This document shows, one piece after another, positions 1 to 64,000 of a stretch of DNA of 64,000 bases. The notes under the pieces were generated by a model that had not been told where the DNA came from, did no database searches, and saw nothing but the letters and a program-made list of their open reading frames with translations. This DNA comes from an uncultured Flavobacteriales bacterium (GTDB lineage: Bacteria > Bacteroidota > Bacteroidia > Flavobacteriales_G > Salibacteraceae), in contig CALCCE010000075.1 in the NCBI GenBank assembly GCA_937899835.1, positions 1 to 64,000 on the forward strand, read 5' to 3'. The position numbers and the translations under genes were made by a program. How positions within the stretch are numbered: the stretch's first letter is position 1; every line of letters starts with the position of its first letter.

Positions 1-777
1 CAAGGCGACAATAACGAGTTCATGGTTAGTCAGGAGTTTTTTGCCGCCACTGCCTCTCTCAACCCCTATGCTACTTTTCAGCGGCTCAACCGTATTTCTC
101 CTACGCCTTTTGCCGCTTTTTATCGGCTCGACCACCATTATTTGCTGTGTGGCAGCCCCGAACGCTTTTTGAGAAAAGAAGGAGAGCGGCTCATCTCCCA
201 ACCCATTAAAGGCACGGCTCCCCGCGGCAACTCTTCGGAGGAAGACGAGCACTTACGCCATCAATTGCTGCACAGTGCCAAAGACCGAAGCGAAAACGTA
301 ATGATTGTTGACCTGGTGCGCAACGACCTGGCGCAAACGGCACAACCCGAATCGGTGCAGGTAGAGGAGCTTTTTGGCATTTATACCTTTCCCAAAGTAC
401 ACCAGATGATTTCCACGGTGAGCAGCCGCCTGCACCCGAACTTTCATGCGGTAGATGCCCTTCGTCATGCTTTTCCGATGGGCAGTATGACCGGAGCACC
501 TAAAATTCGCGCCATGGAGCTCATTGAGCAGTTCGAGCAAAGCAAACGTGGACTGTACTCCGGGGCAGTAGGTTATTTCACACCCGAAGGAGATTTTGAT
601 TTCAATGTGGTGATCCGGAGCTTGCTCTACAACCAAGCCAAGGCCTACCTCTCCTTTCAGGTGGGCGGAGCCATCATCGATGCGTCCGATCCGGAAGCCG
701 AATACCAGGAATGTTTGGTAAAAGCCCGTCCTTTGTTAGAAACACTTGGGTTAAAAGACTGGAACCAGCAGTCATAA
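1..777 (+). CDS. pabB: Aminodeoxychorismate synthase component I (5' end outside window)
   Basis: This is the C-terminal part of a chorismate-binding enzyme. The reading frame is open from base 1, so the gene begins before the window and the first ATG at 22 is internal. Visible family motifs are PIKGTAPRG, DLVRNDL, GSMTGAPKIRAMELI and GLYSGAVGYF. The lysine in PIKGT is the residue that separates PabB-type enzymes from anthranilate synthase, which has alanine there. PabB converts chorismate with ammonia to 4-amino-4-deoxychorismate for folate synthesis in the cytoplasm. The lysine makes PabB more likely than TrpE, but the N-terminal half is not visible. tilS follows after 17 bases with its own promoter box. 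Confidence 0.85.
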   Translation, partial: QGDNNEFMVSQEFFAATASLNPYATFQRLNRISPTPFAAFYRLDHHYLLCGSPERFLRKEGERLISQPIKGTAPRGNSSEEDEHLRHQLLHSAKDRSENVMIVDLVRNDLAQTAQPESVQVEELFGIYTFPKVHQMISTVSSRLHPNFHAVDALRHAFPMGSMTGAPKIRAMELIEQFEQSKRGLYSGAVGYFTPEGDFDFNVVIRSLLYNQAKAYLSFQVGGAIIDASDPEAEYQECLVKARPLLETLGLKDWNQQS

Positions 778-781
778 TCGC

Positions 782-789
782 TAATTTTG
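782..789 (+). promoter_or_regulatory. -7 promoter box TAATTTTG for tilS
   Basis: Exact match to the Bacteroidota -7 consensus TAnnTTTG. It ends only 5 bases before the preferred tilS ATG (795), so the transcript would start at or next to the start codon and be almost leaderless. Confidence 0.55.
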
Positions 790-794
790 TGGGC

Positions 795-2120
795 ATGCTG
801 AAGGACTTTCTCAACTTCATTTCAGCGCACCGACTTTTTGACCCCAACCAGAAACAACTGCTGGCCATCAGCGGAGGTATTGACTCGGTGGTGATGGGTA
901 CCTTGTTTCACCAGGCAGGGATTCCCTTTGGTGTGGCCCACCTCAACCACCAATTGCGTGGAGAAGAGTCGGAAGGCGACCGCTTGTTTGTAGAAGACCT
1001 CTCTACGGAATGGGAGGTACCATTTTATGCCAACAATTTTCGCACCCGGCATTTTGCAGGTGAAAAAGGCATTTCCATCCAAATGGCCGCCCGTGAGAAC
1101 CGCATGTGGTGGCTCGAAGGGCTCAAAGAGGAGCACCAATATGAAACCATTGCCTTAGGCTCGCACCAAGACGATCAGGTAGAAACCATCTTGCTCAACC
1201 TCTCTCGCGGAAGCAGCATTTCAGGCCTTCGGGGCATGTTGCCTCGAAGCGGTCATTGGGTAAAACCCATGCTCTTTGCCAGTAAAGCGCAAATTGCTCA
1301 ATTCGCACAAGACAACCGCATCGAATACCGGCAAGACAGCAGCAACCAAACCGATTATTACGAACGCAACCGCATTCGGCACCATGTCATACCTCAGTTA
1401 AAACAAATCAACCCTTCGCTGGAAAAAACCGTGATGCGCAACACAGCCTATTTGCGCGCCATTGAGTTGGTATGGCAAGAGAAGGTAGACGAGGTGCGGG
1501 CCAACGTGCTGGAATCAGACAACCATCAAATTCGGTTGCAACTTTCGTTGTTGGCGCAATACCAGCCAGTCTCCGCCTATCTATTTGAGTTGCTTCATCC
1601 ATTTGGGTTCAACTCGCATCAGTCGGATGTATTGCTGGAAATGATGGAAGCGCCACCCGGAAAAGAAATGCACAGCGCGACCCATAGCTTATACACCGAC
1701 CGGCAACACTGGATCATTGTGCCCAAGTCCGAACCGGTACAATCCTGTCATTACTCCATTGGGGCAGGAACCGAATCCATCGAACAGCCCTTGTCCATGT
1801 GCTTTCGTAAATGCACCATCGATCACCAACCCGCTGGAAAGGCCACTTTGGCTACTTTAGACGCCGATCGCTTGCAATTTCCACTTGCCTTGCGCACCTG
1901 GCGGCCCGGCGATCGCTTTCGACCTTTGGGAATGACTGGCAGCAAAAAGTTGAGTGATTTTTTTACCGATCAAAAAATTTCGCGGCCCAATAAGCAATCT
2001 ACCTGGTTGCTGTGTTCGGGAGAAGATATCGTTTGGGTGGTGGGCCACCGAATCGACGACCGTTACAAAATTGGAGAGGCGACCAAAAACATCTATATTG
2101 CCGAATGGCTGAAGGCTTAA
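795..2120 (+). CDS. tilS: tRNA(Ile)-lysidine synthase TilS
   Basis: TilS attaches lysine to cytidine 34 of tRNA-Ile(CAU), using ATP, so that AUA is read as isoleucine. The N-terminal PP-loop motif SGGIDS lies at about residues 26-31. It is followed by the family motifs HLNHQLRGEES and GSHQDDQVETILLNL. The C-terminal domain carries LRTWRPGDRFRPLGM, typical of TilS. An in-frame ATG at 711 would overlap pabB by 67 bases. I prefer 795, which gives 441 residues and sits directly behind a -7 promoter box. The next gene starts inside the last 16 bases of tilS, so the two are probably co-transcribed. Confidence 0.93.
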   Translation: MLKDFLNFISAHRLFDPNQKQLLAISGGIDSVVMGTLFHQAGIPFGVAHLNHQLRGEESEGDRLFVEDLSTEWEVPFYANNFRTRHFAGEKGISIQMAARENRMWWLEGLKEEHQYETIALGSHQDDQVETILLNLSRGSSISGLRGMLPRSGHWVKPMLFASKAQIAQFAQDNRIEYRQDSSNQTDYYERNRIRHHVIPQLKQINPSLEKTVMRNTAYLRAIELVWQEKVDEVRANVLESDNHQIRLQLSLLAQYQPVSAYLFELLHPFGFNSHQSDVLLEMMEAPPGKEMHSATHSLYTDRQHWIIVPKSEPVQSCHYSIGAGTESIEQPLSMCFRKCTIDHQPAGKATLATLDADRLQFPLALRTWRPGDRFRPLGMTGSKKLSDFFTDQKISRPNKQSTWLLCSGEDIVWVVGHRIDDRYKIGEATKNIYIAEWLKA

Positions 2121-2629
2121 AAAACGGTGACATTCCCGTTCTGTATGAAGAAAAGCAATACTTGGGCTATAACCGTTTTTCGGTAATTCGCCGAATGGTG
2201 CTGGCCATTTTCTGCTTCTCGGTTTATTTCTATTCCAACGAAAAACCGGAGGCCGGGGTACAAGCTACCGCCGAACTCTTGTTTTACTTGGGAATTGGCA
2301 TCTTGATCGTTTCCTTTCTACTCATTTTTGTATTGCACCTGCACACCAAAGTGATTCCCAATGGCATTATTCTCGACGGCCTTTGGACCGCTCGTCGGGT
2401 AAAAATTGATTTGAACAGTATTGTTGAAGTCAAATTGGGTGCGCCCAGCCGTTACCGTTTGAGCCAACCCATCTACAACCTGCACCGCAAAGGAAGGATT
2501 CGTTTTTTCACCCGAGGGGATCAGGCTGTGCACCTGACCGACCGGGACGGGCTGGTTTACATCATCGGCAGCCAACGTGTAGAGGAATTGTTAAGGGTTG
2601 TGCAGGAACAAATTGAAGGCCAGAAATAA
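2105..2629 (+). CDS. Hypothetical membrane protein, two predicted TM helices
   Basis: This 174-residue protein of unknown function overlaps the tilS end by 16 bases. The longer in-frame start at 2012 would run deep inside tilS and is unlikely. Two hydrophobic stretches lie at about residues 25-42 (AIFCFSVYFY) and 55-78 (LLFYLGIGILIVSFLLIFVL). A soluble C-terminal part of about 95 residues follows, rich in beta-prone sequence. The layout (short N-terminus, helical hairpin, compact cytoplasmic domain) resembles bacterial PH-like membrane proteins, but this is a guess from shape. It sits between tilS and a queuosine-precursor transporter, which does not define its role. Confidence 0.7.
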   Translation: MAEGLKNGDIPVLYEEKQYLGYNRFSVIRRMVLAIFCFSVYFYSNEKPEAGVQATAELLFYLGIGILIVSFLLIFVLHLHTKVIPNGIILDGLWTARRVKIDLNSIVEVKLGAPSRYRLSQPIYNLHRKGRIRFFTRGDQAVHLTDRDGLVYIIGSQRVEELLRVVQEQIEGQK

Positions 2630-2649
2630 GCGTCTGATTCCCCGCTGAA

Positions 2650-3330
2650 ATGAACCGAAAGCAAAGGAAGGAAGCCGATCAACTGTACTTGTTTTTAGCA
2701 GGGCTGTTTATCGCAGCTTTGGTGACCACCAACCTCATCGCCAGCAAATTTATTTCGCTCGACGTAGGCTTCTACACTTTTCGCATCTCTGCGGGTACCC
2801 TTCCCTATCCACTCACCTTCCTGATGACCGACCTGCTTTCGGAGTTTTATGGCCGAAAACGCACCAATCAAGTGGTCATGGTGGGGTTTTTCGCTTCTAT
2901 TTTTGTGCTACTCACCTTGCTTGCCGCCGATTATTTCCCGGCCTTGGCGGAGTCGCCGGTAAGCGATGACGTATTTCATACCACTTTTGGGCAGTCGGGA
3001 AAAGTGATTTTTTCTTCGATGACGGCTTACCTGTTGGCCCAATTGGTAGACGTGCGCCTGTTCCACTTTTGGAAGGGATTAACCAAAGGCAAGATGCTTT
3101 GGGTCCGCAACAACGGCTCTACCATCCTCTCACAATTGGTTGACTCCACCCTGGTCGTCTTGGTGCTGTTCCTCGGCAGCGAGTCGTGGGATTTCATGCT
3201 GGGTCTCATTGGGCACCTTTGGTTGTTCAAAACCCTTTGGGCACTGATCGACACTCCGATCATCTATGCCCTGGTTTGGATAGTTCGCAGGCGTTTCAAG
3301 TTGGCACCGGGCCAGGAATTCAACTATTGA
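2650..3330 (+). CDS. yhhQ: Queuosine precursor transporter (YhhQ/VUT family)
   Basis: Integral membrane protein of 226 residues with about six hydrophobic segments. The N-terminus carries the family signature TNLIASKFISL. It is followed by GTLPYPLTFLMTDLLSEFYG (charged residues within a membrane region), and later come QLVDVRLFHFWK and QLVDSTLVV. Members import the queuosine precursors preQ0 or preQ1 for modification of tRNA wobble guanosine. It starts 20 bases after the preceding membrane protein, in the same direction as tilS, another tRNA-modification gene. Family assignment is firm. The exact substrate is inferred from the family. Confidence 0.88.
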   Translation: MNRKQRKEADQLYLFLAGLFIAALVTTNLIASKFISLDVGFYTFRISAGTLPYPLTFLMTDLLSEFYGRKRTNQVVMVGFFASIFVLLTLLAADYFPALAESPVSDDVFHTTFGQSGKVIFSSMTAYLLAQLVDVRLFHFWKGLTKGKMLWVRNNGSTILSQLVDSTLVVLVLFLGSESWDFMLGLIGHLWLFKTLWALIDTPIIYALVWIVRRRFKLAPGQEFNY

Positions 3331-3394
3331 CACCGGTTTTTTGCTTTGATTTCAGGAAAGGAGGTTGCTTCTATGTTGCTCAAGGCTAAGTTTT

Positions 3395-3422
3395 AGAAAT
3401 GCAGCACAACAGAAATGCAGCA
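3395..3422 (+). repeat. Two tandem copies of a 12-base direct repeat
   Basis: The 12-mer AGAAATGCAGCA occurs at 3395-3406 and again at 3411-3422, a 16-base period, in the gap between yhhQ and dsbD. No function is evident. It could be a small slippage duplication. The rest of the gap 3331-3608 holds an AT-rich stretch and the dsbD promoter. Confidence 0.6.
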
Positions 3423-3562
3423 TGAAAAACCAAATACACCTTTCAAAAAAGCGCCCCAAATATTCTTTTTAATGCATTTTGGTGTTAAAAAATTCTAAAA
3501 CACCTCAATAGCTTTCCAAATCATCCTTTCACATTAATCGTCGTTGACGGGCATTTTTCAAC

Positions 3563-3570
3563 TATTTTTG
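3563..3570 (+). promoter_or_regulatory. -7 promoter box TATTTTTG for dsbD
   Basis: Exact TAnnTTTG match 38 bases before the dsbD ATG. A TTG (3544-3546) lies upstream at a spacing near that of the Bacteroidota -33 element. Confidence 0.55.
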
Positions 3571-3608
3571 AGAGTAGGTTTTCGGAGTACCCATAACACC
3601 AACCACGT

Positions 3609-5807
3609 ATGAATCCATTCTTTCGATCAAGTCTCAGCATTCTCTTGTTTTTTTTCGTGGCCAGCACCAGCGGCTACGGACAGATTTTCAATCCTGTGAA
3701 ATGGAATTTCTGTCAAAATCAACTGGATGAACAGACGTATGAGTTGCACCTAACGGCTACCATCGCTCCCGGATGGCATTTGTATTCGATGAATGCCGGG
3801 GAAGGTCCGATACCCACTTCATTTGATTTCAACAATGTAAAGGGTGCCTCACTCAAAGGCAATGTAAGAGAACCCAAGCCCATTGAGCACTACGATCCGA
3901 ACTTTGAATCGAACCTTCGCTACTTTGAGCATGAAGTTACGTTTATGCAAACGGTGGTGTTGGAAAATGAAGAGCCGGCCACGGTGGCAGGAGAATTGAC
4001 CTTTATGGTGTGTACAGACTCTAATTGTTTGCCTCCGGAATATGTGGATTTCACTTACATGGTTCCTAATAAGGTGGATTGCAATGGCAAAGAGATAGCG
4101 GTTAGCTTTTCTCTTGAGCCCAATAACTCTCCAAACAATGATATTGCCTCCAAAACCGATCAGGGCGGTACGGTTGAGTTGACCACCGAACCAGCCGAAG
4201 GTGGAGAAGAGCCACAAAACAATGCCGAAGTAGACGAGGCTGCTGTTGCAGCTGCTGCTAAGATTAATGAAGAAAAAACTTCGCAAACCAGTTCCTCAGG
4301 TTCAAAAAACCAAGATTACACCAATACTGAAATTCTTGAAGCAGGTTGTGGAGATGAATTAGGAGGAGAAGCAGATAAATCCATCTGGGGAATTTTTATT
4401 GCCGGTATGCTTGGGGGACTATTGGCATTGCTCACACCGTGCGTTTTTCCGATGATTCCTTTAACGGTGAGCTTCTTTACCAAACAGAGCAAAACCAAAG
4501 CCAAAGGCATAACAAACGCAATAATTTACGCCCTATCAATTATCGGTATTTATGTTGGATTAGGTTTTTTGGTAACGGTTTCCTTGGGAGCAGATGCACT
4601 GAATGCTATGGCCAGTAACGTTTGGTTCAACCTCGCATTTTTCGTCATTTTCGTTGTCTTCGCTATGTCCTTTTTTGGAGCTTTCGAGATTACCCTGCCC
4701 AGTTCATGGGTAAGCAAGGCCGATACTGCTTCCGATAAAGGAGGTCTCATCGGTATCTTTTTCATGGCCTTTACCTTATCGTTGGTTTCTTTCTCCTGCA
4801 CTGGTCCTATCATTGGGACCCTGCTTGTAGAGGCAGCCCGCGGAGGCAGTGCGGCTGGTCCATTAGCTGGAATGACAGGATTTTCCATGGCCTTAGCGCT
4901 CCCATTTGCCATGTTTGCGGCTTTTCCAGGATGGCTCAACTCACTGCCAAAATCTGGCGGTTGGCTCAATTCAGTGAAAGTTGTTCTTGGGTTTGTAGAA
5001 TTAGCATTGGCGCTTAAATTTCTATCGGTAGTAGATCTTGCCTACCACTGGGAGTTTCTCACCCGTGAAATTTTCCTCTCTCTGTGGATTATCATTTTTG
5101 CTTTGTTGGGTCTTTACCTCATTGGTAAACTAAAATTCTCTCACGACAGTGACATGACCCATATCCCTGTTTTTAGGCTTGTAGTGGGCATTTTTGCCTT
5201 TGCTTTCGCCATTTATCTTATTCCTGGATTGTGGGGGGCACCGGTAAAGCTTATGTCTGGTATTGCACCTCCCAGCTTCTACAAAGAATGGATAGAACAT
5301 GAAGGGGGAGCGCATTGCACTCACGGTATAGACTGTTTTCACGATTACGAAGCAGGGATGGCATTTGCCAAAAAGGAAGGAAAACCTGTTTTGATTGACT
5401 TCACCGGATGGTCCTGTGTAAACTGCAGAAAGATGGAAGATAACGTTTGGCCAGACCAACGTATTTTCTCTTATCTCGAAGAAGATTACGTCTTGATTTC
5501 GCTTTACGTTGACGACAAAGAGGAACTGCCCAAATCGCAACAATACGTTTCGGACTTTACCAACAAAAAGGTAAAAACAGTTGGCAACAAATGGAGTGAA
5601 ATGCAAGCAAAACGATACGGTGCCAATTCTCAACCCTACTATGTGTTAGTAGATCACGAAGAAAACTTGTTGGCGAGTCCAAGATCATATACCCCTGAAA
5701 TTGGTGAATATGCAACCTTCCTCGAAGCCGGCTTATGCCGTTTCAACAAACGACTTGCCGCCAAAAAAGAGGAGGCCAACAACGCCAAGGTAGCACAGCA
5801 CCCTTAA
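3609..5807 (+). CDS. dsbD: Thiol:disulfide interchange protein DsbD
   Basis: Three-part protein of 732 residues that carries reducing equivalents from cytoplasmic thioredoxin to periplasmic proteins. A signal peptide (about 1-24) is followed by the DsbD alpha domain (about 25-155), which contains VCTDSNCLPPEY with the paired cysteines. A low-complexity Glu/Ala linker leads to eight or so membrane helices (about 260-560). These carry the conserved TPCVFPM (Cys278) and FSCTGP (Cys397). The C-terminal thioredoxin-like domain has the CxxC WSCVNC, Cys603 and Cys606. All cysteine pairs of the relay are present. It is transcribed alone behind its own promoter. No specific partner is encoded nearby, although a thioredoxin-like T9SS protein lies 6 kb away. 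Confidence 0.93.
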   Translation: MNPFFRSSLSILLFFFVASTSGYGQIFNPVKWNFCQNQLDEQTYELHLTATIAPGWHLYSMNAGEGPIPTSFDFNNVKGASLKGNVREPKPIEHYDPNFESNLRYFEHEVTFMQTVVLENEEPATVAGELTFMVCTDSNCLPPEYVDFTYMVPNKVDCNGKEIAVSFSLEPNNSPNNDIASKTDQGGTVELTTEPAEGGEEPQNNAEVDEAAVAAAAKINEEKTSQTSSSGSKNQDYTNTEILEAGCGDELGGEADKSIWGIFIAGMLGGLLALLTPCVFPMIPLTVSFFTKQSKTKAKGITNAIIYALSIIGIYVGLGFLVTVSLGADALNAMASNVWFNLAFFVIFVVFAMSFFGAFEITLPSSWVSKADTASDKGGLIGIFFMAFTLSLVSFSCTGPIIGTLLVEAARGGSAAGPLAGMTGFSMALALPFAMFAAFPGWLNSLPKSGGWLNSVKVVLGFVELALALKFLSVVDLAYHWEFLTREIFLSLWIIIFALLGLYLIGKLKFSHDSDMTHIPVFRLVVGIFAFAFAIYLIPGLWGAPVKLMSGIAPPSFYKEWIEHEGGAHCTHGIDCFHDYEAGMAFAKKEGKPVLIDFTGWSCVNCRKMEDNVWPDQRIFSYLEEDYVLISLYVDDKEELPKSQQYVSDFTNKKVKTVGNKWSEMQAKRYGANSQPYYVLVDHEENLLASPRSYTPEIGEYATFLEAGLCRFNKRLAAKKEEANNAKVAQHP

Positions 5808-5828
5808 GTCTCTTTTGACACAAGATTG

Positions 5829-5836
5829 TATGTTTG
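5829..5836 (+). promoter_or_regulatory. -7 promoter box TATGTTTG for gmhA
   Basis: Exact TAnnTTTG match, 24 bases before the gmhA ATG at 5861. It overlaps the TTG at 5834 that could otherwise be read as an upstream start, which argues for the ATG at 5861. Confidence 0.5.
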
Positions 5837-5860
5837 AAGGCTGAAACAAACCCTCCAAAC

Positions 5861-6442
5861 ATGAGCACCGATCGCATTTTAGCCCACTTTCAAGAAGCTC
5901 AAAGCGTTCTCAATGCCTTTGTGGCCGATGAGCAACAAATGGCCAATGTGGCACTTGCGGCCGAGCACATGGTCAATGCCATTCGCCAGGGCGGGAAAAT
6001 CATTTCCTGTGGCAACGGAGGTTCCATGTCGGATGCCATGCATTTTGCCGAAGAACTGACCGGCCGCTACCGCGACAACCGGCCTTCGCTTCCGGCCATT
6101 GCCATTAGCGACCCTTCTTACCTCAGCTGTACGGCCAATGACTACGGGTACGAGCATGTATTTTCGCGCTTTGTCCAAGGCATGGGCCAACCAGGAGACG
6201 TGCTGCTGGCCATCAGCACCAGTGGCAATTCCGGCAACGTGATCAATGCTGCCGAAATGGCGAAAGCACAAGGCCTTGCGGTCATTGGGCTCACCGGGAA
6301 AACCGGCGGTAAGCTCGCTCCGCTGTGCGATGTGGAGATTCGGGCACCGCAATCCTCCTACGCCGATCGGGTACAGGAAATCCACATCAAAGTCATTCAT
6401 GCGTTGATCGACTCTATTGAGGTAGGAGTGGCCTCTGCTTAG
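5861..6442 (+). CDS. gmhA: Phosphoheptose isomerase GmhA (SIS domain)
   Basis: The 193-residue length fits GmhA (about 192 in E. coli). The SIS-fold motifs [21 protein letters not shown] and [11 protein letters not shown] bind the sugar phosphate. GmhA converts sedoheptulose 7-phosphate to D-glycero-D-manno-heptose 7-phosphate, the first step to the heptose of lipopolysaccharide and other glycans. An in-frame TTG at 5834 would add nine residues (KAETNPPN), but that start lies in the promoter box, so ATG 5861 is chosen. No other heptose-pathway gene lies next to it, so the pathway is inferred from the family. Confidence 0.9.
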
Positions 6443-6501
6443 GAAAGAGCAGAAAATTTCCTAATTTCTACCTCCCCCCTTTTCTAAAATGTGCGCCTAC
6501 C

Positions 6502-8034
6502 ATGCTCGTAAAAACCTACGGCTGTGCCTTGTATGGCATTGATGCCCATTTGATTACGGTCGAAACAGATATTTCTGCCGGCATCAATTTCTCTTTAGTG
6601 GGGCTGCCCGACAGTGCAGTAAAAGAAAGCCAACACCGGATTGAAGCCGCTTTGAACAACAACGGTTACCGGATTCCCGGAAAAAAAATTACTATAAACA
6701 TGGCTCCGGCCGATCTGCGCAAAGAAGGCTCGGCGTATGACCTCACCCTGGCCGCGGGCATTCTGGCCGCCTCCGGGCAAATTCAAACCGAAACGATCAA
6801 CGACTACGTCATCATGGGCGAATTGTCACTCGATGGAGGCTTACAACCGTTGAAAGGAGTACTGTCCATTGCAGTCAGGGCCTGGGAAGAAGGATTCAAG
6901 GGCATCATTTTACCGGAGGCCAATGCCCAGGAAGCCGCTGTGGTGGAAGGCCTTAACGTATATGGTGCCCAAAACCTGGAACAGGTAGTGGAATTCTTAC
7001 AAGCTCCACAAAGCATGGCCCCCACTCAAATTGACCCTGCCACCGAATTTGCCCAGGTCAGCAACTCCGATCTGTTGGACTTTGGTGATGTAAAGGGTCA
7101 AGAAGGCATCAAAAGGGCCCTCGAAATTGCTGCGGCTGGTGGACACAACGTGCTCTTGGTAGGGCCTCCAGGAGCGGGAAAGACCATGCTGGCCAAGCGC
7201 CTGCCTGGGATTCTACCGCCTATGGAATTGCCGGAAGCCTTGGAAACCACTAAAATTCATTCGGTTGCCGGAAAATTGAAACGTGGCCTGGTGACCGAAC
7301 GGCCCTTTCGATCGCCCCACCATACCATCAGCGATGTGGCATTGGTAGGTGGCGGCACCAATCCACAACCAGGAGAAATATCCCTGGCCCACAATGGGGT
7401 GTTGTTTCTCGATGAGTTACCAGAATTCAAAAGGGCGGTGTTGGAAGTGATGCGGCAACCCCTCGAAGACCGACAGGTCTCCATTTCAAGGGCCCGCATT
7501 TCGGTTGATTTTCCGGCGAGTTTCATGTTGGTTGCCTCCATGAACCCTTGCCCTTGCGGTTTTTACAACCACCCTGAAAAGGATTGCATGTGCGCACCGG
7601 GAATTGTACAACGTTACCTCAACCGCATTTCGGGTCCCCTTCTCGACCGCATCGACCTGCACGTAGAAGTGACCCCGGTAAACTTTGACGAATTGTCTGA
7701 CGAGCGGTCGGGAGAACCGAGTGCAACGATCCGTAAACGGGTGGTAGTAGCAAGAAAGGTACAAGCGCAGCGCTACCGGGAGCTAACTGGTACCTACGCC
7801 AACGCCCAAATTAGTTCCAAAGGACTTCGGCAATGGTGTCAACCCGATGCGGATGGATTGCAATTGCTCAAAATGGCCATGGAAAAACTCGGGCTCTCCG
7901 CCCGGGCGTATGACCGGATTTTGAAGGTAGCCCGAACCATTGCCGACCTGGACGGAAGCACTGCCGTGGAAAGCCGACATATTGGTGAAGCCATACAATA
8001 CAGAACACTCGATCGGGCAAACTGGGCGGGATAA
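6502..8034 (+). CDS. comM: YifB/ComM-family magnesium-chelatase-like AAA ATPase
   Basis: 510 residues. The N-terminal ChlI domain begins MLVKTYGCALYGIDA and contains VGLPDSAVKES. The central AAA module has Walker A GPPGAGKTM and the Walker B-type segment LFLDELPEF. It also has the MNPCPCGFY...CMC cysteine cluster and an arginine-containing sensor region. A C-terminal helical domain follows (GLSARAYDRILKVARTIADL). In naturally competent bacteria ComM is a hexameric helicase that promotes branch migration of incoming DNA during recombination. In many others its role is unproven. The gene stands alone, 59 bases after gmhA. Family certain, cellular role inferred. Confidence 0.9.
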   Translation: MLVKTYGCALYGIDAHLITVETDISAGINFSLVGLPDSAVKESQHRIEAALNNNGYRIPGKKITINMAPADLRKEGSAYDLTLAAGILAASGQIQTETINDYVIMGELSLDGGLQPLKGVLSIAVRAWEEGFKGIILPEANAQEAAVVEGLNVYGAQNLEQVVEFLQAPQSMAPTQIDPATEFAQVSNSDLLDFGDVKGQEGIKRALEIAAAGGHNVLLVGPPGAGKTMLAKRLPGILPPMELPEALETTKIHSVAGKLKRGLVTERPFRSPHHTISDVALVGGGTNPQPGEISLAHNGVLFLDELPEFKRAVLEVMRQPLEDRQVSISRARISVDFPASFMLVASMNPCPCGFYNHPEKDCMCAPGIVQRYLNRISGPLLDRIDLHVEVTPVNFDELSDERSGEPSATIRKRVVVARKVQAQRYRELTGTYANAQISSKGLRQWCQPDADGLQLLKMAMEKLGLSARAYDRILKVARTIADLDGSTAVESRHIGEAIQYRTLDRANWAG

Positions 8035-8231
8035 ACTGATTTGTATCAGCAGATGATCATACGCTCCTCAGCCTTCGCCATACAAGTGAACGGTTAAAAG
8101 CGCATTGCATAAATTGATAAGGGGTGATAGGCACCAACTACACCTAACAAAGGTAGTATCAACTGCGCCATATCAACAATGGATATTTGAAACCGTAGCG
8201 TTTCGGGAAAACCTTTCTTTTCGGAAAGTGT

Positions 8232-8239
8232 TATCTTTG
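8232..8239 (+). promoter_or_regulatory. -7 promoter box TATCTTTG for the T9SS protein
   Basis: Exact TAnnTTTG match 41 bases before the ATG at 8281. No clear -33 element could be picked. The remainder of the 246-base gap after comM shows nothing else recognisable. Confidence 0.5.
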
Positions 8240-8280
8240 AGGCAATTAACCCCACATTAACCCTCATTTAATCAAGTAAT

Positions 8281-9780
8281 ATGAAAAAACAACTATGCGC
8301 TTATTTTGGCATTTCTGCACTGGCTGTACTGTCGCTCAATTTATCAGTACAGGCTCAGAACGCTGTGATGCCGCTTCAACCCAAAGGTGCGATTACGGTT
8401 GAAAATTCAGGATCGGTGACCTCTGGTCCAACGGTTCAAACTGCCCCGACTACTGGCGAACGGATGGTCACTTGCTCTGACAAAAACAATTTTGTGGACA
8501 ATGCTGGTTCGGCCACTCAAGGTTTACAACTCGGTGGGGACGGACCCACCGGAGGATTTCGTGCCATTGCCATGCGCTTTCCTGACTTTACAGGTAGGGT
8601 AACCGGACTATATTTTGATGGTGAAAACATCGGAAGCAATGCCGGTGTAGTAGAGTTGGTAATTTGGAGTATCGACGGCAACGGAGAACCTGGAAATATT
8701 CTTTCCAACGGAACCAACGTGACCATCAACCAAAACCTACAGGAATGGGGAGGTCCGCTTGACTCTCCGGCCAACGTGAGCAACGGTTTTTTTGCCATGA
8801 TTTGGTATACCGAAGGCAGCGCTGATTCAATGCTGATTGACATCAATCCCAACAATACCAACAGCAGCGAAGACCGGGTATTTGTTCGGGAATATGACGG
8901 CACCTACTTGTCGCTTCAAACTGATTTCGTCAATGGATTCCGCGACATTAAGGTGCGTCCGGTATTGGAATTTGACTACGAGGCGCAAGCCAGCAGCAAC
9001 ACCAACACCATTTGCGATGGCGATCAGGTAAGTTTTACTAACAATACGTCTCTGCCCGTTTGGTTCGACGATCCGATCTACAACAACGCCAGCGATGTGT
9101 ATGAGTGGGATTTTAAGGATGGCAACACTTCCAATCAGGAAAACCCAACGCACACCTTTAATGGTATTGGTAGCGGCAACATCGATGTTACCCTGAAAGC
9201 CATTTTTGAAGGCTACAGCACCACTTGCTCCGATTCAGACATTGTTTCCCTTTCTGGCTCTCCGGGGCCCAATGCATTTTGGACGTATCAAACGGTAGGA
9301 CTTTCTGCCGAATTTTTTGCTGCCTCCCTGAACGAGGATACTTATTCCTGGAACTTCGGCGATGGCAACACTTCCAACTCTCCCAATCCAATCAACAACT
9401 ACGCGATGGCGGCTTTCTACACTGTGGAACTCACCACCACCAACAGTTGCGGCAACGATTTCAAAACTTTCAATATTCAGGTTTCGGATACGGCCAATTT
9501 TGGCAATGTGGGCATCGAAGACATTACCCAAGTATTGAGCATGAGTTTGTTTCCCAACCCGGCCAATAACCAACTTTCGGTTGAACTGGAATTGGACCGG
9601 ACCACTCAGGTAACGATCAACGTTTACAACTCCATCGGTCAATTGGTGGAACAAAGCTATACGGGGCAAATGCGTCAAGACATTCTCTCGATTGATTTGA
9701 CCAACTACGAAAAAGGAGTGTATTTCCTTCAGGTCATCACTCCGGAAAACAACTTTTCAAAGCCCTTTATCAAGAAATAA
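8281..9780 (+). CDS. Secreted PKD-domain protein with T9SS type A sorting domain
   Basis: 499-residue extracellular protein of unknown specific role. It has a typical signal peptide (about 1-26, ending SVQAQ). A beta-rich N-terminal region of about 200 residues follows, without a motif I recognise. Two PKD-like repeats come next, marked by YEWDFKDGNTSNQENPTHTF and YSWNFGDGNTSNSPNP. The last 80 residues are a T9SS C-terminal sorting domain: LFPNPANNQLSV, then YNSIGQLVEQ, ending GVYFLQVITPENNFSKPFIKK minus the first residue. Such proteins cross the outer membrane by the type IX system and are usually released or anchored to anionic lipopolysaccharide. Monocistronic, with its own promoter and terminator. 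Confidence 0.88.
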   Translation: MKKQLCAYFGISALAVLSLNLSVQAQNAVMPLQPKGAITVENSGSVTSGPTVQTAPTTGERMVTCSDKNNFVDNAGSATQGLQLGGDGPTGGFRAIAMRFPDFTGRVTGLYFDGENIGSNAGVVELVIWSIDGNGEPGNILSNGTNVTINQNLQEWGGPLDSPANVSNGFFAMIWYTEGSADSMLIDINPNNTNSSEDRVFVREYDGTYLSLQTDFVNGFRDIKVRPVLEFDYEAQASSNTNTICDGDQVSFTNNTSLPVWFDDPIYNNASDVYEWDFKDGNTSNQENPTHTFNGIGSGNIDVTLKAIFEGYSTTCSDSDIVSLSGSPGPNAFWTYQTVGLSAEFFAASLNEDTYSWNFGDGNTSNSPNPINNYAMAAFYTVELTTTNSCGNDFKTFNIQVSDTANFGNVGIEDITQVLSMSLFPNPANNQLSVELELDRTTQVTINVYNSIGQLVEQSYTGQMRQDILSIDLTNYEKGVYFLQVITPENNFSKPFIKK

Positions 9781-9796
9781 TTCAACGCGAAAACGT

Positions 9797-9826
9797 GGAA
9801 AAAGGCTCCTTCGGGGGCCTTTTTTG
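9797..9826 (+). terminator. Rho-independent terminator
   Basis: A-rich stem AAAAAGGCTCC, tetraloop TTCG, then GGGGCCTTTTTT, with one G-U pair in the stem. The UUCG loop and T tract make this a strong terminator, 17 bases after the T9SS protein gene. Confidence 0.85.
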
Positions 9827-9866
9827 TTGTCTCAAGCTTCGAAAGAGGCCAATAGGCTAATTTGAT

Positions 9867-9874
9867 TAATTTTG
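9867..9874 (+). promoter_or_regulatory. -7 promoter box TAATTTTG for the GT2 gene
   Basis: Exact TAnnTTTG match, 22 bases before the ATG at 9897. Confidence 0.55.
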
Positions 9875-9896
9875 CCCGACTTCAAGCACGTCCCAA

Positions 9897-10637
9897 ATGG
9901 TAAACGGAAAAAAAGTAGTGGTGGTAATGCCCGCCTACAATGCGGAACAAACCCTGGAAACCACCTACCAGGAAATTCCTTTCGACATTGTTGATGAAGT
10001 AGTTCTGGTAGACGACCACAGCCGGGACGATACCGCGGCCCTGGCCCGCAAGATTGGTATCCAGCACGTGATCCGGCACGAGGAAAACCTGGGATATGGA
10101 GGCAACCAAAAATCGTGTTACAACAAAGCGCTTGAAATTGGGGCCGACATAGTGATTATGGTGCACCCCGACTACCAATACACGCCGAAGTTGATACCGT
10201 CTATGGCCTACCTCATTGCCAATGAGGTGTATCCAGTGGTACTGGGGTCACGCATTTTGGGCAAAGGTGCTTTAAAAGGTGGCATGCCATTGTACAAGTA
10301 CATCGCCAACCGTTTCCTCACCTTGTTTCAAAACCTGCTGATGAATCAAAAGCTGTCGGAATACCACACCGGCTACCGGGCATTTTCGAAAGAGGTGCTG
10401 GAGCGCATCAACTACAATTTGAACAGCAACGACTTTGTGTTCGACAACCAAATGTTGGCCCAAATCGCCTATGCCCGTTATGAAATGGCAGAAATCACCT
10501 GCCCTACCAAATATTTCGACGAAGCTTCTTCCATCAACCTCAGCCGGAGTACTACATATGGCATTGGGGTGCTCGTTACCTCTTTGCGTTTCTTCCTGTG
10601 TCGGCTCGGATTGTCGAAATGGAAGATTCTAACCTGA
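9897..10637 (+). CDS. Glycosyltransferase family 2 (dolichol-phosphate-mannose-synthase-like)
   Basis: 246 residues, a single GT-A domain with no C-terminal membrane anchor. The N-terminus [16 protein letters not shown] and [11 protein letters not shown] are the nucleotide-sugar binding signatures. VMVHPDYQY takes the place of the metal-binding DxD region (usually DADLQH), and VVLGSRIL plus [13 protein letters not shown] match the polyprenyl-phosphate glycosyltransferase group. Such enzymes typically move a sugar from a nucleotide donor to a polyprenyl phosphate at the inner membrane face. The next gene, 13 bases on, is a PAP2 phosphatase that could act on polyprenyl (pyro)phosphate. That partnership is inference. 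Donor and acceptor are unknown. Confidence 0.85.
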
Positions 10638-10650
10638 TTTACTGCCTGCC

Positions 10651-11319
10651 ATGGGTGCCCGACTCGCCAAGCTTTTACGCGCGCAAGGCTGGTTTTTAGG
10701 AGCCACCCTCCTGTTTGTTCTTACCGGTATTTTGCTCTTGCAGCTCATGGGCCGTGATCCTTTGTTTATGGCCATCAACGGCTGGCATACGCCTTGGGCT
10801 GATCCTGTTTTCCAATACACCACCTGGCTGGGTGATGGTGTCTTTTTTGCTGTTGTGGTCGTTTTGTTAGGCTTTTACCGTTTTGGATTCGCCCTTCTTG
10901 CCGGGTTGAGTTTTGGATTGTCTTCGCTTTTGGCCCAACTGCTCAAAAAGCTGGTGTTTTCTGATGCCTTACGCCCGAAAGGATATTTTGACGATCTATC
11001 GGTGGTGCATTTTGTAGAAGGAGTGAGCGTGCATGCTCGAAATGCATTCCCATCGGGCCATACGACCACTGCTTTCAGTGTTTTCCTGGTGTTGGCCATC
11101 TTCCTCAATAAGCCTAAAGCAGGAGTCCTATTGGCGGTATTGGCCATGCTGGCCGGTTGGTCGCGCATCTATTTGGGGCAACATTTCCCGGAGGATGTGG
11201 TGGCCGGAGCCTCCCTTGGCACCCTAACCACCTTGCTGGTTTTCAGCACTTTGAATCCTGAAACCTGGGGAAAGTGGACCCGATTATCTTTTCGCACCCT
11301 GAAACAAAAAAGTCGGTAG
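10651..11319 (+). CDS. PAP2-family membrane phosphatase
   Basis: 222 residues with about six membrane helices. All three parts of the acid-phosphatase signature are present: KLVFSDALRP (KxxxxxxRP), PSGHTT (PSGH) and SRIYLGQHFPEDV (SRxxxxxHxxxD). These give the catalytic histidines and phosphate-binding arginines. The family removes phosphate from lipid phosphates such as phosphatidate, phosphatidylglycerol phosphate or undecaprenyl pyrophosphate at the periplasmic side. The substrate cannot be told. It is co-directional with, and 13 bases from, a GT2 polyprenyl-type glycosyltransferase, which makes a polyprenyl phosphate substrate plausible. Confidence 0.88.
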   Translation: MGARLAKLLRAQGWFLGATLLFVLTGILLLQLMGRDPLFMAINGWHTPWADPVFQYTTWLGDGVFFAVVVVLLGFYRFGFALLAGLSFGLSSLLAQLLKKLVFSDALRPKGYFDDLSVVHFVEGVSVHARNAFPSGHTTTAFSVFLVLAIFLNKPKAGVLLAVLAMLAGWSRIYLGQHFPEDVVAGASLGTLTTLLVFSTLNPETWGKWTRLSFRTLKQKSR

Positions 11320-11405
11320 GGATTGGCACAATTCCTGCTAAGTGGTGTTATAAGGTTGCAGAATAAAAATGAAGGATGCAACCCTGCAAAAGCAACCCAC
11401 GTAGG

Positions 11406-11413
11406 TAATTTTG
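11406..11413 (+). promoter_or_regulatory. -7 promoter box TAATTTTG for the redoxin-like T9SS protein
   Basis: Exact TAnnTTTG match 42 bases before the ATG at 11456. It overlaps the spurious upstream start at 11411 and so argues against it. Confidence 0.55.
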
Positions 11414-11455
11414 TATCTTCCTTTGACAAAACTTGCCGAGAGGCAAACTCAGGTT

Positions 11456-12259
11456 ATGAAAAAACTGCTACTTGTTGGCTTTATGATAATTGGAACGTTG
11501 GTTGGAGCACAGGCTCAAACCACGTTGAATACAGCAGTTGATTTTACGGTTTACGACGTACAAAACAACGACCAACACACGCTCAACGAATATCTCACCG
11601 AAGGAAAGCACGTCATGCTTTTCTTTTTCTTCACCGATTGCTCTTCCTGTGTTGATGCTATTCCTGACTTAAGAGCTATTCACTACTTATACGGCTCTAA
11701 CAATCATCAGGTAGCGATGTTGGCCATAGAAAACGGTCACAGCAATGCAGAAGTTGCGCAATTTGCTCAGCAACACAGTTTGCAATTTCCTGTCATCAGT
11801 GGAAACGATGGTGGTGGAAACCAAGTAACGGGTGACTACAACATCCTTACCCACCCTACCATGATTTTGATTGCCCCAGACAAGGAAGTGATATATCAGG
11901 ATCTTCATCCCATTTCAGAAAGTTCAATTGTATCCGCGCTTTCCTTAAAAAACCTGTATCCCATATTTCCGGTAAGCAGCCAGGAATTAACGGTTACTGA
12001 TCCTCAACTTACCCTCTTTCCCAATCCGGCCCATATTTCTGCCGATGTTCAATTCTACCTCAACGGCAACCAACAGGTAGAAATTGAATTGATGAATATA
12101 TTGGGCTCACAGGTGCGTTCTTACGTTCCTAACAACACTCAATCCGGTTTGAACCAACTTACGCTGTCGGTTGCTGACTTACCGGAAGGGCACTATTTTC
12201 TTCGTCTTATCATTGATGGGCGAGAAAGCACAGTTTCTAAGCTGGTGATTACTCACTAA
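11456..12259 (+). CDS. Secreted thioredoxin-like protein with T9SS sorting domain
   Basis: 267 residues. A signal peptide (about 1-20, ending GAQAQ) is followed by a thioredoxin/AhpC-TSA fold. The redox-type motif TDCSSC (CxxC) sits behind a hydrophobic strand HVMLFFFF, and NILTHPTMILI carries the cis-proline-like loop. The C-terminal 75 residues form a T9SS sorting domain, LFPNPAHISADVQF to the end SKLVITH. It is therefore probably an exported thiol oxidoreductase or a thioredoxin-fold protein delivered to the cell surface. An in-frame TTG at 11411 adds a non-signal stretch and lies in the promoter, so the ATG at 11456 is used. Redox partner unknown. Confidence 0.85.
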   Translation: MKKLLLVGFMIIGTLVGAQAQTTLNTAVDFTVYDVQNNDQHTLNEYLTEGKHVMLFFFFTDCSSCVDAIPDLRAIHYLYGSNNHQVAMLAIENGHSNAEVAQFAQQHSLQFPVISGNDGGGNQVTGDYNILTHPTMILIAPDKEVIYQDLHPISESSIVSALSLKNLYPIFPVSSQELTVTDPQLTLFPNPAHISADVQFYLNGNQQVEIELMNILGSQVRSYVPNNTQSGLNQLTLSVADLPEGHYFLRLIIDGRESTVSKLVITH

Positions 12260-12282
12260 GCATTGCCTCCTCACTTCTTCCT

Positions 12283-12301
12283 GCAATTTTTTTGAAATTG
12301 C
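12283..12301. other. Short AT-rich hairpin between two genes
   Basis: GCAATTT and AAATTGC form a perfect 7-base inverted repeat around TTTTG, 24 bases after the stop of the redoxin-like gene. It could be a weak terminator, but the stem is AT-rich and no T tract follows. Confidence 0.3.
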
Positions 12302-12373
12302 GTTTCTTTGCCTGGAATGGATACTTCAGGTGCATCTGATCTCGCGGCTACCCCAGGCCAAAGAGATTCGAAA

Positions 12374-13348
12374 ATGAGTAAAGCGAATCAAGAATTTTGC
12401 TGTACCTACTGCAAGGCAAAATCAAGCACACCCCTCTATCCTACTTCTGATATTTTTGGACTGAACTACTACATGCACCGTTGCAAGGAATGCTCAGCAG
12501 TAGTCCTCCATCCTCCTCCTTCCATTGAAGAAATCATGGAATTGCCGTATGACGAAACCTATTACGGAGAAGGGGAAAAGAAATTTAGCCCGTTGATCGA
12601 AGCGGTATTGGATTACTTTCGCAGTAGCCGGGCACGCTTGCTCAACAAATACTTGAAGGGCTCAGGCCGCATTCTTGACATTGGTTGTGGCAACGGTATT
12701 TTTCTCGATTCGATGACCCACCAGGGTGATTATGAAATCTATGGAATCGAATTGGATGGTGAATCAGCCCGTAGAGCCGCTCAAGTGCCGAACATTCATT
12801 TACAGATTGGTCCCCTTTCCTGGGAAGATTACCCTGAAAACCATTTTGATGCTATCACTTTGTTTCATGTGTTCGAGCACCTCACCGAGCCCAGAGAAAC
12901 GTTGGAGATCATGGAGCGCATCCTAAAACCAGACGGTACCCTCATTTTGTCTTTTCCCAACATCGACAGCTGGCAAAGCCGGTGGTTCAAAGGCAATTGG
13001 TTTCACCTGGACCCGCCTCGGCACTTGTTCTTTTTCACTCCTAAGGATTTTAAGCGTGAAATGAACGGCCTTGGATTCGAGGTCGTCAAAGAGAAGCACT
13101 TCAATGTGGAGTACAACCCTTATGGCATTCAACAGAGTTTGCTCAACTATGTAGTACCCAAGCGGGATGTTCTTTACGAACACCTCAAAGGGAACAAGGG
13201 ATACACCAAAGGAATTTCTTCTACCAGCCTGTTTTTACAAAATGTCTTTTTCAAACTTTCCTACCCGATCTTCACCGGGTTGGACGTGGGCAACATTCTG
13301 ATGCGCAAAGGCGCTACCGTAGAATTTGTATTGAAGCGCAAGCGTTGA
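12374..13348 (+). CDS. Class I SAM-dependent methyltransferase with N-terminal zinc ribbon
   Basis: About 324 residues. The N-terminus has paired cysteines (CCTYC...CKEC, about residues 8-40), as in the zinc ribbon of methyltransferases acting on sugars and lipids. The Rossmann methyltransferase domain carries the SAM-binding ILDIGCGNGIFL. It is followed by FHVFEHLTEP (motif near the active site), LKPDGTLILSFPN and NWFHLDPPRHLFFF. This last pattern is common in methyltransferases of glycan and lipid clusters. An ATG at 12317 would add 19 residues of no obvious character. I prefer 12374. It converges on secA with a 10-base gap. Substrate unknown. Confidence 0.82.
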   Translation: MSKANQEFCCTYCKAKSSTPLYPTSDIFGLNYYMHRCKECSAVVLHPPPSIEEIMELPYDETYYGEGEKKFSPLIEAVLDYFRSSRARLLNKYLKGSGRILDIGCGNGIFLDSMTHQGDYEIYGIELDGESARRAAQVPNIHLQIGPLSWEDYPENHFDAITLFHVFEHLTEPRETLEIMERILKPDGTLILSFPNIDSWQSRWFKGNWFHLDPPRHLFFFTPKDFKREMNGLGFEVVKEKHFNVEYNPYGIQQSLLNYVVPKRDVLYEHLKGNKGYTKGISSTSLFLQNVFFKLSYPIFTGLDVGNILMRKGATVEFVLKRKR

Positions 13349-13358
13349 ATCAGGAGCC

Positions 13359-16300
13359 TTAACGGCCACCGTGACACTGCTTGTACTTCTTACCACTACC
13401 ACAAGGACAGGGATCGTTGCGTCCTATCTTTTTCTCTACCCTTACCGGCTGTGGCTTTTGACGTTCTTGTGGCGCTTGCGGCAATCCATTTTGTGGCATT
13501 TGCTCCTGAGCTCCCGCAGCGGCAGCAGCTACCTGAGCCGGACGGCTCTCCTGAGTGCGCGGCACATTGCGCCTCACCGGTGCACTTTCCTGCACTGCCG
13601 TATTACCAGAACTTGGCAAATCTGCCCGGATGAGGAATGAAACGGTATCTTGATTCAACTTTTCACGCATCTGGCTGAACAACTCAAACGACTCTAACTT
13701 GTAAACCAGCAATGGGTCTTTCTGCTCGTAAACCGCATTTTGAACCGATTGCCGCAGGTCATCCATGTCGCGCAGGTGCTGTTTCCAAAACAAATCGATC
13801 ATGACGAGGTTAACGGCTTTTTCCAAACCGCGCACTACTTCACGACCGTGGGAGTTGTAAGCTTTCTTAAGATCAGCCCGTACATCCAATCCACGACGAC
13901 CGTCGGTGAATGGAACGCGTACCCATTCTAAAGAAGAATCACCGTTTTCAACAACGTCTTTCAGTACCGGATAAGCTACTTCGGCGATGCGCTTGGATTT
14001 TCGCCCGTATTGAGAGGAAACGGCATCATATACCTTTTGACTCACCTCTTCCTCGCTGAGGTTCATGAATTCTTCTTCGGTCACCGGACTTTCAATGGCC
14101 AGGTTACGAATCAGTTCCATTTCGAAGTAAGAGAAATCCCTGGAAGCCAAACCGTCAGCTACCACTGCATCGGCCACACCTGAAAAGGCGGAGGCAATCT
14201 CGATGCCCATTCTTTCGCCAAAGAGTGCATTCCTGCGTTTTCTGTAGACGACTTCGCGTTGTGAGTTCATCACATCGTCGTATTCCAGCAGCCGCTTCCG
14301 AATACCAAAGTTGTTTTCTTCCACCTTGCGCTGCGCCCGCTCAATGGATTTGGTAATCATGCTGTGCTGAATCTCTTCACCTTCCTGCAGGCCTAAGCGG
14401 TCCATGATCCGAGCGATGCGTTCGGAACCAAAGAGGCGCATGAGATCATCTTCGAGGGAAACGAAAAACTGAGAAGATCCCGGATCTCCCTGACGACCCG
14501 CACGGCCGCGCAACTGACGGTCTACCCGTCGAGAATCGTGGCGTTCTGTACCAATAATGGCCAAACCACCCGAATCTTTCACGCCGGGGCCGAGTTTGAT
14601 GTCTGTTCCCCGACCCGCCATGTTGGTAGCGATGGTCACCGCTTTCGGATAACCGGCTTCAGCTACTACTTCGGCCTCGCGTTGGTGCAACTTGGCGTTG
14701 AGTACGTTGTGTTTGATGCTGCGTAAGTTGAGCACCCGCGACAGCAATTCCGAAACCTCTACCGACGTAGTACCCACCAGCACCGGTCGGTAGGCTTCCC
14801 TCAACTTGACGATCTCGTCAATTACTGCGTTGTATTTTTCCCGCTTGGTTTTGTATACCAGGTCTTCTTCGTCTTTCCGGGCAATGGGCCGGTTGGTAGG
14901 AATCACTACCACATCCAGCTTGTAGATTTCCCAAAACTCGCCCGATTCCGTTTCCGCTGTACCCGTCATCCCAGACAGTTTGTTGTACATCCGGAAGTAG
15001 TTCTGCAAAGTGATGGTGGCATACGTTTGAGTAGCAGCCTCAATCTTCACATTCTCTTTCGCTTCAATGGCCTGGTGCAAGCCATCGCTGTACCGGCGTC
15101 CGTCCATGATCCTACCGGTTTGCTCATCAACGATTTTCACCTTGTTGTCCATCACCACATATTCCACGTCTTTTTCAAACAGGGTGTAGGCTTTCAACAA
15201 CTGCCGCACGGTGTGAACACGTTCCGACTTTTCGGTGTAGGCTGCGATCAAGGTTTCTTTTTCCTTGGCCAACTCTTCAACAGGCAGGCCACGCTTTTCC
15301 AGTACGTCCATCTCCACACCGAGGTCCGGCAACACAAAGAGGTTGGGATCTTCATTGGAACCGGCCAGCATTTCCTGGCCTTTATCGGTCAACTCAATGG
15401 AGTTTTGCTTCTCATCGATCACAAAGAAGAGATCATCATCTACTTTGTGCATTTCCTTACCTTGATCCTGCAGGTAGAAGTTTTCAGTACGCTGAAGCGT
15501 GGTTTTTACGCCTTCCTCATTGAGGTATTTGATCAACGCTTTGTACTTCGGCAAACCTCTGAAGGCGCGGAACAGGTACAAGGCTCCTTCTTTGCGTTTC
15601 TTTTCCAGCTCTTTCCGATCGGAGATATCGTCTTCAGATAAGTTGATCTGCTTTTTGGCATCAGCCATCAACGTGTTGATCAGGTTGCGCTGTGCCTGCA
15701 CCAGGCGCTCGATCTTAGGTTTGATCTCGTTGAACTCGTGCCGATCTCCTTTTGGAGTGGGGCCAGAGATAATTAACGGGGTCCGGGCATCATCGATCAA
15801 CACCGAATCGACCTCATCCACAATGGCATAGTTGTGCTTGATCTGCACCAGCTCATCGGGATCTTGCGCTCCGTTATCGCGCAGGTAATCGAAACCAAAC
15901 TCATTGTTGGTTCCGTAAGTAATGTCTGCTTTGTAAGCTTTCCGGCGTTCCTCTGAGTTAGGCCGGTGTTTGTCGATGCAATCCACCGTAAGTCCATGAA
16001 ACTGAAAAATGGGGGCCATCCATTCGCTGTCCCGTTTGGCCAGGTAATCGTTTACGGTGACTACGTGTACTCCTCGTCCAGGTAGAGCATTGAGGTAAAC
16101 CGGCAAGGTCGCCACGAGGGTTTTTCCTTCACCGGTAGCCATCTCAGCAATTTTCCCCTGGTGCAACACCATACCTCCAATGAGCTGCACGTCATAATGC
16201 AACATGGCCCAGGTTATGGGCGTTCCGGCAGCCAACCAAGTATTACTCCAAGTGGCATTATCTCCCTCAATGGTCACGTGATCGCGGCTAGCGGCCAAAT

Positions 16301-16724
16301 CGCGGTCCATTTCGGTAGCGGTAACGCTAAGGGTCTCGTTTTCTTTAAACCGACGTGCGGTTTCTTTCACTACTGCAAAAGCCTGCGGCAGAATGTCTTC
16401 CAACACCTCCTCAATCTTCTTGGTAATGGACTCTTCGAGCTTGTCTACCTTTTCGTAAATGTCTTCCCGCGCTTCAATGTCGAGGTCAGGGTTGTCTTCT
16501 ACCTCGGCTTTTAGCTGATTAACCTGGGCTTTTTCTTCTTTAATGTGCTCGCTAATCTGCTTTTTGAAGCCCAGCGTTTTGTCGCGCAACTGATCGTTGG
16601 AAAGCGATTGCAAGGCGGCAAAAGCTTCGTTGATGGCATCCACTCTCGGGTAGAGGGCTTTAACATCCTTTTCCGACTTGTTGCCGACAATATTTTTAAT
16701 GACTTTGGAGATGGTCCCAAACAT
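13359..16724 (-). CDS. secA: Protein translocase ATPase SecA
   Basis: 1121 residues, longer than E. coli SecA (901), as is usual in Bacteroidota, which carry insertions. ATP-driven motor that pushes preproteins through SecYEG. Visible parts are the Walker [10 protein letters not shown] and the DEAD-type box [30 protein letters not shown] and [14 protein letters not shown] belong to the second helicase domain. A proline- and glutamine-rich linker leads to the C-terminal zinc-binding tail [18 protein letters not shown], which contacts SecB and lipids. The start [14 protein letters not shown] is the normal family start. The upstream leader of about 200 bases is structured (see the repeat at 16813-16888). 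Confidence 0.97.
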
Positions 16725-16780
16725 GAGAAATGAGGTCTATATCGGGTTTACGTTCTGTTCGTATCGTGTTGGCCCATTGA

Positions 16781-16873
16781 TCAAAGTACGTTCCGTTGAT
16801 GGTTTTCCGCCAAAACTGTCAGTCGGAAAGGTGGGAATACTTTGCAACAGCTACTAAATACGGGCCTTTGCAT
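16781..16873 (-). other. Possible 30-codon upstream ORF in the secA leader
   Basis: On the minus strand an ATG at 16873 opens a 30-codon frame (start MQRPVFSSCCKVF, end NHQRNVL) that stops 57 bases before secA. It lies inside the leader set by the promoter box at 16923-16930. No ribosome binding site is evident, and it may be chance. It is recorded because secA is controlled by an upstream peptide in some other bacteria. Confidence 0.2.
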
Positions 16874-16888
16874 CAGCAATGACAGTTT
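16813..16888 (-). repeat. Inverted repeat in the secA leader
   Basis: AAACTGTCA (16813-16821) and TGACAGTTT (16880-16888) are a perfect 9-base inverted repeat, 58 bases apart. An inner AAAGG/CCTTT pair could extend the structure. It lies 89-164 bases upstream of the secA start and downstream of the predicted secA promoter, so it would be in the mRNA leader. The 330-base stretch 16725-17054 holds this, the secA promoter and the terminator of the DUF2795 gene. Confidence 0.5.
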
Positions 16889-16922
16889 GTCACGCTATCC
16901 TCTAAAAAGGACCGCAAGGAAA

Positions 16923-16930
16923 CAAAAATA
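16923..16930 (-). promoter_or_regulatory. -7 promoter box TATTTTTG for secA (minus strand)
   Basis: Exact TAnnTTTG on the minus strand, read as CAAAAATA on the plus strand. It predicts a secA leader of about 190-200 bases. A weaker box (TACTTTG) lies nearer the gene at about 16782-16788. Confidence 0.45.
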
Positions 16931-16990
16931 ACGGAATTTATGGAGAGTTGAGCCCCGTTTGCGCGAGCAAAAGACCAGCAAACCGATAGA

Positions 16991-17024
16991 AAGCAAAAGC
17001 CCTTCACTCGGAAGTGAAGGGCTT
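16991..17024 (-). terminator. Rho-independent terminator of the DUF2795 gene
   Basis: Perfect 12-base inverted repeat, AAGCCCTTCACT (16997-17008) and AGTGAAGGGCTT (17013-17024), with a four-base loop. On the minus strand it is followed by TTTTGCTTTC. It lies 30 bases after the stop of the minus-strand gene ending at 17055. Confidence 0.85.
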
Positions 17025-17054
17025 GTCAAATAAGTTTTGTTTCACCCAACAGGG

Positions 17055-17276
17055 CTAATACTCATCTTCGTTAAAAAAGAAGTCTTCTTTGGTGGGATAA
17101 TCTGGCCAAATGTCTTCAATGCTTTCGTACAATTCCCCTTCGTCTTCGATCTCCTGAAGGTTTTCTACAACTTCCAGAGGGGCACCCGTACGAATTGCAA
17201 AGTCAATCAGTTCGTCCTTAGCTGCCGGCCATGGCGCATCTTCCAAATAAGAAGCAAGTTCTAAGGTCCAATACAT
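17055..17276 (-). CDS. DUF2795 family small protein
   Basis: 73 residues, acidic, start MYWTLELASYLEDAPWPA, with DELIDFAIRTGAPLEVVENL and the C-terminal EDIWPDYPTKEDFFFNEDEY. This matches the short DUF2795 protein that is nearly universal in Bacteroidota at this size. No function is established. It stands alone between its own promoter box and a strong terminator, so it is a single-gene transcript, which for so small a protein suggests steady expression. Confidence 0.85.
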   Translation of the reverse strand: MYWTLELASYLEDAPWPAAKDELIDFAIRTGAPLEVVENLQEIEDEGELYESIEDIWPDYPTKEDFFFNEDEY

Positions 17277-17303
17277 AGCTTACAATTCTTTTCGTTCAGA
17301 CCG

Positions 17304-17311
17304 CAAAAATA
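17304..17311 (-). promoter_or_regulatory. -7 promoter box TATTTTTG for the DUF2795 gene
   Basis: Exact TAnnTTTG on the minus strand, 27 bases upstream of the ATG at 17276. Confidence 0.55.
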
Positions 17312-17399
17312 GATTCTAATTTCACAATAACAACCCAAATTTATCGAAGGCCGTCACTTTATTTTAACTCTTTGTTTTACAGCTACTTAAACACCCAAA

Positions 17400-17948
17400 T
17401 CAAGGATTAGGGTTCCAAGGTATCTCCTCAGCCTTCGTATCTTGGGTGAGCTTTCGCGACAAAACAAACAGATAATCCGACAGTCGGTTGAGGTACTGAA
17501 GGATCAATGGATCAACGGTTGTCTCCTCGTCTAAACGAATCACACTGCGTTCTGCTCTTCGGCAGATGCAACGTGCCACATGACAAAAAGAAACAGATGG
17601 ATGACCTCCGGGCAACACAAAAGAACGTAGCGGGGGAAGTTCCCGGTCGATACGGTCCATCGCATCTTCCAAATTTTGAATGTCATTGGTTTGAACCTCG
17701 GGCAACTTCATCCGGGCGGTCTCCGGGTCGGAAGCCAGGTGAGATCCAATGGTGAACAAGCGGTCCTGGATTTCCAGAATCAATGCAGTTTCATCGGGGT
17801 CGGCGGTATGATCGCGCAAAACTCCCATCCAGGAATTCAATTCATCGACCGTACCGTAGGATTCGATGCGAACATGATCTTTTCGCACTCGGGTTCCACC
17901 AATCAATGAGGTTTCACCCTGATCACCTTTTTTGGTATAAACTTTCAT
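17400..17948 (-). CDS. Cob(I)alamin adenosyltransferase, PduO type
   Basis: 182 residues. The N-terminal glycine/threonine loop [17 protein letters not shown] binds [15 protein letters not shown] and the later [10 protein letters not shown] and [14 protein letters not shown] are the helix-bundle signatures of PduO-type enzymes. The enzyme adenosylates cob(I)alamin to coenzyme B12. The C-terminus is short. The gene overlaps the upstream ABC ATPase by 4 bases (ATGA), so the two are translationally coupled. The window also encodes three proteins with B12-type radical SAM architecture 29-45 kb away, although those normally use methylcobalamin rather than adenosylcobalamin. Common alternative clients are methylmalonyl-CoA mutase or ribonucleotide reductase. 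Confidence 0.92.
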
Positions 17949-18688
17949 TCGTTGCCTTTAGTATGATCTTGAATCAAATCTAACTGAGGAACCACGATTT
18001 CCTCATTTTGTTCATCGGTTTCTACTTCTCCATCTCGCAGTCGAATAATTCGGTGCGCATGCCGGGCAATATCTTCTTCGTGCGTTACCAGAATAATGGT
18101 GTTGCCGTTGGTATGAATGTCTGAGAAGAGCCGCATAATTTCATACGAGGTTTTGGTATCGAGGTTGCCTGTAGGCTCATCGGCGAGAATAATAGAAGGA
18201 TTATTGACCAAGGCTCGGGCCACCGCTACCCTTTGGCGCTGACCACCCGACAGTTCGTTGGGCTTGTGGTCTACCCGATCGGACAAGCCCACCTGATCGA
18301 GCACTTCTAGTGCGCGTCTGTGGCGGTCATCTTTCGACATGCCGGCATACACCAAAGGCAAAGCCACATTGTCGAGGGCTGAATACCGCGGCAACAGGTT
18401 GAAAGTTTGAAATACGAAGCCAATCTCACGGTTGCGAATATTGGCCAGGTCGTCATCAGAAAGGCGGCTCACATCGGTACCGTTGAGCCAATATTCTCCT
18501 TTGGTGGGCGTATCCAGGCATCCTAAAATGTTCATCAAGGTAGATTTACCGGAACCGGAAGGGCCCATAAGAGCCACGTATTCGTTGCGGTTGATGCCCA
18601 GGGTGACCGTCCGCAAAGCACGTACCAGCTGGGTACCCACCTGATATTCCCGCGCCAGGGACTTCACATGAATAATTTCTTCACTCAT
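17945..18688 (-). CDS. ABC transporter ATP-binding protein, MacB/LolD type
   Basis: 247 residues. Walker [11 protein letters not shown]-loop [11 protein letters not shown] signature [15 protein letters not shown], Walker [13 protein letters not shown] and H-loop VTHEED are all intact. The sequence around [22 protein letters not shown] minus its last two residues is typical of ATPases paired with FtsX-like permeases (MacB, LolD). No permease lies beside it. A MacB-type permease fragment exists at the far end of the window, 45 kb away, and there is no evidence that they pair. The start at 18688 ([10 protein letters not shown]) is preferred over 18730 because a promoter box ends 5 bases upstream of it. 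Confidence 0.88.
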
Positions 18689-18693
18689 AGTGA

Positions 18694-18701
18694 CAAAAAT
18701 A
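18694..18701 (-). promoter_or_regulatory. -7 promoter box TATTTTTG for the ABC ATPase
   Basis: Exact TAnnTTTG on the minus strand, ending 5 bases before the ATG at 18688. This predicts a leaderless or near-leaderless message and rules out the longer start at 18730. Confidence 0.5.
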
Positions 18702-18796
18702 GGAAAATAGCGTCCCCAACTTTTCCTCACTTAACGTGTTTTAACAGTTCAAGAATGGGCGTAAAAAGTGAGGAAGGCGGAACCAAATTATGCTCC

Positions 18797-18804
18797 TACC
18801 TTTG
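18797..18804 (+). promoter_or_regulatory. -7 promoter box TACCTTTG for the EamA transporter
   Basis: Exact TAnnTTTG match 19 bases before the ATG at 18824. It supports that start over upstream in-frame codons. Confidence 0.55.
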
Positions 18805-18823
18805 TCTCCTCTTTCCAAAAGCA

Positions 18824-19696
18824 ATGGGAAATTCAAAAGAATTGAATTGGCTGACCCTCGCGGTTTTGGCTTTCGTATGGGGCAGTTCCTTCATATTGAT
18901 GGAGAAGGGCCTGGAAACCTTCGACAGTTTTGAAGTAGGCGCTTTGCGGGTTTTCCTGGCCTTTTTAGTCTTGTCGCCAGTCGCGCTGCTCCACCTGAAG
19001 GAAATTCCACGCAAGGCCATTGGGCCCTTGTTGGTGGTGGGTTTGTGTGGCAATGGCATCCCGGCTTTTTTGTTTACCACGGCACAAACCCAAATTGCCA
19101 GCAGTTTCGCCGGAATGCTCAATTCTTTGGTGCCCCTGTTTGCCCTGCTCATCGGAGTGCTCTTTTTGGCCAAGCGCGCCAAAATAAAAGCATGGTTAGG
19201 AGTATTGCTCGGGTTGGTGGGTGCCATCGTGCTCTTTATTAGCAAAGGAACCGAAGACCTCTTTGCCAATGGATTTTATGGACTTTTAGTGGTTTTGGCC
19301 ACGATTTGCTACGCCGTAAGTGTCAATGTAATTCACCATTACCTGGCCGACATGCGATCTATTGTGATTACGGCAGTGGCCTTGCTGATGGTAGGCCCCA
19401 TAAGTGGTGTATACTTGTTGTTTACCGACATCGGGACCGACATTACCACCAAACCAGAGGGCTGGAACAGTGTGATGTACATTGCATTCTTGGGCATCTT
19501 CGGTACAGCAGCTGCGGTCGCGCTCTTCAATTGGCTCATCAAGCGCACCTCCGTACTTTTTGCCACTTCGGTCACTTATTTGATTCCGATAGTGGCCATT
19601 TTTTGGGGATTCCTTGCCGATGAAGACATCGGCTACGGTCAGTTGCAAGGATTGGCGCTGATCCTGGGCGGGGTTTACCTCACCAACACCGATTAG
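18824..19696 (+). CDS. EamA-family (DMT superfamily) transporter
   Basis: 290 residues with ten hydrophobic helices in two EamA repeats. The first repeat opens LAVLAFVWGSSFILMEKGL, the classic family start with WGSSF. The second ends GGVYLTNTD. Such transporters export amino acids or other small metabolites from the cytoplasm. The substrate cannot be deduced. An in-frame start at 18668 would overlap the divergent promoter region and add a non-hydrophobic stretch, so ATG 18824 is used. Transcribed alone, divergent from the ABC ATPase. Confidence 0.88.
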   Translation: MGNSKELNWLTLAVLAFVWGSSFILMEKGLETFDSFEVGALRVFLAFLVLSPVALLHLKEIPRKAIGPLLVVGLCGNGIPAFLFTTAQTQIASSFAGMLNSLVPLFALLIGVLFLAKRAKIKAWLGVLLGLVGAIVLFISKGTEDLFANGFYGLLVVLATICYAVSVNVIHHYLADMRSIVITAVALLMVGPISGVYLLFTDIGTDITTKPEGWNSVMYIAFLGIFGTAAAVALFNWLIKRTSVLFATSVTYLIPIVAIFWGFLADEDIGYGQLQGLALILGGVYLTNTD

Positions 19697-19761
19697 TGGG
19701 CGAATCGCCCCAAAGGCCTGCATTTCAAGCGCAAAACGTTTTTATTCCCTGGAAATTTCTG

Positions 19762-19769
19762 TACTTTTG
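19762..19769 (+). promoter_or_regulatory. -7 promoter box TACTTTTG for rplU-rpmA
   Basis: Exact TAnnTTTG match 51 bases before the rplU ATG. The ribosomal-protein operon rplU-rpmA has a terminator behind rpmA. Confidence 0.55.
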
Positions 19770-19820
19770 CCTCCCCAATTTTTTAAACTGGGATATAACG
19801 ATTAATTAAACTGCACCAAC

Positions 19821-20477
19821 ATGTATGCAATCGTAGAGATAGCAGGGCAGCAATTCAAAGTGCAAAAAGACCAACGTTTGTACGTTCACCGTTTGGCGAC
19901 TGAAGTGGGTAAAAAAGTGGAATTCAACCACGTTTTGCTCATCGACGACAATGGTAAAGTAAGCGTTGGCGCCCCGGCTGTAGACGGTGCCATGGTTACC
20001 GCAAAAGTGGTAGAGCACCTCAAAGACGACAAAGTGATCGTCTTCAAGAAAAAACGGCGGAAAGGTTACAAAGTCAAAAACGGACACCGTCAGGCTTTGA
20101 CGGCCATCGAAATTGACTCGATCGTAGCCAAAGGCACCAAGTCTTCCAAACCAGCTGCTAAAAAGGCTGCTCCCAAAAAAGAGGAGGCTCCTAAGAAAGA
20201 AGCAGCTCCTAAGAAGGAGGAAGCGCCCAAAGCGAAGGCTGCTCCTAAAAAGGAAGAAACTCCTAAGAAAGAGGAAGCTCCCAAAGCAGAGGAAGCTCCA
20301 AAGGTAGAAGCCGCTCCGGCTCCCGAGGCTCCGGCCAAAGAAGAAGCCCCGAAAGCAAAAAAGGCTCCAGCCAAGGAAGAAGCTCCGAAAGCAGACGCTA
20401 AGGAAGCTGCTCCAGAAGCAGAAGCTCCGGCGAAAGAGGCTGACGCCAACGAGGAAGAAACCAACAAAGAATCCTGA
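19821..20477 (+). CDS. rplU: 50S ribosomal protein L21 with long Lys/Ala/Pro/Glu tail
   Basis: Residues 1 to about 103 are a normal L21 (MYAIVEIAGQQFKVQKDQ; VVEHLKDDKVIVFKKKRRKGY; NGHRQALTAIEI). L21 binds 23S rRNA in the large subunit. Residues about 110-218 are an extra tail made of repeated AAPKKEEAPKK-like units, turning acidic at the end (EEETNKES). Bacteroidota L21 proteins often carry such tails, but this one doubles the protein. A 289-residue antisense frame over this stretch only mirrors the repeat. The tail is probably disordered. Its role is unknown. Confidence 0.95.
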   Translation: MYAIVEIAGQQFKVQKDQRLYVHRLATEVGKKVEFNHVLLIDDNGKVSVGAPAVDGAMVTAKVVEHLKDDKVIVFKKKRRKGYKVKNGHRQALTAIEIDSIVAKGTKSSKPAAKKAAPKKEEAPKKEAAPKKEEAPKAKAAPKKEETPKKEEAPKAEEAPKVEAAPAPEAPAKEEAPKAKKAPAKEEAPKADAKEAAPEAEAPAKEADANEEETNKES

Positions 20478-20504
20478 TTCCAACCAGATAATACTTAACC
20501 AACC

Positions 20505-20768
20505 ATGGCACACAAAAAAGGAGCCGGTAGTTCGAGAAACGGACGCGAGTCGGAAAGTAAACGACTTGGAACCAAAATTTACGGTGGCCAAGGTGCTAAA
20601 GCTGGCAATATCATTGTTCGTCAGCGCGGTACCAAACACCACCCCGGTGATAATGTAGGCATTGGCAAAGATCATACGCTTTTTGCATTGATCGATGGAA
20701 CGGTGGCCTTCACCCGCAAACGCAACAACAAATCCTACGTCTCGGTCATTCCCTTTGAAGGCGAATAA
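20505..20768 (+). CDS. rpmA: 50S ribosomal protein L27
   Basis: 87 residues, the usual size. The N-terminus [22 protein letters not shown] reduced to its first part is the conserved L27 start that reaches the peptidyl-transferase centre. It begins directly with MAHKKG and shows no sign of the N-terminal extension that is cleaved in Firmicutes. [20 protein letters not shown] completes the family pattern. It follows rplU by 27 bases in the standard rplU-rpmA operon and ends before a strong terminator. Confidence 0.97.
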
Positions 20769-20791
20769 CCAGGTAAGGAACTAACTCATAG

Positions 20792-20823
20792 AAAAATCCC
20801 GATCTTGGTCGGGATTTTTTTTT
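20792..20823 (+). terminator. Rho-independent terminator after rpmA
   Basis: Perfect 11-base stem AAAAATCCCGA (20792-20802) and TCGGGATTTTT (20809-20819), six-base loop, followed by more T residues. Confidence 0.88.
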
Positions 20824-20894
20824 ACCCCAATGGCCGTATGCGGCCTGCCATTCGATTCAGTATTTTTATCCCTCTATATATCTTCTGATCCATT

Positions 20895-22166
20895 ATGTTG
20901 GAGATCTCCTACATCCGGGAAAACAAAGAACACGTTATCGAGCGCCTGGCCCACCGGGGCTTCGACGGGCGTGAGGTGATTGAAAAAATTGCTACCGCCG
21001 ACGAAAACCGTCGGAAAGTACAAACTACGCTCGACCGCAACCTGGCGGAAGCCAATCAAATGGCCCGTAAAATCGGTGAGTTGTTTAAGTCGGGACAAAA
21101 AGACGAAGCCAATGCCCTCCGTGCGCAAACCGGTGAGTTGAAAGAATCGAACCGTCAGTTGGAAAGTGAAATGCACGCTTATGAGCAAGAGCTCAAAGAG
21201 TTGCTGTACCATGTACCCAACTTGCCGCACCAATTGGTGCCTACGGGAAAAACGGCCGAAGAAAACGAACTGTTGAAAGGGGGTGGCGAAATGCCTCAAT
21301 TGGGGCAAGATGCACTACCGCATTGGGAATTGGCCCAAAAATACCAGCTTATCGACTTTGAACTAGGCGTAAAAATTTCAGGAGCCGGTTTTCCGGTTTA
21401 CACGGGACAAGGTGCCCGCCTGCAACGCGCTTTGATCAACTTTTTTCTCGATCAAGCCCGGGATGCGGGTTACCGCGAAATTCAACCACCGCTGGTCATC
21501 AATGAGGCATCAGGATATGGCACTGGCCAATTGCCCGACAAAGAGGGGCAGATGTATCACCTGGAACGGGACGACCTCTACCTCATTCCTACGGCCGAAG
21601 TGCCCATCACCAACCTGTTTCGCGATGAGCGCCTGAGCCACAAAGAATTTCCGGTGAAACTCACCGGCTACACACCTTGCTTCCGGCGAGAAGCAGGATC
21701 TTACGGCCGTGACGTGCGGGGCCTTAACCGCCTCCATCAATTTGATAAGGTAGAAATCGTACAGGTGGCCCACCCAGATGCTTCTTATGGCATTCTGGAT
21801 GAAATGGTGGAATATGTGAAGTCGCTGCTCGATCAATTGGAGCTGCCTTATCGGGTAGCCCGCTTGTGTAGCGGAGACCTCGGTTTCACTGCCGCCCTGA
21901 CTTACGACATGGAAGTTTTTTCGGCCGCACAACAAAAATGGTTGGAAGTAAGTTCTATTTCCAATTTTGAGACATTTCAGGCCAACCGCCTCAAATTGCG
22001 TTTCAAAGACGAGCACGGCAAATCCAAATTGGCACACACTTTGAACGGAAGTGCGCTCGCACTGCCGCGCATTGTGGCCGCGCTGTTGGAAAACAACCAA
22101 ACTGAACAAGGCATCCGCATTCCGAAAGCACTGGTACCCTACACCGGCTTCGAGTGGATCAACTGA
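20895..22166 (+). CDS. serS: Serine-tRNA ligase
   Basis: 423 residues, normal length. The N-terminal coiled-coil arm (about 1-110; LEISYIRENKEHVIERL, long charged helices) binds the long variable arm of tRNA-Ser. The class II catalytic core has the TAEVPITNLF motif, the motif 2 region CFRREAGSYGRDVRGLNRLH and the motif 3 region NGSALALPRIVAALLEN. It charges tRNA-Ser, and tRNA-Sec where present. A variant -7 box TATTTTTA lies at 20861-20868. It is followed after 6 bases by a lipoprotein and a TPR protein, a common Bacteroidota gene order. Confidence 0.97.
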   Translation: MLEISYIRENKEHVIERLAHRGFDGREVIEKIATADENRRKVQTTLDRNLAEANQMARKIGELFKSGQKDEANALRAQTGELKESNRQLESEMHAYEQELKELLYHVPNLPHQLVPTGKTAEENELLKGGGEMPQLGQDALPHWELAQKYQLIDFELGVKISGAGFPVYTGQGARLQRALINFFLDQARDAGYREIQPPLVINEASGYGTGQLPDKEGQMYHLERDDLYLIPTAEVPITNLFRDERLSHKEFPVKLTGYTPCFRREAGSYGRDVRGLNRLHQFDKVEIVQVAHPDASYGILDEMVEYVKSLLDQLELPYRVARLCSGDLGFTAALTYDMEVFSAAQQKWLEVSSISNFETFQANRLKLRFKDEHGKSKLAHTLNGSALALPRIVAALLENNQTEQGIRIPKALVPYTGFEWIN

Positions 22167-22172
22167 TAGAAG

Positions 22173-22754
22173 ATGAGAACCGTAACCCTGTTTTTTTTAG
22201 CTGTAGGGCTGCTTTTTCAAACGGCCTGTAACAACGCCATGACGGATGAGCGCCAAACCGAGTTGGATTACCTTAGGGCGGAACTAAAAACGATCGAAGC
22301 CTCCCTGAAGGAACTGCAAGGGCAAAAGGTGGATTCACTGATCAACCTCAGTGGAAAAGCCATGAACGTGGTACAGGATTACTATAGCGATTCGGTTTCA
22401 CACCCGAAAGATACTTTGGGATACCGCCAAATGCTGACCCTTTCGGATTTCCGTTCGGCCTACAAGTCGATGAAAAAATGGAAAGACAATTACAAAGACC
22501 GAATGGCTGACGTTCAACTGCGATACCAGCAATTGGATAATTTAGAGCAAGACCTGCAAAACGGCGTCATCAATGATGAGGGCTACGGAGTTGGTCTTTC
22601 CTCTGAAACGGCGGCCATTAAAACCATTCGACAAGAAGTGGAGTCTTTAATTGAATGGAAAGAAAAAGCTACCTCCCGCTACCATCGGCATCGGGCTAAG
22701 GTGGACACCATCCTTCAGAACATTGAATATAAACTCAATTCGTACAATAGCTAA
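22173..22754 (+). CDS. Putative lipoprotein with coiled coil
   Basis: 193 residues, not recognised as a named family. The N-terminus MRTVTLFFLAVGLLFQTACNN has a signal sequence ending in a lipobox-like LLFQTAC, so Cys19 would be lipidated and the protein held in a membrane. The remainder is charged and mostly helical with long heptad-like stretches (about 28-55 and 95-190). It lies 6 bases after serS and its stop overlaps the next start (TAATG), so serS, this gene and the TPR gene are likely one transcript. It may act with the TPR protein at the envelope, which is inference from coupling. Confidence 0.75.
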   Translation: MRTVTLFFLAVGLLFQTACNNAMTDERQTELDYLRAELKTIEASLKELQGQKVDSLINLSGKAMNVVQDYYSDSVSHPKDTLGYRQMLTLSDFRSAYKSMKKWKDNYKDRMADVQLRYQQLDNLEQDLQNGVINDEGYGVGLSSETAAIKTIRQEVESLIEWKEKATSRYHRHRAKVDTILQNIEYKLNSYNS

Positions 22755-24607
22755 TGCTTCGCTTTATTGTCCTCGGTTTTGGTTTGATGGGCCTGCTTTT
22801 GTGGGCTACTCCAGCAATGGCACAACCTTCGACCGACGAGCAACTGGCGGCCCATTACTTTCAAAACGGTGAGTTTGACAAAGCGGCACTCTACTACCAA
22901 AAGTTGTACGACCGCAGTCCTACCGACCTTTACTATCAATACTATTTGAAAAGCCTTTACGAGTTGGAGGACCTGAAAGGGGTGCAGAAACTCATCAAGC
23001 GGCAAATCAAAACCTATCCCGACAACGGGGTATACCTGGTGGATTACGGCAACCTTTACACCTTACAAGAAGAGGAGTCGAAAGCCAAGCAACAGTATGA
23101 AAAGGCCATTAAAAACCTGCAACCCAACCGGACCTCGGTTACCTTACTGGCACGGGCTTTTTTGAGTGCCGGTCATCCAAACTATGCGTTGCGCACCTAT
23201 GAAGAGGCCGAGCGCAAATCGCGCGGAAGTCAGGTGTTCAATTTTGAGAAGGCCGAGGTTTACGGAGAAATGGGCAACTACGATTCGATGATCGAGGAGT
23301 ACCTCAACATGCTCTCCATCAACGAAAATTACTTACAGAGCATTCAAAACGTGCTCAACCGCAATCTGGCATTTGATAACGGCAGCCCACAGAGCACGGC
23401 GTTGAAAGAGCAATTGCTTCGCAAAATTCAAAAGAACCCCGGGCAACCGGTGTTTGCTGAAATGCTGATTTGGTTGTACCTGCAACAGAAAAACTACACC
23501 GGGGCCCTCATTCAGGCCAAAGCCTTGGACCGGCGAATGAACGAAGGAGGCCGCCGATTGATGAGCCTCGCTCAAATGACCGAATCGATTGGCAACTACG
23601 ATGTGGCCATCAAATCGTATGAGTACGTGATGGAGCGCGGTCCGCGTGGTCCTTATTATGTAGAAGCCAGTATTTCCCGCTTGCGGGCACTCAAAGAAAA
23701 AATTACCACGACTTCCCGTTACACGGAGGAAGACTTGAACAAACTCGAAACGAGTTATTACACTTCGCTGGAAGAATTGGGGCGTACCCCCAACACGGTT
23801 TCCTTGTTGAAAGACCTGGCACACCTCGAAGCCTATTTTCTTAACAAGCCCGATACTGCCGTTGCTATTCTTTTCGATGCCATTCAAATACCACGCATCC
23901 GGCCCAACGACCTGGCGGAATGCAAATTGGAATTGGGTGATATTTTGGTGGCTCAAGGGGAAATTTGGGACGCTTCGCTCTACTACTCCCAAGTAGAAAA
24001 AGCGTATAAGTACGACCGTATCGGAGAGCAAGCTAAATTTCGCAATGCCCGAATTTCGTACTACACGGGCGATTTTGGCTGGGCCAAAGCCCAGCTGGAC
24101 GTTTTGAAAGGTTCTACTTCCAAGCTGATTGCCAACGATGCCTTGGACCTCTCGCTGCTGATCACCGACAACACGGGCTGGGACTCTACGGATGTCATGT
24201 TGAAGATGTTTGCCCGGGCCGATCTCTTGTTTTTTCAAAATAAAAGTGCCCGTTCTTTAGAAATTTTAGACTCCTTAGATGCCCTCTACCCAAGCCATCC
24301 CATTACTGACGAAGTGCTTTTTCAGCGCTATAAAATCAGCATGAAAAAGCGCAACTACGAAGAGGCACTGACCTACCTGGAGAAAATCTACACGGCTTTC
24401 GGACAAGAAATTTTGGGTGACGATGCGGTGTTTCTTACCGCTCAACTGTACCAATACTACCTGGAAGATGCTCCTAAAGCCATGGAATGGTACGAAAAAG
24501 TGTTGCTGGAATACTCGGCCAGCTTGTATGTGGTAGAGGCCCGCAAACAATTCCGCTACTTGCGGGGCGACACCTTGGTGCCCGGCGGGGAACCGGCAAA
24601 ACCCTAA
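22754..24607 (+). CDS. Secreted/periplasmic TPR-repeat protein
   Basis: 617 residues. A signal peptide (about 1-23, ending TPAMAQ) is followed by TPR-like helical repeats through most of the length: AAHYFQNGEFDKAALYYQKLY, YGNLYTLQEEESKAKQQYEK, then YEEALTYLEKIYTAFG and YLEDAPKAMEWYEKVL (each under 21 residues). TPR arrays bind partner proteins. The gene is coupled to the lipoprotein by a TAATG overlap and precedes DUF4286 and rsmA, an order widely kept in Bacteroidota. The partner is unknown, and the lipoprotein upstream is the obvious candidate. Confidence 0.85.
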   Translation: MLRFIVLGFGLMGLLLWATPAMAQPSTDEQLAAHYFQNGEFDKAALYYQKLYDRSPTDLYYQYYLKSLYELEDLKGVQKLIKRQIKTYPDNGVYLVDYGNLYTLQEEESKAKQQYEKAIKNLQPNRTSVTLLARAFLSAGHPNYALRTYEEAERKSRGSQVFNFEKAEVYGEMGNYDSMIEEYLNMLSINENYLQSIQNVLNRNLAFDNGSPQSTALKEQLLRKIQKNPGQPVFAEMLIWLYLQQKNYTGALIQAKALDRRMNEGGRRLMSLAQMTESIGNYDVAIKSYEYVMERGPRGPYYVEASISRLRALKEKITTTSRYTEEDLNKLETSYYTSLEELGRTPNTVSLLKDLAHLEAYFLNKPDTAVAILFDAIQIPRIRPNDLAECKLELGDILVAQGEIWDASLYYSQVEKAYKYDRIGEQAKFRNARISYYTGDFGWAKAQLDVLKGSTSKLIANDALDLSLLITDNTGWDSTDVMLKMFARADLLFFQNKSARSLEILDSLDALYPSHPITDEVLFQRYKISMKKRNYEEALTYLEKIYTAFGQEILGDDAVFLTAQLYQYYLEDAPKAMEWYEKVLLEYSASLYVVEARKQFRYLRGDTLVPGGEPAKP

Positions 24608-24612
24608 CTTTG
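24605..24612 (+). promoter_or_regulatory. -7 promoter box TAACTTTG for the DUF4286 gene
   Basis: Exact TAnnTTTG that overlaps the stop codon of the TPR gene, 14 bases before the ATG at 24627. Confidence 0.5.
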
Positions 24613-24626
24613 CCCAAAGGGCTTTC

Positions 24627-24926
24627 ATGATTATTTACAACGTTACGGTCAAGATTGACAATGCCGTCCACGACGACTGGGTGCGCTGGATGAAGGAGGT
24701 ACACATTCCGGATGTGATGAAAACCGGTTACTTTTTGGAAAACCGGATGATGCGCGTGCTGATAGAAGACCCTGAAGGGGTGAACTATGCCATCCAATAC
24801 ACCTGCGCCAACATGGAAGACCTCGACGAGTATCAACAGAAAGAGGCCGCGCGTTTGCAAAAAGATCACACGGAGCGCTACAAGGACAAATTTGTGGCTT
24901 TCCGCACCCTACTGGAAATCGTTTAA
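24627..24926 (+). CDS. DUF4286 family protein
   Basis: 99 residues with the family start MIIYNVTVKIDNAVHDDWVRW minus its last residue, the central HIPDVMKTGYFLENRMMRVL and the end KFVAFRTLLEIV. The fold is probably a ferredoxin-like (dimeric alpha-beta barrel) domain, as in antibiotic-monooxygenase-like proteins. No function is established. It almost always sits beside rsmA in Bacteroidota, here 17 bases upstream, and may be co-transcribed with it. Confidence 0.85.
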   Translation: MIIYNVTVKIDNAVHDDWVRWMKEVHIPDVMKTGYFLENRMMRVLIEDPEGVNYAIQYTCANMEDLDEYQQKEAARLQKDHTERYKDKFVAFRTLLEIV

Positions 24927-24943
24927 ACTCCACCCTAAAGCGC

Positions 24944-25723
24944 ATGCGGCATCCGGTTCGAGCGAAAAAACACCTGGGGCAACACTTCCTCAACGATGAG
25001 CACATTGCGTTTCAAATTACCGAAGCGCTTACCGGAAACGGCTACACCCAAGCATTGGAAATTGGACCTGGGACTGGCGTGTTGAGCCAGTTTTTGCTGG
25101 ACCGGCAAGACCTGAAAATGACTTTGATGGATCTCGACCGGGAGTCGCTCGAGTTCTTGCACGAACATTATCCGGAGCATCGGGAGCGCATTCTGTACGG
25201 TGATTTTTTGAAGGAAGACCTGCGCCCCTGGCTACAGGAACCATTGGCCATCGTGGGCAATTTTCCGTACAATATTTCTTCGCAAATTCTCTTTCGGGTA
25301 TTTGATCTAAGGGCCCACATTCCCGAAGTGGTAGGCATGTTTCAAAAGGAAGTAGCCGAGCGGATTGCTTCGCCTCCCGGCAACAAAAGCTATGGCATAC
25401 TCAGTGTGCTGTTGCAGGCTTTCTACGACATCGAATACCTCTTTTCGGTGGATGAAGATCGCTTTACACCCCCTCCCAAGGTAAAATCGGGTGTGATTCG
25501 GCTTCGACGGAATACCGTACAGGAATTGGATTGTCCGGTGAAAAGCTTTGTGCAAGTGGTGAAGATGGCCTTTAACCAACGCCGAAAAACGTTGCGCAAT
25601 GCCCTGAAAGCATTGATTTCGGTCAAGGCCGACCCTACACATGAATTGCTTTCTAAACGGGCCGAGCAACTAACGGTAGCACAATTCGTCACGCTCACCA
25701 ATTGGATCTTTTCGGAGGACTAA
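24944..25723 (+). CDS. rsmA: 16S rRNA adenine dimethyltransferase RsmA (KsgA)
   Basis: 259 residues. Methylates A1518 and A1519 of helix 45 in 16S rRNA late in 30S assembly, using SAM. The N-terminus VRAKKHLGQHFLNDE is the family signature. ALEIGPGTGVLSQFLL is the SAM-binding glycine loop. VGNFPYNISSQILF carries the NxPY active-site motif. The C-terminal FTPPPKVKSGVIRL and NQRRKTLRNAL bind RNA. It follows DUF4286 by 17 bases. Confidence 0.96.
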   Translation: MRHPVRAKKHLGQHFLNDEHIAFQITEALTGNGYTQALEIGPGTGVLSQFLLDRQDLKMTLMDLDRESLEFLHEHYPEHRERILYGDFLKEDLRPWLQEPLAIVGNFPYNISSQILFRVFDLRAHIPEVVGMFQKEVAERIASPPGNKSYGILSVLLQAFYDIEYLFSVDEDRFTPPPKVKSGVIRLRRNTVQELDCPVKSFVQVVKMAFNQRRKTLRNALKALISVKADPTHELLSKRAEQLTVAQFVTLTNWIFSED

Positions 25724-25896
25724 GCTTTCTGCATTTTCATTTTGTTAAACAATTGTCTTCTTGTCTTTAGGAAGGCAGCCCTCTATCGTAAGTGATACTT
25801 CCGAAAGGTCCCGGAAAGCTAAAAAAAGGCCATTCCTTGTCACCAAAAGGGCCAGCAATGGGCAGACACCCGATCAGGACGTCTGAAAAGAAATGC

Positions 25897-25904
25897 TATT
25901 TTTG
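25897..25904 (+). promoter_or_regulatory. -7 promoter box TATTTTTG for mgtE
   Basis: Exact TAnnTTTG match 41 bases before the mgtE ATG. No Mg2+ riboswitch pattern was recognised in the 222-base gap, which otherwise shows no structure I can name. Confidence 0.5.
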
Positions 25905-25945
25905 CCCGTCCTCATTCTATTCTCAATCGTGAATTCAGCGGAACC

Positions 25946-27304
25946 ATGCCCTTCGAACTTACCAGAACGTATATCGAGGAGCTTCGTACGGCCATTAAGG
26001 AGTCGGACGAAGATTGGTTGATTCGCGAAGCCGGGGAACTCCACTCTGCTGATATTGCCGAAATTTTTGATGAGCTCAACCTAACGGAAGCGCAATTCGT
26101 TTTTCGACTGCTCGAAAAAGAAAAGGCTTCTGACGTGATCGTGGCCCTGGAAGAAGATGTGCGGGATAAATTTCTGGACAGCCTTTCTTCGCAGGAGATT
26201 GCCGAAAATGTAATCGAAAGCCTTGAGTCGGATGATGCCGCCGACATGATCGGTGAATTACCTGACGAGAAGCAAGACGAGGTGATCTCGATGCTGGAAG
26301 ACCTGGAACAGGCCAGCGACATTGTAGACCTGCTCAACTACGAGGAGGGCACTGCCGGGGCCTTGATGGCCAAAGAGTTGATCGCCGTGCAAGAAGATTG
26401 GAACGTGCTGACCTGCGCCAAGGAAATGCGGAGGCAGGGCGAAGACATCGATTTCGTGTATACGGTTTATGTGGTAGACAGTGCTGAAAAATTGATCGGC
26501 ACCTTGTCGGTGAAGAAGCTGCTCATCACCCCTACTCAGGTAAAAGTGCGCAGCCTCTACAAACCCAGCGTGATTTCGGTGCAAACTTCTACTCCGCAAG
26601 AGGAAGTGGCCAACATTATGGAGAAATACGACCTCGTTGTGTTGCCGGTGGTGGATCAACTTGGTCGATTGGTGGGGCGCATCACCATCGACGATGTAGT
26701 GGATGTGATCAAGGAAGAGGCGGACAAGGATTACCAGATGGCCTCGGGGATTACACAAGACGTGGAGTCCACCGACTCGATTTGGGTACTGAGCCGCGCC
26801 CGGCTTCCGTGGCTGCTGATTGGTTTGGCAGGCGGAATTTTTGGCGCCCGTGTGATCGGCGTTTACGAACAAGACATTCAACTGCACCCGGAAATGGCCT
26901 ACTTCATTCCTTTGATTGCGGCCATGGGTGGCAACGTAGGGGTGCAGTCTTCGGCCATCATTGTGCAAGGCCTGGCCAACAATACGCTTGGCTTGGAGGG
27001 CATGTTTTCCAAGCTGGCCAAAGAGTTTGGAGTGGCGCTACTCAACGGTTTGGTGTGTAGCATCCTCATCCTGGGCTACAACTTGCTTTTCAGCGATTCA
27101 CTCAACCTGAGCCTCACGGTGAGCATCGCACTGTTGTCGGTCATCATTGTGGCGGGGCTTTTCGGCACCTTTGTTCCACTGGCGCTGGACCGTTACAAAA
27201 TCGACCCCGCCTTGGCCACCGGCCCTTTCATCACCACGATGAACGACATCCTTGGGCTTTTCATTTATTTCTGGATCGGCCGCCTGATGTATTTGGCGGT
27301 GTAG
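25946..27304 (+). CDS. mgtE: Magnesium transporter MgtE
   Basis: 452 residues. The N-terminal acidic helical domain (about 20-125; repeats such as LHSADIAEIFDEL and SDDAADMIGELPDEKQDEV) senses Mg2+. Two CBS domains follow (about 130-255; TVYVVDSAEKLIGTLSVKKL and VVDQLGRLVGRITIDDVVDV). The C-terminal five-helix channel contains PLIAAMGGNVGVQSSAI, the family pore signature, and LALDRYKIDPALATGPFIT, which supplies pore-lining residues. It forms a dimeric Mg2+ channel gated by intracellular Mg2+. Single gene, 222 bases after rsmA. Confidence 0.95.
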   Translation: MPFELTRTYIEELRTAIKESDEDWLIREAGELHSADIAEIFDELNLTEAQFVFRLLEKEKASDVIVALEEDVRDKFLDSLSSQEIAENVIESLESDDAADMIGELPDEKQDEVISMLEDLEQASDIVDLLNYEEGTAGALMAKELIAVQEDWNVLTCAKEMRRQGEDIDFVYTVYVVDSAEKLIGTLSVKKLLITPTQVKVRSLYKPSVISVQTSTPQEEVANIMEKYDLVVLPVVDQLGRLVGRITIDDVVDVIKEEADKDYQMASGITQDVESTDSIWVLSRARLPWLLIGLAGGIFGARVIGVYEQDIQLHPEMAYFIPLIAAMGGNVGVQSSAIIVQGLANNTLGLEGMFSKLAKEFGVALLNGLVCSILILGYNLLFSDSLNLSLTVSIALLSVIIVAGLFGTFVPLALDRYKIDPALATGPFITTMNDILGLFIYFWIGRLMYLAV

Positions 27305-27331
27305 TGTAACTTCTGGTTGGTGGGAGGTTAT

Positions 27332-28528
27332 GTGAGCAAAACTGCTCTCGTGATCCGACTTGCTTTGTTGTTCCTTGGTCTTCTCTACCCCACGTTTAGC
27401 TGGAGTCAAAATGTTTTGCTGCGTGGCACTGCGTCTCAAATGCCGCCCGTCCCTTCCATTGTTGGAGTACTGCACTTTCTCAACAAACCTATGGCGGGTT
27501 TAAAAGTTGTGGCCAAACACGAAGGCATTGCCATCGATTCCACTATCACTGATCCATGGGGATATTTTTGGTTACCACTTCCCGCCGAAGGCACTTACAC
27601 GATTCAGGCGATTGAAAAAAGAAAGTTTCCCAACTACGGGCTGCATGCAGAAACCATTCAAACCTCTGGCGTTTCTGAAGCACCAACTCAATTTATTCGA
27701 CCTGCATCAGAGCGGTGCATTGTACTTGCCCCTTACTTGATTCAATTCGATTTTGGAGATTCCCTTACCAGGCTAAGTGGTGAGAATATGATCGGTGAGG
27801 CCCACAGCAAAGTTCTCATGAGCATGGCAAGGCGCATGGACAGGCACCCCAATCTGGTATTTCACGTGCGATCTTACTACTCAAAAGCATCGGAAGATCT
27901 TTCTATGTCTCAATCAAGAATCAATTGGTTGTTGTTTTGGTTGGATCGCTTAGGAATTTGTGAACAACGTATTCAAGTAGAACACCATCACTTAGAAAGC
28001 AGAACCCATCCGGCCTGGACGACAGCAAGCCCTCATTTGCTTTTTTTCTGGGACTACTCTGATTTAGCTACTACATCCTCCTGTATAGGAAGTTCTTACG
28101 TATCGCCAAGCGTTCAGCCTGTCTTTCCTGTTTTTCGCTACCTGGCTAACTCTCGAGACTACGCGCTTTCCTTTTGCCAGTCTCACTTGGATAAAATCCA
28201 TCCGACATCGGTGGAGTTAGAGTTAGCCATTGATTCGTTGGCTGAGGTCTTACTGCAACACCCGACTGCAAGCCTCCGGATTACGGGCCATTGTGCGACC
28301 AATGAAGCTCCAGACCTAAGCTGGGTACGCGCTGCGGACGTTGCCCAATTATTTATCAATCGAGGGGTAAGCATGGAGCAATTGAACATCGTGGGCCGCG
28401 AAGGTTCAGACCCGATAATCCCGAATTGGAAGTTGGCTCAATTGTCAAACCCTGCGGCTCAATCTTTGGGGCACGCACAAAACCGACGGGTTACTTTGCT
28501 TCTGGCACTAGCTCGTGCGGTCCATTGA
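27332..28528 (+). CDS. Exported protein with carboxypeptidase-regulatory-like and two OmpA-like domains
   Basis: About 398 residues from a GTG start (VSKTALVIRL) preceded by GGGAGG. A TTG at 27317 is possible. The signal peptide ends near WSQN. Residues about 38-110 resemble a carboxypeptidase-regulatory (beta-sandwich) domain: SIVGVLHFLNKPMAGLKVVA, then TDPWGYFWLPLPAEGTYTI. Two OmpA-like segments follow. The first is about 140-215 (EAHSKVLMSMARRMDRHPNL; SMSQSRINWLLFWLDRLGI). The second is about 290-395 (LAEVLLQHPTASLRITGHCA; RAADVAQLFINRGVSMEQL; QNRRVTLLL). The second keeps the peptidoglycan-binding pattern better than the first. It probably anchors an envelope complex to peptidoglycan. No partner is obvious. 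Confidence 0.7.
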   Translation: MSKTALVIRLALLFLGLLYPTFSWSQNVLLRGTASQMPPVPSIVGVLHFLNKPMAGLKVVAKHEGIAIDSTITDPWGYFWLPLPAEGTYTIQAIEKRKFPNYGLHAETIQTSGVSEAPTQFIRPASERCIVLAPYLIQFDFGDSLTRLSGENMIGEAHSKVLMSMARRMDRHPNLVFHVRSYYSKASEDLSMSQSRINWLLFWLDRLGICEQRIQVEHHHLESRTHPAWTTASPHLLFFWDYSDLATTSSCIGSSYVSPSVQPVFPVFRYLANSRDYALSFCQSHLDKIHPTSVELELAIDSLAEVLLQHPTASLRITGHCATNEAPDLSWVRAADVAQLFINRGVSMEQLNIVGREGSDPIIPNWKLAQLSNPAAQSLGHAQNRRVTLLLALARAVH

Positions 28529-28563
28529 CTGCTTCTGTGAAAGCGCTACCTTCGTTCGATACC

Positions 28564-29571
28564 ATGTCGAAGTACCACTGTTTTCATACCCTTATCCTGT
28601 TCCTCCTGCTTTGGGGCTGCAATTCCAAATCTGCGTTACCTCCACTGCAACAGGTAGCCGACCTGCCCGGCACTGAAATGGTTAGCAGCATGGACCAACC
28701 GGTGGATTGGTCGAAAAACCAATTGTATTGTGTCAGCCTCGACTATGCCTGGGAGGCAGTTCGTAAGGCACTTGAAGGAGATGCGGTGGTGGATGAGCGC
28801 GATGAAGCCCTTTGGCGGCTCCACCATTCGCCCAACCCGGAAGGGGTGTTGGCTCCCGATGAAATTGACGTTTCGGCCCGGGTGCAATTCAAAGCGGTGA
28901 GTGCGGTGGCCAGGTTTGAAAAACAATTGCCTTTTTCCCGGCCATTTGAGGCCAATACATCCAATTTGAATTTTGCGGGCACACCCGTGCAACATTTCGG
29001 CACCTGGGGGAATGCCCAAGGTTTTGACGAGCGGGTATCGATTGCTTACTATGGAAGTGAACATCAATTTGCCGTGCGCCTGCTGCCCGCTGAGGAAAAC
29101 CACGAGATTTGGCTGCTGGCGATGGAACAGCCTTTGGGAAATTCGCTGCAAACCTGCTGGGAAAAGAGCATGATACACATGCTGATCAATTACAGTCCGG
29201 ATGAACAACCGGCAGAAGAGCTTTGGCGCTACGAATTTTTAGAAAACGACCGCTTGCAAATTCCTATGATAGCCTTTCAGTTGATGCACGACTATCCCGA
29301 AATGATTGGTAAAAACATCAACGTGCTGCCGCAATCGTATCAAGTACTGGCGGTATCGCAACGCGTGGGGTTGGTATTAAATGAGTCCGGAGCTACTGTG
29401 AGATCTGAATCGGAAGTGGCGGTTGCCTCCGAAGCTGTTGAAGCCGCCCCACCACCCAAGGCCATGATTTTCGATCGCCCGTTTCTATTGGCGCTTAAGC
29501 GCAAAGATGTTGCTCGCCCCTATTTGCTGGCCTGGGTGGCCAACTCGGAGTGGATGGTGGCCATGGATTAG
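28564..29571 (+). CDS. Putative lipoprotein of unknown function
   Basis: 335 residues, no family recognised. The start MSKYHCFHTLILFLLLWGCNS has a signal sequence with the lipobox LLLWGC, so Cys19 would be lipidated. The longer in-frame start at 28426 lies inside the previous gene and is rejected. The body is mixed alpha/beta without repeats. A Val/Ala/Glu-rich stretch near residues 275-300 (SESEVAVASEAVEAAPPPK) looks like a linker. The gene is 35 bases after the OmpA-like protein, in the same direction. Confidence 0.65.
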   Translation: MSKYHCFHTLILFLLLWGCNSKSALPPLQQVADLPGTEMVSSMDQPVDWSKNQLYCVSLDYAWEAVRKALEGDAVVDERDEALWRLHHSPNPEGVLAPDEIDVSARVQFKAVSAVARFEKQLPFSRPFEANTSNLNFAGTPVQHFGTWGNAQGFDERVSIAYYGSEHQFAVRLLPAEENHEIWLLAMEQPLGNSLQTCWEKSMIHMLINYSPDEQPAEELWRYEFLENDRLQIPMIAFQLMHDYPEMIGKNINVLPQSYQVLAVSQRVGLVLNESGATVRSESEVAVASEAVEAAPPPKAMIFDRPFLLALKRKDVARPYLLAWVANSEWMVAMD

Positions 29572-29593
29572 AAATTTCGATAGCTTTATTCCC

Positions 29594-30079
29594 ATGGAAA
29601 TCCGTCCCTACCAAGCATCGGACCATGCCGGTTGCATGGTCCTGTTCGAAAGCAACTTGCCCGACTATTTCGATGCCTCGGAAGGCAAGATGTTCGATTC
29701 CTGGCTAAGTGCCCAAGATGAAGGCCATCCCGCACGCGACAATTCTGCTCAGGACCACTATTATGTGATGGAAAAAGCAGGGGCATTGGTGGCTTGTGCC
29801 GGTTTCTACCTCCATACCGACCGCCAACGCTGTTCGTTTGCCTGGGGGATGGTGCGCAACGATTTGTTGAAGCAAGGCTTGGGAACGGAGATGGCCCGAT
29901 TTCGCATCAAAGCCATTGAAACCCTCTATCCGGAAGCTGCAATTCGCTTGGAGACTGCGCAATACACTTACCGCTTTTATGAACGTATGGGTTTTGAGGT
30001 GGAAAGCTTCACGCCCAAGTATTATGGCCCTAACTTCGACCGCTATGAAATGAGGCGACCGGGTAAAAAAGGCTTGTGA
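29594..30079 (+). CDS. GNAT-family N-acetyltransferase
   Basis: 161 residues from MEIRPYQASDHAGCMVLF, the usual GNAT start. The acetyl-CoA loop is MVRNDLLKQGLGTEMARFRI reduced to its core QGLGTEM, which keeps the (Q/R)xxGx(G/A) pattern with E in place of A. The C-terminus YRFYERMGFEVESF is the standard GNAT end motif. It transfers an acetyl group to an unknown amine. A variant -7 box TAGCTTTA ends 5 bases before the start, suggesting a separate near-leaderless transcript. In-frame codons upstream lie in the previous gene. Confidence 0.85.
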   Translation: MEIRPYQASDHAGCMVLFESNLPDYFDASEGKMFDSWLSAQDEGHPARDNSAQDHYYVMEKAGALVACAGFYLHTDRQRCSFAWGMVRNDLLKQGLGTEMARFRIKAIETLYPEAAIRLETAQYTYRFYERMGFEVESFTPKYYGPNFDRYEMRRPGKKGL

Positions 30080-30208
30080 ACAGAAAAATCTTGACCGGAT
30101 TTTCATTCTCAAACTTTCCTTTTGATCACCGGTAATCATTTTTTGTCAACTATAAATTCCGATCACCGCCCGGATGCCTAACTTTCCTTTTTCGAACCTC
30201 AAACCTTA

Positions 30209-30613
30209 ATGATGGAAAAGCGTACCAAAGAAAACCCCTGGAAATTGAAGACGCCTCCCCTCTCTTCGGATTATGAAATGTATCTGGACGAGAAAGACGG
30301 ACGAGAGATCATCGTATGCGTAGTGGGCAAAACGGTTTTGCACTACGATGCCCGTGCCATTGACGACTTGCACGCCATGCTCAAGGCGCACGGCGATTGG
30401 ATGTTGCTCGGAAGCAAAGATGAAAAGGTGGCGACCAAAGAAGGCACTGTAGAACACTGGGCTCGGTCGGAAGATAACCCCATTGGTGGCTGGTACGGTT
30501 TGAAGAAAAATTTCCGCGGGCGCTTTGCCATGTACATGCCGCCCTTGATGGAAGCCCTAGGCCTGGCCGAAGTGGAACACAACAAGCGCAACAACCGGAT
30601 GCGGGCGATCTAA
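30209..30613 (+). CDS. Conserved hypothetical protein, 134 residues
   Basis: Small soluble protein, no signal peptide and no membrane helix. Two recognisable-looking blocks are IDDLHAMLKAHGDWMLLGSK and RGRFAMYMPPLMEALGLAEV. The C-terminus is basic (EHNKRNNRMRAI). The tryptophan- and glycine-rich middle (NPIGGWYGLKKNFRGRF) looks like a binding surface. I do not recognise a function. A variant -7 box TAACTTTC is at 30179-30186. It sits upstream of the Fic gene but with 89 bases and an operator-like region between them, so it is probably a separate unit. Confidence 0.65.
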   Translation: MMEKRTKENPWKLKTPPLSSDYEMYLDEKDGREIIVCVVGKTVLHYDARAIDDLHAMLKAHGDWMLLGSKDEKVATKEGTVEHWARSEDNPIGGWYGLKKNFRGRFAMYMPPLMEALGLAEVEHNKRNNRMRAI

Positions 30614-30642
30614 TCGGAAGGCTTTTGGACTGCCAAGGCGGG

Positions 30643-30695
30643 TTGACATGTTAAATATCGAGCAAACATGTCTAATTTGACATTAGATTTAACAT
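30643..30695 (+). promoter_or_regulatory. Operator-like nested repeats over the fic promoter
   Basis: Three perfect inverted repeats are nested here: GACATG (30645-30650)/CATGTC (30667-30672); ATGTTAAAT (30648-30656)/ATTTAACAT (30687-30695); CTAAT (30672-30676)/ATTAG (30682-30686). TTGACAT is also directly repeated at 30643-30649 and 30677-30683. A variant -7 box TAGATTTA (30684-30691) overlaps the right arms, and the Fic ATG follows 7 bases after the last arm. This looks like a repressor site, possibly for the winged-helix end of the Fic protein itself. Confidence 0.55.
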
Positions 30696-30702
30696 TTTTC
30701 AC

Positions 30703-31962
30703 ATGAAGCTCAAACATCCGCCTACTACCGATCATTCGGATTATCCGGAAATCCTGGAGGATTACCTCGGTGGAAATCATGTTGCTTTTCTTGAAAAGGC
30801 CAATGATCGGTATTTCTATTGGGACGAATTCAAACGTCAGCCACAACTGCCCTATGATGATCCGAAGAAAGCCTGGGCGTTGTTGAAATTGTACCGGAAA
30901 GGTCAAAGCAAAGTATTTTCCTTTGGCAGAGAGGCTTTTTCTTATTGCGAAACCGCCTTTCTTCAAAAATCGCTTCACGACTTGGACCGCCAATTTCCGG
31001 AAGATTTTGGCGTGGGAAAGCAGGTGGCCAATAGCGCGCTGCAAGTGGAGGATGAAGCGATTGCCAGTTCGCAGGTGGCTGTAGACATGTTGCAATCCGG
31101 GAGAAAGCCGAAAAATGAATCGGAGCAGATGATCTTCAACAATTCCAAAGCGATGCATTTTATGGTGGAAGCGGCAAACCGCCCCTTGGACCGCGCACTG
31201 CTGTTGGAGCTGCATAAAATCCTCATTGCCGAGACTTCCGCCTCTACCTTCGCCGGCCAGCTAAGGCAAGGTGAAGTGTATGTACTCGATCATACGGATG
31301 GCGAAATGGCCCACATTCCGCCCGATTTTAAGGCGATTTATAGTTGGGTGGACGATCTGTGTAGCTTTGCAAATTCAGAGTGCCCATTCTTGCACCCCAT
31401 TGTCAAGGCCTCTATGCTGCATTTCATGGTGGGCTATATTCACCCCTTCGCTGATGGAAATGGGCGTACGGCCCGGGCCTTGTTTTATTGGTTCCTTATC
31501 CGTCACCGCTACTCCGCCATTCAATTCATCTCGTTGTCAAGGATTATTCAGCGTGCACGTGTGCAATACGACAAAGCTTTTTTGAAAACTGAGTTGGATG
31601 GTAAGGACCTTACCTACTTCATCTATCATTCGTTGAAATGCCTCCGATTGGGCTTTGAGCACCGGCAAAAGGTGCAACAGCAGCAAAAAGAGCAAAGGAA
31701 TCAATCGGCAATTATTGCATTTCAACTGATGCAAAAGGGGTTCAACAAAAGACAAGGAACGCTTATTGGGGCGCTTTACACTCAAGTGTACAAAAGTGTC
31801 AACATCTCGGCTTATGCAGACCTGCATCAGGTGGTGCGGCAAACCGCTCGCAAAGATTTGGATGAACTGACCAAATCAGGCTTGATTCAGGCCTTCAAGT
31901 CTGGACGGGAAATGCATTTTCGGCTCACCACAACAAAAAGTGTGGACGCGTTTTTAGCATGA
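30703..31962 (+). CDS. Fic-domain protein (probable AMP/NMP transferase), inhibitory motif apparently deleted
   Basis: 419 residues. The Fic active site HPFADGNGRTAR (residues 247-258) is intact, with catalytic His247, the phosphate-binding loop and Arg258. An N-terminal DUF-like region precedes it. The C-terminal 60 residues (ADLHQVVRQTARKDLDELTK) look like a winged-helix DNA-binding domain. Fic enzymes usually transfer AMP from ATP to a target hydroxyl. Class II relatives carry (S/T)xxxE(G/N) upstream of the core, typically IASSQIEG followed by about six residues. Here the text reads EAIASSQ directly joined to VAVDMLQSGRKP (Gln124/Val125), so the glutamate that blocks ATP is missing. Target unknown. 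Confidence 0.88.
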   Translation: MKLKHPPTTDHSDYPEILEDYLGGNHVAFLEKANDRYFYWDEFKRQPQLPYDDPKKAWALLKLYRKGQSKVFSFGREAFSYCETAFLQKSLHDLDRQFPEDFGVGKQVANSALQVEDEAIASSQVAVDMLQSGRKPKNESEQMIFNNSKAMHFMVEAANRPLDRALLLELHKILIAETSASTFAGQLRQGEVYVLDHTDGEMAHIPPDFKAIYSWVDDLCSFANSECPFLHPIVKASMLHFMVGYIHPFADGNGRTARALFYWFLIRHRYSAIQFISLSRIIQRARVQYDKAFLKTELDGKDLTYFIYHSLKCLRLGFEHRQKVQQQQKEQRNQSAIIAFQLMQKGFNKRQGTLIGALYTQVYKSVNISAYADLHQVVRQTARKDLDELTKSGLIQAFKSGREMHFRLTTTKSVDAFLA

Positions 31963-32018
31963 GCTTTATCTAAAGTCTTTCTTATTTTCACGTCTTGTAA
32001 TTTTACTATCCCCCAGCC

Positions 32019-32450
32019 ATGCGCACCCTTCTCCTGCTCTGCTTCGTAGGCATTGCTCTCAGTTTTACCTTCCCCGCCGATTGCAACCCATCCAAGGTAT
32101 ACGCCAACAAAAAACAAACCCAATGGGACGACCGGTTCTCCACCTACGAGAAAATTTCCGGAGTTCCCAAGTTCAAAGGCGGTGATAAAAGTTTGGAAAC
32201 CTTTCTACGGAAAAACCTGGTGCTCTCTAAGGAGGCCCAGAACAATATCTTCAACCTCAACTATCAATTTACCGTTACCTGTGAAGGCAAAGTGGTCGAT
32301 GCCCGGCAAATCGGAGATGCTAAGATGAATTCCTGGACCAATTTCAAAGAAGCCATCCAAAAGACAGAAGGCTTGTGGCAACCTGCCAAACACCAAGGGG
32401 AAGCAGTGAACTGTGTTTACTTTGGCAAGCTTTTCATCAAGGGTTCTTAA
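32019..32450 (+). CDS. Small exported protein with TonB-C-like domain
   Basis: 143 residues. Signal peptide about 1-20 (MRTLLLLCFVGIALSFTF). The mature part KFKGGDKSLETFLRKNLVL, then NLNYQFTVTCEGKVVDARQI and LWQPAKHQGEAVNCVYFGKL, follows the pattern of the TonB C-terminal domain as it occurs in many exported Bacteroidota proteins. There is no membrane anchor, no proline-rich periplasmic span and no ExbB/ExbD neighbour. It is therefore probably a free periplasmic domain rather than an energy transducer. A variant -7 box TAATTTTA lies at 31998-32005. Function unknown. Confidence 0.7.
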   Translation: MRTLLLLCFVGIALSFTFPADCNPSKVYANKKQTQWDDRFSTYEKISGVPKFKGGDKSLETFLRKNLVLSKEAQNNIFNLNYQFTVTCEGKVVDARQIGDAKMNSWTNFKEAIQKTEGLWQPAKHQGEAVNCVYFGKLFIKGS

Positions 32451-32481
32451 GCTAACCTATCCATTCCGCACACTCAATCTC

Positions 32482-33257
32482 ATGGAAAACCTCCTCACGA
32501 CGGCCATTACCGCGGTCATCCTCCTGCTGCTTTTTGCCCTATTCCAACGCCTGTGGCCAGTCAAGCCAGAAGCCGTCAACACCTTTCAGCCTTTAGCGGC
32601 ATTGAAAAAAAGTACCTAAAGTTCGACCTGCTCTCGATCGTCGGAATCTTTGGCGTCACCGCCATTTTTAGCTTCATTTTCCAGCAAATCTATCCCCTCT
32701 TTTTTGCCATAAAACAAGCATTTTTAGAAAATGTGATTTTTTGGATTCCTCCTGAAAATGATGCCATCCTATTGCTCTCCCTGTTTGGTGGGATGATTCT
32801 CTCGGTTCCCCTCTTGCTCAAGTTTACCCAATACCTGCTACAGTCAGACTGGGAGGAATACATCGCTTATTCCAATCGGCGATATGGCTTTGACTATTTG
32901 CGGGCGCTTCGATTTGTCTTACTCTCCCTAATCGTACTGTTGGGCATTGGCAACCTGTTGGTACTTGATGCCTATTCGGCCTTTGGCGAAAAGACCATCA
33001 CCATCAACCCTTTTCTTAGCCTTGGCGAAACGGAATATTCGTACACCGAAGTGCAAACCCTGAAAGAGGTTCAGGTCATTGCCGCACCCAACGGCGACCT
33101 CCGGCTCGACCCACACTTTATCATTGAGTTTTCCGATGGAACCACCTGGAGCTCCCGATACAATGGACTGGGTGACCACGAAGACGACCGAGAAATAATG
33201 GAACTCGTAGTGGAAAAAACACAATTAGAATTGCAGCAACTCGAAATTGACCTTTAG
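32482..33257 (+). pseudogene. Membrane protein split by a frameshift at a run of seven A
   Basis: Two overlapping frames look like one gene. The first runs 32482-32619 (MENLLTTAITAVILLLLFALF, 45 residues) and stops just after seven A residues (32605-32611). The second is open over 32553-33257 in the -1 frame and has no good start. One extra A joins them as ALKKKYLKFDLLSIVGIF, giving 258 residues with an N-terminal helix, about three further TM helices (SIVGIFGVTAIFSFIFQQIY; LSLFGGMILSVPLLL; LSLIVLLGIGNLLVL) and a C-terminal soluble domain. It may be a true mutation, a base-calling error in the homopolymer, or slippage on A7. Family not recognised. Confidence 0.7.
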
Positions 33258-33378
33258 GTCAACTGGTGCACCAAACTGCTGGTTACTGCTTGGTCCCTCC
33301 CACCTCGAAAAACGGACGCGTTTGCACTTTCAGAACGAACGGCTTCCGTAGCTTCTTCCTACCTTTCGCCAAAATCCG

Positions 33379-34335
33379 ATGCGTATGTCTGCTCCCAAAG
33401 TGCTGTTTATTGACGAGGTACACCCCAGCTTGCCCGACCGCCTGGAAAGCTTGGGCTACGAAAACGTATTCGGCATGGCCTGGAACCGCCAGGAAGTGCT
33501 TGAAGCGTTGCCCAATTATACTGGTGCCGTCATCCGCAGCCGTTTTCGTTTCGACCGGGAGTTGGTAGACGCGGGAAATCAATTGCGCTTCATTGCCCGA
33601 CCGGGATCGGGCCTGGAAAACATTGAAGTGGCCTACGCCGAAAGCAAGGGCATTCGCGTATTCAACTCTCCCGAAGGCAACCGCGATGCGGTGGGCGAAC
33701 AGGCCATGGCCATGTTGCTGGCCCTGTTCAACAACACCATTCGGGCCGACCGTGAAGTGCGCCAGGGCCTGTGGCAACGCGAAGCCAACCGGGGCATTGA
33801 GCTCAAAGGAAAAACTGTAGGCATTGTAGGCTACGGACACATGGGTGGCGCTTTTGCCCGTCGACTATCCGGCTTCGGGGTCAAGGTATTGGCCTACGAC
33901 AAATACAAAACCGGATTTTCGGATGCCTGGGCCACCGAGAGCAGCATGGAACAACTGCATGCCGAAGCCGACATACTTAGCTTTCACCTACCGCTGACCG
34001 ACGAAACCCGAGGGTTGGCAACCGAAAACTACTTCGATGCTTTTGCCCAACCGGTGTACCTTATCAATACCGCGCGCGGCCCGATTTTGCCCATCGCCGA
34101 TTTGGTGAAATGCCTCCACAAAGGCAGTGTGGCCGGTGCTTGCCTCGATGTGCTCGAATTTGAAAGTACATCGTTTGAAAACCTGAGTAAAGAAGGCTTT
34201 CCGCCCGCTTTTCAAGAACTGGTAGCAAGCGACCAGGTCATTTTGGCTCCACACATCGCAGGCTGGACGCACGCATCCTATCAAAAAATGTCAGCGTTTC
34301 TGGCCAATAAAATTGAAGTGCTGGGCCGCAATTAG
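33379..34335 (+). CDS. D-isomer-specific 2-hydroxyacid dehydrogenase (phosphoglycerate-dehydrogenase-like)
   Basis: 318 residues, catalytic and NAD-binding domains only, no ACT domain. The NAD loop is VGIVGYGHMGGAFARRL. The catalytic set is visible: Arg in NTARGP, Glu in CLDVLEFE, His in APHIAGWTHAS. FIARPGSGLENI contributes to substrate binding. Members reduce 2-oxoacids or oxidise 3-phosphoglycerate (the first step of serine synthesis). Without serC nearby the substrate is uncertain. ATG 33379 or 33385 are both possible. A variant box TACCTTTC ends 11 bases before the first. It converges on lysC with a 4-base overlap. Confidence 0.85.
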   Translation: MRMSAPKVLFIDEVHPSLPDRLESLGYENVFGMAWNRQEVLEALPNYTGAVIRSRFRFDRELVDAGNQLRFIARPGSGLENIEVAYAESKGIRVFNSPEGNRDAVGEQAMAMLLALFNNTIRADREVRQGLWQREANRGIELKGKTVGIVGYGHMGGAFARRLSGFGVKVLAYDKYKTGFSDAWATESSMEQLHAEADILSFHLPLTDETRGLATENYFDAFAQPVYLINTARGPILPIADLVKCLHKGSVAGACLDVLEFESTSFENLSKEGFPPAFQELVASDQVILAPHIAGWTHASYQKMSAFLANKIEVLGRN

Positions 34336-35615
34336 GCGCTTTCGTCCTGCATGAGCAAGCGCACGGTTGTTCGGGTGCGCTGTTCCAACAATACTTTTTT
34401 ACCAATGGTAACCCGCTCCATGGTGGCCTGATCGTAGTGCCGGATGGTGACCAATTCCAAGGCTTCGTTGTAGCGCACCGCATAATCGGCCTTCAGGGCC
34501 TCAATCAATTCTTGCAGCTGCTCCTGCTCACCGTCTACACTCACCGAAAAACTGATGGCCGAGTTCTGCATGGTGTTGATGGTAGTGCCAAAGCGGTTGA
34601 ACGTTTCGAAAATGTCGCGCAAGTTGTGTTCTACGATGAACGAGAAATCGCGCGGTGCAATCGAAATCAGGGTTTGGTTCATCTTAAAAATGAACGAAGG
34701 AATCAGGCTATCCGAGTCGGTGCGCTGATCGATGAGGGTGCCTTCTGCTTCAGGATCGACAAAGGAGCGCACCCGCAGCGGTATGCCTTGATTTTGTAGC
34801 GGCTTGATGGTTTTCGGGTGAATGACCGTGGCTCCGTAATAGGCCAATTCAATGGCTTCTTTGTAAGAAATGTGGTTGAGCTTTTCGGTTTCGTCGAAGT
34901 ATTTGGGATCGGCATTCAGCATGCCGGGTACGTCTTTCCAAATGGTAACCTCTTTGGCGTCCAACAAATAGGCAAAGATGGCCGCAGTGTAATCCGACCC
35001 TTCCCGGCCCAGGGTGGTGGAAAAATTTTCTGATGTGCCTCCCACAAAACCCTGACTAATGGTGATGCCACCATTGCTGGCCTCGGTGAAATTGGGCTTG
35101 AGAAAACGGTCGACCAATTGACGACTCATGTCCCAGTCTACCTGTGCTTTGCGGTAAGTATTGTCGGTGCGCAAGACGTCCCGCACATCTACCCAACGAT
35201 TTTCTACTCCTACAGATTTCAAATAATGGCTGACGATTTTGGTAGAAAGGGTTTCGCCCACCGATACCATCTGATCGTATTCAAAGTCGAACGACCGCTG
35301 GGGTTCGTCTTCAATCACCCATTCGATCTCGACCAACGCGTTGTTCACATCGGTGTACACCGGATGATTCTTCGACTCGAAGAGTTCTTCCAAAATGGCC
35401 ATGTGGTAGGCCCGTAATTTATTCAGATGGCCTTCGGTTTGCCCATCGCGATCGAAATACGACCGGGTAAGCAATTCGAGCGCATTGGTGGTTTTGCCCA
35501 TCGCCGATACCACCACCGCGATGTTTTCGCCTTCGAAACGTTTCAGAATCTCACCCACGTTGCGCACGGCGGCTGCATCTTTCACAGAAGCGCCTCCAAA
35601 CTTGAATACTTTCAT
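34332..35615 (-). CDS. lysC: Aspartate kinase
   Basis: 427 residues, monofunctional. The N-terminus KVFKFGGASVKDAAAV is the kinase signature (KFGG). VVVSAMGKTTNALE, NFSTTLGREGSDYTAAIFAY and ISYKEAIELAYYGATVIHPK complete the catalytic domain. Two ACT domains form the C-terminal third and normally bind lysine or threonine for feedback. It phosphorylates aspartate, the first step to lysine, threonine, methionine and diaminopimelate. It follows the GNAT gene by 3 bases on the same strand, so both probably share the GNAT promoter. The regulator amino acid cannot be told. Confidence 0.94.
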   Translation of the reverse strand: MKVFKFGGASVKDAAAVRNVGEILKRFEGENIAVVVSAMGKTTNALELLTRSYFDRDGQTEGHLNKLRAYHMAILEELFESKNHPVYTDVNNALVEIEWVIEDEPQRSFDFEYDQMVSVGETLSTKIVSHYLKSVGVENRWVDVRDVLRTDNTYRKAQVDWDMSRQLVDRFLKPNFTEASNGGITISQGFVGGTSENFSTTLGREGSDYTAAIFAYLLDAKEVTIWKDVPGMLNADPKYFDETEKLNHISYKEAIELAYYGATVIHPKTIKPLQNQGIPLRVRSFVDPEAEGTLIDQRTDSDSLIPSFIFKMNQTLISIAPRDFSFIVEHNLRDIFETFNRFGTTINTMQNSAISFSVSVDGEQEQLQELIEALKADYAVRYNEALELVTIRHYDQATMERVTIGKKVLLEQRTRTTVRLLMQDESA

Positions 35616-35618
35616 CGC

Positions 35619-36092
35619 TTAGCTTTCAAAATTTTGCAATTGATCGTACACCAACTTACCGTTGATCCATTCAGGATCGAGGTTAGAATGGTATTTTTCA
35701 TAAAATCGAATGGCCGGGGTATTCCAATCCAACACTTGCCACTCCATCCGGCGAACCTGGCGCTTTTTGCTTTCGCGGATCACGGCTTCAAAAAGCAAAG
35801 ACCCCAGGCCTTTGCCCCGGAAAGATTCGCGCACCACAATATCTTCTAAAAACAGGCACTTGCCTTTCCAGGTAGAGTATTTCGTGTAGTAGAGCGCAAT
35901 GCCTACCACTTCTCCGTCGGCTTCGGCTACAAAAAAGTCGAACACCTTATCGGGACCAAAACCATCGCGCTCGAGTTCTTCAACGGTGACCTCTACCTGG
36001 TCTCCGGCTTTTTCATACACGGCAAGCTCTTGAATGAGTTGAAGCGCTGCCGGAAGGTCGGCCGGCGTACCGGTTCGTAAAGCCATGTTCAT
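35619..36092 (-). CDS. GNAT acetyltransferase, diamine-acetyltransferase (SSAT)-like
   Basis: 157 residues from MNMALRTGTPADLPAAL (a second ATG at 36086 is equally good). The acetyl-CoA loop is SFRGKGLGSLLFEAV. YYTKYSTWKGKCLFLEDIVV is the pattern of the spermidine/spermine N-acetyltransferase group, and the C-terminus WNTPAIRFYEKYHSN carries the usual Tyr. It probably acetylates a diamine or a lysine-like side chain. Its neighbours lysC (same strand) and fbp (divergent) are often beside it in Bacteroidota. The in-frame start at 36116 lies in the promoter and is rejected. Confidence 0.88.
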   Translation of the reverse strand: MNMALRTGTPADLPAALQLIQELAVYEKAGDQVEVTVEELERDGFGPDKVFDFFVAEADGEVVGIALYYTKYSTWKGKCLFLEDIVVRESFRGKGLGSLLFEAVIRESKKRQVRRMEWQVLDWNTPAIRFYEKYHSNLDPEWINGKLVYDQLQNFES

Positions 36093-36113
36093 AGGGCTGG
36101 AAATTATGGTGCG

Positions 36114-36121
36114 CAAAGGTA
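36114..36121 (-). promoter_or_regulatory. -7 promoter box TACCTTTG for the GNAT-lysC unit
   Basis: Exact TAnnTTTG on the minus strand, 21 bases upstream of the GNAT start at 36092. Confidence 0.5.
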
Positions 36122-36213
36122 AACATTGTGTCTCGGCGGAGCCTCAATTGCATGGGAGCCGCTTTAGAAAAAAGGCGATATTTGTTGCTGAATCCTAAAG
36201 TGTTCCTTTTTAG

Positions 36214-37236
36214 ATGAGTCGTGTTACTACCCTTGCAGAATTTATAGTTGAAAAGCAAACCGACTTCCCCTATGCACAAGGGGAGCTCTCTCGCCTGCTG
36301 ACTGCTATCCGCCTCGCGGCAAAAATTGTGAACCGCGAAGTCAACAAAGCTGGTTTGGTAGACATTCTTGGCGCTGTTGGCGGAGAAAACGTACAGGGCG
36401 AAGAACAGCAAAAGCTGGATGTATTTGCCAATGAGCGGTTCATCAATGCCTTGGAAAATCAAGGTGTGGTGTGTGGCGTGGCTTCCGAAGAAAACGAAGA
36501 TTTCATTCCGTTTCACAGTGACATGGCCCAGCAAAGCAAATACGTGGTGGCCATGGATCCCTTGGACGGATCGAGCAACATTGATGTGAACGTTTCGATC
36601 GGAACCATTTTTTCCATATTCCGGCGGGTTACCGATCACGGTCCGGCCCAACTGGAAGATTTTCTACAAAAAGGACTGGAGCAAGTAGCTGCCGGATACG
36701 TCATCTACGGTTCCTCCACCATGCTGGTGTATTCTACCGGCAACGGTGTCAACGGCTTCACACTCGATTCCAGCATTGGCGTCTTTTGTTTGTCGCACCC
36801 GAAAATGCGCATCCCGGAAACGGGCAAGATTTACTCCATCAACGAGGGCAACTACGTGCATTTCCCGCAAGGGGTAAAAGAGTACCTCAAATACTGCCAA
36901 GACCATGACCCGGCCACTAACCGGCCCTACACGGCCCGCTACATCGGATCGCTGGTGGCTGACTTTCACCGCAACCTCATCAAAGGCGGCATCTACATTT
37001 ACCCGGGTACTACCAAAAACCCGAACGGTAAGTTGCGCTTGCTCTACGAATGCGATCCACTCGCTTTTTTGATTGAACAAGCCGGCGGCCGGGCTTCTAA
37101 TGGATTTAAAAGAATCATGGAACTCGATGCTACCGAGCTGCACCAACGTACACCCATGTTCATCGGTTCTACCAAGATGGTAGAAGAAGCCGAAGCCTTC
37201 ATGGCTAAATACCAGGAAGTACCCGCCCGGAGTTAA
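36214..37236 (+). CDS. fbp: Fructose-1,6-bisphosphatase, class I
   Basis: 340 residues, normal length. [20 protein letters not shown] is the metal- and substrate-binding signature (DPLDGSSN). [20 protein letters not shown] and [20 protein letters not shown] minus one residue match the C-terminal half. It hydrolyses fructose 1,6-bisphosphate to fructose 6-phosphate in gluconeogenesis. It is divergent from the GNAT-lysC pair and followed 62 bases later by mfd. A one-mismatch -7 box (GATATTTG) lies about 25 bases upstream. No C-terminal extension or fusion. Confidence 0.96.
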
Positions 37237-37298
37237 ACCAAAGCTCTTTTGGGTTGTTGCCTTGGAACTTGTTTGTCCTACCTACGTTGTTCTAAGCT

Positions 37299-40200
37299 GT
37301 GAAGATTGACGAAATAAAAACCCTGTTCGGTAAAGACGAAGGCACCGAATGCATCAACGATTGGCTACAAACCCTTGAGAAAGCACGCATTCACTTAGTT
37401 GGTCTTCGTGGTTCGGCAGAACCGCTGATTGCCTCGCAGGTAGTGCCGACCACCAAAGGGGTGCACGTGTTTGTGCTCACAGAAAAAGAGGAAGCGGCAT
37501 ATTTTTTAAATGATCTGGAAACCCTGTTGCCAGAAAATCGAGCGGTTTTCTTTCCTACTTCTTCACGCGTTCCCTACCAAAAAAGCCGTACCGACAGTAC
37601 CAATGCGCTGCTGCGGGCCGAAACCCTGGAAGCCATTGGCCGCGAAAGCGAGTTCATGGCGGTGGTGACTTACCCCGAGGCCTTGTCGGAAAAGGTGGTG
37701 ACGCAGAAACACCTGAAGAGCAACACCCTGATCATCAACAACGGGGACAAGCTTTCACTGGATTTCCTCAACGAACTGCTCTTTGAATACGAATTTGAAC
37801 GGGTAGACTTTGTGATCAATCCCGGACAGTTTTCCATCCGTGGTGGCATTGTAGACATTTATTCGTTTGCCAACGATCACCCTTACCGGGTAGAACTGTT
37901 TGGCGATGAAGTGGATTCGTTGCGGACTTTTGATCCCGCTACGCAACTCTCGGTGAAAGACCACGGCCGCATTACCATTGTGCCCAACGTGCAGGAGAAG
38001 CTTCGGCGAGAGGCGCGGGAATCGTTTTTCGAGTTTTTACCGGAAGACAGCACGGTGTGGGTGCGCAACCTTCCACTTACGGTGGATAAAGTAGAGGCGG
38101 AATTTGAACTGGCTCAAAAGGGCTTCGATCAACTGGAAGACGAAGGTGCAACGGTGCAACTGCCGCCAGAAGAGTTGTATTGTGGTGGCTCGGAGACCCG
38201 TGCACACCTAGAACGCCACGCGGTACTGGAAACCGGCAGTTCGGCCACAATGCCCGACCACGACCGGGTGGAATTTGATCAGGCACCGCAACCGCAGTTT
38301 CGCAAAAACTTTGAACTGCTGGCAAAAAACCTGAACAAGAATGCCGTAAATGGCATTAAAAATATCATCGCAGCTACCAATTCGAAACAGATTGAACGGC
38401 TGTACCACATTTATGAAGACCTGCAACTGAAGGTTAATTTTACGCCGGTGTTGTTTCCCTTGCACGAGGGTTTTGTAGACAAGCGCCAGAAAATTGCCCT
38501 CTACACCGACCACCAGATTTTAGAACGTTTTCAGCGCTTTCGCTTGAAAGACGGCTTTCGCGAAAAGCAGAAGGCCATTACTTTAAAAGAACTCACCGAC
38601 CTGCAACCGGGCGATTACGTGACCCACATCGACCACGGAGTGGGACAGTTTGCGGGCCTGCAAAAGCTGGAAAACAACGGCAAAGAACAAGAGGTGATCC
38701 GGCTGGTGTACCGGGACAACGATATTTTATTCGTTAGCATCCATTCGTTGCACCGCATTTCCAAGTTTGTGGGCAAGGAGGGTACTTCGCCCAAGATCAA
38801 TAAGCTCGGCTCCAATGCCTGGGCCAACCTGAAACAGAAGACCAAAAAGAAGGTCAAGGAAATTGCCTATGACCTCATTCAGCTCTACGCCAAGCGCAAG
38901 GCACAGCAAGGGTTTGCTTTTGCCCCAGACACCTATTTACAGCACGAATTAGAGGCTTCGTTCATTTACGAAGACACGCCCGACCAACTCACCTCCACCG
39001 GAGCAGTGAAGAAAGACATGGAGCAAAATACGCCCATGGACCGCCTGGTATGTGGCGATGTAGGTTTTGGAAAAACGGAGATTGCGATTCGGGCGGCTTT
39101 CAAAGCGGTGACGGACAGCAAGCAAGTGGCGGTTTTGGTGCCGACCACCATTTTGGCCTTGCAGCATTATAAGACGTTTCAAAAACGACTGAGCGAGTTT
39201 CCGTGCAACATTGATTACATCAATCGGTTTAAAACGACCAAAGAACAAAAGGAAACCCTGAGAAAACTGGCGGAAGGAGAACTGGACATCGTGATCGGCA
39301 CGCACCGCCTGGTAGGCAAAGATGTGAAGTTCAAAGACCTCGGCCTGATGATCATCGACGAGGAACAGAAGTTTGGGGTAGCTGTGAAAGACAAACTGAA
39401 AACCATTAAGGTGAATGTGGACACACTTACCTTGACGGCCACTCCGATTCCGAGAACGCTGCAATTTAGCTTGATGGGTGCGCGCGACTTGAGCATCATC
39501 AACACGCCACCGCCCAACCGACAACCGGTGGAAACCCAGTTACACGTGTTCAATGAGGAGGTGATTCGCGATGCCATTCACTATGAGTTGAGCCGCTCGG
39601 GCCAAGCCTTCTTTGTACACAACCGCGTGCAAAACATCGGTGAGGTGGCGGCCATGATCAAGCGATTGGTACCCGGTGCGCGGGTAGCTACCGCCCACGG
39701 GCAAATGGATGGCAAGGAGCTGGAAGAGATCATGATGGGTTTCATTGAGCAGGAATACGATGTGTTGGTGGCTACCACTATCATTGAATCAGGGCTCGAT
39801 ATTTCCAATGCCAATACCATTATCATCAACCAGGCGCACAATTTTGGGTTGAGCGACTTGCACCAAATGCGAGGCCGCGTAGGCCGGTCGAACAAAAAAG
39901 CATTTTGTTATCTGCTGGCACCTCCGCTTTCTACGGTGAGCAACGAGAGCCGCCGGCGGTTGCAAGCCATCGAGCAGTTTTCAGACCTGGGCAGTGGTTT
40001 CAACATTGCCATGCGCGACCTCGATATTCGTGGTGCGGGCAACTTGTTGGGGGGCGAACAAAGTGGTTTCATTTCGGAAATCGGTTTCGACATGTACCAC
40101 AAAATTTTAGAGGAGGCAGTACACGAACTCAAGGAAGAGAAGTTTGCCGATTTGTTTCCGGAAGAGCAGGAGGAGCACCAGTTTGTGAAGGATTGCCAGT

Positions 40201-40652
40201 TGGAAACCGACCTGGAGATCATGATTCCCGACGACTACATCAACAACATTACCGAGCGTTTGAGCTTGTATCAAAAGTTGGCCCAGGTAGACAACGAACG
40301 TGACCTGGAACGCTTCCACGATGAACTGACCGATCGTTTTGGTCCGGTTCCAGAGGTGACCTCGCGCTTGATAGAAACCCTTAAACTGCGCTGGATTGCG
40401 CGCGACATCGGTTTCGAAAAACTGGTATTGAAGCGCCAACGGCTCATTGGCTACTTTGTGCAAAACCCGGAGTCGCCCTATTACCAGTCGCCAGCCTTTG
40501 GCCGGGTGTTGAATTTCATAAAAAACAATCCGAACAAGGCCACCATGAAAGAGAAGAACAACAAGCTTACGCTCTCTTTCGACAATGTACGATCGATCAA
40601 TCAGGCACTCAAGCACTTGAGACTGGTTACCGGGGAGCTTGCCACCGCTTGA
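37299..40652 (+). CDS. mfd: Transcription-repair coupling factor Mfd
   Basis: 1117 residues from a GTG start (VKIDEIKTLFGKDEG). Mfd removes RNA polymerase stalled at DNA damage and recruits UvrA. In order: a UvrB-like N-terminal part (FPTSSRVPYQKSRTDSTNALL minus its last residue), the polymerase-interacting domain (YVTHIDHGVGQFAGL), the RecG-like motor with Walker A GDVGFGKTEIAIRAAFKA and Walker B DEEQKFGV, then LTATPIPRTLQFSLMG. The second helicase domain has MRGRVGRS, and a TRCF C-terminal domain ends the protein. Complete, without odd features. Confidence 0.95.
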   Translation: MKIDEIKTLFGKDEGTECINDWLQTLEKARIHLVGLRGSAEPLIASQVVPTTKGVHVFVLTEKEEAAYFLNDLETLLPENRAVFFPTSSRVPYQKSRTDSTNALLRAETLEAIGRESEFMAVVTYPEALSEKVVTQKHLKSNTLIINNGDKLSLDFLNELLFEYEFERVDFVINPGQFSIRGGIVDIYSFANDHPYRVELFGDEVDSLRTFDPATQLSVKDHGRITIVPNVQEKLRREARESFFEFLPEDSTVWVRNLPLTVDKVEAEFELAQKGFDQLEDEGATVQLPPEELYCGGSETRAHLERHAVLETGSSATMPDHDRVEFDQAPQPQFRKNFELLAKNLNKNAVNGIKNIIAATNSKQIERLYHIYEDLQLKVNFTPVLFPLHEGFVDKRQKIALYTDHQILERFQRFRLKDGFREKQKAITLKELTDLQPGDYVTHIDHGVGQFAGLQKLENNGKEQEVIRLVYRDNDILFVSIHSLHRISKFVGKEGTSPKINKLGSNAWANLKQKTKKKVKEIAYDLIQLYAKRKAQQGFAFAPDTYLQHELEASFIYEDTPDQLTSTGAVKKDMEQNTPMDRLVCGDVGFGKTEIAIRAAFKAVTDSKQVAVLVPTTILALQHYKTFQKRLSEFPCNIDYINRFKTTKEQKETLRKLAEGELDIVIGTHRLVGKDVKFKDLGLMIIDEEQKFGVAVKDKLKTIKVNVDTLTLTATPIPRTLQFSLMGARDLSIINTPPPNRQPVETQLHVFNEEVIRDAIHYELSRSGQAFFVHNRVQNIGEVAAMIKRLVPGARVATAHGQMDGKELEEIMMGFIEQEYDVLVATTIIESGLDISNANTIIINQAHNFGLSDLHQMRGRVGRSNKKAFCYLLAPPLSTVSNESRRRLQAIEQFSDLGSGFNIAMRDLDIRGAGNLLGGEQSGFISEIGFDMYHKILEEAVHELKEEKFADLFPEEQEEHQFVKDCQLETDLEIMIPDDYINNITERLSLYQKLAQVDNERDLERFHDELTDRFGPVPEVTSRLIETLKLRWIARDIGFEKLVLKRQRLIGYFVQNPESPYYQSPAFGRVLNFIKNNPNKATMKEKNNKLTLSFDNVRSINQALKHLRLVTGELATA

Positions 40653-40777
40653 TCTGATTTTTAGCTTTTCAATATTCTTTTGGTTTTATTTCATTTTATG
40701 TGGCAACATTTTGGCGCATGGACAGTCTTATTGTTGGATTCCCCAGCATCCAGTTCATCACCACAAACTAACCACCC

Positions 40778-41002
40778 ATGGAATCTCTCTTTGACGTTTG
40801 GAGTCGCTGTAAAGCCCCCCTGCAGCGCTATTTGATCGACAACCTACAAAACGAGGAATTGGCGCAAACTTTTCAGGAGGAATTATTGATTCAATCTTAC
40901 CTTTATTTGAAGAAGGACAACGATCCACGCTATCGAGAGGCATTTCTCTACCGCATGGCCAACGTGATGTTGGAACACTACCGCAACGAAAAAGCCGCCT
41001 AA
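40778..41002 (+). CDS. Stand-alone sigma-70 region 2-like protein, 74 residues
   Basis: MESLFDVWSRCKAPLQRYLI to the end EHYRNEKAA follows the ECF sigma region 2 pattern. LQRYLIDNLQNEELAQTFQE aligns with region 2.1-2.2 (usually LR.YLR....AEDL.QE). EAFLYRMANVMLEHYRN aligns with region 2.3-2.4 (usually AWLYRIARNLLIDHYR), the -10 binding helix. Region 4, which binds the -35 element, is absent: the gene stops there with a clean stop and converges with the next gene at zero distance. It could be a truncated sigma factor, an antagonist, or a domain reused elsewhere. No TAnnTTTG box is present. A -24/-12-like TGGCA-N8-GGC (40701-40715) lies upstream. Confidence 0.6.
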   Translation: MESLFDVWSRCKAPLQRYLIDNLQNEELAQTFQEELLIQSYLYLKKDNDPRYREAFLYRMANVMLEHYRNEKAA

Positions 41003-41443
41003 TCAAAGGATTTGCATCACTATGCCTGCCAAGATAAGGTAGCGCAGTCCTTTCCCTACCAACATCCACACCGAAACCGGTCCGAGCGGACTTTTGGCCA
41101 GGCCCAAGGCCAAAGCAATGGGATCGCCTATGATGGGCATCCAACAAAGCACCGCAAACCAGGAACCGAACCGTTGTACGGCCCTTTGCCACTTTTGCGT
41201 CTTTTCAGGAGCGATGCGTAACCAGCGGGTTATCCACTCCCATTTTCCAAGCCAACCCAACAGGTAGGTACTCATGCCGCCCAGCCAATTGCCTGCGGTA
41301 GCCAATAAAATACACCATACCGGATCGGCACCGCCAAGCAACAAGCCGGAGAACACCGCCTCTGAGCCCAGGGGCAAAACGGTTGCCGCCAGAAAGGAGG
41401 CTACAAAAAGCCCCCAATAACCCAACTCCAAGTGCGCTTCCAT
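41003..41443 (-). CDS. YqaA/DedA-like VTT-domain membrane protein
   Basis: 146 residues with four to five hydrophobic segments. The start MEAHLELGYWGLFVASFLAA follows the small YqaA subfamily, with FLAATVLPLGSEAVFSGLLL (SNARE-associated/VTT core) and CWMPIIGDPIALALGLAKS (the paired proline-glycine re-entrant loop). DedA-family proteins are thought to move undecaprenyl phosphate or other lipids across the inner membrane. YqaA members are untested. The longer start at 41503 overlaps the divergent gene and is rejected. A one-mismatch -7 box TTATTTTG sits just upstream on this strand (41450-41457). Confidence 0.85.
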   Translation of the reverse strand: MEAHLELGYWGLFVASFLAATVLPLGSEAVFSGLLLGGADPVWCILLATAGNWLGGMSTYLLGWLGKWEWITRWLRIAPEKTQKWQRAVQRFGSWFAVLCWMPIIGDPIALALGLAKSPLGPVSVWMLVGKGLRYLILAGIVMQIL

Positions 41444-41459
41444 AGGGGTCAAAATAAGG

Positions 41460-41467
41460 TATATTTG
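41460..41467 (+). promoter_or_regulatory. -7 promoter box TATATTTG for the metallophosphoesterase
   Basis: Exact TAnnTTTG match 16 bases before the ATG at 41484, in the short space shared with the divergent VTT-domain gene. Confidence 0.5.
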
Positions 41468-41483
41468 CCCGAACCCTTGAAGC

Positions 41484-42515
41484 ATGCACCCGAGCCCTTC
41501 CAAAAAACGGTTTTCTTTTCGTTGGTGGTTTTTCTTCGCCGGTATAGTGGCACTGCTGACGTTGGTTTATCCGCTAGACGGTTTTTTCACTATGGTTGGC
41601 CTGTTATTTTGGGCCGGTATTTTCGGACTTCCGGTGTTGGTCTTTCAAGCCCTGGTGCAGATTTTCAACAAAAGCGGCTGGAGTACACGCAGTCTCTTTG
41701 GCCTACTGACACCTTTGATAGCCTGGGCTTGTTTGGCGTGGTCTACCTGGGTAGAGCCTTACCAATTGCAAGTGAACGAGCTCACCCTTGAAGTGCCCCA
41801 TCTCAACCGGGAAGTGCGCTTGCTGCACATCAGCGACATCCAATCCGACCACATCGACGGCTACGAGGAAGAGGTATTCAGGCAAATTCAAGCGCTTCAA
41901 GCCGATTTATTGATCCATACGGGTGATCTGGTACAGGTGCCCGGTGGCGACAAAGACCGCAAAGAATTGAAGGCGCTGGCCGCTTTGTTTGTTCCTATTC
42001 AACCGCCCCTTGGTAAATTTCACGTGCCCGGCGATACCGATCCGGGTACTCCAATTGAAGATTTCGACCAATGGTCGGGGGTAACTACTTTGAAAAATGG
42101 GGAAGCGGTAATTGAAAAAGAAGGCGTACGCCTGGCAGTATTGGGCTTGAGCCTGGCCAGCAGCCGCCAAGGCTACCGCAGTGGCATTGCCGAATGGTTG
42201 GAGCGCCAGCCGAAAGGTTCGCTTACCGTGGTGGCAGGTCACGCTCCTGATTATGCGATCACTGCTGCCGACCTTCCTGCCGATTTGCTACTGGCTGGCC
42301 ACACCCATGGTGGCCAGGTGCGATTGCCTTTCATTGGTCCTCTACTCACCCTAAGCAAGGTGCCCAAAGATTGGGCCCGGGGGTATACGCAATTGGCCAA
42401 TACGCACCTGCACGTATCAGCGGGCATTGGCGCAGAACACGAACCTTGGCTACCGGCCATCCGCTTCAACTGTCCGCCGGAGATTACCCTCATCCATTTG
42501 GTACCAAAATCCTAA
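41484..42515 (+). CDS. Membrane-anchored metallophosphoesterase, YaeI-like, with altered metal motifs
   Basis: 343 residues. Three N-terminal hydrophobic helices (about 10-90) precede a calcineurin-like phosphoesterase domain. The order of motifs fits the family: HISDIQSD (residues 116-123), HTGDLVQ, VPGDTDPG (181-188) and GHTHGGQ (272-278). Two positions differ from the usual DxH and GNH(D/E): Gln120 stands for His, and GDTD stands for GNHD. A known bacterial subgroup with SDLQ and GDxD exists, so this need not mean loss of activity. The usual role of YaeI-like proteins is lipid A-precursor or nucleotide phosphoester hydrolysis near the membrane. The substrate is unknown here. Confidence 0.8.
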   Translation: MHPSPSKKRFSFRWWFFFAGIVALLTLVYPLDGFFTMVGLLFWAGIFGLPVLVFQALVQIFNKSGWSTRSLFGLLTPLIAWACLAWSTWVEPYQLQVNELTLEVPHLNREVRLLHISDIQSDHIDGYEEEVFRQIQALQADLLIHTGDLVQVPGGDKDRKELKALAALFVPIQPPLGKFHVPGDTDPGTPIEDFDQWSGVTTLKNGEAVIEKEGVRLAVLGLSLASSRQGYRSGIAEWLERQPKGSLTVVAGHAPDYAITAADLPADLLLAGHTHGGQVRLPFIGPLLTLSKVPKDWARGYTQLANTHLHVSAGIGAEHEPWLPAIRFNCPPEITLIHLVPKS

Positions 42516-42559
42516 CGGCTGGCTCCTTTCATCCAAGCGGCAATGCGTAAATTTCGGGT

Positions 42560-43321
42560 GTGAAACCGGCTTTTCTCCTATCTCTCCTATTACCGCTTGC
42601 CCTAACCAGCTGTATGCCAGAGGTTTCCGACTCATCTGAAGGTGGAACTAAAGCTCCTGCTACCCCTTCTCCCGATTCGGCAGAAGCACCAATGGCACCT
42701 TTTCAAGAAGATCCACGGGTGTGGGACCAAAGTAAGTTTCCGCCAGGGCTGGGTGCCCCTCCAAGAATTGACGAAGACCGCAGGTTCGATGTGTCCTCTG
42801 GAACGATCACCTACACCCTTTCAGGAGTAGATTTAGGTACAGAAACCTTGTACTTTAAAGATTTTGGCGTGTATGAAGCGCATCATTTTCAGATGGCCAA
42901 CGAAGTAAGGCCACAAATCGAGATCATGACACCAGATTGGATCTATCATTCCAATCCACTGGGCAAGGCGCCCAATTCGGTTTGGGAAAGTGCCAACATG
43001 GAAGGTCCACTGCACCTCGGTTGGCTCAGCCGGTCGACACTCATTAGTGGTGGCATGCGCCTGGTGGGCTACGAAGAATTGCTCGGGCACAGTTGCAAAG
43101 TGTGGGAAGAACCGGGCTCAGGCACCAAAACCTGGACCTGGCGCTACCTGGTGCTGCGTTCGGAAATTCCGGTGAAAGGTGGCAAGCGCATCAAAGTGGC
43201 CACCTCGGTTGAAGTAGGTACCAAAGTAGACGACAAATGGTTTCAAATTCCGGAAACCCCACCTCCTCCCCCGCCCGAAAAACTGCGCGGATTGATGGAT
43301 CGCCTCAATACGCAACCTTAA
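42560..43321 (+). CDS. Putative lipoprotein of unknown function
   Basis: 253 residues from a GTG start (VKPAFLLSLLLPLALTSC). The lipobox LALTSC puts the lipidated cysteine at residue 18. A flexible Ser/Pro/Ala stretch (about 19-50) leads to a compact domain with GTITYTLSGVDLGTETLYFK and WTWRYLVLRSEIPVKGGKRI, followed by a proline-rich end (PETPPPPPPEKL). No family recognised. A variant -7 box TAAATTTC (42548-42555) lies 4 bases before the start, so the message would be leaderless. The gene follows the metallophosphoesterase by 44 bases. Confidence 0.6.
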   Translation: MKPAFLLSLLLPLALTSCMPEVSDSSEGGTKAPATPSPDSAEAPMAPFQEDPRVWDQSKFPPGLGAPPRIDEDRRFDVSSGTITYTLSGVDLGTETLYFKDFGVYEAHHFQMANEVRPQIEIMTPDWIYHSNPLGKAPNSVWESANMEGPLHLGWLSRSTLISGGMRLVGYEELLGHSCKVWEEPGSGTKTWTWRYLVLRSEIPVKGGKRIKVATSVEVGTKVDDKWFQIPETPPPPPPEKLRGLMDRLNTQP

Positions 43322-43448
43322 AAGGGATGGCAACTTCTACCGTAGCTTCTTTAGGATCACACACATTTTAATACCTTTACCGCCGTTTTGGGTGCAACTT
43401 ATTCTACGCCCATTCGTAGACGGTCTTACCAAATTGTTGCCTGTTCAG

Positions 43449-44123
43449 ATGAATTTCCAGATTTCGTTTTGGATTCCTGCCCTTTTTTGTGGTTTACTCT
43501 TGTGTGCTAGCTGCAACCGGGAGGAAACCAAATTCGGTTGTACCGATCCCAATGCTTTGAACTACGATCCCGAGGCGGATCAGGAGGATGGCAGTTGTAC
43601 CTACCCCGATTTCGAACAAATGGTGTGGGACGATGGGATTCCCGGAGCCTGGGATGGCAATTCGTTTGTACACGGTATTTTGATCGATGGCTGCCACGGC
43701 ACGATCGACACGGCCCAGGCCGGTGGAAAATTGTCTATTGCCCTTTTGCAAGCTGCCAATGGTCAGTTTGGTATGACGGCCAGTATTGCCAATCGCCGGG
43801 AGGTAGAAAGGTTTCAGGGTGGTTTCTTAAAATTTGATGCTTTGGTGCCCACTGGAAGCGTAGTCACCGACATTGATTTATTTATTCATGGCACCTGGTG
43901 CCCACAATCCAATTGTGGGGTGATTTGCCGCAGCGACTTTTTGACGGTGGCTACCGCTACCCTCAATGATTCAGTCTTTTCGACCATTACTGTCCCACTT
44001 TCCGATTTTGGTGGTGCTTCTTACCGCGACATGGACATTGTGTTTGGGTGTACCCAAACCGTGCAAGGGGGCAACGATACGGTGGTGTTCATCAACAACA
44101 TTCGCTGGACTTCCAACCCTTAA
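43449..44123 (+). CDS. Lipoprotein with calcium-loop-like GCTDPxAxNYDPxA motif
   Basis: 224 residues from MNFQISFWIPALFCGLLLCA, lipobox near LLLCASC (Cys22 or 18). Directly after it comes GCTDPNALNYDPEADQEDGS followed by CTY. This aspartate-rich, two-cysteine repeat is frequent in exported Bacteroidota proteins. The remaining 160 residues form a beta-rich domain with several cysteines (DGCHGTIDTAQ; HGTWCPQSNCGVICRSDF; MDIVFGCTQTVQGGND), possibly disulfide-linked, resembling carbohydrate-binding jelly-roll proteins. That likeness is a guess. The in-frame start at 43392 adds a non-signal stretch and is rejected. Variant box TACCTTTA at 43372-43379. Confidence 0.7.
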   Translation: MNFQISFWIPALFCGLLLCASCNREETKFGCTDPNALNYDPEADQEDGSCTYPDFEQMVWDDGIPGAWDGNSFVHGILIDGCHGTIDTAQAGGKLSIALLQAANGQFGMTASIANRREVERFQGGFLKFDALVPTGSVVTDIDLFIHGTWCPQSNCGVICRSDFLTVATATLNDSVFSTITVPLSDFGGASYRDMDIVFGCTQTVQGGNDTVVFINNIRWTSNP

Positions 44124-44159
44124 TTTCTTACCCAGCGCAACTTTACGCGTACATTCCCT

Positions 44160-44415
44160 TGTGGTAAAAGTCAGGTACTTTTACGCTTGTACGGGCCGCC
44201 GGAGCAATGCATTTTTGTACTGTTTCCATTCCCGAAATCAGAACAAGATTCTGAGACTCTGTTTCTGATTTTCTTCTTCCCATGCCAACGGTTACCGCAC
44301 CTTCCGGAAAACCGTTCTCCCTCCTTCCCTAAGAAGCAACCGAAGGTATTTAGATTCTTCATGCGGGTGAAGAATCCTTCCCAAGGCCGCCCAATCAGGC
44401 GGCCTTTCTTTTTTT
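44160..44415 (+). ncRNA. Candidate structured RNA or attenuated leader in a 360-base gap
   Basis: No gene lies between 44124 and 44483. The stretch can fold into a series of stems: AAATCAGAA (44235-44243)/TTCTGATTT (44263-44271); AACGGTT with AACCGTT near 44290-44325; GATTCTTC (44353-44360)/GAAGAATC (44369-44376). It ends in a strong terminator (44383-44415). A variant -7 box TACTTTTA is at 44176-44183. GGCCGCC at about 44193-44199 repeats the left arm of the terminator and could pair with its right arm, which would prevent the terminator from forming. It matches no RNA family I can name. Confidence 0.35.
44383..44415 (+). terminator. Rho-independent terminator
   Basis: Perfect 9-base stem AAGGCCGCC (44383-44391)/GGCGGCCTT (44398-44406), loop CAATCA, then TCTTTTTTTT. 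It lies 260 bases after the lipoprotein stop and 69 bases before the SGNH gene. It could end the lipoprotein transcript, a small RNA, or a leader of the next gene. Confidence 0.85.
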
Positions 44416-44430
44416 GTGGATTAGACTTGA

Positions 44431-44463
44431 AAATGGGCTCTTACTTTCTTAAATAGCCCATTT
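44431..44463 (+). repeat. Inverted repeat before the SGNH gene
   Basis: AAATGGGCT (44431-44439) and AGCCCATTT (44455-44463) are perfectly complementary with a 15-base AT-rich loop that contains TACTTTCT. It lies 20 bases before the start of the next gene and could be a transcript leader hairpin or an operator. Confidence 0.45.
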
Positions 44464-44483
44464 ACCTTATCTTCCCGGTGATC

Positions 44484-45500
44484 ATGAAAACCCTTCGCCT
44501 GATCTTCCGTCGATTACTACAAACAGGCCTTTTCGGCCTGTTGTTTTTGTTGGTGCTCGAATGGGCCTACCGCCAGCAGTGGATGGACTTCTACACCAAC
44601 GAGTTTCATTTTCTCAATCCCGTGGAAGTGCGCGAGGGAAATCCCAACCAACCGACCCTGATGGTTTTTGGCGACTCGTTTACGGCCAACCCGCACAACT
44701 ATTCGCGCGCCTTGGCTCCGGCTTTGCCCGGCTGGCGCATCATCAACCACGGAGTGCCGGGCATCGGTGCCCGCCAGATGCAACACATTGCACAAAACCG
44801 GCTACCCGATTCGAGGGTAGATGCAGTGGTGGTGCAGCTGTATGTAGGCAACGATTTGCTCGATCAGTGCCCGCCCGTAGATTGGGCGCGGCAAAATTGG
44901 CTGCGCAACGGATATCACCTGGCCTCGCGGTATTTTCAGGTGGTGCCTTTTTTAAACTACCGCATGGGCCAATGGAAAAACACGCTCAACCCAGATTCTA
45001 CCATTCAAAATTATTTTTCGGCGGAAGATCAGTTTGCAGTGGAGCGCTACAATCCCCGTATTCGGAGAATGCTGCGGGAACATCCGAATTACTTACAAGA
45101 ATCGATTGCCTTAACAGAACAAGCAAAAGCCATTCACCGGGAGATGTGCGAAGACCTTTCGACTTGGATGGCTCCGCTGCCCGATTCGGTGCCGGTTTTG
45201 GTAGTGGTCATTCCCCATGCGATACAAGTTCAGTCGCGCTATCAGCAAAATTTTGAACAACTGGGGGCGGTGTGGGAGGGAAACACCAACACTCAACTGC
45301 TTGAATATCCTTTCATTGAGGCGACAAAACGTTTTTTTGAGGCCAAAAAGCAGATTCGAGTGGTAAATCCTTTGAACCAGTTTCAGCAAAATGATACCTT
45401 TGGCCATCCCCTTTATCTGCCAAATGATCCACACCTTAGTCCTCTGGGGCAAGAATTATTGGCTAAAATAATTTTGAACGCTTGGGAAGAAATTCCGTAA
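44484..45500 (+). CDS. Membrane-anchored SGNH/GDSL hydrolase-like protein
   Basis: 338 residues. One N-terminal membrane helix (about 10-28; LLQTGLFGLLFLLVLEWAY) holds the protein at the inner membrane, facing out. The hydrolase blocks are in order: FGDSFTA (nucleophile Ser), GVPGIGARQ (oxyanion Gly), YVGNDLL (Asn) and NDPHLSPLGQE near the end (Asp-x-x-His type). So all four SGNH positions can be matched. Relatives (AlgJ/AlgX-like, DltD-like) O-acetylate or deacylate envelope glycans. GTG 44478 is an alternative start. A CYTH-domain gene follows after 11 bases. A second SGNH protein lies at 52285. Confidence 0.82.
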   Translation: MKTLRLIFRRLLQTGLFGLLFLLVLEWAYRQQWMDFYTNEFHFLNPVEVREGNPNQPTLMVFGDSFTANPHNYSRALAPALPGWRIINHGVPGIGARQMQHIAQNRLPDSRVDAVVVQLYVGNDLLDQCPPVDWARQNWLRNGYHLASRYFQVVPFLNYRMGQWKNTLNPDSTIQNYFSAEDQFAVERYNPRIRRMLREHPNYLQESIALTEQAKAIHREMCEDLSTWMAPLPDSVPVLVVVIPHAIQVQSRYQQNFEQLGAVWEGNTNTQLLEYPFIEATKRFFEAKKQIRVVNPLNQFQQNDTFGHPLYLPNDPHLSPLGQELLAKIILNAWEEIP

Positions 45501-45511
45501 GAAGTTAAACT

Positions 45512-46039
45512 ATGAAGGAAGTTGAAGTAAAAATCCTGGACATCGATCGCGAGGAAATTGAAAAGAAGTTGGTAGCCCTTGGGGCCGAAAAAACCTTTGA
45601 AGGTGAAATGACTGCCATCTACTGGGATTTTCCCGACAAGTCGCTACGCGCCAACAAACGTACGTTTCGTCTACGCCAGGAGGGTGATACCACCAAACTT
45701 ACCTTCAAAACCCGAGTGAAGCACCAACACATGAAGGTGAACCGTGAGGAGGAAGTCACCATTTCGGATTTCGAAACCATGCAATACATCTTTCGGTCCA
45801 TTGGCCTGCGCACCAACCTGCGTACGGTGAAAGACCGGGTGTCTTATCAATACAAGGACATCAAGTTCGAAATCGACGATTACACCGGTAACTTCGGCTA
45901 CATTCCTGTTTTTCTGGAAATTGAAGGCGAAAACGAAGAAGCCGTAGAGAAAATCGTGAAGAAGTTGGGCTATACCATGAACGATTGCAAGCCTTTCTCC
46001 ACCAACGACCTCATCCTACACTACCGCAACACTTTGTAG
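45512..46039 (+). CDS. CYTH-domain protein (triphosphatase or class IV adenylate-cyclase-like)
   Basis: 175 residues. The N-terminus MKEVEVKIL has the ExExK triphosphate-binding signature of the CYTH tunnel fold. Alternating charged residues follow, as in the fold (FRLRQEGDTTKLTFKTR; VNREEEVTIS; FLEIEGENEEAVEKIVKKLG, each in frame). Characterised members hydrolyse inorganic triphosphate or thiamine triphosphate, or make cAMP (CyaB). Sequence alone does not decide. It is coupled in direction with the SGNH gene but has no obvious link to it. Its end overlaps the convergent methyltransferase by 24 bases. Confidence 0.85.
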   Translation: MKEVEVKILDIDREEIEKKLVALGAEKTFEGEMTAIYWDFPDKSLRANKRTFRLRQEGDTTKLTFKTRVKHQHMKVNREEEVTISDFETMQYIFRSIGLRTNLRTVKDRVSYQYKDIKFEIDDYTGNFGYIPVFLEIEGENEEAVEKIVKKLGYTMNDCKPFSTNDLILHYRNTL

Positions 46040-46696
46040 GCGGAAAATATAGTTCCACTCGCCCCAGCGCTTTATCTCCTTTTCGGTAGTCCATTCCCAC
46101 CCGTATTGACGGGCCAGGGCTGGTATGGTTTTCAGGTCGCAATCCTCGGAAAGGATCATGAATACCTCCCCTTCAGGAGCAACGTGCTGGTGCAGTTGAG
46201 GAAACAAACGGTGAAAATATTCGAATTCAGGGCCGCAGTAGAACGCCAACTCGGCTTCGTCGGCAGGGGCTTTCGGATAGTAGGGTGGGTTGATAAAAAG
46301 CAGGTCGAACTGACGATCGGACAAGTTTTCGAACAAATCGGAGTGCACCACTTCCAAAGGCAAGGCGGTGTGTTGAGCATTGAGCTTTAAATTGGCAATG
46401 GCCGCCTCGCTGAGGTCGGAAGCGGTAGCTCGGGCACCTTCGCGCGCAGCCAGCAAACTCACCATGCCACTGCCGGCTCCCAATTCTAAAAACCGACGGC
46501 CTTTCAGCGCTCCCTGCTCCAACAAAAAATCCATCAAAAGACGGGTGCTAATGAAAAATCCCGGGTGAAACACACCGGGTTGCACTTTCACCTGTAAGCC
46601 GTGCGACCGAAAGCTTCGGGTACGCGTGCTATAATAGCGGTACAATGGCTTAAGAAGCGGAAACAGCAACCGTTTGGAAAGCTGGCGCAGGTCCAT
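46016..46696 (-). CDS. HemK/PrmC-like SAM-dependent methyltransferase
   Basis: 226 residues. FLELGAGSGMVSLLAAREGA is the SAM-binding loop. LLFINPPYYP carries the NPPY active-site motif found in N-methylating enzymes acting on glutamine or on adenine/guanine exocyclic amines. The N-terminal 60 residues (LLFPLLKPLYRYYSTRTRSF; QVKVQPGVFHPGFFIST) lack the helical domain of PrmC, so it is not PrmC itself. Its start directly follows the stop of the B12-type radical SAM gene, with no spacing, so it is the last gene of that minus-strand operon. Target unknown. Confidence 0.82.
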   Translation of the reverse strand: MDLRQLSKRLLFPLLKPLYRYYSTRTRSFRSHGLQVKVQPGVFHPGFFISTRLLMDFLLEQGALKGRRFLELGAGSGMVSLLAAREGARATASDLSEAAIANLKLNAQHTALPLEVVHSDLFENLSDRQFDLLFINPPYYPKAPADEAELAFYCGPEFEYFHRLFPQLHQHVAPEGEVFMILSEDCDLKTIPALARQYGWEWTTEKEIKRWGEWNYIFRLQSVAVV

Positions 46697-48211
46697 TTAT
46701 TCAGAGTAAAACCCTTCGATTTCTGGTTGGCGGTAACGCCACAGCTTTTGCATGGCCTTCAACTCATAGGGATAATCGTACAAGTTGAGCTTGTAGCGCG
46801 GTGCAGAGGCAATGCGCATGGCCCGGCGTTGGCTTTTGCTGAGCTTGAAATCGGAAACCGTAGGATAATAGGCGTTGAGCACCGTTTCAAAATTTTGAAT
46901 CTTGTCTACCATCGGCCCGGTGAGCCAGGGTGTCAAGGGGTTTTTCCGCAAGTCGAATTTTTCCCATTGTGGTTCCAGCCAATCTTCCAGCTTCTCGGGA
47001 AAAGCGAAACCAGCCTTGGTCACTTGTTCATACAACTCCGAACCTTCGGTAGGCACCGGACTATAGAGGTAAATGATGATCTCCGTATTGGGATTCACTT
47101 CTTTCACCTCACGGATGAATTTGATGTCGCTTTCGATTTGCTTCATCACTGCCTCCGGCGATTTGCCAGGCATTCCCAACACAAACGAATACTCGGGAAT
47201 GATATCAAATGGGCGCAGCCGTTCGGCGAAAGCTTTGATTTGCGCAGCCGTTTGCGTACCGCCCTTGTCCATTTGATCCAAAATTTCATCGTTGCCACTT
47301 TCGGCTCCAAAGAAAATCATGCGACATCCCGCTTCCCGCATCAGCGCCAGCGACTCGTCCGAATAGCGATCGAGGGTATCGATACGGCCTTCGCCCCACC
47401 ACTGAATGCCTTCGTCTTTCACCAGCTTCGAAAACTCTACCGTTCGCCTTTGCGAAACAAAAAAGTTGTTGTCGTGAAATTCGATCGCATCCGCCCCGTA
47501 CTCCTCTTTCAGAAATTTGATATCCTGATAGATGTTCTGGGCCGATTTGCCCTTCCAGCGCGCATTGTAAATGGGCACCACAGCACAAAAAGAGCAGGTG
47601 AAAGGACACCCGAAACTGCTGTGATAAGCAATGGTTTTGTGGCCCATAAAGGTTTTGCCCAAGTAGCCGGTAACCGGATAAAACTTGTTGAGAAACTCGT
47701 AGGGTAACTGCGGCAATTTATTTTGGTCGAGCAAAGCTTCCTTCACCGTTTCTTTGATCTGCCCTTCTTTGAGAAAGATCAGGTTGCGAATGGTATCTAC
47801 CGATTCACCGGCTTCCAATGCATCCAACAATGCCGGAAAAGCATGATCGCCCGGTCCATTGATCACATAATCGACAAAAGGGGAATTCAACACCACCTTG
47901 TGTTGGTTGGAAGCAAAATAGCCGCCCCAAATGTTGACTACCTCGGGATATTTCTCGCGGGTACGCATGGCATACGGAATGGCCTGCCGCAATTGCGGGC
48001 CGGGCATCACCGTGGTACCGAAATAGCCAAACTCGCCCGTAGCCAAATACGATTCGATCTTTACCCAGGGATCTGGCTCACGGTTGCCGTCCACAAATAC
48101 AAAATCGTATTTGCCATAAATGGAGGCGCCTACCTGCAAGATGGAATTGGGAATGCGGTGTTTCGCTTCCGCACTACGGGGGTTGAAAAGAATAACCTTC
48201 TTAGGGCTCAT
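46697..48211 (-). CDS. B12-binding-type radical SAM protein
   Basis: About 504 residues (48217 is an alternative start). The N-terminal third is a cobalamin-binding-like Rossmann domain: VILFNPRSAEAKHRIPNSIL, then VVNIWGGYFASNQHKVVL and DYVINGPGDHAFPALLDAL. The core has the [4Fe-4S] motif GCPFTCSFC (CxxxCxxC). FFGAESGNDEILDQMDKGG and YSFVLGMPGKSPEAVMKQI match the family's SAM-binding blocks. Members do radical methylations or other C-C chemistry on unactivated carbons. The canonical DxHxxG cobalamin motif is not present, as is common in this group. It starts close to the upstream SPASM gene, whose stop ends at 48217. Substrate unknown. Confidence 0.85.
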   Translation of the reverse strand: MSPKKVILFNPRSAEAKHRIPNSILQVGASIYGKYDFVFVDGNREPDPWVKIESYLATGEFGYFGTTVMPGPQLRQAIPYAMRTREKYPEVVNIWGGYFASNQHKVVLNSPFVDYVINGPGDHAFPALLDALEAGESVDTIRNLIFLKEGQIKETVKEALLDQNKLPQLPYEFLNKFYPVTGYLGKTFMGHKTIAYHSSFGCPFTCSFCAVVPIYNARWKGKSAQNIYQDIKFLKEEYGADAIEFHDNNFFVSQRRTVEFSKLVKDEGIQWWGEGRIDTLDRYSDESLALMREAGCRMIFFGAESGNDEILDQMDKGGTQTAAQIKAFAERLRPFDIIPEYSFVLGMPGKSPEAVMKQIESDIKFIREVKEVNPNTEIIIYLYSPVPTEGSELYEQVTKAGFAFPEKLEDWLEPQWEKFDLRKNPLTPWLTGPMVDKIQNFETVLNAYYPTVSDFKLSKSQRRAMRIASAPRYKLNLYDYPYELKAMQKLWRYRQPEIEGFYSE

Positions 48212-48216
48212 AAGCA

Positions 48217-49296
48217 TTAAAAAGCACTGCAACAACGGGCACAGGCCGGAAGCAATCCGCCGGCTTTATTGAGGTCCTGCCGAAATTTGGCGATCACCTT
48301 GGAGTTCCAAAGCTCGGGCAGGCTTTCCTCGTAGAGGTTGCCAATGGTAAGGTTGTAGCACCGTCCGTGGGCCGGGATGACAGAACCATTGGACTTGATC
48401 ATGATGTTTCTAAAAATATCGTTGCACCGCCGACCGAAAAGTACTTCGGGGTGGTGGTAAAAAACGTGTAGTTGTTCCCGGGTTTCTACCGACGGTGAAA
48501 ACACAATGGAAAAGGGAAAGTCACGGCTTTTGAGCTCCTGCATCTCCTCGTACAACACATCGAGGTCCATGCGATCGAGGTTGATCTCTTCCATGTTGGA
48601 GGCCGTAGCAGGATACTTGCTGCCGTACAACAGGTTGTGATCGTCGGCTACTTGTTGCGGGGTGTAGTTGGTGTGCATGAAGCCAATTTGCTTCAGCGGC
48701 AAGTCTTTGAAAATTTCCACAAACTCCACCAAATGACCAATGTTCCATTCGGTCACCACGCAGTAGATGGAAATATCCGGCCGTTTCTCACTCGCCAACA
48801 GCGCATCGATGCCATCCATTGCCCGGCTAAACGAACTTTTGTGTCCCCGAATCTCATTGTGGATTTCCGGTGGCCCATCCAGCGAGATGAAAATATCGTT
48901 CAATCCGCCTTCAATCAGTCCGGGAGCTTGCCTTTTCAACGTGAGCGCGTTGGTGGTAATGGAAGTGTATAAACCCAAGGCATCGGCGTATTTCAGTGAT
49001 TCTACGAGCTTCGGATAAATCAGAGGCTCGGTAAAAGCATAGCCCAGTTTCACTTGCGGAAAGTGCCGCGCAGCCTGGTCCATCACTTTTTGCAACAACT
49101 CCAAGGGCATGTTGAGCGGTCGAGTGCCCACCAGATTGTTGAAGAAATTGCTTTGGTTGAAATCCACCCCCACATCACACATTTTACAGTGCAGGTTGCA
49201 AATGTTGTTTACACCCAGCACCAACCAGTCAGGACTAAACATGACTTTCCCCGGCAAGTAGCGGGTATTCGCAGCTTTTATGACTTTGGTGAGCAT
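48217..49296 (-). CDS. Radical SAM/SPASM-type protein
   Basis: 359 residues. NNICNLHCKMCDVG is the CxxxCxxC cluster motif. NDIFISLDGPPEIHNEIRGH and IYCVVTEWNIGHL are typical of the MoaA/SPASM group. The C-terminal CNDIFRNIMIKSNGSVIPAH, then GRCYNLTIGNLYEESLPELW and ACARCCSAF, provides six or so cysteines for an auxiliary iron-sulfur cluster. SPASM enzymes modify peptides, alcohols or sugars. No precursor peptide is visible nearby, so a sugar or lipid target is as likely. It precedes the B12-type radical SAM gene on the same transcript and follows a GT4 gene by 53 bases. Confidence 0.85.
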   Translation of the reverse strand: MLTKVIKAANTRYLPGKVMFSPDWLVLGVNNICNLHCKMCDVGVDFNQSNFFNNLVGTRPLNMPLELLQKVMDQAARHFPQVKLGYAFTEPLIYPKLVESLKYADALGLYTSITTNALTLKRQAPGLIEGGLNDIFISLDGPPEIHNEIRGHKSSFSRAMDGIDALLASEKRPDISIYCVVTEWNIGHLVEFVEIFKDLPLKQIGFMHTNYTPQQVADDHNLLYGSKYPATASNMEEINLDRMDLDVLYEEMQELKSRDFPFSIVFSPSVETREQLHVFYHHPEVLFGRRCNDIFRNIMIKSNGSVIPAHGRCYNLTIGNLYEESLPELWNSKVIAKFRQDLNKAGGLLPACARCCSAF

Positions 49297-49349
49297 GAAG
49301 AGACTATTGAATCAAATTTACAATTAATCCAAACAGTGTAGTCGTCAAA

Positions 49350-50411
49350 TTAAGCTTGAGAATACTGTTCCCAGTAATGAAATGCGATTTCATTGGCGGA
49401 ATCCAATGAAACCCGGGAAATGTCCATATCGGTGGACAGCACCTCCAGCAACTTTTGAGTGAATTGGCGTTGATCGTCCACCAAATGCCATTTGGGCAAT
49501 GCACGGGCCGTCCCCACTTTTTGCGATACCACCGTAGCACCTTGCCACAAAGCTTCGGCAAACACAAATCCGTAGGCTTCGTAGCGGGAAGGGTGGGCCA
49601 AAATTCTGGACCGGCCCAGGTAGTTCAGCACTTCGCTGCGCGGCACCCAACCCTTCACCGTCAGGTTTTTTTCGATGCCCAACGAACGGGCTTGTGCACG
49701 GAGTGGCTCTTCCTCAGGGCCTTCGCCCAAAATCACCACCTTTAATTTCGGATGGGTTTTGACCACCTCCGCCACTGCACCCACCAACCAATCGTATTGC
49801 TTCAATGGAATGAGCGAACCCACTCCTAAAATGTCGATGTCGCGTTCCTGCTGGTAGGCATGATCCTCCTGCGGCAAGTCATTGCCGTGGGGAATCGTGG
49901 CCGACACCCGTTCTCCGGTGGTTTTTTGAAACATTTCGGCCTGAAATTCACTTACCGCAACCAGGCGCGGATATTGCCGATCCACCCACTTCAGGTAGCG
50001 GTTGGTGGGCAGCACATCCTGCCCCATGAGGTTCACCAGGTGAGGAATGCGATTTTTCTTGGCCCATCGATTGCCCAGCATCGCGCATTCACTCAACCAA
50101 AAACTATGGATCAAATCCACCGGTTGTTTTTTATGGAGTTGCCGAAAGTAGCGCTCCGCTTTCCACCAGGTGCGCAAACGGCTGGGAAATCCGGTGTTGT
50201 TGCCCCCGCAAGGATATACATCCACGTGTTTCCACTGATAAGGCTGATCGTGATAAGGATACTGTAGCGCAATGACCGAAACCCGCAGTTTCGGATGCTT
50301 TCGGTGCAAGGCCGTGAGCAGATTTTGAAAGTAGGGCATGCAGTAGCCATCGTCCACATCACGGGCAAAACCAGGGGAAATGTACACGATATGGCTGTTT
50401 TCCTGCATCAA
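49350..50411 (-). CDS. Glycosyltransferase family 4
   Basis: 353 residues, two-domain GT-B. The N-terminal glycan-acceptor domain contains DLIHSFWLSECAMLGNRWAK and LVNLMGQDVLPTNRYLKW. The C-terminal nucleotide-sugar domain holds GVGSLIPLKQYDWLVGAVAE, KVVILGEGPEEEPL, KGWVPRSEVLNYL and the E-x7-E motif in YEAYGFVFAEALWQG. It is a retaining glycosyltransferase, most likely in surface glycan assembly. It heads the minus-strand run that continues with the SPASM radical SAM, the B12-type radical SAM and the methyltransferase. The frames on the other strand between 49455 and 50267 are shadows. Confidence 0.87.
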   Translation of the reverse strand: MMQENSHIVYISPGFARDVDDGYCMPYFQNLLTALHRKHPKLRVSVIALQYPYHDQPYQWKHVDVYPCGGNNTGFPSRLRTWWKAERYFRQLHKKQPVDLIHSFWLSECAMLGNRWAKKNRIPHLVNLMGQDVLPTNRYLKWVDRQYPRLVAVSEFQAEMFQKTTGERVSATIPHGNDLPQEDHAYQQERDIDILGVGSLIPLKQYDWLVGAVAEVVKTHPKLKVVILGEGPEEEPLRAQARSLGIEKNLTVKGWVPRSEVLNYLGRSRILAHPSRYEAYGFVFAEALWQGATVVSQKVGTARALPKWHLVDDQRQFTQKLLEVLSTDMDISRVSLDSANEIAFHYWEQYSQA

Positions 50412-50454
50412 AACGAGTTTGTAATGTTAAAAAATAAAACAGAATTTGGTCCAA

Positions 50455-52293
50455 ATGAAAGGCAATCCACAGATCATCCTCTTTTTCTCTACCCTGACTT
50501 TAGGTTGTATCGCATTTTCGCGCCAACTGGTCGACAATCACTTGGTTCCCAAGTTTGTCGCGCTAAGTGCCATTTTGTTAGTGGCTTGCCTCGCTTTCTT
50601 TTTCTTAAAAGATCGCAACCGCTCCAAATAAAAGGCACTAACGAAGAAATGAAGGCTGGCAGGTTGGTACGCCTGGAACCTGATTGCAGTCTCCTGGTCA
50701 CATTTACCAGAGGAAGGCCTGTTTCAGGCGCAAAAGGTGCTTTTGTTGTGGCTGGTGTTTCGATTGGCCCGAGGCTGGCTCGAGCACTACTCGGAAACAG
50801 GTATCACATGGCTGCTTCGTTCTATGATAGCCCTTGGTGTAATCACCTTGGTCGTCGTTTTTTTTGAAACCTCTAAAATTCCAAAACAGGGATTAGACGT
50901 CAACCGCAGCACCCTTTATTTGGTAACTGCTTTGTCTGGCCACAAAAACCTGGTCAGTGGCTTGATGCTTTTGCTGCTGCCATTTTGCCTGATGGGGTAT
51001 TTCCGAGATACAGGCAGTATGAAAAACGTTAGCCTCGCGGTTGGAATCACCTTATTTTTTGGAATCGCCTTCTTACAAACCCGTGCTGCCTGGTTGGCCA
51101 TTGTGGCAAGTGCTGCTTTTGGAGGCGCAGTATGGATGCTGGCAAAAGGCAAACAAAACCTCAGTTGGGTACAAAGTGCTTCGGTAATTGGGCTCATCTT
51201 TTTGGGCAGTAGCTACTTCGCCTTTGTTCACAATCCCGCACCACAGGTTCGCGACAATGCGGCACAACAAGCGGCTGGTCAAAGCGGTCGATCGGTGGAG
51301 GAGCGCCTCTTGATATGGCAGAAGACAGGCCAAATGATTCAGGAAAAACCTTTGCAAGGGGTGGGCAGTGGCGACTGGCGGATCGAATTTCCCAACATCG
51401 GAGTAGGTGGCATCAACCGCTTGGAGATCATGGTGTATGCTGTCAACCGGCCGCATAACGACTTTTTATGGGTATGGGCCGAAACTGGCCTCATTGGTCT
51501 GTTGCTGTACCTATCCATTTTTGGATTGGCCATTTGGCAAGCCTTGCAAGGCATGCGTGCGCAGGAAAATGTCAAAGAAAAAGCTGCCAACCTTTTCGTA
51601 GCCGCGGGGCTGGTGGCCTACATGAGCTTTGCCTTCCTCGATTTTCCCCTGGAAAGAATTGAGCATCAAGTGTTGTTGGGGCTCCTGCTGGCACTGGCAG
51701 TACACCTGGGCAAGCCCTTATCGAACAAGCTTCCGGTTCACGCATTTGCTGGGGCTCCTTTCTACGGCATTTCCGTGGTGCTCTTGGGCCTCAACCTCTA
51801 CATGGGCAGCGCTCGGTATTCCGGGGAAACACACTCCAAGCTCTTGGAAGGATTCAAAGAACAAAACAACTGGCCACAGGTCATTCAGGAAGCCAATGCC
51901 GCCAAATCCGATTGGTATAAGATCGAGCCCGGAGGCAATCCGATCGATTGGCAAATTGGCGTGGCCCATTTCAATTCGGGCAATATTCAAGCCTCCATCG
52001 AGGCGGGCCTTGCGGCCCTGGAAGTGACTCCCTACCGGCCGGAAGTATTGAACAACCTGGGTTCGGCCTATTTTCAATTGAAACAATTCGAAAAGGCCAT
52101 TCCCTTGTACCAGGAAGCTTTACGCGCCAATTCAGGATACGACGAGGCCATGTTCAATTTGGCGGCCGTGTACATCAATACCGATCGCCCTGAACTGGCA
52201 GTAGAATGGTTGAACCGCACCAAGGCGAACCCTGAGAAGAAGCAGCAGTTTTTGCAGATCATCGCCAACCGGCAAGCCAGTAAGTCACCGTAA
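50455..52293 (+). pseudogene. O-antigen ligase-like protein with TPR end, N-terminus interrupted
   Basis: A 58-residue frame (50455-50631; MKGNPQIILFFSTLTLGCIA, two TM helices) ends in TAA. The same reading frame reopens and runs to 52293, with a TGA at 50650-50652 between. The text after the TGA (WNLIAVSWSHLPEEGLFQAQ) is the usual O-antigen ligase segment behind the first helices, but no ATG precedes it, the first normal start being GTG 50737. So one gene of about 600 residues was likely split. The rest has about nine helices, the large periplasmic loop with NRPHNDFLWVWAETGLIG, and C-terminal TPR repeats (NLGSAYFQLKQFEKAIPLYQ). It overlaps the convergent SGNH gene by 9 bases. Confidence 0.7.
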
Positions 52294-53625
52294 AGGCTGC
52301 CATTGGGTAGAGAGCCAATCGGCAAAGGCACGGTTGCCTTCTCGGGTAAAATGCCCGTCTAACGTAAAATACAACTTCGAACGCTCCGCCCTTTTAGCCA
52401 AAGTGCTGTGGTTCCAATACACCGGCACACCTTCGAGTGGCTCCCAGAAAGACGGCTGGGCCTCCCATGGAACTTCCGGTGGAGCAGCCATGCCTAAGTC
52501 TTTTACTTCAAATGCTCGGTCTTTCGACGAAAGGTAGGTGCGGTGCGGCACCACCACCACCCGCAACGTTGCGCCCTGCTTTTCTGCCAACGCCTTTATC
52601 GCCTGTAGGTCGCGCATCACCTTTTCTCTGCCGGCACGTGCCCGTGAAGATTGTGGGTCGTTCATTTCCGCGTACCGCTCCGACTGCCGGATGGCACCGT
52701 CAACCACTCCCGGATTGAGTTTTCCCCGCTCAAAATGATGCTTTACCGGATTGGGAAAACGGGCATAGCGCTCTTGCTGTTCGGGAGAATAGTTGTCCAG
52801 CAAAAAAGTGGCTTCTACCAGCCAGGTTGGCGTAATTTTTAGGGGTTCTTCGCTGCTGGTTGCCGCCAAAGGGTTCAACAGGTTGGGCAACAATTTTTGC
52901 AACGGTTGCCAAATGTACACTGGCGGTTGAGCATCAAAAGCCACTCCTTCCCGCGGCTGTTCGTGCTCCATGGCCTGGAACAAATCGTTGCCTTGGTAAT
53001 AAGCCACCACCACCACATCGGGTTTTAATTCAGGCACGGCTAGTTGCGCCACCCGCAAAAAATCCTGGGTCCACCGCCCGCTCTGCCCAAAATTGAGCAC
53101 CTCAGTAGGCCCCTGCGTGCGGTTGAGGTCGGCCTCCCACAGCTTGAGCCAGGTGGCTTCGAGAGCTACACCCCAACCAAAGGTGAACGAATCGCCAAAC
53201 ACCAAAATGCGCTTTTTACCGGGCGTTTTTTTCATTGAGAATTCTCGATCGCGAATGCCCATGGAGTTGATGTGGGCGGTAACATCAAATTCAGAAGTCG
53301 TATACCGCACCGCACTGCCCGGTGGAAAAAGATAACCGGGATGATCTGGAGCCATCCAGCGATCAATGCCCAAGAGCAAGTAGCCACAAAGGAGCAAAGT
53401 AATGCCCGAGATCGACAGGTTGAGCAACCTCCGTGGCAAGGCTACTTTTAATCGACTCATGCCCAACAATACCAACCAAAGCACCCCCGTGAGGACATAC
53501 AGGTGCATTTCTATCCGGTCTGGAAAAGGAATTTCGAGCCATGAAAGCCACCAGGGAGAAGCGCTAAAAGCCAACAAGGCGATTAGAAAGAGTACAGGGC
53601 GGTTCGTTGCAGTGGCTGACTTCAC
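52285..53625 (-). CDS. Membrane-anchored SGNH hydrolase-like protein (second copy)
   Basis: 446 residues. About three N-terminal membrane helices (10-95) precede the hydrolase domain. ILVFGDSFTFGWGV has the nucleophile Ser. NFGQSGRWTQDF and YYQGNDLF supply the Gly and Asn positions, and LDGHFTREGN near the end is the Asp-x-His pair. It is probably an acyltransferase or esterase acting on surface glycans. The gene overlaps its upstream neighbour, a GT39-like protein, by 4 bases (ATGA). Its stop overlaps that of the convergent ligase gene. It shares fold and motif order with 44484-45500 but not close sequence identity. Confidence 0.8.
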   Translation of the reverse strand: MKSATATNRPVLFLIALLAFSASPWWLSWLEIPFPDRIEMHLYVLTGVLWLVLLGMSRLKVALPRRLLNLSISGITLLLCGYLLLGIDRWMAPDHPGYLFPPGSAVRYTTSEFDVTAHINSMGIRDREFSMKKTPGKKRILVFGDSFTFGWGVALEATWLKLWEADLNRTQGPTEVLNFGQSGRWTQDFLRVAQLAVPELKPDVVVVAYYQGNDLFQAMEHEQPREGVAFDAQPPVYIWQPLQKLLPNLLNPLAATSSEEPLKITPTWLVEATFLLDNYSPEQQERYARFPNPVKHHFERGKLNPGVVDGAIRQSERYAEMNDPQSSRARAGREKVMRDLQAIKALAEKQGATLRVVVVPHRTYLSSKDRAFEVKDLGMAAPPEVPWEAQPSFWEPLEGVPVYWNHSTLAKRAERSKLYFTLDGHFTREGNRAFADWLSTQWQPLR

Positions 53626-55061
53626 GGTTCTTTCCTTTCAATGCGGTAAATTACCCATCCTTCGGCCAGAGATTCGAGCGGACGTAGCTGATAGTGGGTA
53701 GTAAGGGTTTGCCAATTGGCCCACACATTTCCGGGTGCGTTTGCATTCCCAAATTTCTCCGGTTGAAACAACACCACCCCTCCCAGTGAAAACTCATCGA
53801 ACTTTTGTCGCCATAGGTTGTAAATCGGTGATTCCACATTATAAGTGTCAAGGGCCTGATCTACTGCAAAGGTATACACCGGCACCTCCTTTTCCCGTTC
53901 TTTGATGCGGTAGGCCAACAGCTGCTGCACCTGTTGATTGCTGTAAAATTGATGGTAACCACGCACCAACAGCGCCAATTGCACCATTACCACTCCGGTC
54001 AGCAATCCCCAACGCCAGACCTTATTGATGGAAAATCGGTTCCAGAGCCGCACAAAGCCGGGCGCCACCAAGAGCAGTACCAGCGGATAGCCCAGATAAA
54101 CTACCCTTGGATTTTGAAAGGGAAGTCCGGCCAGAAAAAGCACTTTCACCAGGAGGGCCAACAACAGCACCCAACGGTCGGGCAATTGCAGGTCGGTTCT
54201 TTTGAGAAAACCGATACTTAGCCAGGCCGACAACCCAAAGGTGGGCAGCCAGATTACGCCAAGGGTAGCCAACAAGTTGGGCAATGGAAATTGAAGTGTG
54301 CCGTCAGCGTTTTGAAACTCGGTCTGCCACCATTGCGTTGCGGACCACATTTGTAAAAAGCTGTTTTCGCTTACCCCTACCAACCCAGGCATTAGAAACA
54401 AGACGAGTAAGCTGAGCCCTCCACCACCTATGCCCAATAAAAAGAGGGCCGACCAATCTTTTTTCCGCAGCAATTCCACCGCCCACCCAATGCCCAGCAC
54501 TCCGATTACCAGCGCTGCCGGATAGCGGCTAAAAACCGCCAACAATGCCGCCAACACCGCCAGGATCAAGGCCCCAATCGAAGCACCCGAACGGTAGGCC
54601 AACACCGCCCGCCAAAAACCAATGATGCCCAACAGGCCCAGGAGATCGGACATGACCAATACGGAAGCGCGCAGCAGCAAGGGACTGCCCACGAAAAAGA
54701 GACCAATGAAAATGGAAAGTGCGGTAGTTGCTTCGGGTTGATAATACAGTGCTATTTGGCGCAGCCACCAGGCCGACAAGGTCAGAGCCAACACCGAAAC
54801 CAACTGCAAGGCCAAGGTTAGGTTGGGCACGATCACACTCAACAGTGCTCCGGTTGCCGGATAGTTGACTGGCCAATACGATTTGGTGGGAAAGGCCCCT
54901 TCTCCTAACAGTGCCTCACGAATCGCCTGGGCCATGCGCAGGTATTCGTGTGCATCTTGCCCATAGAGTCCATTGAACCCCATGATACGGCCAATCACCA
55001 GCAACAAAAGCGGCAAGATCACCAGAATAAAAGGGAACAATCGGCTGCGCATCGACTCCAT
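53622..55061 (-). CDS. GT39-like multi-pass membrane glycosyltransferase
   Basis: About 479 residues with ten or more hydrophobic helices. After the first helix the loop GLYGQDAHEYLRMAQAI carries the acidic catalytic-type residues of the GT-C fold (ArnT/PMT-like enzymes that take sugar from a polyprenyl phosphate). A soluble C-terminal part of about 110 residues follows (YAVDQALDTYNVE-like region, RLESLAEGWVIYRI-like end, read approximately). It is coupled to the SGNH gene (4-base overlap), and both belong to the glycan locus. The start is uncertain: MESMRSRLF at 55061 is chosen over 55148, which adds a polar stretch. Confidence 0.72.
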   Translation of the reverse strand: MESMRSRLFPFILVILPLLLLVIGRIMGFNGLYGQDAHEYLRMAQAIREALLGEGAFPTKSYWPVNYPATGALLSVIVPNLTLALQLVSVLALTLSAWWLRQIALYYQPEATTALSIFIGLFFVGSPLLLRASVLVMSDLLGLLGIIGFWRAVLAYRSGASIGALILAVLAALLAVFSRYPAALVIGVLGIGWAVELLRKKDWSALFLLGIGGGGLSLLVLFLMPGLVGVSENSFLQMWSATQWWQTEFQNADGTLQFPLPNLLATLGVIWLPTFGLSAWLSIGFLKRTDLQLPDRWVLLLALLVKVLFLAGLPFQNPRVVYLGYPLVLLLVAPGFVRLWNRFSINKVWRWGLLTGVVMVQLALLVRGYHQFYSNQQVQQLLAYRIKEREKEVPVYTFAVDQALDTYNVESPIYNLWRQKFDEFSLGGVVLFQPEKFGNANAPGNVWANWQTLTTHYQLRPLESLAEGWVIYRIERKEP

Positions 55062-55190
55062 GGCTTTGGGGAGGGAAAATAACCATATTGACCGAACTGC
55101 ATGCTGTTGATCAAAAAAGTACGACCTCCTGTCGGAGATTTGAATCATTTGGTCTAAAGAATCTTACCTTAGTAGCGTTTGCGCGTTTGA

Positions 55191-56084
55191 ATGAGCGATA
55201 TGAACCGAGACGCAGTACCCATTCACGATTTTAGCCGGGACGATGATTCCTCCATTCCCTTCAAACTGGAAGTGGTGGAACATCAGAACCACTACAACAC
55301 CACAGAAGCCCACCGACACAACTACTACGAAATTTTTCTTTTTGCCGGCGGTGGTGGCCGCCACGTTATTGATTTTAAATCCTTCAACATTGCCGATCAA
55401 AGCGTGCACTTTCTGTCCCCCGGGCAAATTCACGAAGTAGAGCGTTCTCCGGGTTCGCACGGTTGGGTGATCAAATTTTCGAGGGATTTTTTCTACCTCA
55501 ACCTGGAGAACAAAAACGTATTGTTCGACCTGCCTTTTCTCCACAACCAGACCTCCAACCCTACTCTGGCGCTGAAAGACAAAGAATTTGAAGAAATCAA
55601 GTCGCTATTTACCAGCATCGATCGGGAGTATGACGCCAACTCGGAATTCAAAGCAGACATTTTGAGGTCGTACCTCAACATTCTTTTGCTGAAGTGCAAC
55701 AGCCTGTTTGAGACCCTGGGTGCTAACCAGGTTGCCGACGACAAAGCTTCGGGAAAAGTGGTGCACCGTTTTCGCAAGCTGGTGGAGGAAAACTTCACCC
55801 AAAAGCACCAGGTGGGCGAATACGCCGAAATGCTTTCGGTGAGCGCGGGCTACCTGAACGATGCCACCAAAAAAGTGTTCCATAAAAATGCCAGTCAACT
55901 CATTCAAGACCGCATTATTTTGGAGGTGAAGCGCCTGCTGATGCACAGCACCCTCAACAACAAAGAGATTGCCTACTTCCTCAATTTCAACGACCCTTCT
56001 TATTTCAGCCGCTTTGTGAAAAAACAAACCGGCCTTTCTCCCAACGCCTTACGCGATAAGATTCAAGACAGCTTTCGGGTCTGA
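55191..56084 (+). CDS. AraC-family transcriptional regulator
   Basis: 297 residues. An N-terminal cupin-like sensing domain (about 20-150; EAHRHNYYEIFLFAGGGGRH, HFLSPGQIHEVERSPGSHGW) is followed by the two-helix-turn-helix AraC domain (about 195-290; VGEYAEMLSVSAGYLNDATK and EIAYFLNFNDPSYFSRFVKK). It probably binds a small molecule and controls nearby or distant genes. The divergent glycan genes (53622-55061 and 52285-53625) start 130 bases away and are candidate targets, which is inference. ATG 55191 or 55200 are possible starts. Confidence 0.88.
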   Translation: MSDMNRDAVPIHDFSRDDDSSIPFKLEVVEHQNHYNTTEAHRHNYYEIFLFAGGGGRHVIDFKSFNIADQSVHFLSPGQIHEVERSPGSHGWVIKFSRDFFYLNLENKNVLFDLPFLHNQTSNPTLALKDKEFEEIKSLFTSIDREYDANSEFKADILRSYLNILLLKCNSLFETLGANQVADDKASGKVVHRFRKLVEENFTQKHQVGEYAEMLSVSAGYLNDATKKVFHKNASQLIQDRIILEVKRLLMHSTLNNKEIAYFLNFNDPSYFSRFVKKQTGLSPNALRDKIQDSFRV

Positions 56085-56125
56085 TGCCTTTCGCATAGTG
56101 CCGGGATTTTCGGTACTTTGGGGGT

Positions 56126-56692
56126 ATGGAAGAGCACGATTTCCGCGAGTCTGACTTTTTCGAGAAAACAGAATCTTCGGTTCCCATTCAAATCCTGATT
56201 CGCTTCAACATGGTCTGCATCATGGCCGCGCTGGTTGGCGGTATCATGTGGGGTGCCATCGCTTTGAGCACGGGCTACGAAATTTCGTGGATGGGCATAG
56301 GCATTGGAGCGCTTTGCGGCTACATTGCTTCGCTTTACCTGGGTATTTTTCGCTCGGTTTTATTGCCATTTTTGGCTACTTCTTACGCTTTAGCGGGATG
56401 GGTACTCGGCAAATATTTCATTTACCTCTACTTCTTCGGGAAAATTCAAAGCATCGACGGGCAAACGGAAGTTACTTTGATCGACCTGCTTCGGTATTAT
56501 ATGCTTGAAGTATCTATCAACGAGTTTCCTTTGTTTCTTAGAGACTATGGTTCCTGGCTTCAAATCCATGATTTATTTTTTGCAGTAGTGACCGCCAGCG
56601 CAGCCTGGTATTTCAGTTACATCAACCTCCACAAGTCCATCAAAGCAAGAAAAAGCCAACGAACCCGCAGAATCAAACGATTATTTGATTGA
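56126..56692 (+). CDS. Hypothetical membrane protein
   Basis: 188 residues, no family recognised. A polar N-terminus (1-24) is followed by four or five hydrophobic segments (about 28-48, 53-72, 78-100, and a further pair near 140-165), ending in a strongly basic tail (SIKARKSQRTRRIKRLFD). Such a tail normally stays in the cytoplasm. A one-base-short -7 box (TACTTTG) lies about 12 bases upstream. It follows the AraC gene by 41 bases in the same direction and may be co-transcribed with it. Confidence 0.65.
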   Translation: MEEHDFRESDFFEKTESSVPIQILIRFNMVCIMAALVGGIMWGAIALSTGYEISWMGIGIGALCGYIASLYLGIFRSVLLPFLATSYALAGWVLGKYFIYLYFFGKIQSIDGQTEVTLIDLLRYYMLEVSINEFPLFLRDYGSWLQIHDLFFAVVTASAAWYFSYINLHKSIKARKSQRTRRIKRLFD

Positions 56693-56740
56693 TCGGCACC
56701 TCAGATTGTGGAATTTTAACGTTTGAGGACCTACAAACCA

Positions 56741-57631
56741 ATGACCATGCCCTCCTCCCGAATTGCTGCATTGATAGTACTGGTCGTCTTGTTTTGGAAG
56801 CTCCCCCACGCCCAGGCCCAACAAGACTCCGTATTTCCACAGGTTTACATGTTCGAAGCCGACCGAATCGCCAAACAAGCGGTGGGCAAAATTGTACGCT
56901 ATACGGGCCTGATGCCCAATTTCACCGTGATTAGCCGGGACGTCAAAACGGCCACCGCCTACATCAAAGGCGGCAATCGTTACATTGCCTACAATCCTGA
57001 ATTCATTTTTCGACTGGGCAACCAAAGTCAAACCGACTGGGCTGCAGTAAGTGTGTTGGCCCACGAAATCGGGCACCACCTGGCCGGGCATACATTGCGT
57101 CCACGAAGCACCAGCCCGGGCGATGAATTGGCCGCAGATCATTTCTCCGGCTTTATCCTTTACCAAATGGGCGCTAGTTTGGTCGAAACGCAAGCCGCCC
57201 TCACGGCCATTGGTGGCGAATTGGACACCCTTCGCCACCCACCGCCCACCGCAAGGCTTTCGGCCATTTCCAACGGTTGGCGCGAGGCGCAAACCCTCGA
57301 CAACCTTCCTGCCTATGGCCCCGACTCCGATCCGGTGGACAAGGATACGGTAACGGTAGTGTATCAATGCCAATTTCGCAACGACGAAAACCTGTATTTC
57401 ATCAACGATAAAGACGAAATTTTGTGGTATGACAATTCCGGCAAGGCAATTGTAATAGGGACCAAACAACCGTCGAAAAGCCGCAGCTACGCCTGGATGT
57501 ATCACTACAACTATTTTGTTTTTGGAGTAGATGGCAATGGAACCATTTGGGAACAAACCACTTTTGGCTCCGTGCATCCAGTGGGCAAAGTGACGCTAAT
57601 CGGCAGTGAAGTTGTTGATAAAAACCAATAA
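56741..57631 (+). CDS. Exported M48-like metalloprotease with HExxH motif
   Basis: 296 residues. Signal peptide about 1-28 (ends PHAQAQ). The zinc site VLAHEIGHHLAGHT (His108, Glu109, His112) is followed by SPGDELAADHFSGF, in which Glu129 fits the third ligand of the M48 (ELxAD) pattern. Unlike most M48 proteins there is no N-terminal membrane domain and the catalytic part is short. The last 90 residues (TVTVVYQCQFRNDENLYFIN; KDEILWYDNSG) form a separate beta-rich domain. Probably a periplasmic or surface protease. ATG 56741 is chosen. TTG 56723 is unlikely. Confidence 0.78.
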   Translation: MTMPSSRIAALIVLVVLFWKLPHAQAQQDSVFPQVYMFEADRIAKQAVGKIVRYTGLMPNFTVISRDVKTATAYIKGGNRYIAYNPEFIFRLGNQSQTDWAAVSVLAHEIGHHLAGHTLRPRSTSPGDELAADHFSGFILYQMGASLVETQAALTAIGGELDTLRHPPPTARLSAISNGWREAQTLDNLPAYGPDSDPVDKDTVTVVYQCQFRNDENLYFINDKDEILWYDNSGKAIVIGTKQPSKSRSYAWMYHYNYFVFGVDGNGTIWEQTTFGSVHPVGKVTLIGSEVVDKNQ

Positions 57632-57660
57632 GACTGCGAAAGCTCCGCAAGCAGTTTTTC

Positions 57661-57668
57661 TAATTTTG
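57661..57668 (+). promoter_or_regulatory. -7 promoter box TAATTTTG for the DUF1573 gene
   Basis: Exact TAnnTTTG match 18 bases before the ATG at 57687. It argues for that start over the in-frame upstream codon at 57606. Confidence 0.55.
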
Positions 57669-57686
57669 AACCAAATCAGATTGATC

Positions 57687-58073
57687 ATGAAGCGCTTTTT
57701 TGTCCTTGCCTCTTTTGTATTTGCTACCCTTAGTCTCTCGGCTCAAGGCATCCTCGAATTTTCTACCACTACCATTGTGGCAGATACCATTGTGACCGGC
57801 GATACTGCTCAAAAAGTGTTTCATTTTACCAATACGGGCGACAAGCCCCTGACCATTCGCAACGTAACGGCCCTGAATGCCGGCTGCAAAGTGAAGTTTA
57901 CCAAAGGGGCCATTCAGCCCGGTGGCCAAGGCAAGGTAACGGTGGATTTCAGCGAAGTTTCTTCGACCAAGGGGCAAAAAAAGATTTCGTTCAAAGTGTA
58001 CTCAACGGCCAAAAACAAGGCGGTGGCCCTGCACATTGAATCCTTCTTTAAAGCGGCCAACCCTACTTATTGA
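57687..58073 (+). CDS. DUF1573 domain secreted protein
   Basis: 128 residues. Signal peptide about 1-20 (MKRFFVLASFVFATLSLSAQ). The mature part is a single Ig-like DUF1573 domain: KVFHFTNTGDKPLTIRNVTA, then AGCKVKFTKGAIQPGGQGKV and ISFKVYSTAKNKAVALHIES. The family normally has a CGC motif at the loop, here reduced to NAGCKV. Such proteins are frequent, exported and of unknown role in Bacteroidota, often thought to bind other envelope proteins. It stands alone with its own promoter. Confidence 0.85.
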   Translation: MKRFFVLASFVFATLSLSAQGILEFSTTTIVADTIVTGDTAQKVFHFTNTGDKPLTIRNVTALNAGCKVKFTKGAIQPGGQGKVTVDFSEVSSTKGQKKISFKVYSTAKNKAVALHIESFFKAANPTY

Positions 58074-58104
58074 GTTACGGCCTTCCAATATTTCGTCTGT
58101 TGTT

Positions 58105-58923
58105 TTACTTCTCCCGCTCGGGAAAAGGTTTGAGCACCTGTACCCAGTAAAACGGGCTTTCTCTTCTGCCCAAACTACGTACGATCTGGTTCTTAACCGA
58201 AGAGGGATTGAACAGCACTTCAGGATTCCAGGTTTTCAACTGGGCTAAGGTGTGGTGGTGATAGGTTTTGGCCATTTCCGGCACGCCCAATTGGGCATAG
58301 TGCTTTTGAGTCCGTTGCTGTGCTGATTTTATTTTAGAAGCCCGGTAGAAGGGGCTATCGAGAATGTGTAACTCTCCTCCCGGGCGCAACAACTGAAACA
58401 TACGCTCTACAAAGCGGGGCAAATTCTCAAAATATTGAATCGCACTGTTGACGACAATCACATCCAGGGTGGGGTGGGTGGGCCAATCGTTGAAAATATC
58501 GGCATACACAAATTCGAGGTTCGGAGCCTTAAAAAGGCGGGCTGCCTGCTCCAATTCACCTTGGTTGAGGTCTACGCCCCAAACCGTTTTTCCTTCTAAC
58601 CCAGCCAACCTTCGCGAGAACCATCCGTTTCCACAACCCAAATCCATGATCCGATTCAGGTCGGGACTCATGGCGATCAGCTGCAACATGCGCACCGAAC
58701 TGCGCACCCTTAGCCTCCATTCGTTGCTGTGGTGTTCTTTGGTATGGGCATAGGGCAATTTCTTAACGACTTCGTCGGGATACCAACGTCCCTCTTTTTC
58801 TCGGGCCTGGCGGTAGTAGGCCTCAAATTCGGGAGATTGTTTGGTTAAAATAGTCACCCCGTTGTGGCGCTGTGCCTGGCTCAGGGTGGTTTCGGGCTGT
58901 AGATTAACTTGGGTGGTGTTCAA
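58105..58923 (-). CDS. Class I SAM-dependent methyltransferase (last gene of the radical SAM operon)
   Basis: 272 residues. IMDLGCGNGWFSRRLAGLEG is the SAM-binding loop, VWGVDLNQGELEQAARLF the acidic loop, and NSAIQYFENLPRFVERMFQL the post-motif. A Trp/His-rich N-terminal part (RWYPDEVVKKLPYAHTKEHH) precedes it. It is in the group that methylates or otherwise transfers to small molecules and sugars. Its start overlaps the stop of the upstream B12 radical SAM by 20 bases. It is the last of five overlapping minus-strand genes. Substrate unknown. Confidence 0.82.
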   Translation of the reverse strand: MNTTQVNLQPETTLSQAQRHNGVTILTKQSPEFEAYYRQAREKEGRWYPDEVVKKLPYAHTKEHHSNEWRLRVRSSVRMLQLIAMSPDLNRIMDLGCGNGWFSRRLAGLEGKTVWGVDLNQGELEQAARLFKAPNLEFVYADIFNDWPTHPTLDVIVVNSAIQYFENLPRFVERMFQLLRPGGELHILDSPFYRASKIKSAQQRTQKHYAQLGVPEMAKTYHHHTLAQLKTWNPEVLFNPSSVKNQIVRSLGRRESPFYWVQVLKPFPEREK

Positions 58924-60337
58924 ACTCCTTGGGGCTTTGACTACGGTTACGGTAATACCACATTCCTATTTTGGCTGCGGTAGACCTGGCTTTGTAATTG
59001 AAGGCCTGCCAACTCAATGCTCGTCGGGCGAGGCGCTGTTTGTGAAAATTCACTTCATTGGTGACCCGGCGAACGGCATAATCGTAATAGGGTCGCGGGT
59101 ACGTCCGTTGAAAATCAATGTCGCGATCGGTGGACGTTTCCCAGGGCAAATCGGCCACTTGAAGCCCCTCTACCTCTTGAAACAGTTCAGTGCCTCGAAT
59201 GGGATAGGCGACTGTGATGGTAAATTGATCAGGGTTAGAGGTTTTCAAGTGATGAATGGTTTCTTCAATGTCTTCTTCGGTTTCTCCGGGATATCCGAGC
59301 ATGATAAAGGTACCCGCCTGAATGCCCTTTTTCCGCGAAAGGCGAATCATCTCACGTACTTTATGTACACTCACCCGGCGGTCCATCAGGTCGATCACTT
59401 TTTGTGAGCCACTTTCTGCACCGATCCAAACCCGAAAGCAACCGCTTTCCTGAAGTAAGTTCACGACTCTTTCGTTCATCTTGTCGGCACGGGTGATGCA
59501 CTCATAAGAGATTTTCACGTCTCTTGCCTTGAGCTCGTCCCGAAATTGCTCCAGCCATCGGTAGTTTACGGTGAACACATCATCTACAAACCAAATGGTA
59601 TCTGGGTTGTATTTTCTCTGTATGTCTTCCAGTTCGTCTACCACATTTTTGGGTTTACGCCTGCGGTAACTCAAACCGTATACTGCCCGGCTGCACCATT
59701 TGCAAGTATACGGACAACCACGCATAGTGCTCACCGAAAGGGCCGATTGCCCGTGGTGCGACTTCCAGGCATCCAAATAAAGGTGCAGGTTAATCTTATC
59801 GCGGTTGGGCACGGGCAACTCATTGATTTCCCGGATTTTAGTCCGTTCTCCGTTCTGCTGAAAAACGTCCTTATCGTCAATGTAGGCAATGCCGTCAATG
59901 GAAGCGTAATCGGCTTCCGGGCCTTTTTCAATGTTTTGAACGAGTTCAAGAAAGCTCTCCTCACCTTCACCAATGACCAAAAAGCTGGCTCCATTTCGCA
60001 GTAGATTTTCCGCATTGTAACGCACATCCGGACCTCCTAAAATCACCTTGGTATGGTCCAATTCCCGGTGCTCCCGTATGAATTGAATGAGGTTCAACAC
60101 GTTGAGCTTGGTCATGAGGTTGACGTAAAACGCCACTACCTCCGGTTTTTCTTCCAGCAAATAAGTTTTGAGTTTTTCCTGGCTCGAAAAAGTGGTGTCG
60201 AAAACCTCATGGTTGTAACCGTGCTGGTCCAGGTAAGCCGAAACATAAAGAATTCCCAACGGAGGATAAGGACGCATAATTAGCTTCTCCTTGGGGTCCT
60301 CTAAGAGGAAATAACCGTGGGTTAATACGATCTTCAT
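58904..60337 (-). CDS. B12-binding-type radical SAM protein (operon copy 2)
   Basis: 477 residues. The N-terminal cobalamin-binding-like domain reads IVLTHGYFLLEDPKEKLIMR, PYPPLGILYVSAYLDQHGY, then VVAFYVNLMTKLNVLN and KVILGGPDVRYNAENLLRNG. The radical SAM core has RGCPYTCKWCSRAVYGLSYR, WIGAESGSQKVIDLMDRR and GTFIMLGYPGETEEDIEETI. The C-terminus is basic and aromatic. This layout is shared by BchE-like cyclases and C- or P-methylases. It overlaps the methyltransferase start by 20 bases downstream and the other methyltransferase by 4 bases upstream (ATGA). Substrate unknown. Confidence 0.87.
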   Translation of the reverse strand: MKIVLTHGYFLLEDPKEKLIMRPYPPLGILYVSAYLDQHGYNHEVFDTTFSSQEKLKTYLLEEKPEVVAFYVNLMTKLNVLNLIQFIREHRELDHTKVILGGPDVRYNAENLLRNGASFLVIGEGEESFLELVQNIEKGPEADYASIDGIAYIDDKDVFQQNGERTKIREINELPVPNRDKINLHLYLDAWKSHHGQSALSVSTMRGCPYTCKWCSRAVYGLSYRRRKPKNVVDELEDIQRKYNPDTIWFVDDVFTVNYRWLEQFRDELKARDVKISYECITRADKMNERVVNLLQESGCFRVWIGAESGSQKVIDLMDRRVSVHKVREMIRLSRKKGIQAGTFIMLGYPGETEEDIEETIHHLKTSNPDQFTITVAYPIRGTELFQEVEGLQVADLPWETSTDRDIDFQRTYPRPYYDYAVRRVTNEVNFHKQRLARRALSWQAFNYKARSTAAKIGMWYYRNRSQSPKEFEHHPS

Positions 60338-61140
60338 GCTGCCTTCCGAAATTCAATCAAGTAATGATCTGACCAGGAACACCGCTTTCCGTGGCGGGTC
60401 CAATTCAAATCCCAACGCTCCAAACGATCCAACAAAGCGGGGCGAGAACCGAAATATGGTTCGGTGTAGGAAGGGGGAACAAAAAAACCCACTGCCTGCC
60501 GCCCTTTCTCTTGCCAGCCATGCCGGGCAAAAATAGCGGATAATCGCCGGGGAGCATGATACCATGTCGGTACCCGTTCTGACTCCACCTGCACCGGCAC
60601 TGCCTTGGCGGTATTCCGCCTAAATGACTTTTTTAAATCTAGCCTGCGTAGAAAAAACAGGCTTTCCATCATACAAAATCGGGGCATCACCACTAAAATG
60701 CACGAGCCACCCTGGGTGGTGACGGCCGCCAAATGACGGGCCAGTTGATCCAAATCCTTTTCATCAATGCAATTGAGGCCACCAAAATCGGAAAACACCA
60801 AATCGAAACGCAGTTGAGACAAGTTCTCTGGCGTGATGTCGGCAAAAGACAGGTGCTGGGTGCGCACCCGGTCCGATAGCTGTCGGGCAGCGGCTTTTCT
60901 TCGGGTCACGTGCAGCATGTTCTCCGCCTGATCGGTGGCCAACACTTTGTGGCCCTTTTCAGCCATGTGAAGTGCATCTTCGCCCGTTCCGCAGTTCAAC
61001 TCGAGTATTTGCAGCCCTTGTCGCGCCTGCAACCAGTTGTCGAGGTAACGCCATACAACTTTGCGTTGCTTTTTGCCCACTTCGGAGTGGGTAAAGGTAG
61101 CATCGTAGTCTGCTGCAATCTGTTCGAAAGCCATCTCCAT
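60334..61140 (-). CDS. Class I SAM-dependent methyltransferase (between the two radical SAM genes)
   Basis: 268 residues. ILELNCGTGEDALHMAEKGH is the SAM loop, and DLVFSDFGGLNCIDEKDLDQ the active-site region. Its asparagine (NCGTG) replaces the usual glycine of GCGTG. IQQIA-like N-terminus EQIAADYDATFTHSEVGKKQ is typical of ubiquinone/menaquinone- or sugar-type methyltransferases. The C-terminal PPSYTEPYFGSRPALLDRLE is a tail not seen in the shortest members. Start and the upstream radical SAM stop overlap by one base (TAATG), and its end overlaps the next radical SAM start by 4. Confidence 0.83.
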   Translation of the reverse strand: MEMAFEQIAADYDATFTHSEVGKKQRKVVWRYLDNWLQARQGLQILELNCGTGEDALHMAEKGHKVLATDQAENMLHVTRRKAAARQLSDRVRTQHLSFADITPENLSQLRFDLVFSDFGGLNCIDEKDLDQLARHLAAVTTQGGSCILVVMPRFCMMESLFFLRRLDLKKSFRRNTAKAVPVQVESERVPTWYHAPRRLSAIFARHGWQEKGRQAVGFFVPPSYTEPYFGSRPALLDRLERWDLNWTRHGKRCSWSDHYLIEFRKAA

Positions 61141-62600
61141 TACTTGACCTGTGCCAATCGTTCGAGTTTACGTGCATCTACCAGGGCTGCGGGAGCATAA
61201 TAGGCAGTAGCCAACATCGAGCGCAATTGAGGAGCCGACCAATTGTTGGGCTTCAAAATACCCTTCATCGCCAAAAGGCCTTGTTTCCTCCGATAAACTT
61301 TGTGAACGTAGCGGTGGAGGCGCTTGTAGTATTCACTCGAGTAGGTGCCTTCAAACATCATGTCGAGATCATCCGAGTCGGTCCAGTTGGCTTTGGCGCT
61401 CAGTTCTTCTTTTACAATTTCGTAGAATTTGGTGCCGGGAAGCGGGTAAGAAACCGAAATGCCGATGTTGTCGGGCATGAGTTCCAGCACCATATCAATG
61501 GTTTTGCGAATGTCTTCCTGGTTTTCGCCGAGATAACCGAATTGCAGGAAAAAGCACACCCGAATGCCTTTTTTCTTCAGGAGGCGGGTAGCCTCATAAA
61601 TCTGCTCCAGCTTGGTGCCTTTGTCCATCGCATCCAAAATCTTCTGAGAACCACTCTCCGCTCCTATCCACACTTCGTGCAATCCGGATTCTCCTAAGGC
61701 ATCGATAGTATCTTCTTTCACCAGCAGGTCGGCCCGTGATTGAATTTTGTAGCGGAAACGCAGGTCTGTTTCGTTCACTTTGTTTCTGAACTGCTGGACC
61801 CACTGAGGTTTCAAGCCAAAAATATCGTCACACATCCAAAAATGGTCGGGCTGGTAATTTTCCAGCAACCACGCAATTTCATGCAACACATGATCCGGCG
61901 AACGGCTGTTGTAGCGGTTGCCGTAAATGGGCTTGGCGCACCAATTGCATTTGAAGGGGCACCCGCGTGTGGTGGCCACATTCAGGGAAAAGTAGCCGTT
62001 ACCTTCAATCCAAATTTGTCGATAAGGTTCCACATCCACCAGATCCCAAGCGGCCATCGGTAAGTTATCGAGGTCGCGCAACACCGGGCGTTTCGGCGTT
62101 TTCACGGTTTTGCCGGCTTTGCGGTAGGCCAATCCTGAAACCCGATCTACGGATGAAGTACCGGAGTTCAAGGTATCGATCAACTCCTGTAGGGTAGCTT
62201 CCCCTTCTCCCAAAATAATGTAGTCTGCCCCTTCATCGAGGTACTGCTCAAAATGGTCGGTAGAATCGGAACTGGAAACAATCACGGGAATGCCCCGTGC
62301 CTTGGCCATTTGCGCCATGCGAAAAGCTGCCTCACGCATGTTGGTCAGGCACATTTTGGTCAGGTAATTGAACCCATCGTCATACAGTACCAGGTAATTG
62401 GGCTGAAACGTTTCGAGCCGTGGCAAAAGGCCGGTTTCATCTTCTACCAGGCAAGTATCGAACAAAGCTACTTCGTGCCCCATTTCGCGCATTTGTGCGG
62501 CCGCAGTAATGGTCCCCAAAGGCGGATAGGGCTGCTTGGTCGCCCATTGTTTGGGATCGAAGCGGTAGAAGTACGAATGTGAAAACAGCAGCTTACTCAT
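61140..62600 (-). CDS. B12-binding-type radical SAM protein (operon copy 1)
   Basis: 486 residues. N-terminal cobalamin-binding-like domain: KQPYPPLGTITAAAQMREMG, HEVALFDTCLVEDETGLLPR, then GADYIILGEGEATLQELI. The core has TTRGCPFKCNWCAKPIYGNR (CxxxCxxC), WIGAESGSQKILDAMDKGT and VCFFLQFGYLGENQEDIRKT. Architecture is the same as its neighbour at 58904, but the sequences differ widely, so they are paralogues with separate substrates or steps. Overlaps the upstream nucleotidyltransferase gene by 8 bases and the downstream methyltransferase by 1. Substrate unknown. Confidence 0.87.
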   Translation of the reverse strand: MSKLLFSHSYFYRFDPKQWATKQPYPPLGTITAAAQMREMGHEVALFDTCLVEDETGLLPRLETFQPNYLVLYDDGFNYLTKMCLTNMREAAFRMAQMAKARGIPVIVSSSDSTDHFEQYLDEGADYIILGEGEATLQELIDTLNSGTSSVDRVSGLAYRKAGKTVKTPKRPVLRDLDNLPMAAWDLVDVEPYRQIWIEGNGYFSLNVATTRGCPFKCNWCAKPIYGNRYNSRSPDHVLHEIAWLLENYQPDHFWMCDDIFGLKPQWVQQFRNKVNETDLRFRYKIQSRADLLVKEDTIDALGESGLHEVWIGAESGSQKILDAMDKGTKLEQIYEATRLLKKKGIRVCFFLQFGYLGENQEDIRKTIDMVLELMPDNIGISVSYPLPGTKFYEIVKEELSAKANWTDSDDLDMMFEGTYSSEYYKRLHRYVHKVYRRKQGLLAMKGILKPNNWSAPQLRSMLATAYYAPAALVDARKLERLAQVK

Positions 62601-63549
62601 AGGCCATCGAAATACTCAAACCATGTTCCCTTTCAAATTGTTTGACGCGCTGCACATAAGCGTCTAAAACCCGGCGTTGAAAGTTGCCGGGATGGTGTTT
62701 GGAAACGTAGCTGCGTGATTTCATTGCCACATCAAAATCCTCTGGTCGAAACTCGGTAAACTTCTTTTTCCAATGCCCCACAGTGATGCGCATGCAATAG
62801 CTATCCAAGGCATCGCCAATCGGTGTATTGAGGATGCCTTCCAGCAGCCGTTTCAAGCCTTTTGGCCGGTCGGCAACCACACCATCGGCCGAACGTGCCG
62901 ATCCGTTTGGGTAATGGTTACGGTACCATTCGTTGGCCGATAAAAACGCCTGAAAGCCTTTTGATCCGCAGGTGGGTACCAGGGTTACCACTTCGGTAGC
63001 CGTGAAGAGGTTACGCTCCTCTACCTCCAAATGATCTAAATCGATAAAATAGTTGAGACAGAAATGCTGGTAAGAATTGAGTAGGAAGATTTTTTTGTAA
63101 GCAATGAGCAGGGTTCTACACAACCACAAGCGTTTGGGCTTGGTGATGATGAAGAAATCGATGTCAGTAGTTTCGTCCATGTAGTCTTTGCTCAGTGAAC
63201 CCGACAGGGAGACTACCCGAACGTAGGGAAAAGAAAAGATGAGGCGGGATACCCGGTGAGCTTTGCTCATTTTATCCCGGGCCATCTGGTTGCCTTTCCG
63301 CCTTTTTTCCTCTTGTTGAGGGGCATTATCAAGCGAATAGAATTCCCCAAATTGGAATACCTGCTTTGCCGCTACCAAATCATCCAGAGCCGAATGGACC
63401 TCGGCCTTAGTGATGTTGGGCAACACGAGTCTGGCATGCACCTCTTCCCGGGTAAGTGGATATTGGAAAAGCCCGGTATAGGCCAAAGCCAATACTACGC
63501 CTTCACTAATAGGACTAAGCCCCATCAGAGTTTTCGCAGGTTGAAACAT
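62593..63549 (-). CDS. Nucleotidyltransferase-fold protein, first gene of the operon
   Basis: About 318 residues from MFQPAKTLMGLSPISEGV. A winged-helix-like N-terminal part (about 10-75; ALAYTGLFQYPLTREEVHAR, AEVHSALDDLVAAKQVFQFG) is followed by the DNA-polymerase-beta-like transferase signature: VVSLSGSLSKDYMDETTDID and FFIITKPK (GS-x-D-x-D pattern). After it comes a mostly helical part. It could add a nucleotide to a protein, RNA or sugar, or act as a regulator, and the substrate is not visible. The ORF extends to 63588, but an exact -7 box covers that start, so 63549 is used. It overlaps the first radical SAM gene by 8 bases. Confidence 0.75.
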   Translation of the reverse strand: MFQPAKTLMGLSPISEGVVLALAYTGLFQYPLTREEVHARLVLPNITKAEVHSALDDLVAAKQVFQFGEFYSLDNAPQQEEKRRKGNQMARDKMSKAHRVSRLIFSFPYVRVVSLSGSLSKDYMDETTDIDFFIITKPKRLWLCRTLLIAYKKIFLLNSYQHFCLNYFIDLDHLEVEERNLFTATEVVTLVPTCGSKGFQAFLSANEWYRNHYPNGSARSADGVVADRPKGLKRLLEGILNTPIGDALDSYCMRITVGHWKKKFTEFRPEDFDVAMKSRSYVSKHHPGNFQRRVLDAYVQRVKQFEREHGLSISMAYE

Positions 63550-63585
63550 ATTCAGGTTCGGTGAGGATTCCGTTCTTTCTATAAC

Positions 63586-63593
63586 CAAATCTA
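63586..63593 (-). promoter_or_regulatory. -7 promoter box TAGATTTG for the radical SAM operon
   Basis: Exact TAnnTTTG on the minus strand, 36 bases upstream of the ATG at 63549. It marks the start of the five-gene unit 63549 to 58105. Confidence 0.5.
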
Positions 63594-63690
63594 ATTTAAG
63601 TTATAATTTATTGAAAGGAAAACATGGTGAAGATGAAAGCAAGCAGGGGTTTCCACCCGAAAAAACGGCAATAGTGCTATCCGATGAAAA

Positions 63691-64000
63691 TCAGGATCGA
63701 ATGGCCGCAACGGGGTCCATTTGCGAAGCCATTGCGGCCGGCAAAATACCGGATAACAATCCGATAACGGTAGAAATTCCTAACCCTCGGAGGATGTTGA
63801 CCAGGGAAAGTGTGAACTCATACTCGGTTGCAATATTGGCCCCAATAGTGAGCAAAAACACCATGAAAAGTCCGATAATACCACCAATGATGCAGAGGAT
63901 AACCGCTTCGGAAAGAAATTGAAAGAGAATGAAGCTATTCTTGGCACCCAAAGCTTTTTGAATTCCCACCTGGTTGGTGCGTTCCCGAACAGAAACGAAC
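63691..64000 (-). CDS. ABC transporter permease, MacB/FtsX type (C-terminal end, gene continues beyond window)
   Basis: The last 103 codons of a permease that continues past the end of the window. The frame reads SVRERTNQVGIQKALGAKNS, the coupling helix of MacB-type permeases, then three C-terminal TM helices (AVILCIIGGIIGLFMVFLLT; LGISTVIGLLSGILPAAMAS) and ends with DPVAAIRS. The track start at 63969 is only an internal codon. It probably works with an ATPase such as the MacB-like one, but the ATPase in this window is 45 kb away. Its stop is 97 bases before the radical SAM operon promoter. Confidence 0.85.
   Translation of the reverse strand, partial: FVSVRERTNQVGIQKALGAKNSFILFQFLSEAVILCIIGGIIGLFMVFLLTIGANIATEYEFTLSLVNILRGLGISTVIGLLSGILPAAMASQMDPVAAIRS

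Follow-up and report, generated by a model that had tools for sequence, protein, structure and literature searches.

A conserved nucleotidyltransferase, B12-binding radical SAM and methyltransferase module of Bacteroidota with a probable role in surface-glycan tailoring

What would a nucleotidyltransferase, two B12-binding radical SAM enzymes and two methyltransferases do together when their genes are packed into one overlapping series, and do they form a unit at all? Such an operon had been described in an earlier note on the window, the 64,000-nucleotide stretch of DNA from an uncultured Flavobacteriales bacterium that is analysed here. The five minus-strand open reading frames are present at 58105–63549, and neighbouring genes overlap by 8, 1, 4 and 20 bases, as claimed. 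That these genes exist and are linked is certain, whereas the product is not.

Gene content and packing of the operon

The first gene, NT (62593–63549, minus strand), starts with ATG and encodes a winged helix followed by a Pol-beta-type nucleotidyltransferase with SGSLSK...DIDF and FCxNYF motifs; a longer frame started by TTG extends to 63588 but collides with a –7-like box. It is followed on the minus strand by rS1 (61140–62600), a B12-binding-domain radical SAM enzyme with the motif CPFKCNWC and a mean column identity of 70%, by MT1 (60334–61140), a class I SAM methyltransferase with an FGGLNC motif, by rS2 (58904–60337), a second B12-binding radical SAM enzyme with CPYTCKWC, and by MT2 (58105–58923), a class I SAM methyltransferase with an N-terminal extension. 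The 20-base overlap of rS2 and MT2 rests on the TTG start of MT2, the only plausible one ahead of its conserved NGV motif. Pfam searches confirmed radical SAM, B12-binding and methyltransferase domains among the operon proteins, and a search of the organism's own genome found a single copy of the operon. The same search brought up a third relative of rS1 and rS2 in the window, rS3 (46697–48235, minus strand), a B12-binding radical SAM enzyme with CPFTCSFC that is 64–71% identical to its partners elsewhere.

The paralogous rS1 and rS2 (32% identity) both contain B12-binding and radical SAM domains. In rS1, rS2 and rS3 the CxxxCxxC cysteines are invariant, and each combines an N-terminal B12-binding domain with the radical SAM barrel, as in cobalamin-type enzymes, the B12-binding domain of rS1 and rS3 scoring slightly under the Pfam gathering cut-off. 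The predicted structure of rS1 (pLDDT 83) adopts the full B12-radical SAM fold, with TsrM, MgmA, AprD4, CysS, OxsB and TokK matched over most of its length at E-values down to 1e-20. As AprD4 illustrates, this fold does not always mean methylation. None of the three enzymes reaches the curated cut-off of a named NCBIfam B12-radical SAM subfamily (BchE, HpnJ, PhpK, HpnR, TIGR04295 and others); the best scores are 156–170 bits against 481 for BchE (rS1 and rS2) and 111 against 578 for HpnJ (rS3), so a named subfamily identity was rejected. The closest named models also take in the lipid enzymes HpnJ and HpnR and a ladderane enzyme, all far under cut-off.

On its own, the domain score of NT lies under the Pfam cut-off; the assignment is clear from its family, in which 18 of 26 members match NTP_transf_2, and from its predicted structure (pLDDT 92). 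The GS...DxD active-site signature is carried on a Pol-beta fold, and the family alignment shows S116, G117, D129, D131, C164, N166 and Y167 to be invariant. In the next strand (residues 163–170), where enzymes of this fold would be expected to carry a third catalytic carboxylate, stand the last three of these and no invariant acid; E178 is near-invariant. Structural searches returned MntA, aminoglycoside nucleotidyltransferases, AadA and HalB at modest E-values (0.01–0.1), together with winged-helix domains, and a sequence search of the PDB gave nothing below E 0.1. NT has the fold and the G-S...DxD signature in common with the Pol-beta enzymes MntA, ANT(4')/KNTase, AadA and LinB, a likeness with weak fold E-values (0.01–0.1), and differs from them in its extra winged helix, its invariant C-x-N-Y motif and its fusions to GT4 glycosyltransferases. 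No NCBIfam model covers NT, rS1, rS2 or rS3.

Close packing of these genes is common in relatives. NT and rS1 overlap in 45 of 67, rS1 and MT1 in 56 of 72, MT1 and rS2 in 33 of 46 (in most by exactly 4 bases, ATGA-type) and rS2 and MT2 in 20 of 21, all counts being upper bounds because the gene caller picks the earliest start. Since short or overlapping junctions recur in most relatives, the packing goes beyond chance. The exact overlap lengths were rejected as a functional signal, as they differ between relatives. The earlier note had read the overlaps as implying fixed stoichiometry or a complex; they fit translational coupling instead, by which fixed stoichiometry is not demonstrated. The Bacteroidota-type –7-like box that the note had placed in front of the operon, TAGATTTG at 63586–63593 on the minus strand, is present upstream of NT. 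In relatives such boxes are enriched ahead of NT, in 23 of 65 where 8.2 would be expected, yet the single box is weak evidence by itself: chance predicts 40 occurrences of TAnnTTTG in the window, and there are 43.

Conservation and co-inheritance of the core genes

We surveyed loci with rS1 as the query, taking one genome per GTDB species. Louvain clustering broke rS1 into several clusters, and rS1 was therefore identified by BLAST identity. The 80 best loci, at 59–67% identity, all belong to Bacteroidota in the wide sense, Ignavibacteria included. The order NT–rS1–MT1 recurs across them, followed optionally by rS2 and MT2, and tblastn with the five window proteins recovered the full NT–rS1–MT1–rS2–MT2 series in the same order and on the same strand in many of the 80. 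Loci of the Chitinophagaceae type keep NT adjacent but encode it on the opposite strand. The 65 loci whose flanks were long enough include 62 with NT, all 65 with MT1, 46 with rS2 and 33 with MT2; where at least 9 kb of downstream sequence was available, NT and MT1 were both present in 57 of 57. By comparison, rS2 and MT2 are uncoupled: 23 of the 65 loci hold both, 23 only rS2, 10 only MT2 and 9 neither. As NT and MT1 are near-invariant whereas either of rS2 and MT2 can be retained without the other, the core consists of NT, rS1 and MT1, and the alternation of radical SAM and methyltransferase genes is not the conserved unit.

The linkage extends to the distribution across genomes. Among 395 genomes drawn evenly from the phylum, NT (E <= 1e-50) and rS1 (E <= 1e-60) occur in exactly the same 27 genomes, always within 4.5 kb of each other. 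True rS2 was found in 7 genomes and rS3 in 17, in each case all within the 27 rS1 carriers; two further rS2 matches in the draw are cross-matches to rS1. Of 21 genomes in which the 21-kb slice around the locus lacks rS3, 11 carry it elsewhere in the genome, several of them some 15–50 kb away on the same contig. Furthermore, the pairwise distances of NT, MT1, rS2, MT2 and rS3 track those of rS1 (r 0.69–0.92, to which shared ancestry contributes); for NT (r = 0.84), rS2 (0.92) and MT2 (0.90) none of 999 permutations gave a correlation as high. Our search of a plasmid collection returned no match to NT. Neither of the outcomes that the earlier note had named as fatal to its proposal, scattered genes or unrelated families, was found: the order recurs in the 80 loci and NT and rS1 co-occur in 27 of the 395 genomes. 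Its central claim, that the locus is a real system and not five unrelated genes, is thereby supported.

Glycan genes around and within the module

The system is larger than the five genes to which it had been confined. Neighbourhood clustering adds four genes of the window, which lie in a second minus-strand group at 46016–55148: a PMT-like glycosyltransferase membrane protein (53622–55148, minus strand; cluster 9), which is directly 3' of MT2 in several relatives and whose relative in locus L029 matches PMT_2; a GT4 glycosyltransferase (49350–50411, minus strand; cluster 6), a recurrent partner; rS3; and an MTS-domain methyltransferase (46016–46696, minus strand), which directly follows rS3 here and in most relatives. 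Among these four sit a radical SAM/SPASM protein (48217–49296, minus strand) that overlaps rS3, and a membrane-anchored SGNH/GDSL hydrolase (52285–53625, minus strand). Other SPASM-type radical SAM proteins recur as cluster 27 next to rS3 and the MTS gene, and in Kordia-type loci MT2 is followed by analogous SGNH genes. The SPASM protein is to be counted with rS3, the GT4, the PMT-like and the MTS genes as a linked partner of the core. A Wzy_C/O-antigen ligase-type polymerase with a TPR tail lies in the same region on the opposite strand (50737–52293, plus strand), and Wzy_C is also found upstream of NT in loci L021, L056 and L061. In the window, the two minus-strand groups are kept apart by four plus-strand genes that look unrelated (DUF1573, an M48-like peptidase, an AraC-type regulator and an unassigned membrane protein); in relatives, a PMT-like or GT4 gene comes straight after the core.

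Across the loci, Pfam assigns the recurrent neighbours to GT2, GT4, GT9, GT87, PMT_2, Wzy_C, Bac_transf, ABC transporter and FkbM methyltransferase families. Of the 60 loci that span 15 kb or more, 49 carry a recurrent glycosyltransferase, sugar-1-phosphate transferase or polymerase, as a raw count with no baseline from matched random Bacteroidota loci. Taken together, the loci have the content of surface-polysaccharide loci, with glycosyltransferases, a polymerase or ligase, a flippase or transporter and an initiating sugar transferase nearby, not every gene type being present in each. Against a glycan product, the core includes no conserved gene for making nucleotide sugars. The other 11 long loci have no clustered glycosyltransferase within 10 kb; their glycan genes could sit elsewhere, or the product may be no glycan. 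The Chitinophagaceae loci show an adjoining fatty-acid gene pair that looks like ordinary housekeeping.

NT itself also occurs fused to a glycosyltransferase. In three genomes with no strong rS1 (loci L084, L085 and L086), the NT relative is the C-terminal domain of a protein of 656–798 amino acids, the N-terminal half of which is a GT4 glycosyltransferase, and in genome G393 a GT4–NT fusion lies directly upstream of rS1 (L087:8743–10731). Fused and free NT share the invariant S-G, D-x-D, C-x-N-Y, P-N and K..H residues. Beside the L084 fusion stands an MT1-like gene that aligns with MT1 over its full length (hhalign E 1.8e-24) and retains FGGLN, whereas a control methyltransferase gave E 2e-8 and partial coverage only. 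The same fusion adjoins an NAD-epimerase and an APH-type kinase, and L086 contains look-alikes of this neighbour set (MT1-like, epimerase and kinase) as judged by eye. The GT4–NT fusion is the strongest clue to a glycan role.

Proposed function and alternatives

We consider it probable that a pathway for a cell-surface glycan (exopolysaccharide or lipid-linked oligosaccharide) in Bacteroidota and Ignavibacteria includes a tailoring module, of which the five genes form the core. The earlier note had left a sugar, a lipid or a cofactor as the modified compound; the sugar is the best-supported of these, with the lipid and the cofactor less so. This reading draws on the gene content, conserved order, co-inheritance, folds, glycan context and GT4–NT fusions observed in the loci, from which substrates, reactions and the order of steps may be proposed as follows. 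On the cytoplasmic side, glycosyltransferases, in some loci including one joined to NT in a single protein, would build a sugar intermediate, and NT would place a nucleotidyl group on this intermediate or on a sugar precursor. The enzyme rS1, with rS2 and rS3 where present, would then alter an unactivated carbon, most likely by C-methylation, though an AprD4-like radical rearrangement or dehydration is possible. MT1, MT2 and the MTS protein would methylate oxygen or carboxyl positions. Export and completion of the glycan would fall to PMT/GT87 enzymes, Wzy_C proteins and a flippase of the ABC or Wzx kind.

The pairing of NT and rS1 has a working model in the fosfomycin enzymes Fom1 and Fom3, in which a nucleotidyl group is added before B12-dependent radical SAM C-methylation; Fom3 methylates a cytidylylated substrate in this branch (PMC8158854), which makes tagging by NT and methylation by rS1 a concrete hypothesis. 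By contrast with the present loci, the fosfomycin pair acts on a phosphonate and has no glycosyltransferase context. The Fom1 nucleotidyltransferase also belongs to another fold family than NT. Of such a tagging pathway, in which the radical SAM enzyme would accept the nucleotidylated substrate only, the loci show the strict co-occurrence of NT and rS1. The fullest version of the idea would have a glycosyltransferase-linked Pol-beta enzyme temporarily nucleotidylate the growing surface glycan or sugar, the tag directing successive B12-radical SAM enzymes to methylate or rearrange unactivated carbons before export; in such detail we regard it as unlikely.

Other characterised systems resemble the locus in part. 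AprD4 (6fd2) and MgmA (9ccb, PMC11796369) are the closest solved sequences for the rS1 and rS2 profiles and rank among the top fold matches of rS1. The substrate of AprD4 is an aminosugar, and the AprD4 structure has a sugar-containing substrate bound; however, identity to rS1 in the fold alignments is about 18%, and the five-gene locus does not resemble, in its gene content, the loci for apramycin or for methyl-coenzyme M reductase. For rS1 and rS2 the best NCBIfam match is BchE, and MT1 has BchM among its nearest models, but rS1 and rS2 reach only about a third of the BchE cut-off and no porphyrin genes lie near the operon. The hopanoid, ladderane, bacteriochlorophyll and phosphonate pathways were rejected, since the genes that recur around the loci include none of their partners. 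TIGR04295 (B12_rSAM_oligo) and TIGR04157 (glyco_rSAM_CFB) are, by name, earlier-curated radical SAM proteins tied to oligosaccharide or glycosyltransferase genes; rS1–rS3 score 36–85 bits against a cut-off of 400, and in the same comparison the GT4 part of L087 scores 62 bits against 400. We found no description of the locus in open-licence PubMed Central full text, a search that could miss subscription papers. As older model names such as TIGR04295 hint at B12-radical SAM enzymes near polysaccharide genes, the locus is not categorically new.

One of the alternatives bears on NT alone and would fit within a glycan pathway: NT might be a regulator or protein modifier that controls rS1 or a glycosyltransferase by MntA- or GlnE-like AMPylation. 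MntA, an MNT antitoxin that AMPylates a protein, is among the near folds, and the winged-helix N-terminus also suits such a role; even so, aminoglycoside nucleotidyltransferases, which act on sugar hydroxyls, are equally near in fold, NT recurs in cis-fusion to GT4 and always with rS1, and no HEPN-type partner was seen. We judge this somewhat unlikely. Action on a lipid or isoprenoid, such as a polyprenyl carrier or membrane lipid, with the glycan genes nearby through a shared carrier, seems unlikely to us: although the nearest named radical SAM families include HpnJ, HpnR and a ladderane-type enzyme (all well under cut-off) and the PMT, GT87 and ABC partners handle lipid-linked intermediates, no lipid-biosynthesis genes recur among the linked neighbours and NT is fused to a GT4 sugar transferase. 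A peptide (RiPP) or cofactor maturation cluster with several B12-radical SAM enzymes is very doubtful, for the moderate scores of RiPP-maturation families (ApyD, rSAM_ocin_1) and the nearby SPASM protein are set against recurrent neighbours that are glycosyltransferases, with no peptidase, no peptide transporter cluster and no small conserved ORF for a precursor among them. For the idea that five unrelated enzymes of a housekeeping type came together by chance, no supporting point was found; co-occurrence and conserved order refute it, and its probability is negligible.

If surface-glycan tailoring is indeed the function, a patchily distributed locus, carried by 27 of the 395 genomes sampled from the phylum, would use up to three B12-radical SAM enzymes to install groups on surface sugars by radical chemistry, and the surface coats of marine and soil Bacteroidota would depend on vitamin B12. 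The strict pairing of NT with rS1, together with the GT4–NT fusion, offers a concrete hypothesis on two enzymes that can be tested, as well as a new family of nucleotidyltransferases associated with glycans.

Additional proteins of the relatives' loci

Distinct further B12-type radical SAM proteins are encoded at L058:16749-18176 (neighbour-protein cluster 18) and L014:9602-11002 (cluster 45), and because these proteins occur in the same loci, some loci may contain four or more B12-type radical SAM proteins. The recurrent, lipoprotein-like cluster 14 protein (~389 aa; L039:15139-16308 and other members) contains a CxxCH motif (CMWCH) and has no match in Pfam. In Flavobacteriaceae loci, its gene is often positioned directly after that of the B12-binding radical SAM enzyme rS2, or one gene further on.

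Plus-strand genes of the window

In this genome, the cluster is split into two halves by an insert of four plus-strand genes (window 55191-58073), encoding an AraC-type regulator, a membrane protein, an M48-like peptidase and a DUF1573 protein. The AraC-type gene could encode a regulator of the cluster. A SoFic-like protein adenylyltransferase of the Fic/DOC family, encoded on the plus strand at window 30703-31962, is unrelated to the radical SAM cluster.

Divided, fused and apparently decayed copies

In genome G018, pieces resembling the radical SAM enzyme rS1 are spread over several frames on the minus strand (L088:2205-3282) and adjoin a weak remnant of the nucleotidyltransferase NT with an internal stop; judged by eye only, the module seems to be present here as a degraded copy. 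In genome G289, the NT gene is divided between two contigs (C54:1431134-1431655 and C49:8752-9117), reflecting either an assembly break or an insertion inside NT; one of the two parts has rS3 in its vicinity, and the second has rS1. A GT4 glycosyltransferase is fused to an NT-family nucleotidyltransferase at L084:5919-7925, L085:6154-8124, L086:4843-7239 and L087:8743-10731, a domain architecture of Bacteroidota genomes that has apparently not been described before.
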